Shown here: positions 1 to 55,142 of the stretch, in pieces
Layout: each line of letters starts with the position of its first letter
How positions within the stretch are numbered: position 1 is the stretch's first letter
Source of the DNA: Rhizobiales bacterium CCH10-E5
GTDB taxonomy: Bacteria > Pseudomonadota > Alphaproteobacteria > Rhizobiales > Beijerinckiaceae
Direction: 5' to 3'
DNA: 55,142 nucleotides
NCBI GenBank assembly: GCA_001556125.1
Contig: LSIG01000236.1
Location: 1-55,142 of the forward strand
Notes under the pieces: model-generated
Seen by the model: the letters and a program-made list of their open reading frames with translations, nothing else
Told to the model about the DNA's origin: nothing
Databases searched by the model: none
Translations under genes and position numbers: made by a program

Positions 1-9
1 CCGAGTGAA

Positions 10-651
10 TCATGAAGCGGTCAATTCGGCGAGGTTTTTGCGGGCGTCCAGCTGCTCCCAGAAGGCCTTGTACGCAGGCAACCCGCGCTCGGCGGGGTCG
101 ACGAACATGCGATGATGCTGGCCGACGATCTCCGACAGTGTGTAGCCCATCACCGACAGAAAGTTCTCGTTGGCGTCGATGATCTTGCCGGTCAGGTCAA
201 ACTCAATGACGGCCTGCGCCTTGCTGATCGCCGCGTTCTGGCTTTCGAGATCGGCCATGCGGTTCTTCTGCTCGGTGATATCGAAGGCGTATTTGATGAC
301 GCTGACCGGCCGCCCGCCGGCATCGAGGATCGGGTTGTAGCTCGCCCGGAGCCAGATCTCGCGCCCGCCCTTGCCGATGCGCAGGAATTCGCCGCTTCGG
401 AACTCGCCGCGCCCGAGATCGGCCCAAAGCTGTCTGTAATCAGCGGTGTCTGCCTCGCCCGGTGGCATGAACAAGCGATGCTGGCGGCCCTTCACCTCGT
501 CCAGCGAATAGCCCGTGGCATTGAGGAAATTGGCATTGGCGGACAGGATTTTGCCATCGAGATCAAACTCCACGATGGCTTGGCAACGGTCGAGTGCGGC
601 CAGCTGCCCATGCAAACGGCTGGCGGGGAGCCAATTCGTGATGAAGCCCAT
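10..651 (-). CDS. PAS-PAS sensory protein, C-terminally short
   Basis: A 213-residue cytoplasmic protein made only of PAS folds. The first PAS (about residues 20-125) is complete and ends in the usual PAC segment with DITEQKNRM. The second (about 140-213) begins with the same AxVEFDLxGKI pattern, but stops after AFWEQLDARKNL, where the first copy continues into its PAC half. No output domain (HAMP, kinase, GGDEF or chemotaxis signalling) follows. Paired PAS modules like this usually precede a methyl-accepting domain, so the protein is either a degraded chemoreceptor or a stand-alone sensor. The start is the ATG at 651; its ribosome binding site is weak. No transmembrane segment is seen. Confidence 0.8.
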   Translation of the reverse strand: MGFITNWLPASRLHGQLAALDRCQAIVEFDLDGKILSANANFLNATGYSLDEVKGRQHRLFMPPGEADTADYRQLWADLGRGEFRSGEFLRIGKGGREIWLRASYNPILDAGGRPVSVIKYAFDITEQKNRMADLESQNAAISKAQAVIEFDLTGKIIDANENFLSVMGYTLSEIVGQHHRMFVDPAERGLPAYKAFWEQLDARKNLAELTAS

Positions 652-931
652 TGAACGAATCCAAGCCGACGGTGCTCTGGCGCACCGTTCAATGCCCCTC
701 GGGCCTCGCAGGCGCGAGGCGCAACATGCCGCAACGTCACCCTGCGCGACAGGTCACTCGCGAATCGTTAATCGAGCTTGGTTGATGATTTATTGATGAG
801 TTGATCGAGCATAATCACCGGGCCACGAAAGACCTCGCCGCTCGAACTCAATCAATGAACCCAGCGTCACTGCCGGCCTGATATATCTATTCTTCGGCCG
901 GGCCAGTCTGCCAGATGGGCATCGCCGCTTG

Positions 932-1696
932 TCAGGCGCCGAGCTTCGCCTGCTCCGCCGCGATCATCGCCTTGACCGCCGCCATCGCCGCCGCCAGCGC
1001 CTCCGGATCGCGCGAGCGCACCACGACGTTGGTGTCGGGCCCTGTCTCAGAGAAGAAGGGATAGGAGCCGATCGAGACGTCCGGATGGGCCTTGGCGACC
1101 TCGGCCAGCGCCGTACCGATATCGCCTTCGCGCAGGCCGGCACGGACCGTGTCGGAGAGGATCTTCACCCCCGTCTGCAGCGTCGGCGCCACGACGTCGA
1201 GCATCGCCTGCATGATCGAGGGCACGCCCGCCATCACATGGACATTGCCGATCTTGAAGCCCGGAGCCTTCGAGACCGAGTTGGCGATGAGATCCGCCCC
1301 GGCCGGAATGCGTGCCATCCGCAGCCGCGCCTCGTTGAGCTGGTCGGGCGGGAAGCGCTCGGCCAGCATCGCGATCGCGCGCGGGTCATGGTCGATCGAG
1401 ACGCCGAAGGCCGCCGCCACCGAATCGGCCGTGATGTCGTCATGCGTCGGCCCGATGCCGCCGGTGGTGAAGACGTAGGTGTAGCGGTGGCGCAGCGCGT
1501 TCAGCGCGGCGACGATCTCGCCCTCGACATCCGGGACGATCCGAACCTCGCGCAGCTCGATGCCGATATTGGTCAGGTACTCGGCGATATAGCCGATGTT
1601 CTTGTCCTTGGTCCGGCCGGAGAGGATCTCGTCGCCAATCACCAGGATCGCGGCGGTCACGCTGACCGGTGATGAAGTCGTCTCGCTGGTGGTCAT
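932..1696 (-). CDS. CinA/MoaB-type molybdopterin-binding domain protein
   Basis: A 254-residue protein of the competence/damage-inducible protein A family. It carries the MoCF_biosynth fold near the N-terminus: GDEILSGRTKDKN (about 22-34) and the TTGGIGPTHDD loop (about 80-90) are characteristic. It lacks the C-terminal deamidase domain of full-length CinA, which is common in alphaproteobacterial paralogues. Family members bind molybdopterin or act in nucleotide and NMN salvage; the substrate cannot be told here. It is transcribed alone, with 280 bases to the PAS gene downstream and 100 to the FkbM gene upstream. Confidence 0.85.
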   Translation of the reverse strand: MTTSETTSSPVSVTAAILVIGDEILSGRTKDKNIGYIAEYLTNIGIELREVRIVPDVEGEIVAALNALRHRYTYVFTTGGIGPTHDDITADSVAAAFGVSIDHDPRAIAMLAERFPPDQLNEARLRMARIPAGADLIANSVSKAPGFKIGNVHVMAGVPSIMQAMLDVVAPTLQTGVKILSDTVRAGLREGDIGTALAEVAKAHPDVSIGSYPFFSETGPDTNVVVRSRDPEALAAAMAAVKAMIAAEQAKLGA

Positions 1697-1796
1697 GCCC
1701 GGCTCCTGGCTGCGGCGCGAGGCGCACTCCGCCTCCTGGCGCCGCTACAGCTAGGGCTTTGCCGGCGCCGGCTCAAGCGGCGCCGTCGCCGCGCGC

Positions 1797-2675
1797 TCAG
1801 GCCGCGGGCGCCGGCTCTGCCGCCGGCGTATGCGGGCGCTCGAAGACGAGGTTAAGCCGCGTCTGCGCGACCAGGCTGTAGCCGCTGCGCTCGAGCAGCG
1901 CGGCGAGGTCGCTCTGCCAGCGCTGGCGCGAATCCTCGATGATGATCAGCCTCGGCCAGAGGCTCTGCGGCGCATCGCGCAGGAACGGCTCGAGGATCAG
2001 GTCCTCCGCGCCCTCGACATCGAGCTTGATCGCGTCCAGCCGCTCATAGCCCTCGTTCTGGACGAGGGCGAGCAGCGTCATGGCTGGCACCCGCACCGTG
2101 CTGCCGGTGCTGGAGCGCAGGATGCGGACGCTCGATTCGCCCCGATTGGTCGGGTCGAGGAAGAGCGTCAGCTCACCAGGCTTGTCGGCCAGCGCGCAGG
2201 CCACCGCCTTCACCGTCCCGAACGGGTTCTGGGCGATGTTGAAGGCCAGCCGCGCGAAGATCTCGGGCTGCGGTTCGACGGCGACGATGCGGGCGCTCGG
2301 ACCCGCCTTGGCTGCGACGAACAGCGAATAGGCCCCGATATTGGCGCCGATATCGATGAAGCGGAAACCCTCGCGCAAGCGCGAAGCCAGGATCTCGCGC
2401 TCGACGGGGTCGAAATATTGCGGCGTGAACAGCACGCGCTTCTCGCAGACATTCCCATCCGGATAGAGCCGCATCCGGGCGCCGAGCGACTCGATGTCGA
2501 CCGGCTGCCCCGCCAGCGAGCGCAGGCCGAGCCGGCGCAGCGCATAGGCGAGCTTGCGACCGAGGAAGCTGTCCGAGGCGCAGCGCGTCCAGCCGATGAG
2601 GCGCGACAGCCCGCGCCGGGGGGCGAAGGCGCCGTACGGCTTGTCCTCCGCCTGCGATTGTTCGATGATGGCCAT
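1797..2675 (-). CDS. FkbM family methyltransferase
   Basis: A 292-residue SAM-dependent methyltransferase. The nucleotide-binding loop FIDIGANIGAYSLFV is the clear motif, followed by IVAVEPQPE (acidic residue expected to hold the SAM ribose) and the LDAIKLDVEGAE segment typical of FkbM proteins. The family O-methylates sugars or natural products. Nothing nearby names a substrate, although orphan FkbM genes often serve surface polysaccharide. I chose the ATG at 2675 (MAIIEQ); an in-frame GTG at 2720 would add 15 residues without a better ribosome binding site. The gene is divergent from map. Confidence 0.85.
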   Translation of the reverse strand: MAIIEQSQAEDKPYGAFAPRRGLSRLIGWTRCASDSFLGRKLAYALRRLGLRSLAGQPVDIESLGARMRLYPDGNVCEKRVLFTPQYFDPVEREILASRLREGFRFIDIGANIGAYSLFVAAKAGPSARIVAVEPQPEIFARLAFNIAQNPFGTVKAVACALADKPGELTLFLDPTNRGESSVRILRSSTGSTVRVPAMTLLALVQNEGYERLDAIKLDVEGAEDLILEPFLRDAPQSLWPRLIIIEDSRQRWQSDLAALLERSGYSLVAQTRLNLVFERPHTPAAEPAPAA

Positions 2676-2848
2676 GTTGCGCGCCTGATACACCCGGCAG
2701 CGCCCCGGCGCCAGCCGCACGATGCCCGGCTTGCGAACGCATCGGTCGGCGGCACCTCACCGCCTTGCGCCGCCCCGCCGAGCCGATCCATAAGACGATC
2801 GAGGAGCCGTATCGCCGCCATGACCTTCGCCAAGACCTCCGCCAAGCC

Positions 2849-3673
2849 ATGACCTTCGACGAAACGCTGGGACGCGGTCGCATGCGCGAGCCGGCCATCA
2901 GGATTCATGGCCCGGACGCCTTCGCCGCCATGCACAAGGCCGGCCGGCTGACGGCAGCCGGGCTCGACATGCTGGGCGATTACGTCAAGCCGGGCGTCAC
3001 CACCCAGCGCCTCGACGATCTCGCCTATCAGTTCGCCATGGACAACGGCGCCTTCCCGGCGACCCTGTTCTACCGCGGCTACACCAAGTCGATCTGCACC
3101 TCGATCAACCATGTCGTGTGTCACGGCATCCCGGACGACAAGCCGCTGCGCGAGGGCGACATTCTGAACATCGACTACACGCTGATCGTCGACGGCTGGC
3201 ATGGCGATTCGAGCCGGATGTACGGGGTCGGCGACATCTCGCGGAAAGCCGAGCGCCTGATCGAGATCACCTATGAGAGCCTGCTGCGCGGCATCAGGGC
3301 CGTCCGCGCCGGCGGGACCACCGGCGATATCGGCTTCGCCATCCAGCGCTATGCCGAGGCCGAGCGCTGCTCGGTGGTGCGCGATTTCTGCGGCCACGGC
3401 GTCGGCCGCAATTTCCACGACGCGCCCAACATCCTGCATTACGGCTCGCCCGGCGAGGGGCCGGAGCTCAAGCCCGGGATGATCTTCACGATCGAGCCGA
3501 TGATCAATCTCGGCAAGGCCGGGGTGAAGGTCCTCTCCGATGGCTGGACCGCGGTGACGCGGGACCGTTCGCTCTCGGCCCAGTTCGAGCACACCATCGG
3601 CGTCACCGAGACCGGCTGCGAGATCTTCACCCTCTCGCCGGCGGGACGGGACAACCCGCTCGCCGCCCGATGA
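2849..3673 (+). CDS. map: type I methionine aminopeptidase
   Basis: A 274-residue metalloprotease that removes the initiator methionine from nascent proteins. The metal ligands of the family are all visible: two Asp in the NIDYT...[10 protein letters not shown] stretch, His in [10 protein letters not shown], Glu in FTIEPM and Glu in QFEHT. The start at 2849 ([10 protein letters not shown]) matches the usual alphaproteobacterial N-terminus; the frame is open upstream to 2765 but that extension is not conserved in character. The stop overlaps the radC start (ATGA, 3670-3673), so the two are translationally coupled. One likely substrate is the Anbu subunit encoded 4 kb downstream, which needs its second residue, Thr, exposed. 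Confidence 0.96.
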
Positions 3674-4410
3674 GCGCGGGGGCGGACGAACGTTCGGCCC
3701 GCCCCGCGCGGTCCGCCTCGCCGGCACCGGCTTCTCCCGCCCCGCACTACCACGGCCATCGCGAACGCTTGCGCGGGCGCTTCCAGGACGCCGGCGCCGA
3801 GGCGCTGGCCGATTACGAGCTGCTCGAACTGCTGCTCTTCCGCTCGATCCCGCAGCGCGACGTCAAGCCGCTCGCCAAGGAATTGATCGCGCGCTTCGGC
3901 TCCTTCGCCGAAGTTCTCGGCGCGCCGGCGGCGCGGCTCACCGAGGTCAAGGGCGTCGGCGAGGGCGTCGCGCTCGATCTCAAGATCGTCGAGGCCGCGC
4001 TGCAGCGCATGGCCAAGGGCGCCGTGACGAAGCGCCCCGTGCTCTCCTCCTGGTCGGCGGTGCTGGACTACTGCCGCATGACCATGGCCTTCGCCGAGCG
4101 CGAGCAATTCCGCCTGCTTTTCCTCGACAAGAAGAATGCCGTCATCGCCGACGAGGTGCAGCAGACCGGCACCGTCGACCACACCCCCGTCTATCCGCGC
4201 GAGGTGGTGCGTCGCGCGCTCGAGCTCTCGGCCTCGGCCATTATCCTCGTCCACAATCACCCCTCGGGCGACCCGACGCCCTCGGGCGCCGACGTGAAGA
4301 TGACCCGCGAACTCGTTGATATCGCGAAGCCTCTGGGCATCGCGATCCACGACCATGTCATCGTTGGTCGCGACGGACATGCGAGCTTCCGCGGCCTCGG
4401 CCTGATCTGA
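3670..4410 (+). CDS. radC: RadC family JAB-domain protein
   Basis: A 246-residue protein with an N-terminal helix-hairpin-helix-like region ([11 protein letters not shown]... and [19 protein letters not shown]) and a C-terminal JAB/MPN metalloprotease-like domain. The metal motif [14 protein letters not shown] (His-x-His, then Ser and Asp) is intact at about residues 196-209. RadC was historically linked to DNA repair, but its biochemical role is unsettled. The first 20 residues are Ala/Pro-rich linker. It overlaps map by 4 nt, an arrangement common in this order. Confidence 0.94.
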
Positions 4411-4531
4411 AGCGACCTCCCCCCTCAGCCGCCCAAGAATGAGGCAGCTCCGCCAAAGGGCGTGGCATCAGCCCCCTTTCCGAACGCGCGCGAATAGGCA
4501 TAGGCTGCTGAAAATGGGGAAAGAAGGCTGC

Positions 4532-5947
4532 ATGGTCGCGTTCGACGAGATGACGGGGTTGGGAAGCGATGTCAGGCAGGCCTATACGGCGCTCGACCGC
4601 TGGTTGAAGGAGGCGCCCGCCGACATGCTGGCGCTGCGGCGCAGCCAGGCTGAACTCTTCTTCCGGCGCATCGGCATCACCTTCGCCGTCTATGGCGACG
4701 AGGAATCGACCGAGCGGCTGATCCCCTTCGACATCATCCCCCGCGTCCTGACCAAGCCGGAATGGACCAAGCTCGAGGCCGGCCTGCGCCAGCGCGTCAC
4801 CGCGCTCAACATGTTCCTGGCCGATGTCTACGGACCGAAGGAATGCATCAAGGCCGGCGTCATTCCGGCCGACCTCGTCTACCGCAACGCCTGCTACCAG
4901 CTCGAGATGGTGGATTTCCAGGTGCCGCACGGCATCTACTGCCACATCGCCGGCATCGACATCGTCCGCGTCGACGCCGACACCTTCTATGTGCTGGAGG
5001 ACAATGCGCGCACGCCGTCCGGCGTCTCCTACATGATGGAGAACCGCGAGGTGATGCTGCGGCTCTTCCCGGAGCTCTTCGCCACCCACCGCGTCGCGCC
5101 GGTCGACAACTACCCCGACCAGCTGCTGGCGACGCTGCGCTCGGTCGCGCCGCGCTCCTCCTCGGCCGATCCCAACATCTGCCTGCTGACGCCGGGACAA
5201 TACAATTCGGCCTTCTACGAGCACTCTTTCCTGGCCGACAAGCTCGGCGTCGAGCTGGTCGAGGGCTCGGACCTGCTGGTCAAGGACGACGTCGTCTATA
5301 TGCGGACCACGCAGGGTCCCAAGCGCGTCGATGTGATCTACCGGCGCATCGACGACGACTTCATCGACCCCCTCGTCTTCCGCAGCGATTCCGTGCTGGG
5401 CGTGCCCGGGCTGATCGGCGCCTACAAGGCCGGCAACGTCACCTTGGCCAATGCGGTCGGCACCGGCGTCGCCGACGACAAGGCCGTCTACAGCTACATG
5501 CCCGAGATCGTGAAGTTCTTCACCGGCGAGGAGCCGATCCTGAAGAACGTGCCGACTTATCGCTGCCGCGAGCCCGAGGCCAACGCCTATGTGCTCGACA
5601 ATCTCGAGAAGCTCGTCGTCAAGGAGGTCAACGGCTCGGGCGGCTACGGCATGCTCGTCGGCCCCCATGCCAACAAGGCGCAGCTCGAGACCTTCCGCCG
5701 TAAGCTCAAGGCTCAGCCGGAGGGGTTCATCGCCCAGCCGACGCTGGCGCTCTCGACCTGCCCGACCTTCGTGGCGTCGGGCGTGGCGCCCCGCCATGTC
5801 GATCTGCGGCCCTATGTGCTGTCGGGCGCCAACGGTATTTCCTGCGTGCCGGGCGGCCTGACCCGCGTCGCGCTGAAGGAGGGCTCCCTCGTCGTCAATT
5901 CCAGCCAGGGCGGCGGCACCAAGGATACCTGGGTTCTCGATGCCTGA
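4532..5947 (+). CDS. circularly permuted ATP-grasp protein (type 2)
   Basis: A 471-residue member of the circularly permuted ATP-grasp family (DUF404/DUF407 type). Recognisable stretches are YVLEDNARTPSGVSYMMENR (nucleotide-site Asp/Asn/Arg), VIYRRIDDDFIDP and KEVNGSGGYGM. ATP-grasp enzymes join a carboxylate to an amine through an acyl-phosphate; this subgroup is predicted to ligate peptides or amino acids. The start at 4532 (MVAFDEMTG) is preceded by AAGAAGG at 4521-4527; earlier in-frame starts at 4439 and 4514 lack such a site. It heads a four-gene set with alpha-E, transglutaminase-like and Anbu genes, a conserved association known from comparative genomics. Confidence 0.93.
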   Translation: MVAFDEMTGLGSDVRQAYTALDRWLKEAPADMLALRRSQAELFFRRIGITFAVYGDEESTERLIPFDIIPRVLTKPEWTKLEAGLRQRVTALNMFLADVYGPKECIKAGVIPADLVYRNACYQLEMVDFQVPHGIYCHIAGIDIVRVDADTFYVLEDNARTPSGVSYMMENREVMLRLFPELFATHRVAPVDNYPDQLLATLRSVAPRSSSADPNICLLTPGQYNSAFYEHSFLADKLGVELVEGSDLLVKDDVVYMRTTQGPKRVDVIYRRIDDDFIDPLVFRSDSVLGVPGLIGAYKAGNVTLANAVGTGVADDKAVYSYMPEIVKFFTGEEPILKNVPTYRCREPEANAYVLDNLEKLVVKEVNGSGGYGMLVGPHANKAQLETFRRKLKAQPEGFIAQPTLALSTCPTFVASGVAPRHVDLRPYVLSGANGISCVPGGLTRVALKEGSLVVNSSQGGGTKDTWVLDA

Positions 5948-6020
5948 TCTCGCCAGCGGCTCCCTGTTCCAGCGTTCACCGGACACATCTCGCCTCATCG
6001 CCAGAAGGCCCGATCTGACT

Positions 6021-6962
6021 ATGCTCTCGCGCACCGCCGACAGCCTCTACTGGGTCTCCCGCTATGTCGAGCGGGCCGAGTATCTCGCCCGCATCCTCGA
6101 CGCGACGATGCGCCTGTCCAACCTGCCCTCCTCCTATGGCGGCGCCGGCAGCGAGTGGCAGAGCGCCGTCGCCACCGCCGGCTGCGACGAGGCCTTCGCC
6201 CAGGCCTATGGCGAGGCCAATGAGCGCAATGTCTGCGACTTCCTGACCTTCAGCCCCGACAACCCCTCCTCGATCCGCAACTGCCTGGCGCTGGCCCGCT
6301 CGAATGCGCGCGGGGTGCGTACCGCCCTGACATCGGAGATGTGGGATGCGCTGAACGGCGCCTGGCTCGAACTGCAGCGCTTCGAGAAGAAGCGCATGGA
6401 CCGCGAGGAGTTCGCCCGCTTCCTCGAATGGGTGAAGAACGTCTCGCTGGTCTTCGACGGCTCGGCCTACCGGACCATGCTGCGCGACGACGGCTACTGG
6501 TTCTCGCGGCTCGGCGTCTATGTCGAGCGGGCCGACAACACCGCCCGCATCCTCGACGTGAAATACCATGTGCTTCTGCCTGCCAATGAGCAGGTCGGCG
6601 GCTCGCTCGACTATTTCCAGTGGACCACCGTGCTGCGCGAGGTCTCGGCGCTGACCGCCTATCACTGGGTCTATCGCGAGGCCGTGAAGCCGCTGCTGAT
6701 CGCCGATCTGCTGATCCTGAACCGGCGCATGCCGCGCTCGCTCGCTGCCTGCTACGAGAACATCTCGCGCTTCCTAGACCTGTTGGGCGATTCCTACGGC
6801 CGCCAGGGCCCGGCCCAGCGCCAGGCGCGCAAGACGCTCGCCAATCTATCGAGCACCAGCATCGACGACATCTTCCAGCACGGGCTGCACGAGTTCATCT
6901 CGGACTTCATCACCGAGAACAACCGGCTCGGCGGCACCATCTTCGAGCAGTATCTGCAATGA
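6021..6962 (+). CDS. alpha-E domain-containing protein (DUF403)
   Basis: A 313-residue, almost wholly helical protein of the alpha-E family, always found beside circularly permuted ATP-grasp genes. It begins MLSRTADSLYWVSRYVERAE, the family's standard N-terminus, with a second copy-like segment YWFSRLGVYVERADNTARIL at about residue 160. Its biochemical role is unknown; it is thought to assist the ligase. The reading frame is open back to 5940 and would overlap the upstream gene by 8 nt, but conservation favours 6021, with AGAAGG at 6003-6008. An 83-base gap separates it from the transglutaminase gene. Confidence 0.93.
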   Translation: MLSRTADSLYWVSRYVERAEYLARILDATMRLSNLPSSYGGAGSEWQSAVATAGCDEAFAQAYGEANERNVCDFLTFSPDNPSSIRNCLALARSNARGVRTALTSEMWDALNGAWLELQRFEKKRMDREEFARFLEWVKNVSLVFDGSAYRTMLRDDGYWFSRLGVYVERADNTARILDVKYHVLLPANEQVGGSLDYFQWTTVLREVSALTAYHWVYREAVKPLLIADLLILNRRMPRSLAACYENISRFLDLLGDSYGRQGPAQRQARKTLANLSSTSIDDIFQHGLHEFISDFITENNRLGGTIFEQYLQ

Positions 6963-7045
6963 GCCGGCGCGGCATCCGCCTCAGGCGGCTGCCGCGCCAA
7001 GAAGACCCTTTGAGAAGGCCCCGACGCGTCGGTTAGCGATTGTCC

Positions 7046-7873
7046 ATGCGGATCAGGATTTCCCACTCGATCGGCTACGCATATGCCGAGCCGGCACGGC
7101 ACATCACGCAGATCCTGCGGCTGACGCCGCGCGACCATGACGGCCAGCACGTCATGTCGTGGCGCATCGAGCCGACCATCGATGGCCGGCTGCGCATGAC
7201 GCAGGACGCTTTCGGCAATGTCGTGCACACCTTCTCAGCCGATGGCCCGATCGCCGAGATGGCGATCCGCGTCGAGGGGTTGATTGAGACCGTCGATCTC
7301 GCCGGCATCGTGCGCGGCGTCCCCGAGCGCGTGCCGGTCGACGTTTTCCGCCGCGACACGCTGCTTACGACACCCGACGCTGCGCTACGCGAGTTCGCGG
7401 AGGAGGTCACGCGCGGCGACGCCACCCCCCTGTCGCGGATGCACGCGCTGATGGAGGCGCTGCACGAGAAGATGCCCTGCATCGAGACCGGCCAGCGCAC
7501 CGGGATCGGCGCCGCGGCCGCCTTCGCTGCGGGCGAAGGGATTCCGCAGGACGTCGCCCATGTCTTCATGACCTGCGCACGCCATCTCGATGTGCCCGCC
7601 CGCTACGTCTCCGGCTATGTCGCCCAGTCCGACGCCCTGCCCCACGCCAACGGCGCCCATGCCTGGGCCGAGGTCCATCTCGAGGATTTTGGCTGGATCG
7701 GCTTCGACCCTGCGAATGGTCTCTGCCCGATCGACACCCATGTCCGCGTCGCCGCCGGCCTGGACTATGCCGACGCCGCCCCGGTCCGCGGGGCCCGCAA
7801 GGGCGGTGACGGCGAGGCGCTGGCCGTACGCGTCAGCGCGCGAGACGCCGGGGCGCGTACCGCCAACCAGTGA
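7046..7873 (+). CDS. transglutaminase-like protein lacking the catalytic Cys
   Basis: A 275-residue protein with the bacterial transglutaminase N-terminal beta region (1-100) and a transglutaminase-like core (about 110-260). The core His (GAHAWAEV, H205) and Asp (GFDPANG, D221) are present. The position of the nucleophilic Cys, normally in a GVCQD-type motif, reads GIPQD with Pro167 (codon 7544-7546). Unless another residue substitutes, the protein should not act as a thiol protease or transglutaminase, and may bind peptides instead. The start is ATG at 7046; a TTG two codons earlier is also possible. It belongs to the ATP-grasp/alpha-E/Anbu set. Confidence 0.9.
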   Translation: MRIRISHSIGYAYAEPARHITQILRLTPRDHDGQHVMSWRIEPTIDGRLRMTQDAFGNVVHTFSADGPIAEMAIRVEGLIETVDLAGIVRGVPERVPVDVFRRDTLLTTPDAALREFAEEVTRGDATPLSRMHALMEALHEKMPCIETGQRTGIGAAAAFAAGEGIPQDVAHVFMTCARHLDVPARYVSGYVAQSDALPHANGAHAWAEVHLEDFGWIGFDPANGLCPIDTHVRVAAGLDYADAAPVRGARKGGDGEALAVRVSARDAGARTANQ

Positions 7874-7950
7874 GGCGCCCGCGCTCCGCCCGCTGACGAC
7901 TCGCCCCTGCGCGCGCGATGTGCGACGACAGCGCCCGACCCGTTTCAGCC

Positions 7951-7965
7951 AGGACCAGACCCGTG
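7951..7965 (+). promoter_or_regulatory. ribosome binding site and GTG start of the Anbu gene
   Basis: AGGA at 7951-7954 lies eight bases before a GTG codon at 7963. This start makes the protein begin Met-Thr-Tyr-Cys, so Met removal exposes Thr, the nucleophile of proteasome-family subunits. An in-frame ATG at 7918 would bury that Thr behind 16 extra residues. Confidence 0.75.
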
Positions 7966-8712
7966 ACCTATTGCGCCGGAATCCTCGTGCAGGACGGTCT
8001 AGTCATGATCGCCGACACCCGCACCAATGCCGGGCTCGACGACATTTCGACCTTCCGCAAACTTCACGTTTTCTCCTGGCCGGGCGACCGGACCTTCGGA
8101 TTGATGACGGCCGGCAATCTCTCCGTCACGCAGTCGGTCATCAGCCTGTTGCATGAGGGCCTGCCGAATCCGGAGACGGGCGAAAGCGACACGTTGCTGG
8201 GCGCGACCTCGATGTTCCGCGCCGCGCAACTCGTTGGCCGGGCCATCCGCCATGTCCGCGCCGAGGACGGCCCGGCCCTGAAGGAGGCCGGCGTCAAGTT
8301 CGAGGTCACGATGCTGTTTGGCGGACAGATCAAGGGGCAGCCGATGCGGCTGTTCATGATCTACGGCGCCGGCAATTTCATCGAATGCGGCACGGATGCT
8401 CCCTTCCTCCAGATCGGCGAGCACAAATACGGCAAGCCGATCCTCGACCGCGCCATCACCTACCGGACGCATCTCTACGACGCGCTCAAGGTCGGCCTGA
8501 TCTCGATGGATTCGACCATGCGCTCCAATCTCGGCGTCGGCCTCCCGATCGACCTATTGGTGATGCGGCGCGACGCCGACGAGCCGGAGCTGACGCGGCG
8601 CATCGAGGCGGGAGAACCCTATTTCCATGATCTGCGCGAGCGCTGGTCGGCGGCGTTGCGCGCAGCCCACACGGCAATCCCCCGCCCACCCTACGAGCCG
8701 CGCAAGGATTGA
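7963..8712 (+). CDS. Anbu-type proteasome-like peptidase subunit
   Basis: A 249-residue N-terminal-nucleophile hydrolase fold protein (bacterial ancestral beta subunit, related to HslV and 20S beta). With the GTG start it begins MTYCAGILVQDG. After Met removal, Thr1, Asp17 (ADTRT) and Lys32 (TFRKLHVF) sit where proteasome catalytic residues sit. GLMTAGNLSVTQS is also typical. Anbu proteins form ring- or helix-like assemblies; their substrates are not established. It is the last gene of the ATP-grasp/alpha-E/transglutaminase set, 89 bases downstream, which suggests turnover or trimming of something the ligase makes. Confidence 0.9.
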   Translation: MTYCAGILVQDGLVMIADTRTNAGLDDISTFRKLHVFSWPGDRTFGLMTAGNLSVTQSVISLLHEGLPNPETGESDTLLGATSMFRAAQLVGRAIRHVRAEDGPALKEAGVKFEVTMLFGGQIKGQPMRLFMIYGAGNFIECGTDAPFLQIGEHKYGKPILDRAITYRTHLYDALKVGLISMDSTMRSNLGVGLPIDLLVMRRDADEPELTRRIEAGEPYFHDLRERWSAALRAAHTAIPRPPYEPRKD

Positions 8713-8778
8713 CGCTCTGGGGTCGAGATAGCTCGACGCTGCGCAGCCGCGTCAACGGGATATCAAGACATCACTGAC

Positions 8779-11037
8779 ATGGTCCGGTTTGATGTGACCG
8801 GTCCAGGACCTCTGATGTCGTCGCCTTCCGTCGGGAAATTGACCAACGCGGATGCATCCGCACGGATGCTGAAGAGTTCGGTCGCGACGCTGGCTTTCGC
8901 GTTCGTCATGGTCATGGCTGCGGCGGTGCTGGTCGTCCTGGCCATCACCCGCGACGCCAACCGGCTCGAGGCCGAGCGGCAGCGCGACCGGATCGAGGCC
9001 GCCATCGAGAGCCAGGTCCGTCTGCGCGAGCTGCGCTTCCAGAGCCTTGCGGCCGCCGGCGACCTGCAGAGCGCCTTCACGGGCTCCGATCCGCTCGCGG
9101 CCCTGCAGGACTCGCTCGCCCGTCTCGGCTCGCGCTTCCTCGAATTCGACGGCGCCTATGTCGTCTCGGAAACAGGACTCGTCTTCGCCGGCATCGAGGG
9201 TGACGGCGCGTCGGGCCAGACCGGCTATGACGGGCTGAAGCATTTCAGCCCGTCTTTGCCCGGGGGACCCGGCGGATCGCCACTGCACCGGCTGCCGGAC
9301 ATGCGCGGCGGGCCGGGCAAGACGTCCTGGTCGTTGACCCATGACGGCTTCGACACGCTCAGCGTGATGATGATCGATGTGCCGGCGCGGCAAGGCTCCC
9401 TCGCGCAACTGCTCGGGCCGCTCAAGATCGTCGGCTATCGGCGTGTCACCAGCACCATGATGACGGAGCTGGCGCAGCGCTACCGCGTGTCCGACATCCG
9501 CATCGTCCGCGACATGCCAGCCGACCCGCTGGCCCGTCGCGCCATTCCGGCTCCCGACGGGGCCGCCCGCGCCTGGCTGAGCTGGACGCCGGACCGCCCG
9601 GGTGACGCCATGCTGCGCCAGTTCATCTGGGCGCTGGCCGGGGTCGGCCTGCTCTTTGGCGGCATCTTCGCTTTCGTCGTTCAGCGCCTGCGCGGCGCCG
9701 CCCATCAGATCGCCATCCGCGAGAGCCAGATCCAGCGCCTCGCCGGTCAGGACGAACTCTCGCTACTGCCCAACCGCCGGACCTTCGATCTGCGGCTCGA
9801 TCAGGAACTCGCCCATCTCGGTCGCTCCGGCAAGGGCCTCGCGGTGATGCTGATCGATCTCGACCGCTTCAAGGCGGTGAACGACACCTATGGCCACACC
9901 GCGGGCGACGAACTCATCCGCCAGGTCGCGCAGCGCCTGACGCGCCTCGTGCGCAGCGGCGACACCGTCGCCCGCATCGGCGGCGACGAATTCGGCATCA
10001 TCCAGACCCATGGCAACTTCCCGGCCGGCTGCGCGGCGCTGGGCGAGCGCATCCTCGAGGCGCTGACCGAACCCTTCGTCATCATGGGCGTCGCGACCAC
10101 GATCGGCTGCTCGATCGGCATCGCCCTCGCACCGGAGGATGCCACCGACCGCGAGACGCTGCTGCGGCTCGCCGACACGGCGCTCTATCAGTCGAAGAAC
10201 GGCGGCCGGAACCGCTACTCCTTCTTCGAGGCGCAGATGAACCGCACCCTCGCCCTCAAGCGAATGGTCGAGGAGGATCTGCGCCGCGCCATCGAGAACG
10301 ACGAATTGCTGCTGCACTACCAGCCGCAGGTCTCGATCGACGGCGCCACCATCGTCGGCGTCGAGGCACTGGTCCGCTGGAACCATCCCGAGCATGGGAT
10401 GGTCCCGCCGGCCGAGTTCATCGGCATCGCCGAGGAACGCGGATTGATCGTGCCGCTGAGCGAATGGGTGCTGCGGCAGGCCTGCCAGGAAGCGAAGCGC
10501 TGGGACGGCATCCGTCTCGCCGTCAACGTCTCGCCGATCCAGTTCCGCCACAAGGATTTCGTCGCCAACGTCATCCGCGTTCTCGACGAAACCGGCTTCG
10601 AACCGGCCCGACTCGAGCTGGAACTGACCGAAGGCGTCGTCGTCGACGACGCCGACGCCGCCGAAGCAGCGATGATGGATCTGCGTGCCCATGGTGTCGG
10701 CCTGGCGCTGGATGATTTCGGCACCGGCTATTCGAGCCTGATCTATCTGCGGCGCTTCGCCTTCGACAAGATCAAGATCGACCGCTCCTTCCTGGAATAC
10801 ATGGAGACGACCGGCGAATCCGCCATCCTCGTTCACTCCATCGCCCATCTCGGCCGCGCGCTCGGCCTGCGCGTCTGCGCCGAAGGGGTCGAGACGGCCG
10901 AGCAGCACCGCTTCCTGCAGGCGATCGGCTGCCACGAACTGCAGGGCTTCCTGTTCTCGAAAGGCGTGACTGCCGACGAGATCGACGCGCTGCTGGCTCA
11001 GGAAAAGCCCTTCGCCACCACGCTGGCCGCAGCCTGA
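8779..11037 (+). CDS. membrane-bound GGDEF-EAL cyclic-di-GMP enzyme
   Basis: A 752-residue inner-membrane protein with transmembrane helices at about 34-56 and 282-302 enclosing a roughly 225-residue periplasmic sensor of no recognised family. The GGDEF domain has an intact GGDEF (401-405) and a product-inhibition site RSGD (392-395). The EAL domain has EAL (529-531), ELTEG, DDFGTGYSS (645-653) and KIDRS. Both synthesis and breakdown of c-di-GMP look possible from the motifs; net activity cannot be read from sequence. It stands alone but lies 1 kb from a BcsS gene, and cellulose synthesis is a common c-di-GMP target. Confidence 0.95.
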   Translation: MVRFDVTGPGPLMSSPSVGKLTNADASARMLKSSVATLAFAFVMVMAAAVLVVLAITRDANRLEAERQRDRIEAAIESQVRLRELRFQSLAAAGDLQSAFTGSDPLAALQDSLARLGSRFLEFDGAYVVSETGLVFAGIEGDGASGQTGYDGLKHFSPSLPGGPGGSPLHRLPDMRGGPGKTSWSLTHDGFDTLSVMMIDVPARQGSLAQLLGPLKIVGYRRVTSTMMTELAQRYRVSDIRIVRDMPADPLARRAIPAPDGAARAWLSWTPDRPGDAMLRQFIWALAGVGLLFGGIFAFVVQRLRGAAHQIAIRESQIQRLAGQDELSLLPNRRTFDLRLDQELAHLGRSGKGLAVMLIDLDRFKAVNDTYGHTAGDELIRQVAQRLTRLVRSGDTVARIGGDEFGIIQTHGNFPAGCAALGERILEALTEPFVIMGVATTIGCSIGIALAPEDATDRETLLRLADTALYQSKNGGRNRYSFFEAQMNRTLALKRMVEEDLRRAIENDELLLHYQPQVSIDGATIVGVEALVRWNHPEHGMVPPAEFIGIAEERGLIVPLSEWVLRQACQEAKRWDGIRLAVNVSPIQFRHKDFVANVIRVLDETGFEPARLELELTEGVVVDDADAAEAAMMDLRAHGVGLALDDFGTGYSSLIYLRRFAFDKIKIDRSFLEYMETTGESAILVHSIAHLGRALGLRVCAEGVETAEQHRFLQAIGCHELQGFLFSKGVTADEIDALLAQEKPFATTLAAA

Positions 11038-11067
11038 GGCCCGGCGGCGGGCAGCAAGCCGTCGCGG

Positions 11068-11667
11068 TCAGAAGAACAACTCGTGGATGCCGCTGAAGAT
11101 CGCATAGGCGAAGCCGGCGCTGAGCACGAGGCCGAGAGCCCCGCATACGGCCCCGACGATGATCAGCAGCCCGTCACGCTCGACCAGGCCAAGGCCGACC
11201 AGGCACACCGCGAAGCCGAGCGGAATCTGCCCGATGAAGGGCGCTGCGACCACGAGCCCGAGCGCCAGGACGAGGATCAGCAGGCCGAGCACCGGAATGG
11301 CATGGGCGCTGCCCAGCACCGTCAGCCGCGGCCGCGAGACCCGCTCCAGCCGCATCATCAGCGGCACCGCCCGGTCGACCGCACGCGTCAACACCGGCTT
11401 GCCGATGCTGCGCGCGAGCAGGGTCGGCGGCAGCCAGGGCATCACGCGCCCGGTCAGCATCTGAAGCGCGACGAAGGCCAGCACCAGCCCGCAGACGAGC
11501 GGAATCGGCGGCGGCATCGGCAGGCAGTTCGGGAGGCCGAGCAGCACGACCAGGAGCGCATAGGCCCGGTCCTTCAGCGCCGCGACGATCGAACCGACCG
11601 CGACACGGTCCCCCGGCAACGCCGCCAGTGCGAGCAGGATTCCGGAGGTGCGCAGCGGTGAGGACAA
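11068..11667 (-). CDS. ExoD-family exopolysaccharide synthesis protein
   Basis: A 199-residue inner-membrane protein matching the ExoD family. The PNCLPMPPPIPLVCG segment near residue 50 is the most diagnostic, with several hydrophobic helices (about 38-70, 120-145, 150-195). ExoD was found in Sinorhizobium meliloti as needed for normal exopolysaccharide and alkali tolerance; its molecular action is unknown. It is convergent with the GGDEF-EAL gene (30-base gap) and upstream of usg on the other side. Confidence 0.88.
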   Translation of the reverse strand: MSSPLRTSGILLALAALPGDRVAVGSIVAALKDRAYALLVVLLGLPNCLPMPPPIPLVCGLVLAFVALQMLTGRVMPWLPPTLLARSIGKPVLTRAVDRAVPLMMRLERVSRPRLTVLGSAHAIPVLGLLILVLALGLVVAAPFIGQIPLGFAVCLVGLGLVERDGLLIIVGAVCGALGLVLSAGFAYAIFSGIHELFF

Positions 11668-11746
11668 GAGGGCGGGCCGGGCCGTGACAGGACGAGCGGC
11701 CTAGCACGCGCCCCGCCTCCGCGCCAAGCCGCGCCGGCGCAGCCGT

Positions 11747-12016
11747 TCAATGCAGCGTCAGCACGCCCCGTACATGGACGATCTCGGCCGGGCGGATCAG
11801 GCGCTCATGCGCCACGGTCACCGAATGCAGCGGACCGTCCAGTTCGCGCTTCCAGAAATCCAGAAACGCCTGCAGCACGGGGAAGCGCGGCGCGAGATCG
11901 TAGTTCTGCCAGATATAGCTCTGCAGGATATGGCGGTGATCCGGCATCCGGTAAAGGATCGTCGCGGTCGTCAGGCCGTATCCGGCCAGTTGGCGTATGA
12001 AGTCGGTATCGGTCAT
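11747..12016 (-). CDS. Usg family protein
   Basis: An 89-residue conserved alphaproteobacterial protein of unknown function, named from its position upstream of a tryptophan gene in Caulobacter. The core GYGLTTATILYRMPDH, the WQNYDLAPRFP segment and the C-terminal HSVTVAHERLIRPAEI are family hallmarks. The start at 12016 (MTDTDF) is preceded by GGAGA nine bases upstream; an in-frame GTG at 12031 falls within that ribosome binding site and is unlikely. No trp gene is nearby here. Confidence 0.88.
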   Translation of the reverse strand: MTDTDFIRQLAGYGLTTATILYRMPDHRHILQSYIWQNYDLAPRFPVLQAFLDFWKRELDGPLHSVTVAHERLIRPAEIVHVRGVLTLH

Positions 12017-12092
12017 CTGCCGTTTCTCCACTTTGACAGCGGTGAAAGCTTAGCCGGGCCCGATGACGAGGCTGCGCCCGCTTGGTTAAGAA

Positions 12093-12929
12093 ATGCTTGC
12101 AACCTCCGGTCGGTGCTGCTGCAATCGCGCTCGGCGCGGGCCGGGGCGGCTCGCATCGGGGGTGGCGTGCGTGGCGTATGGGTGGGGGCTCGCCTGGGCG
12201 GTGCCGCTGGTCGCCGTCCTGACGGCGGGTCCGGCCGGAGGCGTTTTCGCCCAGGAGGCCGAGACCGAGGCCGAAGCAGAGGAGCGTGCCGCCCTGTCCA
12301 CCGTCCTGTTCGGCTCGCTCGAGGCGGGGCCGGCCAAGACCTTCATCTCGCTCGGCATGAAGAAGGCGCTGACCGGCTCCCTCTCCGGCAGCGGCTTTCG
12401 CACGCTCCTCAAGGTGGGTGGAGCGCAGGAGCAGGCGCAGCGACTGCGACCCCATGGCGTCGCCTACAAAAGCGAGTCACAGGCCCTGATCGGTTATGAA
12501 TGGCGCATCGGCGACACATTCCTGTCGCTCTATGCCGGCTCGGACCATGAGGGCGAGCAGCGCGAATGGCGCAACGGAGTGCTTTACCGCAACCGCTATG
12601 GGGCCCGGGTCCAGGGCGACCTCTGGATGACGCCGATGCCGGGCGCAATGCTGCACGCCAGCGCCTATGCCTCGACGCTCGACCGCAGGATCTGGGGCCG
12701 CGCCGCGCCCGGCTGGCTGTTGCCACGGGGCTGGCTGTCGCAGGATCTCTATGCTGGGCCGGAGGTCGAGGCCTACCGGGCCGGAGGCTACACCAAGCTG
12801 AGGCTCGGCCTGCATCTGACGGGCCTGCGCCTCTTCGGGGTCGTCTGGCGCCTCTCGGGTGGCTGGCAGCGCACCAGCGACCGCCCGTCCGAAGCCTACG
12901 CCACGCTGGGCGTCCACTGGTTGCGTTGA
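12093..12929 (+). CDS. BcsS-like cellulose biosynthesis protein, exported
   Basis: A protein of up to 278 residues with a hydrophobic export signal (about 26-52, ending VFAQ) and a beta-rich body that begins TVLFGSLEAG and ends in an aromatic-rich strand (LGVHWLR), like an outer-membrane barrel. The pattern matches BcsS, a protein linked to cellulose synthesis operons in Rhizobiales. No bcsA or bcsB is present, so this is an orphan copy. The exact start is uncertain because the frame offers GTG codons near residue 24, just before the hydrophobic stretch. The identification rests on recall of the family rather than a catalytic motif. Confidence 0.65.
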   Translation: MLATSGRCCCNRARRGPGRLASGVACVAYGWGLAWAVPLVAVLTAGPAGGVFAQEAETEAEAEERAALSTVLFGSLEAGPAKTFISLGMKKALTGSLSGSGFRTLLKVGGAQEQAQRLRPHGVAYKSESQALIGYEWRIGDTFLSLYAGSDHEGEQREWRNGVLYRNRYGARVQGDLWMTPMPGAMLHASAYASTLDRRIWGRAAPGWLLPRGWLSQDLYAGPEVEAYRAGGYTKLRLGLHLTGLRLFGVVWRLSGGWQRTSDRPSEAYATLGVHWLR

Positions 12930-12941
12930 AGCGCGCCCACG

Positions 12942-13676
12942 CTACCCCTTGGTTCGCAGCGTCGAGCGCCCGCCATCGACCCCGACGATCTGGCCGGTGA
13001 TCCAGGAGGCCTCGTCACAGGCGAGCAGGGCGGCCAGCGGCGCGATATCAGCCGGCTCGCCGAGGCGCTGCAGCGGGTGCAGATCGGCGATCGCCTTCGC
13101 CATCGCCTCGTTGCCGGTCAGCGCGGCGGCGAGCGGCGTGCGCGTCAGCGAGGGTGCGATGCAGTTCACCCGGATGCGGGGCGCGAGTTCGGCCGCGAGC
13201 GCCAGCGTCAGCCCCTCGATGGCGCCCTTCGCCATGGCGACCGAGGCATGGGCGGCAAAGCCTTGGGCAACCGCCACCGTCGAGAACAGGACGATGCCGG
13301 CCGTGCCCTGCGCCTGCTTCAGATGCGGCAGGGCGGCTTGAATCGCTTTCACAGCCCCGAGCGCGTTGACGCTGAAATCCTTGAGAAAATCAGCCTCGCT
13401 CAGGCGCGCGACGGGCTTCAGGTTGATGGTGCCCACGGCATAGACCAGCCCCTTGAGCGCACCGCCACTGGCGGCCTCCTGAGTGGCCCGCGCAAAAGTC
13501 TCGTCCTCGCCGACATCGCCCGCCGTGAAGCTCCCGCCCAGTTCGCCGGCCAGAGCCTCGAGCCGCGCGGCGTCGCGACCGACCAGATGCACCCCGAGCC
13601 CCTTGGCCCGGACGGCGCGCGCCACGGCGGAGCCGATGCCGCCGCTGCCGCCATAGATCAGGATCGTGTCGCTCAT
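12942..13676 (-). CDS. SDR-family protein lacking the catalytic Tyr
   Basis: A 244-residue short-chain dehydrogenase/reductase fold. The NAD(P) loop [12 protein letters not shown] (8-19), the NALGAV Asn104 and Ser132 are present. The YxxxK motif reads VAMAK, with Val146 instead of Tyr and Lys150 kept. Without Tyr a normal dehydrogenase reaction is doubtful, though a family of such HAS(V/I)AxAKGA sequences exists in Rhizobiales. The start at 13676 (MSDTIL) has GGAG nine bases upstream; the longer open frame to 13895 runs over the divergent DUF2256 gene and is rejected. The C-terminal [15 protein letters not shown] segment is normal for SDRs. Confidence 0.87.
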
Positions 13677-13755
13677 GCCGCTGCTCCAGAAGACTCGTCG
13701 CAGCGTATACGTCCGTGCAGTCCCCTCTGGACCAGCGCAGCAGGAGCATCCCCGC

Positions 13756-13941
13756 ATGCCCAAGCCGATCCGCAAGGGAAATCTGCCCCAGAAGCCCTGT
13801 CTGGCCTGCGGCCGCCCCTTCGCCTGGCGCAAGAAATGGGCTCGCGTCTGGGACGAGGTCAAATACTGCTCCGAGCGCTGCCGGCGGGAGCGCAAGCCGC
13901 AGGCAGGATCAGAGAGCGACAGCCGGCGCGACGTCGGCTAG
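13756..13941 (+). CDS. DUF2256 small Cys-rich protein
   Basis: A 61-residue basic protein with a zinc-ribbon-like arrangement: CLACGRPF (two Cys) and [10 protein letters not shown] (two Cys) separated by [15 protein letters not shown]. This is the DUF2256 signature; function is unknown and nucleic-acid or zinc binding is only inferred. The start at 13756 has CAGGAG at 13741-13746. It is divergent from the SDR gene with 79 bases between starts. Confidence 0.85.
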
Positions 13942-14023
13942 AGCAGAGGCGCGTCCTCCAAACGCGGGCTCGCAAGGCAGCCGTCAAGGCTGTGGCTCCC
14001 TGGCAACCACCGCCTGTGCGTCC

Positions 14024-15631
14024 TCAAGATTCCGTGCGATCCACCGCCGCCAGCGCCTCGGGCGTGTCGATGTCGAGCGCGATGGCGGGGTCGTCGAGCG
14101 GCACCTCGACGATCTGCTCGCCTGCCGCGTCGAGCAGGCGCCGCGCGCCCTGGTCGCCGGTGAGCTGGGCCACCTCCGCGAACAGGGCACGCGCCAGCAG
14201 CACCGGGTTCCCGCGCTGGCCGAGCAGCGTCGGCACCACGGCCTTCGCCTCACCCTGTTCGGCGAAGACCTGAGCGAGGCGGTCGATCACCTGCGGGGTC
14301 ACGTTCGGCATGTCGCCGAGCGAGACCACGACGCCCGCCGCCGCTTCCGGCAGCGCCGCGAGACCGACCCGGACGGAGCTGGCAAGCCCGCTGGCGAAAT
14401 CGGGATTGTGCACGAGCGTGACGTCGAGCCCCGCGAGCGCGGCCGCGACCTCCTCCCGCTCATGCCCGGTTACGACGATGACCGGGCTGGCGACCGAGGC
14501 GAGCTGCGCCTCGACGGCATGGCGCAGCATCGGTTGGCCGCGCACCGGCTCCAGCAGCTTGTTGCGCGTACCCATCCGGGTCGAGCGGCCCGCCGCCAGC
14601 ACCAGCCCTGCGACGGGGGCGCTTTCCAACCGGTCCGGCGCCCGCGGTTGCGGCCGCGAGACGATCTCCATCAGGAGCCCGCCGACGCCCATGCGCTGGA
14701 TCTCGGCACGGCCGACGGGGAGGCCGGCGAGGCAGCGCTGCAGCACCCAGTCGAAGCCGTTTTCCTTGGGCGAGCGCGCACAGCCCGGCGCGCCGATCAC
14801 GGGTTTGCCGCCGATCTCGCCGATCAGCAGCAGATTGCCGGGATCGACCGGCATGCCCAGATGCTCGATCCGCCCGCCCGCCGCTAGCAGGGCCTGCGGG
14901 ATGACGTCGCGCCGGTCGGTGATCGCGGACGCCCCGAACACGACGACGAGGTCCGCCGTCTCCGCTTGCGCCGCGATCTCCTGCGCCAGCGGCGCCTCCT
15001 GATGCGGCACGCGCCGGTCGGTGGCCACCGTCGCCTGCGCCGGCGCGAGCCGCTCGGTCATGACCCGCAGCGTTTTGTCGATAACGGAGGGCTTCAGCCC
15101 CGGCAGCAGTGTCGAGATCACGGCCACGCGCAGCGGTTTGTAGGGCGCGACCGCCAGCGGCTTGAGCCCCTCCAGCGCGGCCAGCGCCTGCTCGACCTGC
15201 ACCGCCGGCAGGCCATAGGGAATGATCTTGACCGTGCCGACCATCTCGCCCGCAACGACCGCCTTCAGGGCGGGAAGCGTCGCCACCGTGATCGCCTCGT
15301 CGATGCAGTTGAGCCCGTCGATCGCGGCCGCATCGATGGTGAGCACGCCCGCCGCCGCTGCGAAGAGATTGACGCGGCCGGTGAAGGCGGCCTCGGTGAC
15401 GATGCCGCGCCCGGCGAGCGCTGCCGCAAGCCGCGTCGCGGCCTCGTTCTCGCCGATGTCGCCGGCTTCGAGCCGCACCGCGACGAGTTCGGCGAGCCCC
15501 GCTTCGCCCAGCCGGTCGACGTCCTCCGCCGTCAGCGTCGTCCCCTTCTTCAGGACGACACCGCCGGCCCGCACCGTATGGGCGGCGATGCAGCCTTCCG
15601 CCTCGCTGACGGGAACGGGGCCGAACTTCAT
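14024..15631 (-). CDS. molybdopterin-binding domain fused to MobA/MocA-like nucleotidyltransferase
   Basis: A 535-residue two-domain protein. The N-terminal part (about 1-335) resembles MoeA/MogA molybdopterin-binding domains (SEAEGCIAAHTVRAGG; VVVFGASAITDRRDVIP). The C-terminal part (about 340-530) is an NTP-transferase: LAAGRSTRMGTRNKL at 348-362 is the nucleotide loop, with SLGDMPNVTP as metal site. C-terminal homologues (MocA) cytidylate or guanylylate molybdopterin, so this protein probably makes the cytosine dinucleotide form of the cofactor for the CoxL-like enzyme. It overlaps the XdhC-domain gene upstream by 4 nt (15628-15631) and ends the cox-type transcription unit. Confidence 0.9.
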   Translation of the reverse strand: MKFGPVPVSEAEGCIAAHTVRAGGVVLKKGTTLTAEDVDRLGEAGLAELVAVRLEAGDIGENEAATRLAAALAGRGIVTEAAFTGRVNLFAAAAGVLTIDAAAIDGLNCIDEAITVATLPALKAVVAGEMVGTVKIIPYGLPAVQVEQALAALEGLKPLAVAPYKPLRVAVISTLLPGLKPSVIDKTLRVMTERLAPAQATVATDRRVPHQEAPLAQEIAAQAETADLVVVFGASAITDRRDVIPQALLAAGGRIEHLGMPVDPGNLLLIGEIGGKPVIGAPGCARSPKENGFDWVLQRCLAGLPVGRAEIQRMGVGGLLMEIVSRPQPRAPDRLESAPVAGLVLAAGRSTRMGTRNKLLEPVRGQPMLRHAVEAQLASVASPVIVVTGHEREEVAAALAGLDVTLVHNPDFASGLASSVRVGLAALPEAAAGVVVSLGDMPNVTPQVIDRLAQVFAEQGEAKAVVPTLLGQRGNPVLLARALFAEVAQLTGDQGARRLLDAAGEQIVEVPLDDPAIALDIDTPEALAAVDRTES

Positions 15632-16320
15632 GCCGGCGCCCGGCGCGGGCCGCGCAGCGTCGAAACGATTTCGCCGAGAATGGCGAGCGCGATCTCGGCT
15701 GGCGAGACGGCCCCGATGTCGAGCCCGATCGGCGCGTGGATGCGCTGCGTCGCGGTCTCGTCGAAACCCACGGCCGCGAGGCGCTCGAGCCGCCGCCCAT
15801 GTGTCTTCCGGCTGCCGAGCGCGCCGATGTAGAAGCAGGCCGAGCGCAGCGCCGCCTCCAGCGCGGGGTCGTCGATCTTGGGATCATGCGTCAGCGCGAC
15901 GAGGGCCGTGTAGCCGTCGAGCCCGAGGCCCGCGAGCGCCTCATCCGGCCAGTCGGTCAGCAGCCGCACGCCGGGAAAGCGCTCCGGCGTGGCGAAGGCC
16001 GTGCGCGGATCGACGATGACGAGGTCGAGATCGAGCAGCTTGGCCATCGGCGCCATCGCCTGCGAGATATGGACCGCCCCGGTGACGATGACGCGTGGCG
16101 GCGGCGCCTGCACGGTCAGGAAGAACGCCTTGCCGTCCGCCTCGACCAGCGCGCTCTTGCCCATGCGCAGTTGCTTCTCCAGCACCTCTGCGAGCGGATC
16201 GGCCGCCAGATCGGCGGCCTTGACCAGGCGCTGCGCCCCGCTCTCCACGTCGGTGACGAGGATGGTGGCGCGCCGCGCCGCGCGCTCGGCATTGAGCGTC
16301 GAAAGGATGGCCAGATCCAT
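15628..16320 (-). CDS. XdhC family protein, Rossmann (C-terminal) type
   Basis: A 230-residue protein with the XdhC C-terminal Rossmann domain: VIVTGAVHISQAMAPMAKLL (about 75-94) and the ALVALTHDPKIDDPALEAAL and GALGSRKTHGRRL segments are typical. XdhC proteins bind molybdenum cofactor, help its sulfuration and hand it to xanthine dehydrogenase-type enzymes. In many species one polypeptide holds both XdhC domains; here the short CoxI-type domain is encoded separately at 16954-17277 with a LysE gene between. The 3' end overlaps the next gene by 4 nt. Confidence 0.92.
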   Translation of the reverse strand: MDLAILSTLNAERAARRATILVTDVESGAQRLVKAADLAADPLAEVLEKQLRMGKSALVEADGKAFFLTVQAPPPRVIVTGAVHISQAMAPMAKLLDLDLVIVDPRTAFATPERFPGVRLLTDWPDEALAGLGLDGYTALVALTHDPKIDDPALEAALRSACFYIGALGSRKTHGRRLERLAAVGFDETATQRIHAPIGLDIGAVSPAEIALAILGEIVSTLRGPRRAPA

Positions 16321-16324
16321 CGCG

Positions 16325-16954
16325 TCAGCCCTTGTCCGTCGCGAGCTTCACGCCGAGACCGATCATCAGCGAGCCACCGATCCAGCGGCCAAAGGCGAAG
16401 CCGGCCTTGGTCTGCTTCATTCGCCTGACGACGGCGGAGGCGCCCAGCACGGTGACGAAATCGGCCGAGGAAAAGGCGAAGTTGACGATCGTGCCGAGGA
16501 TCAGGAACTGCACCCAGACCGGGAAGGACGCGGCCGGGTCGACGAACTGCGGCAGCAGCGCGATGAAGAACAGCGCCACCTTGGGGTTCAGCACCTCGAC
16601 GATCAGGGAATCGATCAGGGCGCGCTTCACGGTCTTCGGGGGCACCACGGGCGCGTCCTCGGCCACCAGCCGCGAGCGGATCATGCCGATGCCGAGCCAG
16701 ACGAGATAGAAGGCGCCGGCGATCTTCACCGCAAAATAGAGCTCCGGCACATGCTTGAACACGGCCGAGAGGCCGAAGGCGGCGGCAAACACATGCAGGT
16801 AGCAGCCGAGATGGATGCCGAGCATCGCCATGAAGCCGGCCTTGCGGCCATGGCTGATCGTCTGCGCCGCCGTGTAGAGCAGCGCCGGTCCGGGGAAATA
16901 GGCGACGAGGATCGTCAGCGTCGCGAAGGCCAGCAGCGTATCCCAGGAGGCCAT
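16325..16954 (-). CDS. LysE/RhtB family amino-acid exporter
   Basis: A 209-residue inner-membrane protein with about six hydrophobic helices and the LysE/RhtB N-terminal pattern (FPGPALLYTAAQTISHGRKAG). Family members export amino acids or small derivatives. Its start codon shares bases with the stop of the upstream XdhC-domain gene (TGATG, 16952-16956), and it ends 4 bases before the second XdhC gene, so it is co-translated with the maturation genes. The substrate is unknown. Confidence 0.93.
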   Translation of the reverse strand: MASWDTLLAFATLTILVAYFPGPALLYTAAQTISHGRKAGFMAMLGIHLGCYLHVFAAAFGLSAVFKHVPELYFAVKIAGAFYLVWLGIGMIRSRLVAEDAPVVPPKTVKRALIDSLIVEVLNPKVALFFIALLPQFVDPAASFPVWVQFLILGTIVNFAFSSADFVTVLGASAVVRRMKQTKAGFAFGRWIGGSLMIGLGVKLATDKG

Positions 16955-17277
16955 CAGTTCACCTTTTCGACATAGACCCGGATGCGCCCGCCGCAGGAGA
17001 GCCCGACCTTCCACGCTGTCTCGTCGGCGACGCCGAAGTCCAGCGTGCGCGGCTGGCCCTGCGCGATGACGTCGACCGCCTCCTCGACCACGGCGCCCTC
17101 GACGCAGCCGCCGGAGACCGAGCCGAGGAAATTGCCCTCCCCGTCGATGACGAGATGCGAGCCGACCGGGCGCGGCGCGGAGCCCCAGGTCTCGATCACG
17201 GTGGCGAGCGCGACCGAGCGGCCGTCGCGCGCCCAGGCCTCGGCCGTCGCGAGGATGTCGGTGTCGGTGCTGATCAT
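16954..17277 (-). CDS. XdhC/CoxI N-terminal domain protein
   Basis: A 107-residue protein consisting only of the XdhC_CoxI domain. ALATVIETWGSAPRPVGSHL and GSVSGGCVEGAVVEEA are the hallmark segments, including the conserved Cys. It should work with the Rossmann-type XdhC encoded at 15628-16320 to insert the molybdenum cofactor. The start at 17277 (MISTDT) has GAGGA about nine bases upstream; a GTG at 17304 is an alternative. Confidence 0.92.
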   Translation of the reverse strand: MISTDTDILATAEAWARDGRSVALATVIETWGSAPRPVGSHLVIDGEGNFLGSVSGGCVEGAVVEEAVDVIAQGQPRTLDFGVADETAWKVGLSCGGRIRVYVEKVN

Positions 17278-17350
17278 GGCTGGATCGTCCTCATTCGCGC
17301 GCACCCGGACCGGACCCGTCGCGATGGCTGTGTGATCGAGAGATCATGCC

Positions 17351-18550
17351 TCAGCCCGCCTTCTTCAACCACACCCGCGGATCGCTGGCCCGCTGCGCGT
17401 CCGGAGAAAGTGCAGCGCAGAGATCGGCCATCGCCGCGAGATTGTGGATCGGCCGGAAGGAATCGACATGCGGCAGCATCGCGCGGATGCCGCTGGCGCG
17501 CGCCTCGAATCCGTCGAAGCGCAGCAGCGGGTTAAGCCAGACCAGTTGCCGGCAGGAGCGGTGCAGCCGGTCCATCTCGAAGGGCAGTTCCCCGTCGAGA
17601 TGCCGCTCCAGCCCGTCGGTGAAGAGCAGCACGATCGCACCGCCCCCGAGCACCCGGCGCGACCAGACCCGGTTGAAGGCGTGCAGCGCCGTCGAGATGC
17701 GCGTTCCGCCCTCCCAGTCCGGCGCCGCCCTGCCAGCCAGCGCCAACGCCTCGTCGGGGTCGCGGGCCCGCAGCGAGCGCGTGATGTTGGTCAGCCGCGT
17801 GCCGAAGACGAAGGAATGGACGCGCCGGCGCTTCTCCGTCACAGCGTGCAGGAAATGCAGGAAGATGCGCGAATACTCGGCCATCGAACCGGAGATGTCG
17901 ACGAGCGCCACGATCGGCGGATGCACCTGCGCCGGCTCGCGGAAGGTGAGCTCGATCATCCCGCCGCCGCCCCGCAGCGAGCGCCGGAAGGTCCGGCGTG
18001 GATCGATCCGGCCGCCCCGCGCCGCCGGCTGAAAGCGTCGCGTCGCGACGAAATCGTCCGGCAGGCGCAACTCGGCGATCAGCTTCTTGGCGCGCGCGAT
18101 CTCGGCCGCGCTCATCTGGGCGAAATCGCGCGATTTCAGCGTCTCGCGGTCGGAGACCGTCAGCCGCGCCGTCAGCTCGGTCAGCTCGACCGGTGCCTCG
18201 TCCTCACGCTTGGGCGGGGCGAAAGCCTCGGCCGCGCGCAGCGCACCCGCCTCCTCCTTCTGCGGCGCGGCGTCGGCGCCGGGCGAGACCGGCGACATCT
18301 GCGCCATGATCTTCTCGATCAGGTTGCGCCGCCGCCAGAACAGCCGGAAGGCCTGGTCGTAGACGGCGCTGTCCTCATGCCGCTTCACGAAGATGGCGTG
18401 CAGCGCCCAATAGACGTCCTCGCGCCCGCCCAGCGCCCCCTCGCCCAGGGCCTCGACCGCCTCCACCACCGCGCCGGGCCCGACGCGCAGGCCCGCGATC
18501 CGCAGCGCGCGGGCGAAATAGGCGACGTTTTCCGCTAGCTTGCCGGTCAT
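17351..18550 (-). CDS. CoxE-like VWA domain protein
   Basis: A 399-residue protein of the CoxE family. The C-terminal half is a von Willebrand A domain with an intact metal-ion site DISGS (218-222) in VALVDISGSM and a later IVLLFTDGLERHLDGE. The N-terminal half is helical and charged. CoxE acts with the MoxR-type ATPase CoxD to mature the metal centre of aerobic CO-dehydrogenase-like enzymes. Between it and the preceding gene of the cluster lies a two-hairpin repeat (18572-18683). Confidence 0.92.
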   Translation of the reverse strand: MTGKLAENVAYFARALRIAGLRVGPGAVVEAVEALGEGALGGREDVYWALHAIFVKRHEDSAVYDQAFRLFWRRRNLIEKIMAQMSPVSPGADAAPQKEEAGALRAAEAFAPPKREDEAPVELTELTARLTVSDRETLKSRDFAQMSAAEIARAKKLIAELRLPDDFVATRRFQPAARGGRIDPRRTFRRSLRGGGGMIELTFREPAQVHPPIVALVDISGSMAEYSRIFLHFLHAVTEKRRRVHSFVFGTRLTNITRSLRARDPDEALALAGRAAPDWEGGTRISTALHAFNRVWSRRVLGGGAIVLLFTDGLERHLDGELPFEMDRLHRSCRQLVWLNPLLRFDGFEARASGIRAMLPHVDSFRPIHNLAAMADLCAALSPDAQRASDPRVWLKKAG

Positions 18551-18571
18551 GGCTGCCCGCGGCGCACACTT

Positions 18572-18683
18572 CCCTTCTCCCGGATGGGAGAAGGTGGCGC
18601 GGAGCGCCGGATGAGGGCCTGCCGGTACTCCAGCGAACTGTGGCGGTCCCTCATCCCTGCCCTTCTCCCAACCGGGAGAAGGG
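18572..18683. repeat. RIME-like intergenic repeat with two hairpins
   Basis: Two short hairpins flank a longer inverted pair. Hairpin 1 is CCTTCTCCC/GGGAGAAGG (18573-18594, loop 4). Hairpin 2 is CCCTTCTCCC/GGGAGAAGGG (18660-18683, loop 4). Between them GGATGAGGG (18609-18617) pairs with CCCTCATCC (18648-18656). This layout resembles the Rhizobium-specific intergenic mosaic elements. It lies inside the cox-type gene cluster and could fold in its mRNA. Confidence 0.75.
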
Positions 18684-18716
18684 TTCCCCGCGCCTTTCGA
18701 TCGAAGGGCAGCCCGA

Positions 18717-19094
18717 TCAAGGCCCCATCTCGGTCATGAACACCTTCTGGACGATCTGCCATTTGCTATCGACCTTCAGGAAGGAGAGCAGATCGGTGAA
18801 ATAGCGCGGCGGCATCTGGCACTTCACCTTCACCAGCGCCAGCGTCGGCCCGACGAGATCGATCGTCAGGATGTGATCGCCGCGCACCATGCCGGCCGCC
18901 TTCGGCGAGGGCCGCTCGCGCACCGCTTTCAGCCATTCGTCGCGCGGCACGATCTTGATCGTGCCGTCCTCCTGCGCCGTGGTCAGCGCCGAGGTCGGAT
19001 GGAAGGCGTGCTCCAGCTTGGCGACATCGCCCTCATAGAGGCCGTTCAGATAGGTCCAGGTGACGGCTTCGATGGCCCTGAGATCGTTGTACAT
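18717..19094 (-). CDS. NTF2-fold (lumazine-binding/SnoaL-like) protein
   Basis: A 125-residue protein of the NTF2-like superfamily: helix-rich start (YNDLRAIEAVTWTYLNGLYEGD), the HAFHP segment and a curved sheet ending WQIVQKVF. Such proteins can be small enzymes or binding subunits; no catalytic dyad is clear. The start at 19094 has GGAGGAG five bases upstream; the frame's earlier ATG at 19124 lies over that site. It sits between the MoxR and CoxE genes, which in classical cox clusters are adjacent. Confidence 0.82.
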   Translation of the reverse strand: MYNDLRAIEAVTWTYLNGLYEGDVAKLEHAFHPTSALTTAQEDGTIKIVPRDEWLKAVRERPSPKAAGMVRGDHILTIDLVGPTLALVKVKCQMPPRYFTDLLSFLKVDSKWQIVQKVFMTEMGP

Positions 19095-19181
19095 GGTCGC
19101 TCCTCCGGCTGCCTCGTGGGACAATCGTCGTCTAGCCGCACCGCCCTGCGCGATCCTTGATCTGCCGCAGGCGCGAAGCGC

Positions 19182-20108
19182 TCAGCCGCGGGCCTCGCTC
19201 TTCGCCTGGTCCAGCAGTTCCTTCACCTTCGAGCCCTGCATCGCCTGGATGTCGTCCTGGTACTTGAGCAGGGCCCCCAGCGTATCGGAAACGAGGGCCG
19301 GATCGAGCGCGACCGCGTCGAGTTCGACCAGCGCCGTCGCCCAATCCAGCGTCTCGGCGACGCCCGGCGCCTTGAACAACTCCTCCTTGCGGATCGCCTG
19401 CACGAAGCTCACGACCTGCTTGGCGAGCTTTGCCGGGGCCTGGGGCGCCCTCGCCTTCAGGATGGCGAGTTCGCGGGTAGCGTCGGGATAGCCGACCCAG
19501 TGGTAGAGGCAGCGCCGCTTCAGCGCGTCATGGATCTCGCGCGTGCGGTTGGAGGTTAGGATCACGATCGGCGGCTCGGCCGCCTTGACGGTTCCGAGTT
19601 CGGGAATCGTCACCTGCGAATCCGCGAGCACCTCGAGCAGGAAGGCCTCGAAGGCCTCGTCGGTGCGGTCGAGCTCGTCGATCAGCAGGATCGGCGCACC
19701 GCCCTCCTGCGGTTCCAGAGCCTGCAGCAGTGGCCGCTTGATCAGATAGCGCTCCGAGAAGATGTCGCCTTCCAGCCGCTCGCGGTCGCCGCTCGCGCCG
19801 CCGGCCTCGGCGAGGCGGATCGCCATCATCTGCCCGGCATAGTTCCACTCATAGACGGCCGAGGCGAGGTCGAGCCCCTCATAGCATTGCAGCCGGATCA
19901 GCTTGCGCCCGAGCGCGGCGGAGAGAACCTTGGCGATCTCGGTCTTGCCGGTGCCGGCCTCGCCCTCGAGCAGCAGCGGCCGCTTCATCCGCAGCGCCAG
20001 GAACAGCACCGTCGCCAGCGCCCGGTCGGCGACATAGCCACCGCCCTGCAGCAGCGCGAGGGTCTCGTCGATGGAGGAAGGGAGCGAGGAAGTCCGGCGA
20101 TCGTTCAT
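19182..20108 (-). CDS. MoxR family AAA+ ATPase (CoxD-like)
   Basis: A 308-residue AAA+ ATPase. Walker A is GEAGTGKT (49-56), Walker B is ILLIDELDRTDEAF, and sensor 1 is VILTSNRTREI. MoxR/CoxD ATPases partner with VWA proteins to insert metal or sulfur in active sites; CoxD acts on the Cu/Mo or Mo centre of CO-dehydrogenase-like enzymes. Its CoxE-like partner is 0.6 kb downstream. The start has AGGA upstream. The 5' end faces a small + strand NTF2-fold gene. Confidence 0.93.
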   Translation of the reverse strand: MNDRRTSSLPSSIDETLALLQGGGYVADRALATVLFLALRMKRPLLLEGEAGTGKTEIAKVLSAALGRKLIRLQCYEGLDLASAVYEWNYAGQMMAIRLAEAGGASGDRERLEGDIFSERYLIKRPLLQALEPQEGGAPILLIDELDRTDEAFEAFLLEVLADSQVTIPELGTVKAAEPPIVILTSNRTREIHDALKRRCLYHWVGYPDATRELAILKARAPQAPAKLAKQVVSFVQAIRKEELFKAPGVAETLDWATALVELDAVALDPALVSDTLGALLKYQDDIQAMQGSKVKELLDQAKSEARG

Positions 20109-20202
20109 GTCAAATCCTGGCGCGCGTCTCTGTCATCACCGCGCCGTGGCGGGCCGTCAGTCTGGCTGGACCTATACCCCAAAGCCGACAGGGAGACGAT
20201 CG

Positions 20203-20556
20203 ATGACGAACGAGGAAGCCATCACCACCTTTGCCGACATGCTCAAGCGCGGCGAACATCAGGAGGCCGCCGAGCGCTTCAACGCCTCCGACATTGTCAG
20301 CATCGAGGCCATGGACGGCCCGATGGCGCGGGTCGAGGGACGCGCCGCCGTCAAGGCCAAGAGCGACTGGTGGTACTCCGCCCACGAGGTCCATTCGGCC
20401 GAGGCCTTCGGCCCCTATCGCAACGGCGACCAGTTCGTCATGCGCTTCGCCGTCGACGTCACCGTCAAGGAAACCGGCCAGCGCGTCCAGATGGACGAGG
20501 CCGGTCTCTATACGATCCGCGACGGGCTGATCGTCGAGGAGCGGTTCTTCTACTGA
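20203..20556 (+). CDS. SnoaL-like (NTF2-fold) polyketide-cyclase-type protein
   Basis: A 117-residue protein of the SnoaL-like/NTF2 superfamily, with EAITTFADMLKRGEH and VVSIEAMDGPMARVEG-type features and a final EERFFY strand. It has no assigned function. The start at 20203 (MTNEEA) has AGGGAG at 20190-20195. It is the only + strand gene inside the cox-type cluster: it starts 95 bases from the MoxR start and ends 8 bases from the stop of the medium subunit gene. It is a different sequence from the other NTF2-fold protein at 18717-19094. Confidence 0.82.
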   Translation: MTNEEAITTFADMLKRGEHQEAAERFNASDIVSIEAMDGPMARVEGRAAVKAKSDWWYSAHEVHSAEAFGPYRNGDQFVMRFAVDVTVKETGQRVQMDEAGLYTIRDGLIVEERFFY

Positions 20557-20563
20557 ACTGCCC

Positions 20564-21367
20564 TCACTTCCCCGTGGCCTGCGCCACCGCCTGCTTCGTC
20601 ATCACCCCGATCAGATGGGCGCGGTAGTCGGCATCGGCATGCATGTCGGCATTGATGCCCTCGGCGGACGCCTTCAGCCCGTCGAGCGATTTCGGCGCGA
20701 AGCGGGCCTTGAGCGCCGCTTCCGCCTCCGACCAGCGGAAGACGCCGCCCTCGCCCGCCCCGGTCACCGCGACGCGGGTCTCGCTGCCGCGCTTTGCGAC
20801 GAAGACGCCGACCAGCGCATAGCGCGAGGCCGGGTTGCGGAACTTGGCGTAGCCCGCCTTGGAGACGACCGGGAACACCACCTTGGTGATGATCTCGCCC
20901 TCTTCCAGCGCCGTCTCGTAGAGGCCGGTGAAGAAATCGTCGGCCTCGATCTTGCGCCTGTTGGTGACGATCGTCGCGCCGAGCGCCAGGCAGGCGGCCG
21001 GATAATCGGCGGCGGGGTCGTTGTTGGCGACCGAGCCGCCGATCGTGCCGCGATGGCGCACATGCGGATCGCCGATATGCGAGGCGAGATAGGCGAGCCC
21101 GGGGATCGCTTCCTGGACGATCGCCGAGGCCGCGACCTCGGCATGGGTCGACATCGCGCCGATATGGATGGTGCGGCCCTTGCGGACGATGCCCTTGAGG
21201 TCGCCGCAGCCGCCGAGATCGATCAGCGCGGCCGGCGAAGCCAGCCGCTGCTTCATCGTCGGCAGCAGCGTGTGCCCGCCGGCGAGGATCTTGGCATCCT
21301 CCTTCTTGGCGAGCAGGCCGGCGGCCTGACGGGCCGAGCCGGGGCGGTGATAGGTGAAGGCGTACAT
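20564..21367 (-). CDS. FAD-binding medium subunit of a molybdenum hydroxylase (CoxM-like)
   Basis: A 267-residue FAD-binding subunit of the xanthine dehydrogenase/CO dehydrogenase family. The two flavin motifs are AGGHT (29-33) and TIGGS (108-112) followed by VANNDPAADYPAA. It carries electrons from the iron-sulfur subunit to the acceptor. It follows the large-subunit gene by 77 bases, a gap that holds a short inverted repeat. AAGGGAT precedes the start. Confidence 0.94.
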   Translation of the reverse strand: MYAFTYHRPGSARQAAGLLAKKEDAKILAGGHTLLPTMKQRLASPAALIDLGGCGDLKGIVRKGRTIHIGAMSTHAEVAASAIVQEAIPGLAYLASHIGDPHVRHRGTIGGSVANNDPAADYPAACLALGATIVTNRRKIEADDFFTGLYETALEEGEIITKVVFPVVSKAGYAKFRNPASRYALVGVFVAKRGSETRVAVTGAGEGGVFRWSEAEAALKARFAPKSLDGLKASAEGINADMHADADYRAHLIGVMTKQAVAQATGK

Positions 21368-21396
21368 GGGTGTGATCCCTTGCTGAAATCCGCGGG

Positions 21397-21436
21397 CGTC
21401 GTCCCGGCCGCATCGCTGCGGAGGACCGGGATGACG
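21397..21436. repeat. short inverted repeat, variant of the CGTCRTCCCGG family
   Basis: CGTCGTCCCGG (21397-21407) pairs with CCGGGATGACG (21426-21436) with one mismatch. The arms match the ends of the longer repeats at 31060-31157 and 41389-41493. It lies between the large and medium subunit genes. Confidence 0.6.
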
Positions 21437-21444
21437 AAGATCGG

Positions 21445-23808
21445 TTACTCGGCTGCCATGCGCGTGATGCTCTTCTGCGCCGCGCGCCAGACGGCCTGCG
21501 GCGTCGCCGGCATGGCGATGTCCTCATGGCCGAGTGCATCGGTGATGGCGTTGATGACGGCGGGCGGTGCGGCGATGGCGCCGGCCTCGCCGCAGCCCTT
21601 GATGCCGAGCGGGTTGGACGGGCACGGCGTCACCGTCATGCCCACCTCGAAGGAGGGCAGATCGTCGGCGCGGGGCATGCAGTAGTCCATGAAGCTCGCA
21701 GTCACGAGCTGGCCGTCACTGTTGTAGCGCGCGCCTTCCAGCAGCGCCTGGCCGACGCCCTGGGCGATGCCGCCATGGACCTGGCCCTCGACGATCATCG
21801 GGTTGATGACGTTGCCGAAATCATCCACCGCCGCCCAACGCTCGATCTTGGTCACGCCCGTCTGCGGGTCGATCTCGACCTCGCAGATATGGACGCCCGC
21901 CGGGAAGGTGAAATTGGTCGGGTCGTAGAACGCGCCCTCCTTCAGCCCCGGCTCGAGATCCTGCCCGCTGAACTTGTGGGCGATATAGGCCTGCAGCGCG
22001 CAGGAGCCGAAATCCAGCTTGCGGTCGGTGCCCTTCACCGAGAAATGCCCGTCCGCGAAGTCGATATCGGCCTCGTCGGCCTCCAGCACATAGGCCGCGA
22101 CCTTCTTGCCCTTGGCGATGACCTTGTCGACCGCCTTCACGATCGCCGACATGCCGACCGCGCCCGAGCGCGAGCCATAGGTGCCCATCCCCATCTGCAC
22201 CTTGTCGGTGTCGCCATGGATGATCGAGACATTGTCGATCGGGATGCCGAGCCGGTCCGAGACGAGCTGGGCGAAGGTCGTCTCATGGCCCTGGCCGTGG
22301 CTGTGCGAGCCGGTGAGCACCTCGACGGTGCCGACCGGATTGACCCGCACCTCCGCCGATTCCCACAGACCGACGCCCGCGCCGAGCGAGCCCACCGCCG
22401 CCGAGGGCGCGATGCCGCAGGCCTCGATATAGGAGGAGAAGCCGATGCCGCGCAGCTTGCCGTTGCGGGCGGAGTCGCGCTTGCGCTTGCCGAGGCCCTT
22501 GTAGTCGATGATCTCCAGCGCCTTGCGCATCGACGCGGCATAGTTGCCGGCGTCGTACATCATGATCACCGGCGTCTGATGCGGGAACTTCTTGATGTAG
22601 TTCTGCATCCGGAACTTCGCCGGGTCCTTGCCCAGCTCGCGCGCCGCGACCTCGACCAGACGCTCGACCACGAAGGTGGCTTCCGGCCGCCCGGCGCCGC
22701 GATAGGCGTCGACCGGGGCGGTGTTGGTGTAGACCGCGTCGACCTCGCAATAGATCGCCGGGATGTCGTACTGCCCGGAGAGCAGCGGGGCGTAGAGATA
22801 GGTCGGCACCGAGGAGGAGAAGGTCGAGAGATAGGCGCCGAGATTGGCCGTCGTCTTCACCCGCAGCGCCGTGATCTTGCCGTCCGCGTCGGTGGCGAGT
22901 TCGGCATGGGTGACGTGGTCGCGGCCATGCGCGTCGGAGAGGAAGGCCTCGGTGCGGTCGGAATTCCACTTCACCGGCCGGCCGACCTTCTTCGCCGCCC
23001 AGACGCAGACCGTCTCCTCGGCGTAGATGAAGATCTTCGAGCCGAAGCCGCCGCCGACATCCGGCGCCACGACCCGCAGCTTGTTCTCCGGCGCGATGCC
23101 GATGAAGGCCGAGAGCACGAGCCGCGCCACATGCGGGTTCTGGCTCGTGGTGTAGAGGGTGAAGATGCCCTCGCCCGCATCGTAGTCGCCGACGGCCGCG
23201 CGTGGCTCCATCGGGTTCGGCACCAGCCGGTTGTTGACGATGTCGAGCTTGGTGACGTGCTTGGCGGCCCTGAAGGCGGCTTCGGTCTCGTCCTTGTTGC
23301 CGAGATGCCAGTTGAACACCGTATTGTCCGGCGCCTCGGCGTGGATCACGGTTTTCGCGCCCGCCGCCCGCGCGGTCTCGACCACCGCCGGCAACACCTC
23401 GTAATCGACGGCGATCGCCTCGGAGGCATCGCGCGCCTGCGCCAGCGTCTCCGCCACGACGACGGCGACATGATCGCCGACATAGCGGACCTTGCCCTGG
23501 GCGAGCGCGGGATGCGGGCCGGCGCGCATCGGCGAGCCGTCCTTGTTGTGGATCATCCAGCCGCAGATAAGCCCGCCGACCTTGTCGGTGGCGAGATCGT
23601 CCCCGGTGAAGATGCCGACCACGCCCGGCATGGCGGCCGCGGCTTTGGTGTCGATCGACTTGATCGTGGCATGGGCGTGGGGCGAGCGCAGGAAATAGGC
23701 GTAGGCCTGCCCTGGGCGGTTGATGTCGTCGGTGTAGCGGCCCTGGCCGGTGATGAAGCGGTGGTCTTCCTTGCGCCGCACCGGGGCGCCGATTCCGGTA
23801 GCCGTCAT
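21445..23808 (-). CDS. form II CoxL-like molybdopterin large subunit
   Basis: A 787-residue molybdopterin-binding subunit of the xanthine oxidase family. The active-site loop reads AYRGAGR (368-374). Genuine CO dehydrogenase (form I) has AYxCSFR there, with a Cys that binds copper; this protein has Gly, so CO oxidation is unlikely and the substrate is unknown. The base-catalyst Glu lies in GCGEAG (E741). VGGGFGSK (251-258) is another cofactor contact. GGAGGAG stands five bases before the ATG at 23808; the frame stays open to 24276 across the small-subunit gene, but that is not coding. Confidence 0.95.
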   Translation of the reverse strand: MTATGIGAPVRRKEDHRFITGQGRYTDDINRPGQAYAYFLRSPHAHATIKSIDTKAAAAMPGVVGIFTGDDLATDKVGGLICGWMIHNKDGSPMRAGPHPALAQGKVRYVGDHVAVVVAETLAQARDASEAIAVDYEVLPAVVETARAAGAKTVIHAEAPDNTVFNWHLGNKDETEAAFRAAKHVTKLDIVNNRLVPNPMEPRAAVGDYDAGEGIFTLYTTSQNPHVARLVLSAFIGIAPENKLRVVAPDVGGGFGSKIFIYAEETVCVWAAKKVGRPVKWNSDRTEAFLSDAHGRDHVTHAELATDADGKITALRVKTTANLGAYLSTFSSSVPTYLYAPLLSGQYDIPAIYCEVDAVYTNTAPVDAYRGAGRPEATFVVERLVEVAARELGKDPAKFRMQNYIKKFPHQTPVIMMYDAGNYAASMRKALEIIDYKGLGKRKRDSARNGKLRGIGFSSYIEACGIAPSAAVGSLGAGVGLWESAEVRVNPVGTVEVLTGSHSHGQGHETTFAQLVSDRLGIPIDNVSIIHGDTDKVQMGMGTYGSRSGAVGMSAIVKAVDKVIAKGKKVAAYVLEADEADIDFADGHFSVKGTDRKLDFGSCALQAYIAHKFSGQDLEPGLKEGAFYDPTNFTFPAGVHICEVEIDPQTGVTKIERWAAVDDFGNVINPMIVEGQVHGGIAQGVGQALLEGARYNSDGQLVTASFMDYCMPRADDLPSFEVGMTVTPCPSNPLGIKGCGEAGAIAAPPAVINAITDALGHEDIAMPATPQAVWRAAQKSITRMAAE

Positions 23809-23894
23809 GATGTCTCCTCCTCTGCGCGCCTCTGACGGGCACGTCATCGTCTCAAGGGCTATCGCCCGCACGGGATGGCGCGGGCGGCGGCGTC

Positions 23895-24407
<513 letters not shown>

Positions 24408-24714
24408 CCTCATCCTCCTTCGCCCGGGTCTGCCGCCCGGCTTGTGGTCGCGCCGGTCGCTGTAACGCATCGCGCCCCCGGCCGCGGGCGCACGCTTTCC
24501 TTGGAACAGCTATAAATCGAGTGTGGACCCGCCGATTTGCGCGGTCAAGCCGGCGCGCGCGGAGGGATGAGCGGGATTTCAGGGCGGAATCCTCGCCTTT
24601 TTATAACTGACGCCGCGGCATGGCAGCGCGGCACACCGCTGAGTGGCACGCTGCTGAAATTACGCGTTTTTTAATGATGCGCGCCTAGTCTGCTCGAAAA
24701 CAAGAGGAAACGCC
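24408..24714. other. 307-base divergent intergenic region
   Basis: Shared upstream region of the small-subunit gene (- strand) and the globin-like chemoreceptor gene (+ strand). It has two AT-rich patches (TATAAAT at 24511-24517 and a T-run with TATAAC near 24597-24607) but no convincing -35/-10 pair. No gene, tRNA or clear operator is seen. Confidence 0.5.
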
Positions 24715-26073
24715 GTGGTGCCCCGCCATCCGCTCTCGACGGCCGAGCAGATCCAGAGCCGGTTGCGCGCCATCGGCTATGGCAAGCCGGAGCGACTCCG
24801 GCTGCTCGCCTATGCCGCCAAGGCCGAGCGGCTGGCGGACGCGATCGTCGAGGAGGATTTCGACCGCGCGCTCGTCATCCGGCCGGAACTCTCCGCCTCG
24901 CTCGGGCCGGTGGACAGAGAGCTGCGCGCGGCCGAGAAACACCATCTCCGTCTGCTCTTCGCCGGACGCTTCGACGCCGATTACGTCGCCTCCGCGGAGA
25001 ATCTCTGCCGCCTCGAGATGCGCGCCGGCATCGGCCCCAAGCCCAGGGTGTCGGTCGGCATGGCTCTGCTGCAGCGGCTCGGGCGGATGCACTGGTACCG
25101 CCACATCCTGCGGCGCGCCCAGTTCGCCCGGGATCTCTTCGTGATCGAGCGGGTCCTCGTCTTCGACGTCACCACCGCGATCACCATCGGCGACGAGATT
25201 CGTGCGGCGGAGGCCGGCCGCCGCGCCGTCGCGCTCGATGACGCGGCCGAGACGCTGCGCCACCGCATGGGCGCGCTGGAGGCCAGCATCGGCGGTGCCG
25301 TCGAGCAGTTCGTCGCCACCGCCGACGAGACCGGGCGGGCAACGGGCTTCATCAAGGATGTCCTCGGCGATGTCGCCGGCGCCTCGATCCTGGTGCGCGA
25401 GAAGTCGCTGCAGACGGCGGCCGCGACCGAGGAGATGTCGGCCAACATCGCCGAGATCGGCAAGCGCGCCCATACGAGCCTCGTCGTCGCCCATCGCGCG
25501 GTCGACGATGCCGGCCAGATGAACGCGGCGGTGGCGCGGCTGCGGGAGGTCACGGCCAATATCGGCACCGTCGTCGGGCTGATCGCCGACATCGCGGCCC
25601 AGACCAATCTTCTCGCGCTCAACGCGACCATCGAGGCAGCCCGCGCCGGCGAGACCGGGCGCGGCTTCGCCGTCGTCGCCTCGGAGGTAAAGTCGCTCGC
25701 GACGCAGACCGCGAGCGCCACCAGCGACATCGCCGGGCAGATCGCCGAACTGACCGCCAGCGCCGAGGCCTGCAGCGCCCATGCGCTGTCGATCGCCGAC
25801 ACGATCGGCAAGATCAGGCTCGATTCCGAGGCGATCTCGGAGGCGGTCTCACAGCAGAGCGCCGTGACCGCGGCGATCGCCCAGGATGCAGCCGCCGTCG
25901 CGGACAGCTCCGACACCGCGATCGAGCGGGCCAATGCCGTCAGCCGGAGCCTCGACGACACCGCCCGGGCGCTGGAACGCGCCAATGCCGCCGCCGCCGA
26001 TATCGCGCTTCAGGTCGGCGCCGCCGAGGCCACCGTCGGCGCCGCGCTCGAATCGCTGCGCAAGGTCTCCTGA
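24715..26073 (+). CDS. soluble chemoreceptor with a globin-like sensor lacking the haem His
   Basis: A 452-residue cytoplasmic methyl-accepting protein without transmembrane segments. The C-terminal signalling domain has the hairpin tip [20 protein letters not shown]. The N-terminal 180 residues align with the protoglobin domain of globin-coupled sensors ([14 protein letters not shown]). The F-helix, usually IAxxHxxIGLxP, reads [12 protein letters not shown]: the proximal haem His is Glu101. Haem binding is therefore doubtful. The start is GTG at 24715 with AAGAGG upstream. It is divergent from the CoxS-like gene and convergent with the CoxG-like gene, which suggests but does not show a functional link. 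Confidence 0.85.
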
Positions 26074-26095
26074 CCGGCCGGCCGCCGGCCCCGGC

Positions 26096-26548
26096 TCAGC
26101 CTTCGCTGACGGCCTTGGCGAAATTGGCGAAGAACTCGTCGGCGAGCTTCTTGGAAACCGAGTCGATCAGGCGCGAGCCGAGCTGCATCAGCTTGCCGCC
26201 GACCTGCGCCTCGACGTCGTAGCTGAGCAATGTCTGGCCGCCTTCCGCATCGCTGAGCGCGACCTTCGCCCCGCCCTTGGCGAAGCCCGCGATGCCGCCC
26301 TCGCCCTCGCCCTGGATGCGGTAGCCGTTCGGCGGGTCGAGATCGACCAGTTCGACCTTGCCCTTGAAGCTCGCCTTCACCGGCCCGAGCTTGACCTTCA
26401 CCACGGCGGAGAAATGCGTGTCGTCGTCCTTGTTGAGCTGTTCGCAGCCGGGAATGCAGGCCTTCAGCACGTCGGGATCGTTGAGCTTGGCCCAGACCAC
26501 ATCCTTGCTCGCCGGCAGCGTCACCTCGCCGTTCATCGTCATGGCCAT
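26096..26548 (-). CDS. CoxG-like SRPBCC protein
   Basis: A 150-residue START-like fold protein of the CO dehydrogenase subunit G family. MTMNGEVTLPASKDVVWAKLNDPDVLKACIPGCE-type start (seen at 1-36), a GxGEGGIAGFAKG loop and the C-terminal SRLIDSVSKKLADEFFANF are typical. CoxG is thought to recruit the enzyme to the membrane or aid maturation. GGGAGGA precedes the start. It is separated from coxS by the chemoreceptor gene. Confidence 0.92.
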   Translation of the reverse strand: MAMTMNGEVTLPASKDVVWAKLNDPDVLKACIPGCEQLNKDDDTHFSAVVKVKLGPVKASFKGKVELVDLDPPNGYRIQGEGEGGIAGFAKGGAKVALSDAEGGQTLLSYDVEAQVGGKLMQLGSRLIDSVSKKLADEFFANFAKAVSEG

Positions 26549-26733
26549 GGCGGTTGTCCTCCCATCCCTTGTCGCACGCGCCCGGCCCCAGTTGCAGCCG
26601 GCCTCGCCTCGGGTCTATCCAAGACGAGCGCGCCTATCCATGAGCGGAAAGCGCCGGCCCGCACAAGGGCGACCTGCACAGGGGGATCACGCGTGACGAC
26701 CGGACCCGCCCGCCGCATGGCGCCCGCCTCACC

Positions 26734-28140
26734 ATGACCGGCAGCCCCGCGGGCCTTTTCGGCGAACTCTTCGTCGATCGCGAGATGGCGGATGCGATGA
26801 GCGATCGGGCGCTCCTGCACGGCATGCTCGGCTTCGAGGCGATGCTCGCGCGCGCGCTGGAAGCCGAATCCGTGGCGCCACAGGGCACGGCCGATGCCAT
26901 TGCCGGACAGTGCGACCCGGACCTCTACGACATCGCCGAACTCGGGCGGGCCGCGACGCTCGCCGGCAATCCCGCGATCCCCTTGGTGAAGGCGCTGACC
27001 GCGCGCGTCGCCGCGGTCGATCCCGAACAGGCCAAATGGGTTCATTTCGGCGCGACCAGCCAGGACGTGATCGATTCCGGCAATGTCCATGTCATCGGCT
27101 GCGGGCTGACGCTCATCGATCTTCGGCTTGGCCGCTTGGCTGCTGCCATGCGTGCGCTGGCGGAGACGCACCGCACGACGCCGATGATCGGCCGCACCTT
27201 CCTGCAGCAGGCGGTCCCGATCACCTTCGGCGTCAAGACGGCCCTGTGGCTCGATCCGCTGCTGGAGAGCCGGCATGTGCTTCACGGCATCCTGGATGCG
27301 CCAGTCGTGCAGCTGGCCGGAGCCGCTGGCACCCTGGCCGCGCTCGGCCCCGATGGCGACCGGGTTCAGGCGCGGTTCGTCGAGCTGACGCGGGGAGCAA
27401 GAGCTTCGCTCATCCCCTGGCACGGGCAACGTCACCGCATCGCCCGCCTGGCAGCCGAACTGGGCATCCTCACCGGCAATCTCGGCAAGATCGCCCGCGA
27501 CATCGGGCTGATGGCCCAGACCGAGATCGGCGAGGTCGCCGAGCCCGAGGCGCCCGGAAAGGGCGGCTCCTCCGCCATGCCGCACAAGCGCAATCCGGTG
27601 CTCTGCACCCTGATCCTCGCCGCAGCCGAGCGCGCGCCCGGCCTGGTCGCCACCATGCTGTCGGCGCTGCCGCAGGAGCATGAGCGTGCACTCGGCGGCT
27701 GGCATGCCGAGTGGCCGACACTGCCCGAGCTCTTCAAGATCGCGGGGGCCGCGCTGGCCCAGACGATCACTCTCATCGAGGGGCTTCAGGTCTTCCCGGA
27801 GCGCATGCGCGCCAATATCGACCTGACCCAGGGCCTCGTGATGTCGGAGCGTGTCTCGCTCGCGCTGGCTGCGACGCTGGGCAAGGCGAAGGCGCATCAT
27901 CTCCTGGAGGAGGCCAGCCGGGCCTGCGTCGCGCAGAACCAGCATCTGCGCGACGTGCTGGCCTCGATGCCCGCCGTCACCGAGCATCTGACCGCCGAGG
28001 CATTGGCCGATTTGTTCGACCCCACAACCTATCGCGGCGCGTCAGATGCCATCATCGACCGGGTTCTGGCGCGAGCCGCACAGGCGGCCCTTCCCCGCGC
28101 GGCGGCGCCGACGCGCGCACACGGGGTCACGGATGCTTGA
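26734..28140 (+). CDS. pcaB: 3-carboxy-cis,cis-muconate cycloisomerase
   Basis: A 468-residue lyase of the fumarase/aspartase superfamily. The superfamily signature GSSAMPHKRNP lies at about residues 280-290, with FGATSQDVIDSGN near 105. pcaD and pcaC downstream support the PcaB assignment (protocatechuate branch of the beta-ketoadipate pathway), over purB or argH. The stop overlaps the aconitase X start (ATGCTTGA, 28133-28140). No pcaGH, pcaIJ or pcaF is in the window. The last 30 residues are Ala/Arg-rich and look like a tail. No strong ribosome binding site is seen at 26734. Confidence 0.9.
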   Translation: MTGSPAGLFGELFVDREMADAMSDRALLHGMLGFEAMLARALEAESVAPQGTADAIAGQCDPDLYDIAELGRAATLAGNPAIPLVKALTARVAAVDPEQAKWVHFGATSQDVIDSGNVHVIGCGLTLIDLRLGRLAAAMRALAETHRTTPMIGRTFLQQAVPITFGVKTALWLDPLLESRHVLHGILDAPVVQLAGAAGTLAALGPDGDRVQARFVELTRGARASLIPWHGQRHRIARLAAELGILTGNLGKIARDIGLMAQTEIGEVAEPEAPGKGGSSAMPHKRNPVLCTLILAAAERAPGLVATMLSALPQEHERALGGWHAEWPTLPELFKIAGAALAQTITLIEGLQVFPERMRANIDLTQGLVMSERVSLALAATLGKAKAHHLLEEASRACVAQNQHLRDVLASMPAVTEHLTAEALADLFDPTTYRGASDAIIDRVLARAAQAALPRAAAPTRAHGVTDA

Positions 28141-29386
28141 GCTGACCCCACAGCAGCGCGCCATCGCGGCCGGCACGGACGGCGCCGCCATGGCGCTGCG
28201 CATCGTCGCCGAGGCGGCCCGGCTGATGGGCGCGCCGCGGCTCATCCCCGTGGCCTCGGCCCATATCGACGGCGCGCTCTACCATGGCGATTCCGGCACG
28301 CTCTTCGCCGAGCGGCTGGTCGAAGGCGGCGCCCGCGTCGCGGTGCGCGCGACGCTGAATGTCGGCGCGCTGGCGCCGGCTGGCTGCGCCGCGATCCGGC
28401 TGCCGCCGCATGAGCGCGACATGGCGGGGCGCATGATGCGCGCCTATGAGGCGATGGGCTGCGAGCCCTCCTGGACCTGCGCGCCCTATCAGGCCGGCCA
28501 CCGGCCGGCCAAGGGCACGGACGTCGCCTGGGGCGAATCCAACGCGGTCGTCTTCTGCAATTCGGTGCTCGGCGCGCGCACCAACCGCTATGGCGATTTC
28601 CTCGACATCGCCTGCGCCATCGCCGGCGTCGCCCCCGATTACGGGCTCCACCGCCCGGAGAACCGCATTGCGACGCTGCTGATCGACACCACCGGCCTGA
28701 GCCGGAGCTTACGCGCCGCGGACGTGTTCTACCCCGTGCTCGGCACCCTGCTCGGCCGCACCGCCGGCACGGCCATCGCCGTCATCGACGGGCTGCAGGG
28801 CTGCACCACGGAAGACCGGCTCAAGGCGCTGGGTGCGGCCTCCGCCTCGGCCGGCGGGGTCGGCCTGTTCCATGTCGCAGGCGTGACGCCCGAGGCACCG
28901 GACGCCGCGACCGCGCTGGGCGGCCTGCCGCCGCGGGAAACGCTCATCCTGACGCCCGCGATCGTGCAGCAGGCGCTGGCGGGCCTCTCCACCGCCGGCG
29001 CCACCGAGCGCATCGATGCGGTCGCGGTCGGCTCGCCTCATCTGTCGCTGGCGGAGATCGACGAGATCGAGCACAGGCTCGCCGGCCGCCGGCTCGCCGC
29101 GCCGCTCTATGCCAACACCGGCCGCCATGTGCTGAAGCCGCTGGAGGCGCAAGGCCGCCGCGCCGCGCTGGAACAGGCCGGCGTGGTCTTCGTCGTCGAC
29201 ACCTGCGTCGTCGTCACGCCGATCCTGCCCGAGATCGCCGGCGCCGTGCTGATGACCAATTCCGGTAAATTCGCCCATTACGCGCCGGGCACCACCGGCT
29301 ATGCCGTGACCTATGGCTCGCTCGGCGAATGCGTCGAGAGCGCGGTGGCCGGCCGCCTCGTCCGGGAGGAGCGGGCATGGGCCTGA
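28133..29386 (+). CDS. aconitase X catalytic (large) subunit
   Basis: A 417-residue protein of the aconitase X family, large-subunit type. ESNAVVFCNSVLGARTNRYG (about 151-170) and NSGKFAHYAP near the C-terminus are diagnostic. Bacterial two-subunit aconitase X is known as cis-3-hydroxy-L-proline dehydratase; archaeal relatives dehydrate phosphomevalonate. The start overlaps the pcaB stop by 8 nt and the stop overlaps the small-subunit start by 10 nt, so all three are coupled. Location inside a pca operon is unusual: it may act on hydroxyproline or on an aromatic-pathway intermediate. Sequence alone does not decide. Confidence 0.9.
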   Translation: MLELTPQQRAIAAGTDGAAMALRIVAEAARLMGAPRLIPVASAHIDGALYHGDSGTLFAERLVEGGARVAVRATLNVGALAPAGCAAIRLPPHERDMAGRMMRAYEAMGCEPSWTCAPYQAGHRPAKGTDVAWGESNAVVFCNSVLGARTNRYGDFLDIACAIAGVAPDYGLHRPENRIATLLIDTTGLSRSLRAADVFYPVLGTLLGRTAGTAIAVIDGLQGCTTEDRLKALGAASASAGGVGLFHVAGVTPEAPDAATALGGLPPRETLILTPAIVQQALAGLSTAGATERIDAVAVGSPHLSLAEIDEIEHRLAGRRLAAPLYANTGRHVLKPLEAQGRRAALEQAGVVFVVDTCVVVTPILPEIAGAVLMTNSGKFAHYAPGTTGYAVTYGSLGECVESAVAGRLVREERAWA

Positions 29387-29790
29387 CCGGACAGATCCTC
29401 CTGCCGGGCCCGGCCGCGACCGGCCCCTGCCTCGCCCTGACCGCCCCGATCAGCTTCTGGGGCGGCGTCGATCCGCGCTCGGGCAGGATCATCGACCAGC
29501 GCCATCCCCAGTGCGGGCTCAGCGTCGCGGGCACGATCCTGGCCCTGCCGGGCACGATCGGCTCGTCTTCGGCCTCGGCCGTGCTGCTCGAACTGGTCCA
29601 TGCCGGCAAGGCGCCCGCCGCGATCCTGATGGACGCGCCCGATGCCATCCTGCTGCTCGGGCTCGTGGTGGCGCGCGAGATGGGCTGGCCGACGCCGCCG
29701 GCCCTGCGCCTCCCCGCCGCCGACCAGGCGCCGCTGGCGGACCGTCTGCTGGCCATCGCCGCCGACGGCACCATCACGCTCAACGACTGA
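29377..29790 (+). CDS. aconitase X swivel-domain (small) subunit, DUF126
   Basis: A 137-residue small subunit of aconitase X. ISFWGGVDPRSGRIIDQRHP and the Ser-rich loop GTIGSSSASAVL (about 50-61), which supplies substrate contacts in the aconitase swivel domain, are clear. GGGAGGAG at 29364-29371 precedes the ATG at 29377. It is followed 20 bases later by pcaD. Confidence 0.92.
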   Translation: MGLTGQILLPGPAATGPCLALTAPISFWGGVDPRSGRIIDQRHPQCGLSVAGTILALPGTIGSSSASAVLLELVHAGKAPAAILMDAPDAILLLGLVVAREMGWPTPPALRLPAADQAPLADRLLAIAADGTITLND

Positions 29791-29810
29791 ATGAGACGAG
29801 GGATACGCTG

Positions 29811-30590
29811 ATGCCGATCGAAACCCTAGCGGGCGAACCCTTCAACATCCGCTTCGACGGGCCGGAAGATGCCCCCGTGCTGATGCTGTCGAACTCGCTG
29901 GGCACCAATCTCTCGATGTGGGATCCGCAGATTCCCGAATGGTCGAAGCGCTTCCGCGTCCTGCGCTACGATTCGCGCGGGCACGGCCTGTCGGTCGCGA
30001 CGGACACGTCCTTCGGGATCGACCGCCTCGGCAGGGACGCCCTCGCCATCCTCGACCATTTCGGCATCGAGCGGGCGCATTGGTGCGGCGTCTCCAAGGG
30101 CGGCATGGTCGGTCAATGGCTCGCGACGAATGCCCGCGAGCGCATGGGCCGCCTCGTCCTCGCCAACACCGCCGCCCATATGGGCCCGCCCTCGCTCTGG
30201 GACGACCGGATCGCGACCGCGCGCGGCCAGGGCATGGAGGCCCTCGTCCAGGGCGTGCTCGCACGCTGGTTCAGCCCGCGATTCCGCGAGGCCGAGCCTG
30301 AGACCGTGGCGCGGGTCGGCACGATGCTGACCACGACTCCGGCGATCGGCTACGCCACCTGCTGCGCCGCGATCCGCGACATGGACCAGCGCGAGTCGAT
30401 CCGCAGCGTGACCAACCCCGTCCTCGTCGTCATCGGCACGGTCGACCCGGCGACGCCGCCGGCCGCCGGCCAGCTGATCGCGCAGGCCATCCCCGGCGCA
30501 CGAACGGTCGAGCTCGACGCCGCGCATCTCTCCAACCTCGAGCAGCCCGAAGCGTTCACAAAGGCCGTGCAGGACTTCCTGACGGGCTGA
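29811..30590 (+). CDS. pcaD: 3-oxoadipate enol-lactonase
   Basis: A 259-residue alpha/beta hydrolase. The nucleophile elbow is CGVSKGG (Ser95), with Asp in GTVDPATPP and His in AAHLSNLEQP. It hydrolyses beta-ketoadipate enol-lactone to beta-ketoadipate. GAGGGA at 29798-29803 precedes the ATG. Placement between aconitase X and pcaC, with short gaps of 20 and 35 bases, indicates one operon. Confidence 0.92.
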   Translation: MPIETLAGEPFNIRFDGPEDAPVLMLSNSLGTNLSMWDPQIPEWSKRFRVLRYDSRGHGLSVATDTSFGIDRLGRDALAILDHFGIERAHWCGVSKGGMVGQWLATNARERMGRLVLANTAAHMGPPSLWDDRIATARGQGMEALVQGVLARWFSPRFREAEPETVARVGTMLTTTPAIGYATCCAAIRDMDQRESIRSVTNPVLVVIGTVDPATPPAAGQLIAQAIPGARTVELDAAHLSNLEQPEAFTKAVQDFLTG

Positions 30591-30625
30591 CACCCTTTCG
30601 CCAGCCCTACCTGAAGGAGCCCCCC

Positions 30626-31021
30626 ATGGACGACAAGACCCGCTACACCGAGGGCATGACCACGCGCCGCGCCGTGCTCGGCGGTGCTTATGTCGACAAG
30701 GCCAGTTCCGGCCTGACCGACTTCAACGCCGAGTGGCAGGAGTTCATCACCCGCACCGCCTGGAACGACATCTGGAACCGGCCGGGACTGCCCCGGCGCG
30801 AGCGCTCGATCATCGTGCTGGCGATCGCCGCCTCGCTCGGCGCCTGGGGCGAGTTCCGCATCCATGTCCGCGGCGCGATCAACAACGGCCTCACCCGCGA
30901 CGACATCAAGGAGGTGCTGATGCAGACGGCGGTCTATGCCGGGGTGCCGGCCGCCAACCACGCCTTCAAGGAAGCCGCGAGCGTCTTCGCCGAGATCGAG
31001 GCGGAGGCGGCGAAGGGGTGA
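30626..31021 (+). CDS. pcaC: 4-carboxymuconolactone decarboxylase
   Basis: A 131-residue protein of the carboxymuconolactone decarboxylase/AhpD fold. RTAWNDIWNRPGLPRRERS and EFRIHVRGAINNGLTRDD are typical of PcaC. It converts gamma-carboxymuconolactone, the product of PcaB, to the enol-lactone used by PcaD. AAGGAG at 30613-30618 precedes the start. It is the last gene of the pca/aconitase X unit and is followed by a palindromic repeat that may end transcription. Confidence 0.95.
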   Translation: MDDKTRYTEGMTTRRAVLGGAYVDKASSGLTDFNAEWQEFITRTAWNDIWNRPGLPRRERSIIVLAIAASLGAWGEFRIHVRGAINNGLTRDDIKEVLMQTAVYAGVPAANHAFKEAASVFAEIEAEAAKG

Positions 31022-31059
31022 ATCACCGCCGCGCCTGATCGGTTGTCTCGAAACCACCC

Positions 31060-31157
31060 GGTCGTCCCGGGCTTGACCCGGGACCCATTCCGGAACCTCG
31101 CCGACCAGCGCTCCGGCATGGATCCCGGATCTCCGCTGCGCTGCGTCCGGGATGACC
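31060..31157. repeat. palindromic intergenic repeat, copy 1
   Basis: An element of about 98 bases whose ends (CGGTCGTCCCGG and CCGGGATGACC) are inverted with one mismatch. Inside, GTCCCGGG and CCCGGGAC form a hairpin at 31064-31084, and GGCATGGATCCCGGATC is shared with the copy at 41389-41493. It follows pcaC. Confidence 0.75.
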
Positions 31158-31184
31158 GCGGGAACCGGCAGGATCCGATCGGCG

Positions 31185-31703
31185 CTAAACCGCCTGAAAC
31201 TGCCGCTGCCGATAGATCAGGCTGCTGCCGGGCGGCGGCGCTGCGCCGCCGAGACCCACCACCTCGCCGATCAGGATGCGATGGGTCGCGACGTCCTGGA
31301 CCGCGGTGAGCCGGCAGTCGAAGGCCGCGACCGCGTCCGACAACACCGGCGCGCCGGTGGCGAGCGTCGTCCAGGGCCGTGTCGCGAAACGGGCCTCGCC
31401 CTCGATCCCACGCCGGCTGGCGAAGATCTCGGCAAGATCCAGCGCGTCGCCCGGCAGGGTATTGATGCAGAACAGCCCGCTCGCTTCGATCACCGCCAGA
31501 GTCCGGCTCGGCCGCGCGATGCAGACCAGCACGGTCGGCGGATTGTCCGAGACAGAGGCCACCGCCGTCGCGGTCAGACCGGCCCGCCCGGCTGGCCCCA
31601 GCGTGGTCACGACATGGACCGCGCTGGCGACGCGGGCCATGGCGTCACGGAAGGACGCGGCCTCGGGCGTCGCCCGCGGCGGCAAAGAGAGAGTGTCGGT
31701 CAT
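31185..31703 (-). CDS. flavin reductase family protein
   Basis: A 172-residue FMN-binding split-barrel protein of the HpaC/RutF type. SAVHVVTTLGPAGRAGLTATA, SVSDNPPTVLVCIARPSRT and GLFCINTL are typical. Such proteins supply reduced flavin to two-component monooxygenases, but no oxygenase partner is in the window. It is on the strand of the GntR gene, 149 bases downstream of it, and is convergent with pcaC. Confidence 0.92.
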   Translation of the reverse strand: MTDTLSLPPRATPEAASFRDAMARVASAVHVVTTLGPAGRAGLTATAVASVSDNPPTVLVCIARPSRTLAVIEASGLFCINTLPGDALDLAEIFASRRGIEGEARFATRPWTTLATGAPVLSDAVAAFDCRLTAVQDVATHRILIGEVVGLGGAAPPPGSSLIYRQRQFQAV

Positions 31704-31818
31704 GGCGATCCGGAGGGCCGAAGCGGCGGTTGGACCGTCATGTAGGCGCTGAGGCGCGAAAACGCCAGTTTGCGCGGTCGCTGCAACGCCCTGGACCCTG
31801 CCGCGCGCGCCGTTTCAG

Positions 31819-31832
31819 CAACATATATCATA
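31819..31832. promoter_or_regulatory. possible degenerate GntR half-operator
   Basis: Read on the - strand, ATGATATATGTTG at about 31820-31832 shares TGATATAT with the perfect palindrome at 32601-32612, but its second half differs. It lies 115 bases upstream of the flavin reductase start. It may be chance. Confidence 0.25.
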
Positions 31833-31852
31833 GGTCGCCGGCCGGCGCCGGC

Positions 31853-32554
31853 TCAGTCCCGGTCGATCGTCGCCAGCAGCCCGCTGCGCAGATGCAGCAT
31901 CAGCGCGTCGCTCGCCGCCATCGCCGCCGCGGGATCGGCCGTCGCCAGCGCCTGGGCGAAGGCGACATGGTGCCCGGCCGCCGGCACGAGATCGTCCTGC
32001 CGCTCGAAATGATACCAGGCCCGCCGGATCAGCGCCTGGAGCGGCTCCACCGCGCGGGTGGCATAGGGGCTGCGGGCCGCAGCCGCCACCGCCGCATCCA
32101 GTTCCTTGTCGAGCCGCATATAGGCCGTCGCGTCGCCCTCCGTGGCAGCCTGCCGCATGGCTCGAGCCTTCTCGACGATGGCGATGCGCTCACGCGGACT
32201 GGCGCGGCGCGCGGCATCGCCCGCGATCAGCCGCTCCAGCACCTCACGGGCATCGAGCGCCGCCATGATGTCGATGGCGTTGATGCCGGCAACGGCCACG
32301 CCCTTGCGCGGCAGAACCTCGACCAACCCCTGCTGGGCGAGCCGGATCAGGGCTTCGCGCACCGGCGTGCGCCCGACGCCGACCATGTCGATCAGCTGCG
32401 CCTCGGTCAGCACCGCGCCCGGCCGCAGCGACAGGGTCACGATCGCCTCCTCGAGGCGGCGATAGGCGGTCTCGGTCAGGCTGGGCGAGGAAGGAGACGG
32501 CTGCAGCAGCGTCTCCTCGGACCCCGATGCGTCGAAGGCGGGCTTGAGGCTCAT
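31853..32554 (-). CDS. GntR family regulator (FCD subfamily)
   Basis: A 233-residue repressor-type regulator. The winged helix-turn-helix (about 25-95) contains LTEAQLIDMVGVGRTPVREA, and the C-terminal all-helical FCD ligand domain (about 100-225) has LDKELDAAVAAAARS. FCD regulators usually respond to carboxylic acids or amino-acid intermediates. It is divergent from the cupin/oxidase/epimerase genes, and a perfect palindrome at 32601-32612 lies 47 bases from its start, consistent with autoregulation and control of the divergent operon. Confidence 0.93.
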   Translation of the reverse strand: MSLKPAFDASGSEETLLQPSPSSPSLTETAYRRLEEAIVTLSLRPGAVLTEAQLIDMVGVGRTPVREALIRLAQQGLVEVLPRKGVAVAGINAIDIMAALDAREVLERLIAGDAARRASPRERIAIVEKARAMRQAATEGDATAYMRLDKELDAAVAAAARSPYATRAVEPLQALIRRAWYHFERQDDLVPAAGHHVAFAQALATADPAAAMAASDALMLHLRSGLLATIDRD

Positions 32555-32600
32555 CGCGCCGCTCCCCGCAGGCTGTCCCGGATTGACGCGTCACGAGCCA

Positions 32601-32612
32601 TTGATATATCAA
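32601..32612. promoter_or_regulatory. palindromic operator, likely for the GntR regulator
   Basis: TTGATATATCAA, a perfect 12-base palindrome in the 241-base region between the divergent GntR and cupin genes. It is strikingly AT-rich against its surroundings and matches the size of FCD-GntR operators. Confidence 0.7.
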
Positions 32613-32795
32613 CCCTGCCTATCGCGTTCGGACGCCAGTGTCGCAATCTGCAAGCGAAACGGGTTCCGGCGCAAGACGCATTCACCGGTTCTCCCGCCCG
32701 ACAGGCAAGGCCCTCGACCCGGTGCCCCGGCTGTTGCAGAACAGACGGGCCGGCCGCCGCCCCGGCCGGAGGCAGAAGGCGCAGCGGAGAGTGGA

Positions 32796-33122
32796 ATGGC
32801 CTTTACCTGCACGATCCCAGCCCGCCCCACCGTCCAGCAGGACGACGACACCCTGCGCATCACCCGCTGGGATTTCGAGCCCGGCGCCGTCACCGGCTGG
32901 CACAGCCATGGCTGGCCCTATTTCGTCGTGATGCTCGTCGCCGGCACGCTGCGGATCCATGACGGCACCAAGACGACCGACGTGCCCCTTGCCGAGGGCC
33001 AGGCCTATATGCGCCCGGCCGGCATCCAGCACGACGTCATGAACGGCTCCGACCACCCGATCGCCTTCGTCGAGATCGAAGTGAAGCGGTCGGCGGCTCT
33101 CGCGGAGCTGTCGCTGCCATGA
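32796..33122 (+). CDS. cupin domain protein
   Basis: A 108-residue single-domain cupin. The first metal motif shows GWHSHGWPYF (His-x-His) and the second PAGIQHDV (His). Small cupins of this kind are often isomerases or ligand sensors in amino-acid or sugar-acid catabolism; this one is unassigned. GGAGAG at 32786-32791 precedes the ATG at 32796. It is 10 bases before the oxidase gene and opens the operon controlled by the GntR palindrome. Confidence 0.88.
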   Translation: MAFTCTIPARPTVQQDDDTLRITRWDFEPGAVTGWHSHGWPYFVVMLVAGTLRIHDGTKTTDVPLAEGQAYMRPAGIQHDVMNGSDHPIAFVEIEVKRSAALAELSLP

Positions 33123-33132
33123 AGGTCCGGCC

Positions 33133-34365
33133 ATGAAGATCGCCATCGTCGGGGCCGGCATCGTCGGCTGCGCCATCGCCCATGCGCTGCTCGACGAGGG
33201 CCACGAGGTCCTGATCCTCGACAAGGAAGGGCCCGGCTTCGGGCCCTCGCGCGGCAACGCCGGCTGGATGGCCCATACCGACATCCTGCCGATCGCCAGT
33301 CCCAAGATCCTCCGGCAGGTGCCGAAATTCCTGCTCGACCCACTCGGCCCGCTGGCGATCCGCCCGACCTATTTCCCGAAGCTTCTGCCCTGGCTGCTGC
33401 GCTTCGTGCTGGCGGCGCGGCCGGACGCGTATGAGCGCTCGATCCAGGGGATCGGCGCCCTGCAGCAGCGCGCCCTGCCCGCCTGGCTGGCGCGCGCCAA
33501 GCAGGCAGGCCTGGAAGGCCATATCCACCGCAAGGGCGGGCTCTATGCCTTCACCGACGCCGCCGCCTTCGAGGAGGCGCGCGGGATCGCCAGGCGCCAG
33601 GCCGAATTCGGCATCACCGTCGAGATGATCGGCCCCGAGGAACTGCGCCAGTTCGAGCCGGCGCTGAAAGACGCCTTCGTCGGCGCCGCCTTCCACCCCG
33701 ACACCGCCCATATCAGCGATCCCCTCGCCCTGACGCTGGCGCTGTTCGAGACGGCCCTTGCGCGCGGCGCGACCTTCGAGAAGGCCGCCATCACCAATAT
33801 CTCGACCGGCGAGCGCCCGGCGCTGATCGGCGCCGACGGCGTCCAGCGCGTCGTCGACCGCGCGGTCGTCGCCGCCGGGGCCTGGTCGAAGCCGCTGGCG
33901 ACGGCGCTCGGCGACAAGGTGCCGCTGGACACCGAGCGCGGCTACAATGTCAGCTTTCCCGGCGTGAGCGGGCTGACTTCGCGCCCAATCGGCTTCGAGG
34001 GCCACGGCTTCGTCATGACGCCGCTGGAGAGCGGCCTGCGCATCGGCGGCGCGGTCGAGTTCGGTGGGCTGGAAGCGGCTCCCAACCATGCCCGCACCCG
34101 AATTCTCTACGACAAGGCGAGCCAGTTCGTGGACGGGCTGCCGGCTTTCGAGACCGGCACGCTCTGGATGGGCTTCCGCCCCTCTTTGCCCGACTCGCTG
34201 CCGGTGATCGGCGCCGCGAGCCGCAACCCCCATGTCGTCTACGCCTTCGGCCATGGCCATTACGGCATGACGCAGTCGACCGTCACCGCCGATCTCGTGG
34301 CGGCTCTGGTCGCAGGCCGTCCGCCGGCGATCGACCTCGCGTCCTTCAGCCCCCAGCGCTTCTGA
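33133..34365 (+). CDS. FAD-dependent D-amino-acid dehydrogenase-like oxidase (DadA type)
   Basis: A 410-residue FAD oxidoreductase with the GAGIVG dinucleotide loop at 7-12 and a C-terminal FAD contact GFRPSLPDSLPVIG. DadA-type enzymes deaminate D-amino acids. Beside a 4-hydroxyproline epimerase, the likely substrate is cis-4-hydroxy-D-proline, as in the Lhp pathways; this is inferred from context. AAGG lies seven bases upstream. It is 10 bases after the cupin gene and 30 before the epimerase gene. Confidence 0.9.
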   Translation: MKIAIVGAGIVGCAIAHALLDEGHEVLILDKEGPGFGPSRGNAGWMAHTDILPIASPKILRQVPKFLLDPLGPLAIRPTYFPKLLPWLLRFVLAARPDAYERSIQGIGALQQRALPAWLARAKQAGLEGHIHRKGGLYAFTDAAAFEEARGIARRQAEFGITVEMIGPEELRQFEPALKDAFVGAAFHPDTAHISDPLALTLALFETALARGATFEKAAITNISTGERPALIGADGVQRVVDRAVVAAGAWSKPLATALGDKVPLDTERGYNVSFPGVSGLTSRPIGFEGHGFVMTPLESGLRIGGAVEFGGLEAAPNHARTRILYDKASQFVDGLPAFETGTLWMGFRPSLPDSLPVIGAASRNPHVVYAFGHGHYGMTQSTVTADLVAALVAGRPPAIDLASFSPQRF

Positions 34366-34395
34366 ATCAAACAGCCAACCGACCAGGCCAAGCCC

Positions 34396-35406
34396 ATGAG
34401 CAAACACACTTTTTTCTGCGTCGACGGCCACACCTGCGGCAATCCGGTGCGCATGGTCGCGGGCGGCGCTCCGCCGCTCAAGGGCGCCAACATGGTCGAG
34501 AAGCGGGCCCATTTCCTCAGCGAGTATGACTGGATCCGCACCGGCCTGATGTTCGAGCCGCGCGGCCACGACGTCATGTCGGGCTCGATCCTCTACCCGC
34601 CGACGCGCGAGGACGCCGACATCGCCTTCCTCTTCATCGAGACCTCGGGCTGCCTGCCGATGTGCGGCCACGGCACCATCGGCACGGTGACGATGGCGCT
34701 GGAGCGCGGCCTCGTCACCCCGCGCGAGGAGGGCGTGCTGAAGATCGACACGCCCGCCGGGCTGGTGACCGCGCGCTACACCCGCAATGGCGACTACATC
34801 GACAATGTCCGGATCACCAACATCGCCTCCTATCTCCATGCGACGGGCCTGACGGCGGAGATCGAGGAACTCGGCGAGGTCACCGTCGACGTCGCCTATG
34901 GCGGCAATTTCTATGCGATCGTCGATCCGCAGGACGCCTTCCGCGACATTGCCGACATCAACCCCTCCGACATCCAGCGCTGGAGTCCGAAGCTGCGCGC
35001 CGCGCTGAACGCGAAGTACCAGTTCATCCACCCGGAAAACCCGGCGATCAACGGGCTCTCGCACATTCTCTGGACCGGCGCGCCGACCAAGCCCGAGGCC
35101 CACGCCCGCAACGCCGTGTTCTATGGCGACAAGGCGATCGACCGCTCGCCCTGCGGCACCGGCACCTCCTCGCGCATGGCGCAATGGGCCGCGCAGGGCA
35201 AACTCCAGGTCGGCGACGACTTCGTCCATGAGAGCATCATCGGCACGATGTTCCGCGGCCGGGTCGAGGCCACCGCCCAGGTCGGCCCCTTCGAGGGCAT
35301 CATCCCCTCGATCGAGGGCTGGGCCCGCATGACCGGCTACAACACCATCTTCATCGACGACCGCGACCCGCTCGCCCATGGTTTCCTTGTGACCGATCGG
35401 CCATGA
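34396..35406 (+). CDS. 4-hydroxyproline 2-epimerase (proline racemase family)
   Basis: A 336-residue proline racemase family protein. Both catalytic positions are Cys: Cys90 in MCGHGTIG and Cys253 in SPCGTGTSS. Two Cys mark epimerases; the trans-3-hydroxyproline dehydratases of the family have Thr or Ser at one position. It would convert trans-4-hydroxy-L-proline to cis-4-hydroxy-D-proline for the DadA-like oxidase upstream. The later steps (deaminase and semialdehyde dehydrogenase) are not in the window. Confidence 0.9.
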   Translation: MSKHTFFCVDGHTCGNPVRMVAGGAPPLKGANMVEKRAHFLSEYDWIRTGLMFEPRGHDVMSGSILYPPTREDADIAFLFIETSGCLPMCGHGTIGTVTMALERGLVTPREEGVLKIDTPAGLVTARYTRNGDYIDNVRITNIASYLHATGLTAEIEELGEVTVDVAYGGNFYAIVDPQDAFRDIADINPSDIQRWSPKLRAALNAKYQFIHPENPAINGLSHILWTGAPTKPEAHARNAVFYGDKAIDRSPCGTGTSSRMAQWAAQGKLQVGDDFVHESIIGTMFRGRVEATAQVGPFEGIIPSIEGWARMTGYNTIFIDDRDPLAHGFLVTDRP

Positions 35407-35552
35407 ACGCCGGCGCGTCCCGCTCCGGCAGCAGGGCCGGCGGCCGAAAGCCGCTCCCGCACCCTGCCCCAAACACAATCATCTTGCGTGAAATCGGCGC
35501 GGCACCGCAGGTTCAGCTGCCCATTTCGAGGGCATTTCGCCGCAGATTGCTT

Positions 35553-35581
35553 TTGACAGTTTTATGGCCGGGCGCGATTGT
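35553..35581 (+). promoter_or_regulatory. possible sigma-70-type promoter before livH
   Basis: TTGACA at 35553-35558 is followed after 17 bases by GATTGT (three matches to the -10 consensus). It lies 107 bases upstream of the chosen livH start in a 282-base intergenic gap that shows no gene. Confidence 0.3.
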
Positions 35582-35688
35582 CCAAATGGCAAGGCGTTGG
35601 TAGCTCTGCATGGTGATCGCATCCCGCATGCGTCGGCGTCATGCCGGCCCACGAGAACGGGAGCGGGTTCAAGGGGTCTGCGTCGTCC

Positions 35689-36606
35689 ATGGAAGTGTTC
35701 CTGCAGCAGCTCATCAACGGGCTGACCCTCGGGTCGATCTACGGCCTCATCGCCATCGGCTACACGATGGTCTTCGGCATCATCGGCATGGTGAACTTCG
35801 CCCATGGCGACATCTTCATGCTCTCGGCCTTCATCGCGCTGATCTTCTTCATGCTGATCGCCTCCTGGTTCGGGGCGGGGCTGATCGTGGTGGCGCTGAT
35901 CCTGGTCCTGGTGCTGGCGATGTTCTTCACCTCGCTCTGGAACTGGACGATCGAGCGCGTCGCCTACCGGCCCCTGCGCGGCTCCTTCCGCCTAGCCCCG
36001 CTGATCTCGGCGATCGGCATGTCGATCTTCCTGATGAACTTCGTCCAGGTCGTGCAGGGCCCGCGCAACAAGTCGACGCCGCCCATGCTCAACAAGTCGA
36101 TCACCCTGATCGAAAGCGCGACCTACCCCGTCCAGATCTCCTACAAGCAGATCGTCATCATCGTGACGACCGCGATCCTGCTGGCCGCCTTCTGGTATGT
36201 CGTGCAGAAGACGCCACTCGGCCGCGCCCAGCGCGCCTGCGAGCAGGACCGCAAGATGGCCGGCCTGCTCGGCATCGACGTCGACCGCACGATCTCGATC
36301 ACCTTCGTGATGGGCGCCGCGCTCGCGGCCGTCGCCGGCGTGATGTACCTCGTGCTCTACGGCGTGGTCAGCTTCCATGACGGCTTCGTGCCCGGCGTGA
36401 AGGCCTTTACCGCCGCCGTGCTGGGCGGCATCGGCTCCCTGCCCGGCGCCGTGATCGGCGGGCTGCTGATCGGGCTGATCGAGGTCATGTGGTCGGCCTA
36501 TTTCACCATCGACTACAAGGACGTCGCGGCCTTCTGCATCCTCGCCATCGTCCTGGTCTTCATGCCGTCGGGCATCCTCGGCCGCCCCGAAGTCGAGAAG
36601 GTCTGA
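35689..36606 (+). CDS. livH: branched-chain amino acid-type ABC transporter permease
   Basis: A 305-residue inner-membrane permease of the LivH family: [22 protein letters not shown] at the N-terminus and [20 protein letters not shown] near the C-terminus are classic. About eight hydrophobic helices. I chose the ATG at 35689 (MEVFLQQ) because homologues begin there; the frame is open to 35641. It heads livH-M-G-F, a small membrane protein and a binding protein. The ligand may be hydroxyproline or an aromatic acid rather than Leu/Ile/Val, given the upstream genes. Confidence 0.93.
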
Positions 36607-36610
36607 CGCC

Positions 36611-38002
36611 ATGGCCGCACCCGTTCCCGCCGCGACGACCGAGACTGCTCCCCGGCACGACTATGCCGCAGCCTTCAAGGAAGCCGGCTTCGCCGCGCTG
36701 ATCACCTTCGGCCTCTGCATCCCCATCATCGCCTGGGGCACGCGCCAGAACATGGACAATGTCCTGGTGCTGGACCCCCGCTGGGACGCGGTCGCCTGGG
36801 CGGTCGCCATCGTCTTCGTCGGCCGATTCGTCGTGGCGCTGCGCCAGCAGACCAAGGCGAGCCGCCAGTCGATGGTCCGCTTCCTGCCGAAGGGAACCTT
36901 CGCCTTCTTCCAGCGCCATTCGAAGCTGTTCTCGCTCTTCGGCCTGGGCTTCCTCGTCACCTTCCCGATCATTGCGATAAATCTCGCGGGCTGGGGCGGC
37001 GCGCTGAAATGGATCGACAATTTCGGCATCCAGATCCTGATCTACGTCATGCTCGGCTGGGGGCTGAACATCGTCGTCGGCCTCGCCGGCCTGCTCGATC
37101 TCGGCTACGTCGCCTTCTATGCCGTCGGCGCCTATTCCTACGCGCTGCTGGCGAAGAATTTCGGCCTGTCCTTCTGGATCCTGCTGCCGCTGTCCGGCAT
37201 CCTCGCCGCCTTCTGGGGCATGCTGCTCGGCTTCCCGGTGCTGCGCCTGCGCGGCGACTATCTGGCGATCGTGACGCTGGCCTTCGGCGAGATCATCCGC
37301 CTCGTCCTGATCAACTGGGTCGATTTTTCCGGCGGCTATGCCGGCATTTCCGGCATCCCGCGCCCGACCTTCTTCGGCATCCCCTTCAACGCCAGCGACA
37401 CTGGCTTCGCCGCCGTTTTCGGGCTCGAATTCACCCCGCTCTACCGCACGATCTTCCTCTACTACCTGATCCTGGCCCTGGCCCTTCTCACTGCCGTGGT
37501 GACGCTGCGCCTGCGCCGCCTGCCGGTCGGCCGCGCCTGGGAGGCGTTGCGCGAGGACGAGATCGCCTGCCGCTCGCTCGGCATCAACACGACCTCGACC
37601 AAGCTCACCGCCTTCTCGATCGGGGCCATGTTCGGCGGCTTCGCCGGCGCCTTCTTCTCGGCCCGCCAGGGCTTCATCTCGCCGGAATCCTTCGTCTTCA
37701 TGGAATCGGCGGTGATCCTGGCGATCGTCGTGCTCGGCGGCATGGGCTCGCTCTGGGGCTGCGCCATCGCCGCGATCGTGATGATCGGCGGCACCGAGCT
37801 GCTGCGCGAGTTGGACTGGCTGAAGGCCGTCTTCGGCAACGACTTCGACCCCACCAAGTACCGCATGCTGATCTTCGGCCTCGCCATGGTCGTGATCATG
37901 ATCTGGAAGCCGCGCGGGCTGATCTCGACCCGCGAGCCGACCGCCTTCCTGAAGGAGAAGAAGTCGATCTCCGCCGACATGGTCCAGGAGGGGCACGGCT
38001 GA
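36611..38002 (+). CDS. livM: branched-chain amino acid-type ABC transporter permease
   Basis: A 463-residue permease of the LivM family. The first 110 residues are an N-terminal extension with extra hydrophobic helices; then [23 protein letters not shown] marks the conserved core, and the EAA-like loop [15 protein letters not shown] is present. AGAAGG inside the end of livH serves as ribosome binding site, and the stop overlaps the livG start (TGATG, 38000-38004). Confidence 0.95.
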
Positions 38003-38868
38003 TGGCGACTTCTCCCACCCCGAACGCGGCCCTTGGCCGCCCTCTGCTCCAGGTCGAGCACGTCACCATGCGCTTCGGCGGCCTGACCGCCGTCAACGAC
38101 CTCTCCTTCGAGGCGCGCAAGGGCGACATCACGGCGTTGATCGGCCCCAACGGCGCCGGCAAGACCACGGTGTTCAACTGCATCACCGGCTTCTACAAGC
38201 CGACCGAGGGCATGATCACCCTGACCCAGGATTCCGGCGCGAGCTATCTGCTGGAGCGCATGCCGGACTTCCAGATCTCCTGGAAGGCCAAGGTCGCCCG
38301 CACCTTCCAGAATATCCGGCTCTTCGGCGGCATGACCGTTCTGGAGAACCTGCTGGTCGCGCAGCACAACCCGCTGATGATCGCCTCGGGCTACACCTTC
38401 CTCGGGGTGCTCGGCATCGGCGGCTACAAGGCCCGCGAGAAGGAAGCGATCGAGAAGGCGAAGTTCTGGCTGGAGAAGATCAACCTGATCGACCGCGCCG
38501 ACGACCCCGCCGCCGACCTGCCCTATGGCGACCAGCGCCGGCTCGAGATCGCGCGCGCCATGTGCACCGACCCCGTCCTGCTCTGCCTCGACGAGCCGGC
38601 GGCCGGCCTCAACCCGCGCGAGAGCCATGACCTCAACATGCTGCTGCTCTCGATCCGGAAGGATCTCGGCACGGCGCTGCTGCTCATCGAGCACGACATG
38701 TCGGTGGTGATGGAGATTTCGGACCATGTCGTGGTGCTGGACTACGGCACCAAGATCGCGGACGGCACCCCGGCGGAGGTGCAGGCCGATCCGAAGGTGA
38801 TCGCGGCCTATCTCGGCGTCGACGACGACGAGGTCGAGGCCGCCGAAGCGGAGGTCGGCATCGCGTGA
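38002..38868 (+). CDS. livG: branched-chain amino acid-type ABC transporter ATPase
   Basis: A 288-residue ATPase: Walker A GPNGAGKTT, Walker B LLCLDEPAAGLNP and the H-loop LIEHDM. The signature region reads YGDQRRLEIARAM rather than LSGGQ, as is usual for LivG. AGGAGGGG at 37986-37993 precedes the ATG. An acidic C-terminal tail (VDDDEVEAAEAEV) is extra. The stop overlaps livF by 4 nt (GTGA). Confidence 0.95.
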   Translation: MATSPTPNAALGRPLLQVEHVTMRFGGLTAVNDLSFEARKGDITALIGPNGAGKTTVFNCITGFYKPTEGMITLTQDSGASYLLERMPDFQISWKAKVARTFQNIRLFGGMTVLENLLVAQHNPLMIASGYTFLGVLGIGGYKAREKEAIEKAKFWLEKINLIDRADDPAADLPYGDQRRLEIARAMCTDPVLLCLDEPAAGLNPRESHDLNMLLLSIRKDLGTALLLIEHDMSVVMEISDHVVVLDYGTKIADGTPAEVQADPKVIAAYLGVDDDEVEAAEAEVGIA

Positions 38869-39644
38869 CCGAAACCCTCGTTCAGAACCAGGCCGCTCCG
38901 CAGGCGGCCGAGCCCCCTCAGGGCCAGCCGCTGCTCAGCGTGCGCGGCGTCAAGACCTATTACGGCAAGATCATCGCCCTCAAGGGCGTCGACATGGAGG
39001 TCCGCCAGGGCGAGATCGTCACGCTGATCGGCGCCAACGGCGCCGGCAAGTCGACGCTGATGATGACGATCTTCGGCAATCCGCAGGCCCGCGAAGGCAC
39101 CATTACCTATGAGGGCCGCGACATCACCAAGATGCCGAGCCATCTGATCGCGCGCCTCGGCATCGCTCAATCGCCGGAAGGCCGCCGCATCTTCCCGCGC
39201 ATGACCGTCTTCGAGAACCTGCAGATGGGGGCGGCGCTGCGCGACCTCTCCCATTTCGACGAGGATCTCGAGAAGATCTGCACTCTCTTCCCGCGCATCC
39301 GCGAGCGCCTGCAGCAGCGCGGCGGCACGCTGTCCGGCGGCGAGCAGCAGATGGTCGCGATCGCGCGCGCCCTGATGGCCCGCCCCAAGCTGCTGCTGCT
39401 GGACGAGCCCTCGCTCGGCCTCGCCCCGCTGATCGTCAAGCAGATCTTCGAGGCGATCCGCGAGCTCAACCGCACCCAGGGGCTCACCGTGTTCCTGGTC
39501 GAGCAGAATGCCTTCCACGCGCTCAAGCTCGCCCATCGCGGCTATGTCATGGTCAACGGCGTCGTCACCATGAGCGGCACCGGCCAGGAGCTGCTGGCCA
39601 ATCCCCAGGTGCGCGCCGCCTATCTCGAAGGCGGGAGGCACTGA
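38865..39644 (+). CDS. livF: branched-chain amino acid-type ABC transporter ATPase
   Basis: A 259-residue ATPase with Walker A GANGAGKST, signature LSGGEQQM, Walker B LLLLDEPSLGLAP and VEQNAFHAL. The start is GTG at 38865 overlapping the livG stop. The first 24 residues are a Gln/Ala/Pro-rich leader. Confidence 0.95.
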   Translation: MTETLVQNQAAPQAAEPPQGQPLLSVRGVKTYYGKIIALKGVDMEVRQGEIVTLIGANGAGKSTLMMTIFGNPQAREGTITYEGRDITKMPSHLIARLGIAQSPEGRRIFPRMTVFENLQMGAALRDLSHFDEDLEKICTLFPRIRERLQQRGGTLSGGEQQMVAIARALMARPKLLLLDEPSLGLAPLIVKQIFEAIRELNRTQGLTVFLVEQNAFHALKLAHRGYVMVNGVVTMSGTGQELLANPQVRAAYLEGGRH

Positions 39645-39645
39645 C

Positions 39646-40020
39646 ATGCAGGGCATCCTCTACGAAGAACCGACGGTCTGGCTCTTCCTGCTGGTTACGG
39701 TGGTGATGGGCGGCTGGCTGGCCTGGATGACAGGGCGCGCCATGGCGCTGACCTGGAAGCCGAAGTATCAGCTCGTGCTCTATGTCCTCGTCCTCGGGCT
39801 GGTCGTCCGCTTCATCCATTTCGCCCTGTTCGAGGCGACGCTGCTGACGCTGCACTACTACGTCGTCGACACGATCATCCTCATGGGCTTCGCCTTCGCC
39901 GGCTGGCGCTACCATCGCGCGAAGCAGATGACGACGCAGTATCGCTGGCTCTTCGAGCGCACCGGCCCGTTTGGCTGGAAGCCCCGGCCCGGCGTTGAAA
40001 TCAAAGACGAATTGGCCTGA
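39646..40020 (+). CDS. small integral membrane protein of the liv cluster (DUF6867-like)
   Basis: A 124-residue protein with three likely transmembrane helices (about 10-32, 43-63 and 72-90) and a basic C-terminal tail. It starts one base after the livF stop, so it is co-translated. I recall a similar unnamed gene between livF and the binding protein in related Hyphomicrobiales. Function is unknown; an accessory role in the transporter is inferred from place. Confidence 0.8.
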   Translation: MQGILYEEPTVWLFLLVTVVMGGWLAWMTGRAMALTWKPKYQLVLYVLVLGLVVRFIHFALFEATLLTLHYYVVDTIILMGFAFAGWRYHRAKQMTTQYRWLFERTGPFGWKPRPGVEIKDELA

Positions 40021-40150
40021 GAAGGCGGCGAGCTTGACGCGTGACAGACCCTGGAAAACGCGCAACACTGCGTGCCACGGTGACATCCGCGCCGAGACGG
40101 GCGAGCAATGACCGTCCGTTCATGACGACAATGCAGGGGAGTCTCATCTC

Positions 40151-41266
40151 ATGAAGAAACTGCTGTTGAGCAGCATCGCGCTCGGCGCGGTCCTCGCCTT
40201 CTCGGGCGTGGCCAACGCCCAGATCAAGCTCGGCGTCGCCGGCCCGATCACCGGCCCCAACGCCGCCTTCGGCGCGCAGCTGAAGAACGGGACGGAGCAG
40301 GCCGTCGAGGACATCAACGCCGCCGGCGGCATCCTCGGCCAGAAGATCACCGTCACGGTCGGCGACGACGTTTCCGATCCGAAGCAGGGCGTCTCGGTCG
40401 CCAACAAGTTCGTCGGCGACGGCGTGAAATGGGTCGTCGGCCACTTCAACTCCGGCGTCACCATGCCGGCCTCGGAAGTCTATGCCGAGAACGGCATCCT
40501 GATGATCTCGCCTTCGGCCACCAACCCGAAGATCACCGAGCGCGGTCTCTGGAACGTCTTCCGCACCTGCGGTCGTGACGACCAGCAGGGCGAGGTCGCG
40601 GCGGCCTATATCGCGAAGAACTTCAAGGACAAGAAGATCGCGGTCATCCACGACAAGACGACCTATGGCCAGGGCCTGGCCGACGAGACCCGCAAGGGCC
40701 TGACCAAGGCCGGCATCAAGGACGTGCTCTATGAGGGCGTGAACGCCGGCGAGAAGGATTTCTCGGCGCTCATCTCGAAGATCAAATCCGTGGGCGCCGA
40801 CTTCGTCTACTGGGGCGGCCTGCACACCGAGGGCGGCCTGATCGTGCGCCAGATGCGCGACCAGGGCGTCAAGGCCGTGCTGATCTCCGGCGACGGCATC
40901 ACGACCGACGAGTTCGCCACGATCGGCGGCCCCGGCGTCGAAGGCACGCTGATGACCTTCCCGCCGGACCCGCAGAAGCGCCCGGAGGCCGCCGCGGTTA
41001 TCAAGAAGTTCGAGGCCAAGAACTTCAAGCCCGAGGCCTACACCCTCTACAGCTACGCCGCCGTCCAGATCATGGCCGAAGGCGCCAAGCGCGCGAACTC
41101 GACCGATCCCAAGAAGATCTCCGAGGCGCTGCGCGGCGGCCAGGCGGTCAAGACCGTCATCGGCGACATCGCCTTCGACAAGAAGGGCGACATCACCCGC
41201 CCCGACTACACAATGTACACCTGGAAGAAGGGCGCCGACGGCAAGATCACCTATGTCGAGAATTGA
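40151..41266 (+). CDS. periplasmic branched-chain amino acid-type binding protein
   Basis: A 371-residue solute-binding protein with a signal peptide (MKKLLLSSIALGAVLAFSG, cleaved about ANA|Q at 23). IKLGVAGPITGPNAAFGAQ and HFNSGVTMPASEVYAENG are typical LivJ/K segments. It delivers ligand to LivHMGF. A strong terminator follows 50 bases after the stop, closing the transporter unit. The ligand is not decided by sequence. Confidence 0.93.
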   Translation: MKKLLLSSIALGAVLAFSGVANAQIKLGVAGPITGPNAAFGAQLKNGTEQAVEDINAAGGILGQKITVTVGDDVSDPKQGVSVANKFVGDGVKWVVGHFNSGVTMPASEVYAENGILMISPSATNPKITERGLWNVFRTCGRDDQQGEVAAAYIAKNFKDKKIAVIHDKTTYGQGLADETRKGLTKAGIKDVLYEGVNAGEKDFSALISKIKSVGADFVYWGGLHTEGGLIVRQMRDQGVKAVLISGDGITTDEFATIGGPGVEGTLMTFPPDPQKRPEAAAVIKKFEAKNFKPEAYTLYSYAAVQIMAEGAKRANSTDPKKISEALRGGQAVKTVIGDIAFDKKGDITRPDYTMYTWKKGADGKITYVEN

Positions 41267-41318
41267 TCTCCAAGGATCTCTGACCTTCGAGACTGATCGC
41301 CTCAGCGCGTGACACGAG

Positions 41319-41352
41319 ACCGCCCCGGTGAAAGCCGGGGCGGTTTTGTTTT
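41319..41352 (+). terminator. intrinsic terminator of the liv operon
   Basis: CCGCCCCGG (41320-41328) pairs perfectly with CCGGGGCGG (41335-41343) across a 6-base loop, followed by TTTTGTTTT. Confidence 0.92.
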
Positions 41353-41388
41353 GAGGCAAGTTCGAGCGCGATCTGTCCCTGATACGCG

Positions 41389-41493
41389 CGGTCATCCTGG
41401 CCGCAGCGAAAGCGAAGACCCGGGATCCATTCCGAAACGGTTGAGGCATGGATCCCGGATCGGCGCGGCGTTGCCGCTTGTCCGGGATGACCG
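41389..41493. repeat. palindromic intergenic repeat, copy 2
   Basis: Second copy of the 31060-31157 element. It opens CGGTCATCC and closes GGATGACCG, and shares CCCGGGATCCATTCCG-like and GGCATGGATCCCGGATC blocks with copy 1. It lies between the liv terminator and the hydrolase gene. Confidence 0.75.
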
Positions 41494-41511
41494 AGCGGGT
41501 CGGACCAGGAC

Positions 41512-42102
41512 TCAGCCCTGAATCGGTTTCTGCGGAACCGCCGTCAAGCTCCTGAGAAAGCCCGCGAAACGCAGCAGGCCATCGGGCCAGGGGCCATGGC
41601 CGGATTCGGTGTTGAGGTGCCCGCTCTCGCCGGCGTCGACGAATTCGGAACCCCAGGCCTCGGCCAGTTCCTTCGCCTCATCCGGCGTGCAGTAGGGATC
41701 GTTGCTGCTGGCGATCAGCACGCTGCGGAAAGGCAGCGTCTCGCGCCGGTGGGCGGCGAAAGCCGGCGTCATGCCAGGCAGTTCGCGCTTGGCCCGCTCG
41801 GCCGCGGGCGCCACCAGAAAGGCTCCCGCCACCTCGCCGGGGTGGAGATGCTCGGCGGCATGCGCAATCGCGCTGACGCCGCAGGAATGCCCGACCAGCA
41901 CGACCGGCCGCGTCGCCGGCCGCGTCGCCGCCCGCACCGCCGCGACGATGCGCTCCGCCCAGAGCCGCGACGGCACATGCCAGTCCTCCTGCTCGACCAC
42001 CCGCGCGGTCGAGAGCTTGGCGACCCAGCGGCTCTGCCAATGATCGGGCCCCGAACCGGACCAGCCGGGAACGATGAGAATGTCGGTGTCGGAGGTTTTC
42101 AT
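41512..42102 (-). CDS. RBBP9/YdeN family serine hydrolase
   Basis: A 196-residue alpha/beta hydrolase: VPGWSGSGPDHWQSRW (11-26), nucleophile elbow GHSCG (Ser73), Asp in SSNDPYC and His in ESGHLN. The family comprises small hydrolases of unknown natural substrate. It starts 4 bases after the stop of the orphan antitoxin gene, so the two share a transcript. A duplicated ATRP at 59-66 marks a small internal repeat. Confidence 0.9.
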   Translation of the reverse strand: MKTSDTDILIVPGWSGSGPDHWQSRWVAKLSTARVVEQEDWHVPSRLWAERIVAAVRAATRPATRPVVLVGHSCGVSAIAHAAEHLHPGEVAGAFLVAPAAERAKRELPGMTPAFAAHRRETLPFRSVLIASSNDPYCTPDEAKELAEAWGSEFVDAGESGHLNTESGHGPWPDGLLRFAGFLRSLTAVPQKPIQG

Positions 42103-42106
42103 GCGT

Positions 42107-42286
42107 TCAGACGGCCCGGCCCGTCTCCGGCTCGGGGCGCTTCGCTGAAACCGGCTCGGGGGTCCGCTCCGGTACGAAGGTCGCGACGACTTTGCCGCGT
42201 CGCGACACGGAGATCGTCTCGCCGCGCTCCACCCGGTCGAGCAATTCGCTCCAGCGCCTGCGCGCCTCGGTCACGGTCATCTGCAT
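42107..42286 (-). CDS. Phd/YefM-type antitoxin, orphan
   Basis: A 59-residue protein with the prevent-host-death N-terminal fold (MTVTEARRRWSELLDRVERG, then ETISVSRRGKVVATFVP). These proteins repress their own promoter and neutralise a PIN or RelE/Doc toxin. No toxin gene lies on either side: the next gene is a serine hydrolase, 4 bases away. The start at 42286 (MQMTVTE) is chosen; the frame is open to 42325. It may be a solitary regulator. Confidence 0.8.
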   Translation of the reverse strand: MQMTVTEARRRWSELLDRVERGETISVSRRGKVVATFVPERTPEPVSAKRPEPETGRAV

Positions 42287-42321
42287 GCCACAACTGTAAT
42301 GGCCGCCCGCTCGGGACTCAA

Positions 42322-43629
42322 TCACCCCTCCCCGAACACCCGGGCGAAGATCGTGTCGACATGCTTGAAGTGATAGCCCTCGTCGAACATCGCCTCGAGC
42401 TCGGCGTCCGAGAGCCGCGCGGTGACATCGGTATCGGCCTTGAGGTTGGTGAGGAAGTCCTCGCCATGCTCCCAGGTCCGCATCGCGTTGCGCTGGACCA
42501 TCGCATAGCTGTCCTCGCGGCTCGCGCCGGCCTGCGTCAGGGCGAGCAGCACGCGCTGCGAGTTGTGCAGGCCGCCGAGCTTGTCGAGGTTGCGGCGCAT
42601 GTTGGCGGGGTAGATCAGCAGCTTGTCGACGACGCCCGTCAGCCGCGCCAGGGCGAAATCGAGCGTCACGGTGGCGTCGGGGCCGATCATGCGCTCGACG
42701 CTCGAATGCGAGATGTCGCGCTCATGCCAGAGCGCGACATTCTCCAGCGCCGGCACGACCATGCCGCGCACGAGGCGGGCGAGGCCGGTCAGGTTCTCGG
42801 TCAGCACCGGGTTGCGCTTGTGCGGCATCGCCGAGGAGCCCTTCTGGCCCGGCGAGAAGAACTCCTCGGCCTCATAGACCTCGGTGCGCTGGAGATGGCG
42901 GATCTCGGTCGCCAGCCGCTCGATCGAGGAGGCGACGACGCCCAGCGTGGCGAAATACATCGCGTGCCGGTCGCGCGGGATCACCTGCGTCGAGACCGGC
43001 TCGACGGTCAGCCCCATCTTCTGCGCCACATAGGCTTCGACGCTGGGGTCGATATTGGCGAAGGTGCCGACCGCGCCCGAGATCGCGCAGGTCGCGATCT
43101 CCGCACGCGCCGCCACGAGCCGGGCCCGGCAGCGATCGAACTCGGCATAGGCCTGGGCGAGCTTGAGCCCAAAGGTCACCGGCTCGGCATGGATGCCGTG
43201 CGAGCGGCCGATCGTCGGGGTGAATTTGTGCTCGAAGGCGCGGCGCCTGATGGCGGCCAGGAGCGCGTCGACATCGGCGATGAGAATATCGGTGGCGCGC
43301 GCCAGCTGCACCGAGAGCGTCGTGTCGAGGATGTCCGAGGAGGTCATGCCCTGGTGGACGAAGCGCGCCTCGGGGCCGACGATCTCGGCCAGATGCGTCA
43401 GGAAGGCGATGACGTCATGCTTGGTGACGCGCTCGATCTCGTCGATCCGGGCGACGTCGAAGGTGGCGTCCTTGGCCTTGGCCCAGATCGTCGCGGCCGC
43501 CTCCTTCGGCACGACACCGAGCTCGGCCAGCTTGTCGGTGGCATGCGCCTCGATCTCGAACCAGATCCGGAACCGCGTCTGCGGCTCCCAGATGGCGACC
43601 ATATCGGGGCGGGAATAGCGCGGGATCAT
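42322..43629 (-). CDS. purB: adenylosuccinate lyase
   Basis: A 435-residue lyase of the fumarase superfamily that acts twice in purine synthesis (SAICAR and adenylosuccinate). MIPRYSRPDMVAIWEPQ is the standard start; GSSAMPHKRNP, HQGMTSSDILDT and the SSVERMIGPD segment support PurB. The start is ATG at 43629; the longer frame to 43731 runs into the repeat. Confidence 0.97.
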   Translation of the reverse strand: MIPRYSRPDMVAIWEPQTRFRIWFEIEAHATDKLAELGVVPKEAAATIWAKAKDATFDVARIDEIERVTKHDVIAFLTHLAEIVGPEARFVHQGMTSSDILDTTLSVQLARATDILIADVDALLAAIRRRAFEHKFTPTIGRSHGIHAEPVTFGLKLAQAYAEFDRCRARLVAARAEIATCAISGAVGTFANIDPSVEAYVAQKMGLTVEPVSTQVIPRDRHAMYFATLGVVASSIERLATEIRHLQRTEVYEAEEFFSPGQKGSSAMPHKRNPVLTENLTGLARLVRGMVVPALENVALWHERDISHSSVERMIGPDATVTLDFALARLTGVVDKLLIYPANMRRNLDKLGGLHNSQRVLLALTQAGASREDSYAMVQRNAMRTWEHGEDFLTNLKADTDVTARLSDAELEAMFDEGYHFKHVDTIFARVFGEG

Positions 43630-43651
43630 GCTCGTCTCAGCCTCTGCACCG

Positions 43652-43746
43652 CCGTCATGCTCGGCCTTGTGCCGAGCATCCACGACTTGAACACCGACCT
43701 TGATCGACGAAGACGTGGATGGTCGGGACAAGCCCGACCATGACGG
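43652..43746. repeat. cruciform-like intergenic repeat between rpe and purB
   Basis: Perfect outer arms CCGTCATG (43652-43659) and CATGACGG (43739-43746) enclose two hairpins, GCTCGGCCTTGTGCCGAGC (43659-43677) and GGTCGGGACAAGCCCGACC (43721-43739), plus paired ATCCACG (43678-43684)/CGTGGAT (43714-43720). The start resembles the repeat at the right edge of the window (55083). Confidence 0.78.
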
Positions 43747-43770
43747 TCAACGCCGCAGATCGGCAAAATC

Positions 43771-44454
43771 TCAAACCCAATCGCCCCGCGCGGCCTCGGC
43801 CGCCTTGCGGATCGCAGCAATGTTGCCGGCATAGGCGGCCGGACCGCCCTTGAAGACCGCCGAGCCCGCGACGATGACGTCGGCGCCGGCCTTGGCCGCC
43901 AGCGGCGCGGTCTCGACCGTCGCCCCGCCGTCGATCTCGAGCGAAATCGGTCGCTCGCCGATCAGCGCCCTCACCTGCGCGATCTTCGGCAGCACGGAAT
44001 GAATGAAGCTCTGCCCGCCGAAGCCCGGATTGACGGTCATCAGCAGGATCAGGTCGAGATCGTCCAGCAGCGGCTCGACCATGGCCGCCGGCGTACCGGG
44101 ATTGAGGACGATGCCGGCCTGCTTGCCCTGCGCCTTGATCGCCTGCAGCGTCCGGTGCGGATGCGGGCCGGCCTCGACATGGAAGGAGATCAGGTCGGCG
44201 CCGGCCTTGGCGAAGGCTTCGACATACGGGTCGACCGGCGCGATCATCAGATGCACGTCGAAGAACTTGGTCGTGTGCGGGCGGATCGCCTTCAGCACAT
44301 CCGGCCCGAAGGTGATGTTGGGCACGAAATGCCCGTCCATCACGTCGCAATGGATCCAGTCGGCGCCGGCGGCATCGATCGCGCGCACCTCCTCGCCGAG
44401 CTTCGAGAAATCGGCCGAGAGGATCGAGGGGGCGATGCGGATGGGGGCGCTCAT
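43771..44454 (-). CDS. rpe: ribulose-phosphate 3-epimerase
   Basis: A 227-residue TIM-barrel enzyme of the pentose phosphate and Calvin pathways. [42 protein letters not shown] and [14 protein letters not shown] are all standard motifs. Start at 44454. Confidence 0.97.
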
Positions 44455-44532
44455 GCCGCGCGGTTTAAAGCATGGACCCGGCGAAGGGAATTGCGGATTC
44501 GCAGCCCCGGCCCCGCAACCGGGGGAACGGGT

Positions 44533-45210
44533 TCAGCGCATTGCGACCGGCACAGAGAGCCGCCGATCCGCCTCCGCGATCTCGGCCGCTGCCAGCGCGA
44601 AGGCCGGCCGCTCGCGCAGCCGCGAAAACCAGCCCGACAGCCCGGGATGCCCGGCGAAGGACGGCCCGCCCAGCCGCCGGCCGAAGAGCAGCCCCATGAA
44701 CAGCGCGATGTCGGCGGCACACAGCCCCGGCCCGAAGAACGCCCGCCCCGCCAGCCGCTCCTCCAGCCGGGCGTGATGGCCGGCGAGCGTCTCCTCCGCG
44801 ATCAGCGCATCCGCCTCCTGCGCCGCCCGCCGCGCCGGGTCGGCGGGCCGCGGCCCGGTGCGGTGCATCAGCGGCTTCAGCGCCTGCAGCAGGATCTCGT
44901 CGGCGAAGAGCTCGTCGAGCCGGCACTGGGCCCGCTCGGCCGGGCTGCCCGGATAGAGCGGGATCTCGGGATAGGCCTCGTCGAGATATTCGATGATCAC
45001 CGTCGAGTCGTAGAGCACGAGCCCGGCATCGCTGAGCACTGGCACCTGGCCCTTGGGATTGAGCGCCAGCACCTCGGGATGCTTCGGGTCGTAGCCGGTC
45101 GTCTGGTTGAAGGGGACCATCACCCGCTCGAAGCGCAGCCCCTTCTCGCGCAGCGCAATCTCGACCTTCCACGAGAACAGGCTGAGCGGGCCGCTATAGA
45201 GGGTGATCAT
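44533..45210 (-). CDS. glutathione S-transferase family protein
   Basis: A 225-residue protein with an N-terminal thioredoxin-like domain (ITLYSGPLSLFSWKVEIALRE; glutathione site QVPVLSDAGLVLYDSTVI, 55-72) and a C-terminal helical domain. The start at 45210 has GGAG eight bases upstream; six further residues are open to 45228. The substrate is unknown. Confidence 0.9.
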   Translation of the reverse strand: MITLYSGPLSLFSWKVEIALREKGLRFERVMVPFNQTTGYDPKHPEVLALNPKGQVPVLSDAGLVLYDSTVIIEYLDEAYPEIPLYPGSPAERAQCRLDELFADEILLQALKPLMHRTGPRPADPARRAAQEADALIAEETLAGHHARLEERLAGRAFFGPGLCAADIALFMGLLFGRRLGGPSFAGHPGLSGWFSRLRERPAFALAAAEIAEADRRLSVPVAMR

Positions 45211-45254
45211 GGGGCAACTCCGATGCAACGGAGCGACCTTCGCAGGACCGGACG

Positions 45255-46235
45255 TCAGGCGCCGTCAGCAGCCGCCTCGTCGCGGCGGATGCGGGCCGCG
45301 AAGCCGCTGAGGATCCACGGCATCAGATAGATCGGGAACTGCGCCAGCGCGAAGAAGAGGAAGGTCGAGGGCGGCACGCCGGCCCCCAGCGCGGCGACGA
45401 TCATGCCCATGTTGCGCTGGCCCGCGCCATATCCGACCATGAAGCGCTCCGAGCGCCGCAGGAAGCGCAGCGCGCCGTAGCTGAGGACGAGCCCCACAAT
45501 CGAGACGGCGAAGGCACAGGCGAGGAAGCCGCCGACACGGAACGGGTTGTCGAAAGCGGCGTTCGTGACGCCGTCCATCGCGGCGATCGCGAAGACGAAA
45601 TACATCAGCACCCCGAAACCATCGAGATTGGCCTTCATCGCCTTGATGCGCGCCATGCCGAGCGCCCAGCGCAGAAACGAGGCCGCCGCCATGCCGCCGC
45701 CGACGAAGAGCAGCAGCCGCAGCGTCAGCACCCAGCGGTCGAGCGGCACAGCGGCGCCCGCCAGCACTTCCACCAGCATCGGCGCGACGATCGGGCTCGC
45801 CACAGTGGTGATGATGACGCCGGCAATGATCAGCGACGGCTCGAAACCGTAGAGGATCGCCACCGCGGGCGAGGACATGATCGGCGGCGCCGCGGCCAGG
45901 ATCGCCAGCCCGAGCAGCAGGCCGGGGTCGATGGCGTCCCGCCCGACGAGCAGGAAGGCCCCGCCGATCAGCACGACGGGTGCCGCCACCATCCACAGGC
46001 AGGTCAGGATCAGCCGCCCCGGGCTGCGCAGCAGGCCCGCGATGATCCGCAGATCCGCGCGCATGAACACGATGGTGGTGAAGCAGAAGATCGTCACCGG
46101 CAGCAGCGGCCGCGCGGCCGCCGAAAACTGCGGCAACGCCAGCCCCAGAAAGATCGACAGCGCGAACCCTTGCGTGCCGTAGCGCCCGAGCCAGGCGAGT
46201 CCGGAAGCCAGTGAAGCGGCGATGCGCATGAGCAT
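45255..46235 (-). CDS. BASS-family (bile acid:sodium symporter-like) transporter
   Basis: A 326-residue inner-membrane protein with about nine to ten hydrophobic helices, including AAPPIMSSPAVAILYG and GYGAGQRNMGMIVAALG, typical of the BASS/SBF family of sodium-coupled organic anion carriers. The substrate is unknown. The start is uncertain: ATG at 46235 or two codons later; the frame is open to 46307. It is divergent from the DadA-like oxidase gene, with the 264-base region between them holding CGCAA repeats. Confidence 0.85.
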   Translation of the reverse strand: MLMRIAASLASGLAWLGRYGTQGFALSIFLGLALPQFSAAARPLLPVTIFCFTTIVFMRADLRIIAGLLRSPGRLILTCLWMVAAPVVLIGGAFLLVGRDAIDPGLLLGLAILAAAPPIMSSPAVAILYGFEPSLIIAGVIITTVASPIVAPMLVEVLAGAAVPLDRWVLTLRLLLFVGGGMAAASFLRWALGMARIKAMKANLDGFGVLMYFVFAIAAMDGVTNAAFDNPFRVGGFLACAFAVSIVGLVLSYGALRFLRRSERFMVGYGAGQRNMGMIVAALGAGVPPSTFLFFALAQFPIYLMPWILSGFAARIRRDEAAADGA

Positions 46236-46390
46236 GGAGACGGGGAGACTCGGACGGCCGGACGAAGCGCGACACTGACCGATCGACAGCCGTCCGTCAC
46301 CCGCCACCGCGGCAGCCCCCCTCTGCGTCCGCAGGAAATTGCGCCAGAAAGGCCGTTTGCCGGCTTGTACTTACGCAGTGGATGCCGCTG

Positions 46391-46429
46391 GCGCAAATCT
46401 TGCGAAACTTCAGGCGCAACCACGCAAAA
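46391..46429. promoter_or_regulatory. CGCAA repeat cluster upstream of the DadA-like gene
   Basis: A perfect palindrome CGCAA-ATC-TTGCG (46392-46404) is followed by two more direct CGCAA motifs (46415-46419 and 46423-46427). The cluster is 71-108 bases before the oxidase start. It looks like a regulator binding array; no regulator family is assigned. Confidence 0.45.
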
Positions 46430-46499
46430 TCCGGTCGTGCCGCTGACAAGCCGCGCCGAACGGCTATTTTTGTGCGGGTTTCACGGTGAGGAGCGGGTG

Positions 46500-47750
46500 A
46501 TGGCGACGGATACGATCGTTCTCGGGGCAGGCATCGTCGGGATTTCCGTGGCGCTGCACCTGCAGAAAGCGGGCCGCTCGGTCCTGCTCGTCGACAAGCG
46601 CGCGCCGGGCGAGGAAACCAGCTACGGCAATGCCGGCCTGATCCAGCGCGAGGGCGTCTACCCTTACGGCTTCCCGCATGATTTCGGCGCGCTGATCCGC
46701 TACGCGATGAACAACACCATCGACGCGCATTACCACTGGAGCGCGATCCCCAAGCTCGCGCCCTTCCTCTGGTCCTACTGGATGCATTCGCGCGCCTCCC
46801 AGCACGAGGCGATCGCGCATAAATACGCCACCCTGATCGAGCATTGCGTCAGCGAGCATGATGCGCTCGCGCAGGAAGCCGGTGCGACCGGGCTTTTGCG
46901 CCGGAAGGGCTGGATGAAGGTGTTCCGCACTACGGCCCAGCAGGACGAGCGCCTGGCCGAGGCCGCGCGCTGGAACCGGGATTTCGGCCTCAACTACAAG
47001 GCCCTCGACAAGGAGACGCTGAAGGCCGAGGAGCCGCATCTCGACCATGACAGCCTGGTCGGCGGCCTGCACTGGACCGATCCGGTCACGGTGATCGACC
47101 CGCTCGGACTCTCGAAGGCCTATGTCGCGCGCTTCGAGGAACTCGGCGGCAGACTCGCGCTCGGCGATGCCGGCACGCTCGCGCAGGACGGCGCGGAGTG
47201 GAGAGTCACACTCGCCGACGGCACCACCGCCCAGGCCCGCGACGTCATCGTCGCGCTCGGCCCCTGGGCCGATGTGCTCTCGCGCAGGCTCGGCTATAAC
47301 CTGCCGCTGGCGGTCAAGCGCGGCTACCACATGCACTACAAGGCGCAGGGCAATGCGGTGCTGAACCACCCGGTGCTCGATACCGAGCGCGGCTATTTCC
47401 TCGCCCCGATGCAGCAGGGCGTCCGCCTGACCACCGGCGCCGAATTCGCCGACCGCGACGCGCCCAAGACGCCGGTCCAGCTCGAGCGCGCCGAGCCGAT
47501 CGCCCGCACGCTGTTCCCGCTCGGCGAGCGGATCGACCCCGAGCCCTGGCTTGGCCGCCGCCCCTGCACGCCGGACATGATGCCGATCATCGGTCCGGCT
47601 CCCAAGCACAAGGGCCTCTGGTTCTCCTTCGGCCACGCCCATCACGGGCTGACGCTGGCCGCCGTCACCGGCCGTATGATCGCGGAGATGGTCACGGGCC
47701 AGAAGGTCTTCGTCGATCCGACGCCCTTTGCCCCGGCGCGCTTCGCCTGA
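46500..47750 (+). CDS. FAD-dependent D-amino-acid dehydrogenase-like oxidase (second copy)
   Basis: A 416-residue DadA-like FAD oxidoreductase with the GAGIVG loop (8-13) and LGRRPCTPDMMPIIG near the C-terminus. It is clearly a different paralogue from the one at 33133-34365 and does not share its neighbours. GAGGAG at 46488-46493 precedes the ATG at 46500. It is convergent with murI (9-base gap), which makes D-glutamate; a joint role in D-amino-acid handling is possible but not shown. Confidence 0.92.
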   Translation: MATDTIVLGAGIVGISVALHLQKAGRSVLLVDKRAPGEETSYGNAGLIQREGVYPYGFPHDFGALIRYAMNNTIDAHYHWSAIPKLAPFLWSYWMHSRASQHEAIAHKYATLIEHCVSEHDALAQEAGATGLLRRKGWMKVFRTTAQQDERLAEAARWNRDFGLNYKALDKETLKAEEPHLDHDSLVGGLHWTDPVTVIDPLGLSKAYVARFEELGGRLALGDAGTLAQDGAEWRVTLADGTTAQARDVIVALGPWADVLSRRLGYNLPLAVKRGYHMHYKAQGNAVLNHPVLDTERGYFLAPMQQGVRLTTGAEFADRDAPKTPVQLERAEPIARTLFPLGERIDPEPWLGRRPCTPDMMPIIGPAPKHKGLWFSFGHAHHGLTLAAVTGRMIAEMVTGQKVFVDPTPFAPARFA

Positions 47751-47759
47751 GGCCTGGCC

Positions 47760-48629
47760 TCAGCTGGCGAGCAGCATCGGCTCGATCTGCACCTCGGCCA
47801 GCCCGCGACCGGCGAGAGCGATGCGCAGCGGGCCGGTGATGCCGGCGCCCGAGGTGAAGACCGCGACGGCCTCATGGCCGCCCGCCCGCTCGGCCGCGAT
47901 CTCGGGCCCGAGCAGTTGCCCGACGCGCCGTGCGATCGCCGGCGCCGGGTCGATCCATTCCACCGGCCAGGGGGCGACGCGCCGCATCGGCTCCAGCAGC
48001 AGCGGGTAATGCGTGCAGGAGAGCGTCACCACATCGGTGCGGCGCCCCTCCCGCTCGACGAAACAGGGCGCGATCTCGGCGGCGACCGCGTCATCCTCCA
48101 CCCGCTCGCCCTTCAAGGCGGCCTCGGCCAGCGCGGCGAGCCCCGTCGCGCCGACCAGCGTGACCTCGCAGCCGCCGGCATAGGTCGAGACCAGCCCGCG
48201 CGTGTAGTCGCGTGCCACGGTGCCGGGCGTCGCCAGCACCGAGATCAGTCCCGAGCGTGTGGCGGCAGCCGCCGGCTTGATCGCCGGCACGGTGCCGACG
48301 AAGGGAATGGCGAAGCGCGCCCGCAGCGCCGGCAGCACCAGCGTCGAAGCGGTGTTGCAGGCGATCACCACGAGATCGGGACGATGGCGCGCGACCAGCC
48401 GCTCCATCACCGCCAGCACGCGGGCGACCAGCGCCCCCTCCTCCAACCGGCCGTAGGGGAAGCCGGCATCGTCGGCGGCATAGACGATGTCGGCGCCGCG
48501 GCAGGCTTCCGTCACGCGCGCCAGCACGGTCAGTCCGCCCAGCCCGGAATCGAAGACGAGGATGGTCGGCACCGGACGCGCCAGCACGGCGGGACGATGC
48601 GTGGTTCCGGCCAGGAGATCGACCTGCAT
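47760..48629 (-). CDS. murI: glutamate racemase
   Basis: A 289-residue racemase that supplies D-glutamate for peptidoglycan. ILVFDSGLGGLTVL, first catalytic Cys in ACNTAST and second in SCTHYPLLL are all present. The first 20 residues before FDSGLGG are longer than usual, so a later start is possible. Confidence 0.96.
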   Translation of the reverse strand: MQVDLLAGTTHRPAVLARPVPTILVFDSGLGGLTVLARVTEACRGADIVYAADDAGFPYGRLEEGALVARVLAVMERLVARHRPDLVVIACNTASTLVLPALRARFAIPFVGTVPAIKPAAAATRSGLISVLATPGTVARDYTRGLVSTYAGGCEVTLVGATGLAALAEAALKGERVEDDAVAAEIAPCFVEREGRRTDVVTLSCTHYPLLLEPMRRVAPWPVEWIDPAPAIARRVGQLLGPEIAAERAGGHEAVAVFTSGAGITGPLRIALAGRGLAEVQIEPMLLAS

Positions 48630-48722
48630 GCGCGAGCGGCCCGGGAGCGTGACGAAGGCGGCGATTCCGCCAGAGCCCGGTTAAGGGACCGTCAAGAAAC
48701 CGCAAAGGCGCCGCGGAGAATT

Positions 48723-48741
48723 TAGTTGACTGAGTCCACTA
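48723..48741. promoter_or_regulatory. palindromic operator upstream of the MarR-GNAT gene
   Basis: TAGTTGAC-TGA-GTCCACTA, a 19-base near-perfect palindrome with one mismatch, 33 bases before the start. The TTGAC core and spacing match typical MarR sites, implying autoregulation. Confidence 0.65.
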
Positions 48742-48773
48742 TCCTGGATCTGATGGAAGGCGGAGGGGCCGCC

Positions 48774-49700
48774 ATGTCCGATCTCGCCTATGCCGTCTCG
48801 GCGCTGCGCCGCTTCAACCGCTTCCATACGCGCTTCGTGGGCGCGTTGGGTGGCAGCCTGCTGGGCTCGGGTTTCACCCTGACCGAAGCCCGCGTTCTCT
48901 ATGAACTCGCCACGCGCGACGGCTGGCGCGCCGGCGATCTGGCGAAGGCGCTCGGGCTCGACCCCGCCTATCTCTCGCGCATCCTCAAACGTTTCGCCGC
49001 GGAAGGCTGGCTGCTGCGAGAGCGCTCGACCGCCGATGGGCGGGCCCTGACCTTGCGCCTGAGCGAGGCCGGACACGCGGTCTTCCGCCCGCTCGACGAG
49101 GCTTCGCAGGCGGAGGCCGCCGATCGGCTGCGCGCGCTCGACGAGCCGGGACGCGCCCGACTCGTCGCGGCGCTGACCGAAGCCGAGGCGCTGCTTTCGG
49201 GGGCCTCCGCAGCGCCGGGCCCGGCGCCCGTCATCCGCCCGCATCGCCCCGGCGATATGGGCTGGGTGATCGCGGCGCACGGCCGGATCTATGCGGAGGA
49301 TTATGGCTGGGACATCGCATTCGAGGCCTTCGTCGCCGAGATCGCCGCCGGCTTCCTGCGCGAATTCCGCCCCGACCTGGAACAGGGACTGATCGCCGAG
49401 CGTGACGGGCAGATCCTCGGCTCGGCCTTCGTGATGCACGAGAGCGACGAGACCGCGAAGCTGCGCATGGTCATCGTCGACCGGCCGGGGCGCGGGCTCG
49501 GCCTCGGCAAGGGACTGGTGCGCGAGGCGATCCGCTTCGCGCGGACGGCCGGCTACCGGCGCATGCAGCTCTGGACCAACGACATCCTGCATGCGGCCCG
49601 CGCGATCTACATCGCCGAGGGATTCAAGCTGATTGCCGAAGAGAAACACCACTCCTTCGGCCAGGACCTCGTCGGCCAGAATTGGGAGCTGGTGCTGTAG
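48774..49700 (+). CDS. MarR regulator fused to a GNAT acetyltransferase
   Basis: A 308-residue two-domain protein. Residues about 1-140 form a MarR winged helix (LTEARVLYELATRDGWRAGD, LDPAYLSRILKRFAAEGWL, with the wing at ERSTADGRALTL). Residues about 152-308 form a GNAT N-acetyltransferase (acetyl-CoA loop RGLGLGKGLV). MarR-GNAT fusions are a known architecture; the enzyme's target is unknown. ATG at 48774 has GGAGGGG at 48762-48768; a TTG at 48726 lies inside the operator and is rejected. Confidence 0.9.
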   Translation: MSDLAYAVSALRRFNRFHTRFVGALGGSLLGSGFTLTEARVLYELATRDGWRAGDLAKALGLDPAYLSRILKRFAAEGWLLRERSTADGRALTLRLSEAGHAVFRPLDEASQAEAADRLRALDEPGRARLVAALTEAEALLSGASAAPGPAPVIRPHRPGDMGWVIAAHGRIYAEDYGWDIAFEAFVAEIAAGFLREFRPDLEQGLIAERDGQILGSAFVMHESDETAKLRMVIVDRPGRGLGLGKGLVREAIRFARTAGYRRMQLWTNDILHAARAIYIAEGFKLIAEEKHHSFGQDLVGQNWELVL

Positions 49701-49707
49701 CGGCGCC

Positions 49708-51024
49708 TCAGGCCTTGATCCGCGCCACGGCCGCTGCCGCTGCGCGCCCCGCCAGCGTCGCCCCGCCGACGGTCATGGCGCCGCCGCCGGCGGTGGCCTC
49801 GCCGGCGATGAAGAGGCGCCCGCCGATCGGCTCGGCCAACTGCTCACGCGCCGCCTCCCGGCCCGGCAGACAGACCGAATAGGAGCCGCGCGAGAACGGG
49901 TCGGTCCACCAGGCCGGGAAGGAGATGCCGGTCACAGCCTTGCGGATGTCGGAACCGATCATCGCCGACAGCAGCGTCGTCAGATGGTCGCGCGCGGCGC
50001 CCGGCCCCGCCAGCGACAATTCACGCGCGTGATCGCCGCCGCAGAAGGCGACGATCATGTCCTTGTCGTCCGGGAACAGGTCGAAATTCATCAGCCGCTT
50101 CGGCGAGCCGGCCTCTAGGAAGCTGGTCCCCGGCGAAATGCCGAAACGATTCCCCTCGACCTTCAGCGCAATCTTGGTCAGCGCCCCCATGCCGATCCCG
50201 TCGAGGGCATCGCGGGTGCGGGCCGGCAGCGCGGGCGTGAAGCGGATCGCACCGGCCTTGAGCACGCCGACCGGCACCGTGACGATGCAGGCCTGCGCCC
50301 GCAGCATGCCCGACGGCGTCGTCACGCTCACGCCCGGCCCGTCCCAGCGGATCTCGCTGACGGGCTGGTTCAGCCGGATGTCGAGCCCGGCCCCGTGCCG
50401 CGCAACCAGGTTGCCATAGCCCGATGGAACGAGGAGATCCTCGCCCGCCCAGAGCCGCTGATAGTCGCGCGCCGAAATTCGCTCCGACTCCTCGCCGATC
50501 GAGAGCAAGAGCCCGGACGAGGCGATCGGAACCAGATCCGGACCGAGATCGCCCAGCAGATCGCGGATCGAGAGATCGCGTTTCGTCAGATCGACCGTTT
50601 CCAGCCGCCGGTCGATCTGCCCGAAGGCGCCGCGGCGCCGCTGCCGGTCGGCATCGGCCATCGGTTGACCGCCCGCGAAGACGCGAAATCCGCCGCCCCA
50701 GGATTCGTCGGAGGTCGCGACGCCGAGATCGCGCGCGATCTGGACCCAGGGGTTGCGCTCGGCCCAGTGGATGAACATCGCGCCGGCGTCATAGGCCGGC
50801 CCCAGCGAAGCATCGGTAAAGGCCCGTCCGCCGACCCGGCCACGCGCCTCCAGCACAACGGCCTTGCGGCCCGCGGCCTTGAGGTCATGAGCGGCGGCGA
50901 TACCAGCCGCGCCGGCGCCGATGACGATCACATCGGCCTCGGCGGCATGGCCCTGGCTTGGCGACCACGTTAGCGCGGCCGCCATCGCGGCAGATCCTGT
51001 CAACATGGTGCGGCGGTCGAGCAT
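49708..51024 (-). CDS. Tat-exported flavin monoamine oxidase
   Basis: A 438-residue FAD-dependent amine oxidase. It begins with a twin-arginine signal (LDRRTMLTG, then a hydrophobic stretch to HAAEA), the FAD loop VIVIGAGAAGIAAA (about 32-45) and GRVGGRAFT. Export by Tat places it in the periplasm. The substrate amine is unknown. It is convergent with the MarR-GNAT gene, 7 bases apart. Confidence 0.92.
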   Translation of the reverse strand: MLDRRTMLTGSAAMAAALTWSPSQGHAAEADVIVIGAGAAGIAAAHDLKAAGRKAVVLEARGRVGGRAFTDASLGPAYDAGAMFIHWAERNPWVQIARDLGVATSDESWGGGFRVFAGGQPMADADRQRRRGAFGQIDRRLETVDLTKRDLSIRDLLGDLGPDLVPIASSGLLLSIGEESERISARDYQRLWAGEDLLVPSGYGNLVARHGAGLDIRLNQPVSEIRWDGPGVSVTTPSGMLRAQACIVTVPVGVLKAGAIRFTPALPARTRDALDGIGMGALTKIALKVEGNRFGISPGTSFLEAGSPKRLMNFDLFPDDKDMIVAFCGGDHARELSLAGPGAARDHLTTLLSAMIGSDIRKAVTGISFPAWWTDPFSRGSYSVCLPGREAAREQLAEPIGGRLFIAGEATAGGGAMTVGGATLAGRAAAAAVARIKA

Positions 51025-51385
51025 GGCGGAGGAGCGTCCGGTTCAGACGCTCATGTTGGGACCCTGCCCTTGCGTTGCAACAGGAACATGTCCGCCCCGG
51101 TGGCGCGGCCGTTCACGAGATCGGGAGGGCATGGGCATCACCCTGAGCGATCAGGGGCCTTTCTTTAGAACAATGTAAAACGAAGATTTCATTGGAGCGA
51201 TTTCACGACTGTGTCTTGATCGCATCGGATTATGTGCTTTCGATGGCAGATGATTGACAGTCTTCGACTCGGACAATATCCGAAGACAGCCTTATCGAGC
51301 GTATAAGGCCTTGTTTATATTCATTTTAAACGTAACGCGCGCGACGGCTCCGGCCGCCTGCGTCGGCAAGGGTGGGTCAAGGGCG
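51025..51385. other. 361-base AT-rich upstream region of the TonB receptor
   Basis: Markedly richer in A/T than the rest of the window. Two imperfect palindromes resemble iron-control boxes: TTTAGAACAATGTAAA (51164-51179) and TTTATATTCATTTTAAA (51314-51330), each with five of seven matching arm positions. A 7-base inverted repeat GTCTTCG/CGAAGAC lies at 51260-51287. TTGACA at 51254-51259 may be a -35. No gene is seen. Confidence 0.4.
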
Positions 51386-53671
51386 ATGGAGATCTCTTCA
51401 GTCAGGTTGCGCGAGGGTGTCGCGCTGGGAACGCTTGCGGCGCTGCTGCTGGCGACGCCGGCTCTCGCGCAACAGCAAAACCGCGGCCGCACAACGGCGC
51501 CCGCTTCTGCCGCCGAGGCGCCCGTCCTGCTCGACCAGATCACCGTCGAAGGTGCCGCGCCGGGCCAGGCGCTCGTCGCCGGTCCGACCACGACGCGCAC
51601 GACACGCGAGCAGCTCGACCGCCAGCAGGTCCAGAGCCTGAGCGACCTCTCGACCCGCGTCGAGGCCGGCATCACCTTCAACCGCCAGAACAACAGCCTC
51701 AACATTCGCGGTCTCGACGGCGCGCGCGTGCTGACGACGGTGGACGGCATCCGCCAGCCCTTCCTGATCGACCCCCGGATCAACCGCAGCGGCTCCACCG
51801 CCTTCGATTTCGACTCGCTCTCGACGTTGGACCTGCTGCGCGGCCCCAGCGGCGGCAGCACGATCGGCGCCGGCTCGCTCGGCGGCGTGCTGGCGGTCCG
51901 CACGCTCGATCCGGAGGACATCATCCGCAACGGCCGCAGCTATGGCGCCCTCGCCAAGACCGGCTTCGACAGCACCGATCAGGCCGTGTTCGGCAGCGCC
52001 GCCGCCGCGGCGCGCTTCAACAACACCTGGGCCCTGATCCAGGGCGGCTTCCGCAACGGTCACGAGACCGACAGCGGCGGCACGGTCAAGACCATCGGCG
52101 CCGCCCGCACCGCGCCGAACCCGCGCGACTTCGACCAGTACAGCTTCCTGGCCAAAATCTATCAGTACTCGAACGATCAGGCGCATCGCTTCGGCATGAC
52201 CGCCGAGACCTTCAAGCGCTCGGACCGGATCTACAACCGCGACAACTCGGTCTCGCTGACCGGCAACTACCGGCCCGGCGCCTATCGCACCGGCGAGGAC
52301 GTCCAGCGCGACCGCATCTCGCTGAGCTACGACTACAAGATGCCGGGCTCCTTCTTCGACGAGGCCCATGCCGTCGCCTATTGGCAGCGGCTGAAGCGCA
52401 ACGACCTGACCAACGCCTATCGCTACACCAGCATCGTCGGGCTCTATGCCCGCGACAACGAGAACGAAGAAACCGCCTACGGCTTCAACGGCCACGTCAT
52501 CAAGAACTTCAACACCGGGATGCTGACGCACAAGGTCATCGCCGGCACCGAGTTGCGTATGTCGAGCCTGGAGCAGTACAGCGCCGGCTCCGACGCCTGC
52601 CCCACCCGGCCGGCGAGCGGCATCTACACGGGCGCCTTCACAACCTGCAACAACATCCCCACCAACCAGTCCGAACAGCCCAAGGTCGACGGGCGCCTCG
52701 CCGGCTTCTACATCCAGGACGAGATCGGCCTGCTGCAGAACCGCCTGCGCATCACCCCCGGCCTGCGCTACGACTGGTACGAAGAGAAGCCGCAATACAC
52801 GCCGGCCTATACCAACAGCGCCTCGCGCCCGACCGGCCTGCCCGCCGCCTCGAGCGACTCGGCCTGGTCGCCGCGCATCCGCCTCGAATACGAGGTGCTG
52901 AAGGATACGCCCTGGTTCAAGGACGTGACCGTCTTCGCGCAATGGGCCAAGAGCTTCCGCGCCCCGACGGCCAACGAGCTCTATGGCCGCTTCGGCTCGC
53001 CGACGACCTATCTGCGCACCGGCAACCCGGATCTGCGCCCCGAGGTCGGAAACGGCATCGATGTCGGTGTCCGCTTCGGCGACAAGGCCTTCGGCGGCTC
53101 GCTGACCTATTTCCACACCGACTACCGCAACTTCATCGACACCTATCAGGTCCAGGCCGCCGGCGTCGGCGGGCTCTACCTGCAGGGCGGCATCACCGGC
53201 TACCGCAACGTCGCACGGGCCGAGATCCAGGGCGTCGAGGCGAACATGCAATATGCCTTCGCGCCGAACTGGCTGGTGCGCGGCTCCTTCGCCTACACCC
53301 GCGGCCAGAACAAGGACGACAACACCTTCCTGAACTCGATCCCGCCGATGCAGGGCATCATCGCCGTCGCCTATGGCACCGATCGCTGGGGCGCCGAGGT
53401 CTCGACCAAGCTCGCCAGCAAGCGCGACGACGTCTCCACCTCGGGCACGGATACGGGCTTCAAGGCTCCGGGTTATGCGATCTTCAACGCCACCGCCTGG
53501 TGGAAGCCGCTGCCGCAGATCGCCGATCTCGAGCTGCAGGTCGGCGTCTACAACATCTTCGACCGCAAGTACTGGGACGCCGCCAATGTCCCGCTCTCGC
53601 GGCCCCAGGCGCGCGACTACTACTCCGAGCCCGGCCGCACGGTGAAGGCGACGATGAAGTACCAGTTCTGA
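51386..53671 (+). CDS. TonB-dependent receptor, haemoglobin/transferrin/lactoferrin type
   Basis: A 761-residue outer-membrane receptor. Signal peptide at 1-28 (ending PALA|Q), a TonB-box-like DQITVEG near residue 49, a plug domain (ITFNRQNNSLNIRGLDGARV) and a beta barrel ending in Phe (MKYQF). The size and plug match the haemoglobin/transferrin/lactoferrin family; the actual ligand may be haem or another iron carrier. No TonB, ABC or hmu genes accompany it. The upstream region is AT-rich with possible iron-control sites. The longer frame back to 51254 covers that promoter and is rejected. Confidence 0.9.
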   Translation: MEISSVRLREGVALGTLAALLLATPALAQQQNRGRTTAPASAAEAPVLLDQITVEGAAPGQALVAGPTTTRTTREQLDRQQVQSLSDLSTRVEAGITFNRQNNSLNIRGLDGARVLTTVDGIRQPFLIDPRINRSGSTAFDFDSLSTLDLLRGPSGGSTIGAGSLGGVLAVRTLDPEDIIRNGRSYGALAKTGFDSTDQAVFGSAAAAARFNNTWALIQGGFRNGHETDSGGTVKTIGAARTAPNPRDFDQYSFLAKIYQYSNDQAHRFGMTAETFKRSDRIYNRDNSVSLTGNYRPGAYRTGEDVQRDRISLSYDYKMPGSFFDEAHAVAYWQRLKRNDLTNAYRYTSIVGLYARDNENEETAYGFNGHVIKNFNTGMLTHKVIAGTELRMSSLEQYSAGSDACPTRPASGIYTGAFTTCNNIPTNQSEQPKVDGRLAGFYIQDEIGLLQNRLRITPGLRYDWYEEKPQYTPAYTNSASRPTGLPAASSDSAWSPRIRLEYEVLKDTPWFKDVTVFAQWAKSFRAPTANELYGRFGSPTTYLRTGNPDLRPEVGNGIDVGVRFGDKAFGGSLTYFHTDYRNFIDTYQVQAAGVGGLYLQGGITGYRNVARAEIQGVEANMQYAFAPNWLVRGSFAYTRGQNKDDNTFLNSIPPMQGIIAVAYGTDRWGAEVSTKLASKRDDVSTSGTDTGFKAPGYAIFNATAWWKPLPQIADLELQVGVYNIFDRKYWDAANVPLSRPQARDYYSEPGRTVKATMKYQF

Positions 53672-53704
53672 CGAGCCGCGTTTTCGAGACCCGCGCCACG
53701 TCGC

Positions 53705-53734
53705 CGGCCGGCCCCTTGGGGCCGGCCGTTGTCG
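53705..53734 (+). terminator. probable terminator between the TonB receptor and DUF2267 genes
   Basis: CGGCCGGCCCC and GGGGCCGGCCG (53705-53728) form a perfect palindrome with a tiny TT centre, followed by TTGTCGTT. The U-tract is weak. It could serve both converging genes. Confidence 0.5.
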
Positions 53735-53742
53735 TTGGAGCC

Positions 53743-54165
53743 CTACCCGACCGCCCAGAAGGCTCGCGCCTCCGGTGGCAGGGTCGCGAGGCAGCGCGCG
53801 AAGGCGGCCGCATCGACATGGCCGCGCAGCACCCGCGCCACATCGGCGATCGCGCTCTCGGGCGAGAAATTGTGGTCGATGCGCAGCCGCCGGACCTCCT
53901 CGGTCATCGCGGCGCGGTCCCAATCCGCGACGCGCGGCTCCTGCGGGTCCCAATCCATCACGAAGAGCGCCCGCAGCATCGCCGGCAGCACCTGCGCGAA
54001 GGCGATGGCCTGGGCGAGATCAAGCCGGCGGCGGAAGGCCAGCAGCACGCCCTGCGTCGTCGTGTAGGCCTGGTTGCGGGTCGCCAGCCCCGTGGCCTCG
54101 GCGACCTCGGCCAGGAAGCGCTCGAAATCCTGCGAGGCGAGGCGGTATTCCATCGGCACGGGCAT
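53743..54165 (-). CDS. DUF2267 domain protein
   Basis: A 140-residue helical protein with the DUF2267 pattern: YRLASQDFERFLAEVAEATG, TTTQGVLLAFRRRLDLAQA, and LPAMLRALFVMDW. Function is unknown. AGGAGAG precedes the start at 54165, and it follows TrmJ by 19 bases on the same strand, so they probably share a transcript. Confidence 0.85.
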   Translation of the reverse strand: MPVPMEYRLASQDFERFLAEVAEATGLATRNQAYTTTQGVLLAFRRRLDLAQAIAFAQVLPAMLRALFVMDWDPQEPRVADWDRAAMTEEVRRLRIDHNFSPESAIADVARVLRGHVDAAAFARCLATLPPEARAFWAVG

Positions 54166-54184
54166 CGTCGCTCTCCTGCGGCGG

Positions 54185-55003
54185 TCAGGCCCCCGGCCCG
54201 TCCTCGCCCGCCTTCGGCGCCCCCCGCCGCCGCGGCCCCTCGGTCAGCGACTTGAACACGCCGCGCAGTGTCCGCGCCTCCTGCTCCGTCATCTCCAGCC
54301 GATGCAGGATGTCGCGCAGATTGGCGGTCATGATCTGCTTCTTGCCGGGCGGGAAGAAGCCGCACTGATCGAGTTCGCTTTCGAGATAGTCGAACATCGA
54401 CAGAACCGTGGCCCGCGTCGCCGGCGGCGAAGGATTGTTCTCGCGGAAGGGCGGCTCGCCGCCGGTCGCCTTGAACCATTCATAGCCGACGAGCAGCACC
54501 GCCTGGGCGAGATTGAGCGAGGCGAAGGCCGGGTTGACCGGGAAGGTCAGGATCGCATCGGCGAAGGAGATCTCCTCATTCGTCAGCCCGATCCGCTCGC
54601 GCCCGAACAGGATGCCGACGCGCTCGCTGCCGGCGATCCGCTGCGCCAGCGGCGGCATCGCCTCGGCCGGCGTGACCACGCGCTTCATCTGGCCGCGCTC
54701 GCGCGCCGTCGTCGCCAGCACGAAATTGAGATCGGCGATCGCCTCGGCCGCGGTCGGGAAGAGCCGGGCGTTCTCCAAGATATGCGTCGCGCCCGAGGCC
54801 GCCGAGGTCGCGCCCTTCTTCAAGCCACCGCCGCTCGGCCAGCCGTCGCGCGGCGCCACCAGCCGCATCTCGGAAAGGCCGAAATTCGCCATCGCCCGCG
54901 CGCACATGCCGATATTCTCGGCCATCTGCGGCTCGACCAGGATGATGACCGGGGCCGGAGCCGTGACGGCGGGGCGCGTGCGGTCGGTGCCGGAACCGGT
55001 CAT
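54185..55003 (-). CDS. tRNA 2'-O-methyltransferase TrmJ-like (SPOUT)
   Basis: A 272-residue SPOUT methyltransferase with the TrmH/TrmJ motifs: ILVEPQMAENIGMCARAMAN (motif 1), ILFGRERIGLTNEE (motif 2) and SLNLAQAVLLVGYEW (motif 3). TrmJ methylates the ribose at position 32 of tRNAs. The C-terminal RHH-like helical extension is present. The start at 55003 (MTGSGT) is chosen; the frame is open to 55075. Symbol left blank since TrmJ and related SpoU proteins are close. Confidence 0.9.
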   Translation of the reverse strand: MTGSGTDRTRPAVTAPAPVIILVEPQMAENIGMCARAMANFGLSEMRLVAPRDGWPSGGGLKKGATSAASGATHILENARLFPTAAEAIADLNFVLATTARERGQMKRVVTPAEAMPPLAQRIAGSERVGILFGRERIGLTNEEISFADAILTFPVNPAFASLNLAQAVLLVGYEWFKATGGEPPFRENNPSPPATRATVLSMFDYLESELDQCGFFPPGKKQIMTANLRDILHRLEMTEQEARTLRGVFKSLTEGPRRRGAPKAGEDGPGA

Positions 55004-55082
55004 GCTCTGTCTCGTCGTCGCCCGCGGGGTGCGGGCCTCGACCGCGGCCATCGCGCCAAGCGGGCGTGCGGTCAAGCTCTGC

Positions 55083-55142
55083 CCGTCATGGTCGGGCTCG
55101 CCCAGCTCCCTCCCCCCGCTTGCGGTGGGGAGGGAGCTGGGC
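55083..55142. repeat. palindromic repeat at the window's right edge
   Basis: CCGTCATGGTCGGGCT (55083-55098) resembles the start of the element at 43652, and a 15-base perfect hairpin CCCAGCTCCCTCCCC/GGGGAGGGAGCTGGG (55101-55141) follows. The element is cut by the window end. Confidence 0.6.

Follow-up and report, generated by a model that had tools for sequence, protein, structure and literature searches.

A pcaB–aconitase X–pcaDC operon beside hydroxyproline genes in a Rhizobiales bacterium

In Rhizobiales bacterium CCH10-E5, the genes of a two-subunit aconitase X (AcnX) lie between pcaB and pcaDC on a 55,142-nucleotide stretch of contig LSIG01000236.1, called the window below. In such Bosea-type soil bacteria, three genes of the beta-ketoadipate pathway, which degrades lignin-type aromatic acids, have probably moved into a hydroxyproline locus whose transcript they now share, without giving rise to a new aromatic branch. 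This reading draws on gene order, on residues, on the independent gain and loss of the two parts and on a fused enzyme found where AcnX is missing, together with a predicted AcnX activity. PcaB, PcaD and PcaC would be ordinary beta-ketoadipate enzymes whose genes settled around AcnX, and the overlapping frames would couple the expression of enzymes that share no substrate.

The operon and its neighbours

Five genes follow each other head to tail on the + strand. pcaB, encoding 3-carboxy-cis,cis-muconate cycloisomerase (26734..28140), is followed by the AcnX large subunit (28133..29386; PF04412, 409.8 bits; aligned to PDB 7cnp with E 6.5e-72), the AcnX small, or swivel, subunit (29377..29790; PF01989, 91.6 bits; aligned to 7cnp with E 2.6e-21), pcaD for 3-oxoadipate enol-lactonase (29811..30590) and pcaC for 4-carboxymuconolactone decarboxylase (30626..31021). 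The 8-nt overlap between pcaB and the large subunit, the 10-nt overlap between the two subunits and the 20-nt gap before pcaD, all given by an earlier sequence-only reading, are reproduced from the coordinates; 35 nt separate pcaD from pcaC. A common transcript of the AcnX and pca genes is predicted. A search for sigma-70-like promoters at 26400-33300 found none where 0.4 were expected, a test with little power for a GC-rich alphaproteobacterium. Upstream, a CoxG-like gene on the − strand (26096..26548; PF06240) forms the boundary of the operon in Bosea-clade loci. Downstream, the − strand carries a flavin reductase gene convergent with pcaC (31185..31703; PF01613, no NCBIfam cut-off reached) and a GntR/FCD regulator (31853..32554; PF00392, PF07729).

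Judged by curated family cut-offs, pcaB, pcaD and pcaC are genuine beta-ketoadipate genes: pcaB scores 374.6 bits with TIGR02426 (cut-off 355.75), pcaD 308.8 bits with TIGR02427 (255.85) and pcaC 159.6 bits with TIGR02425 (155.7). With a second pcaB model, NF006554, pcaB stays under the cut-off (544.9 bits against 595). Its product contains GSSAMPHKRNP, which we take to be the signature of the family. The window genes that were assigned around the operon include no pcaHG, so that the pca operon is not self-contained, and pcaH sits on a separate contig in all 18 relatives having the full five-gene order. The PcaHG dioxygenase would be encoded elsewhere and the protocatechuate pathway would therefore be split.

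Hydroxyproline genes begin about 2 kb downstream of the operon, all on the + strand. They comprise an FAD-dependent D-amino-acid dehydrogenase, probably a D-hydroxyproline dehydrogenase (33133..34365; PF01266; PRK00711 180.4 bits, under the cut-off of 383), a 4-hydroxyproline epimerase (34396..35406; NF010578 591.6 bits, cut-off 376) and a Liv-type ABC transporter (35641..41266) with LivH, LivM, LivG, LivF, a DUF6867 protein and a periplasmic binding protein. The epimerase and dehydrogenase genes (33133-35406) beside AcnX identify the locus as an L-hydroxyproline cluster. Neither these two genes nor the transporter behind them had been mentioned in the sequence-only reading.

Predicted substrate of the AcnX enzyme

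Both window subunits score above the cut-offs of their families, AcnX (PF04412) and AcnX swivel (PF01989). They retain the catalytic residues of characterised cis-3-hydroxy-L-proline dehydratases as well as the substrate-contacting Trp35 and Asp203, in numbering carried over from the available passages of PMC8184944. These residues are conserved in the rows that cover them (119/119 for the large subunit, 113-115/117 for the small one), 12 loci having been entered twice and only rows covering each position being counted. The two-part AcnX most likely breaks down cis-3-hydroxyproline, and it probably acts on that substrate only. The pocket shows two conservative differences, with Thr72 replaced by Ser and Ile206 by a Leu that is invariant across the group; substrate-binding sites are called completely conserved in the available passages of PMC8184944. 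These two replacements count against the assignment insofar as the substrate could differ somewhat. Ser also occupies the Thr72 position in the fused enzymes of genomes G335 and G400, which pass the cut-off of the fused type I model NF051439. A second point against is that both subunits remain under that cut-off of 700 bits, with 355.2 bits for the large and 110.4 bits for the small one. AcnX type IIb, mevalonate 5-phosphate dehydratase, is ruled out by the residues at positions 35, 72, 203 and 206, which are Trp, Ser, Asp and Leu here and Leu, Val, Ala and Ser in the archaeal enzyme as described in PMC8184944, so far as its available text goes.

Distribution, gain and loss

The gene order is neither chance nor an assembly fault, because 18 of the 30 Bosea-clade loci carry all five genes so ordered. 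The survey of related genomes proposed with the sequence-only reading thus yields an order that is not specific to this strain, and a chimeric assembly is ruled out. Two further loci have one pca gene and 10 have AcnX without pca genes. The 8-nt overlap of pcaB with AcnX is kept in 12 of the 18 full-order loci; elsewhere there is a 1-nt gap (L016, L021), a 3-nt gap (L006) or a 7-nt overlap (L011, where pcaB runs off the contig end and contains an internal stop), and the last two of the 18, L003 and L008, gave no resolved junction. Matches to pcaB of about 30% in L013, L023, L024 and L025 were left out of the counts as weak, as was a 26% match to pcaD in L048. The window gene in the place corresponding to the four weak pcaB matches is purB.

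AcnX and the pca genes come and go independently, as seen from AcnX loci without pca genes, pca loci without AcnX, and pcaB exchanged alone among close relatives. In the Bosea-like loci of G335 and G400, the pca genes are present and AcnX is absent; a search for AcnX remnants in both places brought up no convincing match (best E 0.099). Each of the two genomes encodes a fused enzyme, which passes the C3LHyp dehydratase cut-off of 700 bits with scores of 869 and 871. On the AcnX tree, the fewest-change count for pcaB is 3, gain and loss being indistinguishable in this count. A pcaB gene precedes AcnX in G412 too, and the tree places it apart from the AcnX-linked pcaB of Bosea, with a single clade not rejected (AU p 0.092).

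In outgroups, AcnX occupies the corresponding syntenic position with no pca genes beside it, which makes the insertion of AcnX into a ready-made pca operon less likely. Synteny rather suggests an AcnX/hydroxyproline locus into which pca genes moved. The proposal that a hydroxyproline enzyme had been captured therefore stands in part: the downstream genes and the residues support a hydroxyproline enzyme associated with pca genes, and synteny speaks against its capture by a pca operon. pcaD itself may be old in the locus, which leaves the order of arrival unsettled.

Outside Bosea, pcaD occurs near AcnX in 15 of the 37 AcnX genomes of the family, in two different placements. In 13 genomes it lies upstream of AcnX in a different operon, with a flavin reductase gene between them in 12. 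Across the family, AcnX-linked pcaD forms a moderately supported gene group; a single clade of all 27 locus pcaDs is neither demonstrated nor rejected (p 0.238). No pca gene was found near AcnX in 21 of the 37 genomes, some of which have short flanks. Twelve genomes have their sole pcaD at the AcnX locus, and in 10 of them pcaH and pcaB are present at other sites. G482 and G560 retain a pcaD linked to AcnX, its Ser, Asp and His intact; in searches of these two genomes, which may be incomplete, an intradiol dioxygenase (E up to 1e-12) and a strong pcaB match (E up to 1e-70) were looked for and not found. In G482, the locus contains ambiguous bases and pcaD is on a long branch, as expected of a decaying relic. 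In Mesorhizobium, Phyllobacterium and Ochrobactrum, AcnX lies near moeB, away from hydroxyproline genes (and also near dnaA-dnaN-recF in L052); neither setting is seen for a 47% relative that a Pseudomonas plasmid carries.

Alternative readings and comparison with known systems

An undescribed aromatic branch, the other proposal of the sequence-only reading, is rejected as the main reading because AcnX and the pca genes segregate independently and G335 and G400, which lack AcnX, have a fused enzyme. Action of AcnX on a protocatechuate-pathway intermediate has a very small probability: its place between the two genes pcaB and pcaD, where frames overlap, and the recurrence of the pcaB-AcnX adjacency in G412 would fit, but the enzyme retains Trp35 and the amino-acid-binding Asp203, pca-linked and unlinked AcnX do not differ at these residues, and either partner occurs without the other at the same locus. 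It is also unlikely, if somewhat less so, that PcaD, at times with PcaB and PcaC, acts with AcnX outside protocatechuate breakdown. The long linkage and the intact-triad pcaD of G482 and G560 point that way, as an undescribed route that handles an N-heterocyclic acid, hydroxyproline-like or otherwise, and in which the nearby cox-type molybdenum hydroxylase and flavin reductase perhaps join, would account for pcaD near AcnX where no intradiol dioxygenase was found. Such a family-wide route, with PcaB or PcaC in some lineages, is improbable. The relic-like pcaD of G482 and the many AcnX loci without pcaD argue against a joint role, and in the 10 single-pcaD genomes with pcaH and pcaB elsewhere the locus gene is needed as pcaD.

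A regulatory origin of the linkage is a realistic, though tentative, alternative that would complement the enzymology of the preferred reading: if joint induction by plant-derived material is favoured by selection, AcnX and the pca genes would form a stable supraoperonic unit and not a passing neighbourhood. The recurrent five-gene order with its mostly kept overlap, the pcaD gene group in two placements and the pcaB that precedes AcnX in G412 are consistent with it, but the full order is missing from 12 of the 30 Bosea-clade loci, in many genomes of the family outside Bosea no pca gene was detected near AcnX, and an upstream pcaD is on another operon. The settlement of beta-ketoadipate genes in a hydroxyproline locus remains the preferred reading, the reason for co-expression perhaps being that hydroxyproline-rich and phenolic plant materials are supplied jointly. 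Against it stand the AcnX settings away from hydroxyproline genes, the conserved coupling overlap, and the occurrence of pcaD near AcnX across the family beyond what a passing neighbour would show.

The locus would represent one catabolic operon assembled from two pathways that are not related: genes for aromatic acids and one for hydroxyproline are apparently cotranscribed, and each part is gained, lost or exchanged independently of its partner. It cautions against deducing the substrate of an enzyme solely from the operon in which it lies, and relatives that have or lack each part are available as test material. No description of the arrangement was found among the listed open-licence papers on hydroxyproline with protocatechuate or ketoadipate, on aconitase X with protocatechuate or on Bosea with hydroxyproline, PMC4495286 included.

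Supraoperonic pca clusters hold pca genes beside other aromatic genes. The present operon resembles them in its genuine pcaB, pcaD and pcaC and single direction of transcription, and differs in that pcaHG is lacking, AcnX separates pcaB from pcaDC and the neighbours are hydroxyproline genes. As in the L-hydroxyproline gene cluster described in the available part of PMC5144071, an epimerase, a D-hydroxyproline dehydrogenase-type enzyme, an ABC transporter, a regulator and AcnX are found together; unlike it, the window locus carries pca genes, and in the stretch examined none of the genes was identified as a deaminase, semialdehyde dehydrogenase or pyrroline reductase. The fused type I LhpI/C3LHyp dehydratase (Agrobacterium, PDB 7cnp; NF051439) shares catalytic residues and, by sequence, the fold with window AcnX, and its published clusters have a hydroxyproline gene context as here; it differs in being fused and in having Cys71 and Cys510. 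In several features the window enzyme is like the two-subunit AcnX enzyme of PMC8184944, as far as the available text describes that of A. brasilense: separate subunits, the catalytic Ser, Lys, Tyr and Glu, Trp35 and Asp203, and only two cluster cysteines (273, 508), the window enzyme being set apart by Ser72, Leu206 and its pca neighbours.

The operon and its surroundings

Re-examination of the window agreed in every respect with the sequence-only reading on the five genes, on the strand they occupy and on how they overlap or are spaced: pcaB (26734-28140), the large (28133-29386) and small (29377-29790) subunit genes of aconitase X (AcnX), pcaD (29811-30590) and pcaC (30626-31021), all on the forward strand. 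The pcaB, pcaD and pcaC products pass the curated cut-offs TIGR02426, TIGR02427 and TIGR02425, respectively; against a second pcaB model, NF006554, the score is 544.9, under the cut-off of 595. The two middle genes encode the AcnX catalytic and swivel subunits.

That reading stopped at 31021, and hydroxyproline genes lie downstream of pcaC. After a flavin reductase gene convergent with pcaC and a GntR/FCD regulator gene come a D-amino-acid dehydrogenase-type gene (33133-34365), a 4-hydroxyproline epimerase gene (34396-35406; 591.6 bits against a cut-off of 376) and the genes for a Liv-type ABC transporter and its binding protein (up to 41266), followed by purB and rpe. The dehydrogenase, epimerase and transporter genes thus place AcnX in a hydroxyproline neighbourhood. 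An open frame on the reverse strand (32682-33305) overlaps the start of the dehydrogenase gene and recurs at 56-86% identity in many loci of the Bosea clade; it has no Pfam match and may merely mirror the opposite strand. On its upstream side, the operon is separated by a CoxG-like and a chemoreceptor gene from a molybdenum hydroxylase cluster of the cox type (CoxS, CoxL, CoxM, CoxD- and CoxE-like; 17351-24470, reverse strand), parts of which recur near AcnX in most family loci examined.

Distribution of the arrangement

The window is Bosea-like, its closest AcnX (98% identity) coming from a Bosea MAG. Among the best 80 of the 489 relatives found, loci L001-L030 form a Bosea clade in the tree, with AcnX identities of 81% or more. 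The order pcaB-AcnX-pcaD-pcaC, which the sequence-only reading had proposed to look for in related genomes, is complete in 18 of these 30 loci; L012 keeps pcaD only and L020 pcaC only. The arrangement is therefore real and conserved and, as far as the literature searched shows, such a mixed operon is new. An additional Bosea-like locus (L204, genome G580) has no pca genes. One Bosea-clade genome, G016, carries a second two-subunit AcnX, 63% identical (L136:8692-10493), in a different genomic context, where its neighbours encode a proline-racemase-like protein, a LivF-like ABC protein and an aminotransferase.

The other 50 loci, several with short flanks, showed no pca neighbour of AcnX save a 26% pcaD match in L048, which was discounted. 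Outgroups such as L031, L034 and L072 combine AcnX with dehydrogenase, epimerase and transporter genes and have no pca gene. A gene of the DHDPS family, which includes the deaminase of hydroxyproline breakdown, lies near AcnX in L041 and L175. No hydroxyproline genes were seen around AcnX in the three Mesorhizobium, Phyllobacterium and Ochrobactrum loci examined (L052, L063, L048), where a moeB/ThiF-type gene adjoins it; in L052 (4493-11652), dnaA, dnaN and recF are also near. A 2-hydroxyacid dehydrogenase gene stands beside AcnX in these three loci as well. L055, from a record titled Bacillus subtilis strain SK6B4, is an AcnX locus resembling the Pseudochrobactrum loci, with similar identities; the record is probably a mislabelled or mixed assembly.

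In an order-wide sample of 397 genomes, 53 gave a pcaB match at E up to 1e-90 and 71 an AcnX match at E up to 1e-60; where both matched, they were adjacent only in G001 and G412. The latter, outside the Bosea clade (AcnX 69%, pcaB 48% identical), has a 4-nt pcaB/AcnX overlap at the same syntenic place. Its pcaB stands apart from Bosea pcaB in the tree, with a single clade not rejected (p 0.092).

Independent variation of AcnX and pca genes

Family-wide, AcnX occurs in 48 of 248 genomes, which split by identity into 11 of the Bosea clade and 37 others (36 examined in this survey, G032 as L032 among the closest loci). In these 37, pcaB is near AcnX once and pcaD 15 times, behind AcnX in G443 and G482 and upstream in 13. 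All 27 locus pcaD rows group with one outsider, G438, in the tree (28 rows, support 90/89), and forcing the 27 into a single clade gives a tree that is not rejected (p 0.238). The 15 genomes whose pcaD lies near AcnX include 13 with pcaH. In 12 of the 15 the locus copy is the only pcaD at E up to 1e-55, and 10 of these 12 possess both pcaH and pcaB, so that the locus pcaD serves the pathway there. G482 (L188) and G560 (L182) retain near AcnX a pcaD that keeps the Ser, Asp and His residues, yet searches found neither an intradiol dioxygenase (at E up to 1e-12) nor pcaB (at E up to 1e-70) in them. Because the two genomes may be incomplete, and because G482 has ambiguous bases and a long branch, a relic is the safer reading of pcaD here. 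pcaH, intradiol dioxygenase, pcaB and pcaD are all absent from G477 and G501.

In all 18 full-order genomes, pcaH lies on a separate contig from the AcnX locus; in G001, the one genome examined for this, a CoA-transferase gene adjoins it. The locus pcaB is the sole pcaB match above 270 bits in 16 of the 18, G003 and G019 having a second. Eleven of the 12 Bosea-clade genomes lacking the full order have a pcaB match above 300 bits elsewhere, and G023 a fragment only. In the order-wide sample, G400 has pcaB alone at the locus, AcnX being absent. The epimerase behaves similarly, being found at the locus or elsewhere in 16 of 16 genomes searched.

Within the Bosea clade, comparison of the window with L001 and L002 shows that pcaB was exchanged on its own among close relatives, the 8-nt overlap with AcnX being retained: pcaB (26734-28140) is 67% identical, AcnX 97-98%. 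DNA identity to L001 is 64-87% at 26750-28100 and 78-98% in the remaining bins; over the same interval, identity to L004 is 78-91%. Since the low identity concerns L001 and not L004, the exchange probably happened in the L001/L002 line.

Role and type of the enzyme

The embedding of AcnX among pca genes had suggested an undescribed aromatic branch. This is unlikely, as AcnX occurs without any pca gene in 10 of the 30 Bosea-clade loci, and G335, in the order-wide sample, has pca genes without AcnX (COXG-pcaB-pcaD-pcaC-FlavRed-GntR-DAO). The other proposal, a hydroxyproline enzyme, fits both the neighbourhood and the landmark residues, which are mostly kept. The overlapping frames suggest that the five genes would share one transcript, with coupled translation. 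Cis-3-hydroxy-L-proline would be imported by an amino-acid transporter and dehydrated by AcnX, and the product would be reduced to proline by a further, putative enzyme; protocatechuate would be cleaved by PcaHG, encoded at another locus, then processed by PcaB, PcaC and PcaD. We know of no intermediate common to the two pathways. Our guess at the reason for the shared operon is that hydroxyproline and phenolics from plants are used together. Protocatechuate genes are reported to affect the fitness of a rhizobium in the pea rhizosphere (PMC4495286).

In two studies, AcnX of type I, which is fused, and of type IIa, which has two subunits, is reported to be a cis-3-hydroxy-L-proline dehydratase, archaeal type IIb is mevalonate 5-phosphate dehydratase, and types IIc-IIf lack the landmark residues (PMC8184944; PMC5144071). 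Against the Agrobacterium enzyme of known structure (PDB 7cnp), the window enzyme aligns at E 6.5e-72 for the large and 2.6e-21 for the small subunit. With numbering transferred from printed alignments, Trp35, Ser70, Asp203, Asn233, Cys273, Glu292, Ser293, Asn294, Cys508, Lys530 and Tyr534 are kept. The large-subunit sites, including Leu206 and excepting the Cys510 column, are invariant over 119 rows, in which 12 loci are counted twice via two fetch routes. In the small subunit, Trp35 is found in 115 of 117 rows, and Ser70 with its two neighbours in 113 of 117, the remainder being gaps. The AcnX of the operon is most probably a typical member of its family. It differs from the Agrobacterium enzyme by Ser in place of both Cys71 and Thr72 and Leu in place of Ile206, and Cys510 is without counterpart in the pairwise alignment. 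Among other relatives, one with 47% identity, encoded on a plasmid of Pseudomonas, stands in different surroundings (aldolase, SDR), the Caballeronia record is unannotated, and a fused relative from Paracoccus lies within a hydroxyproline cluster.
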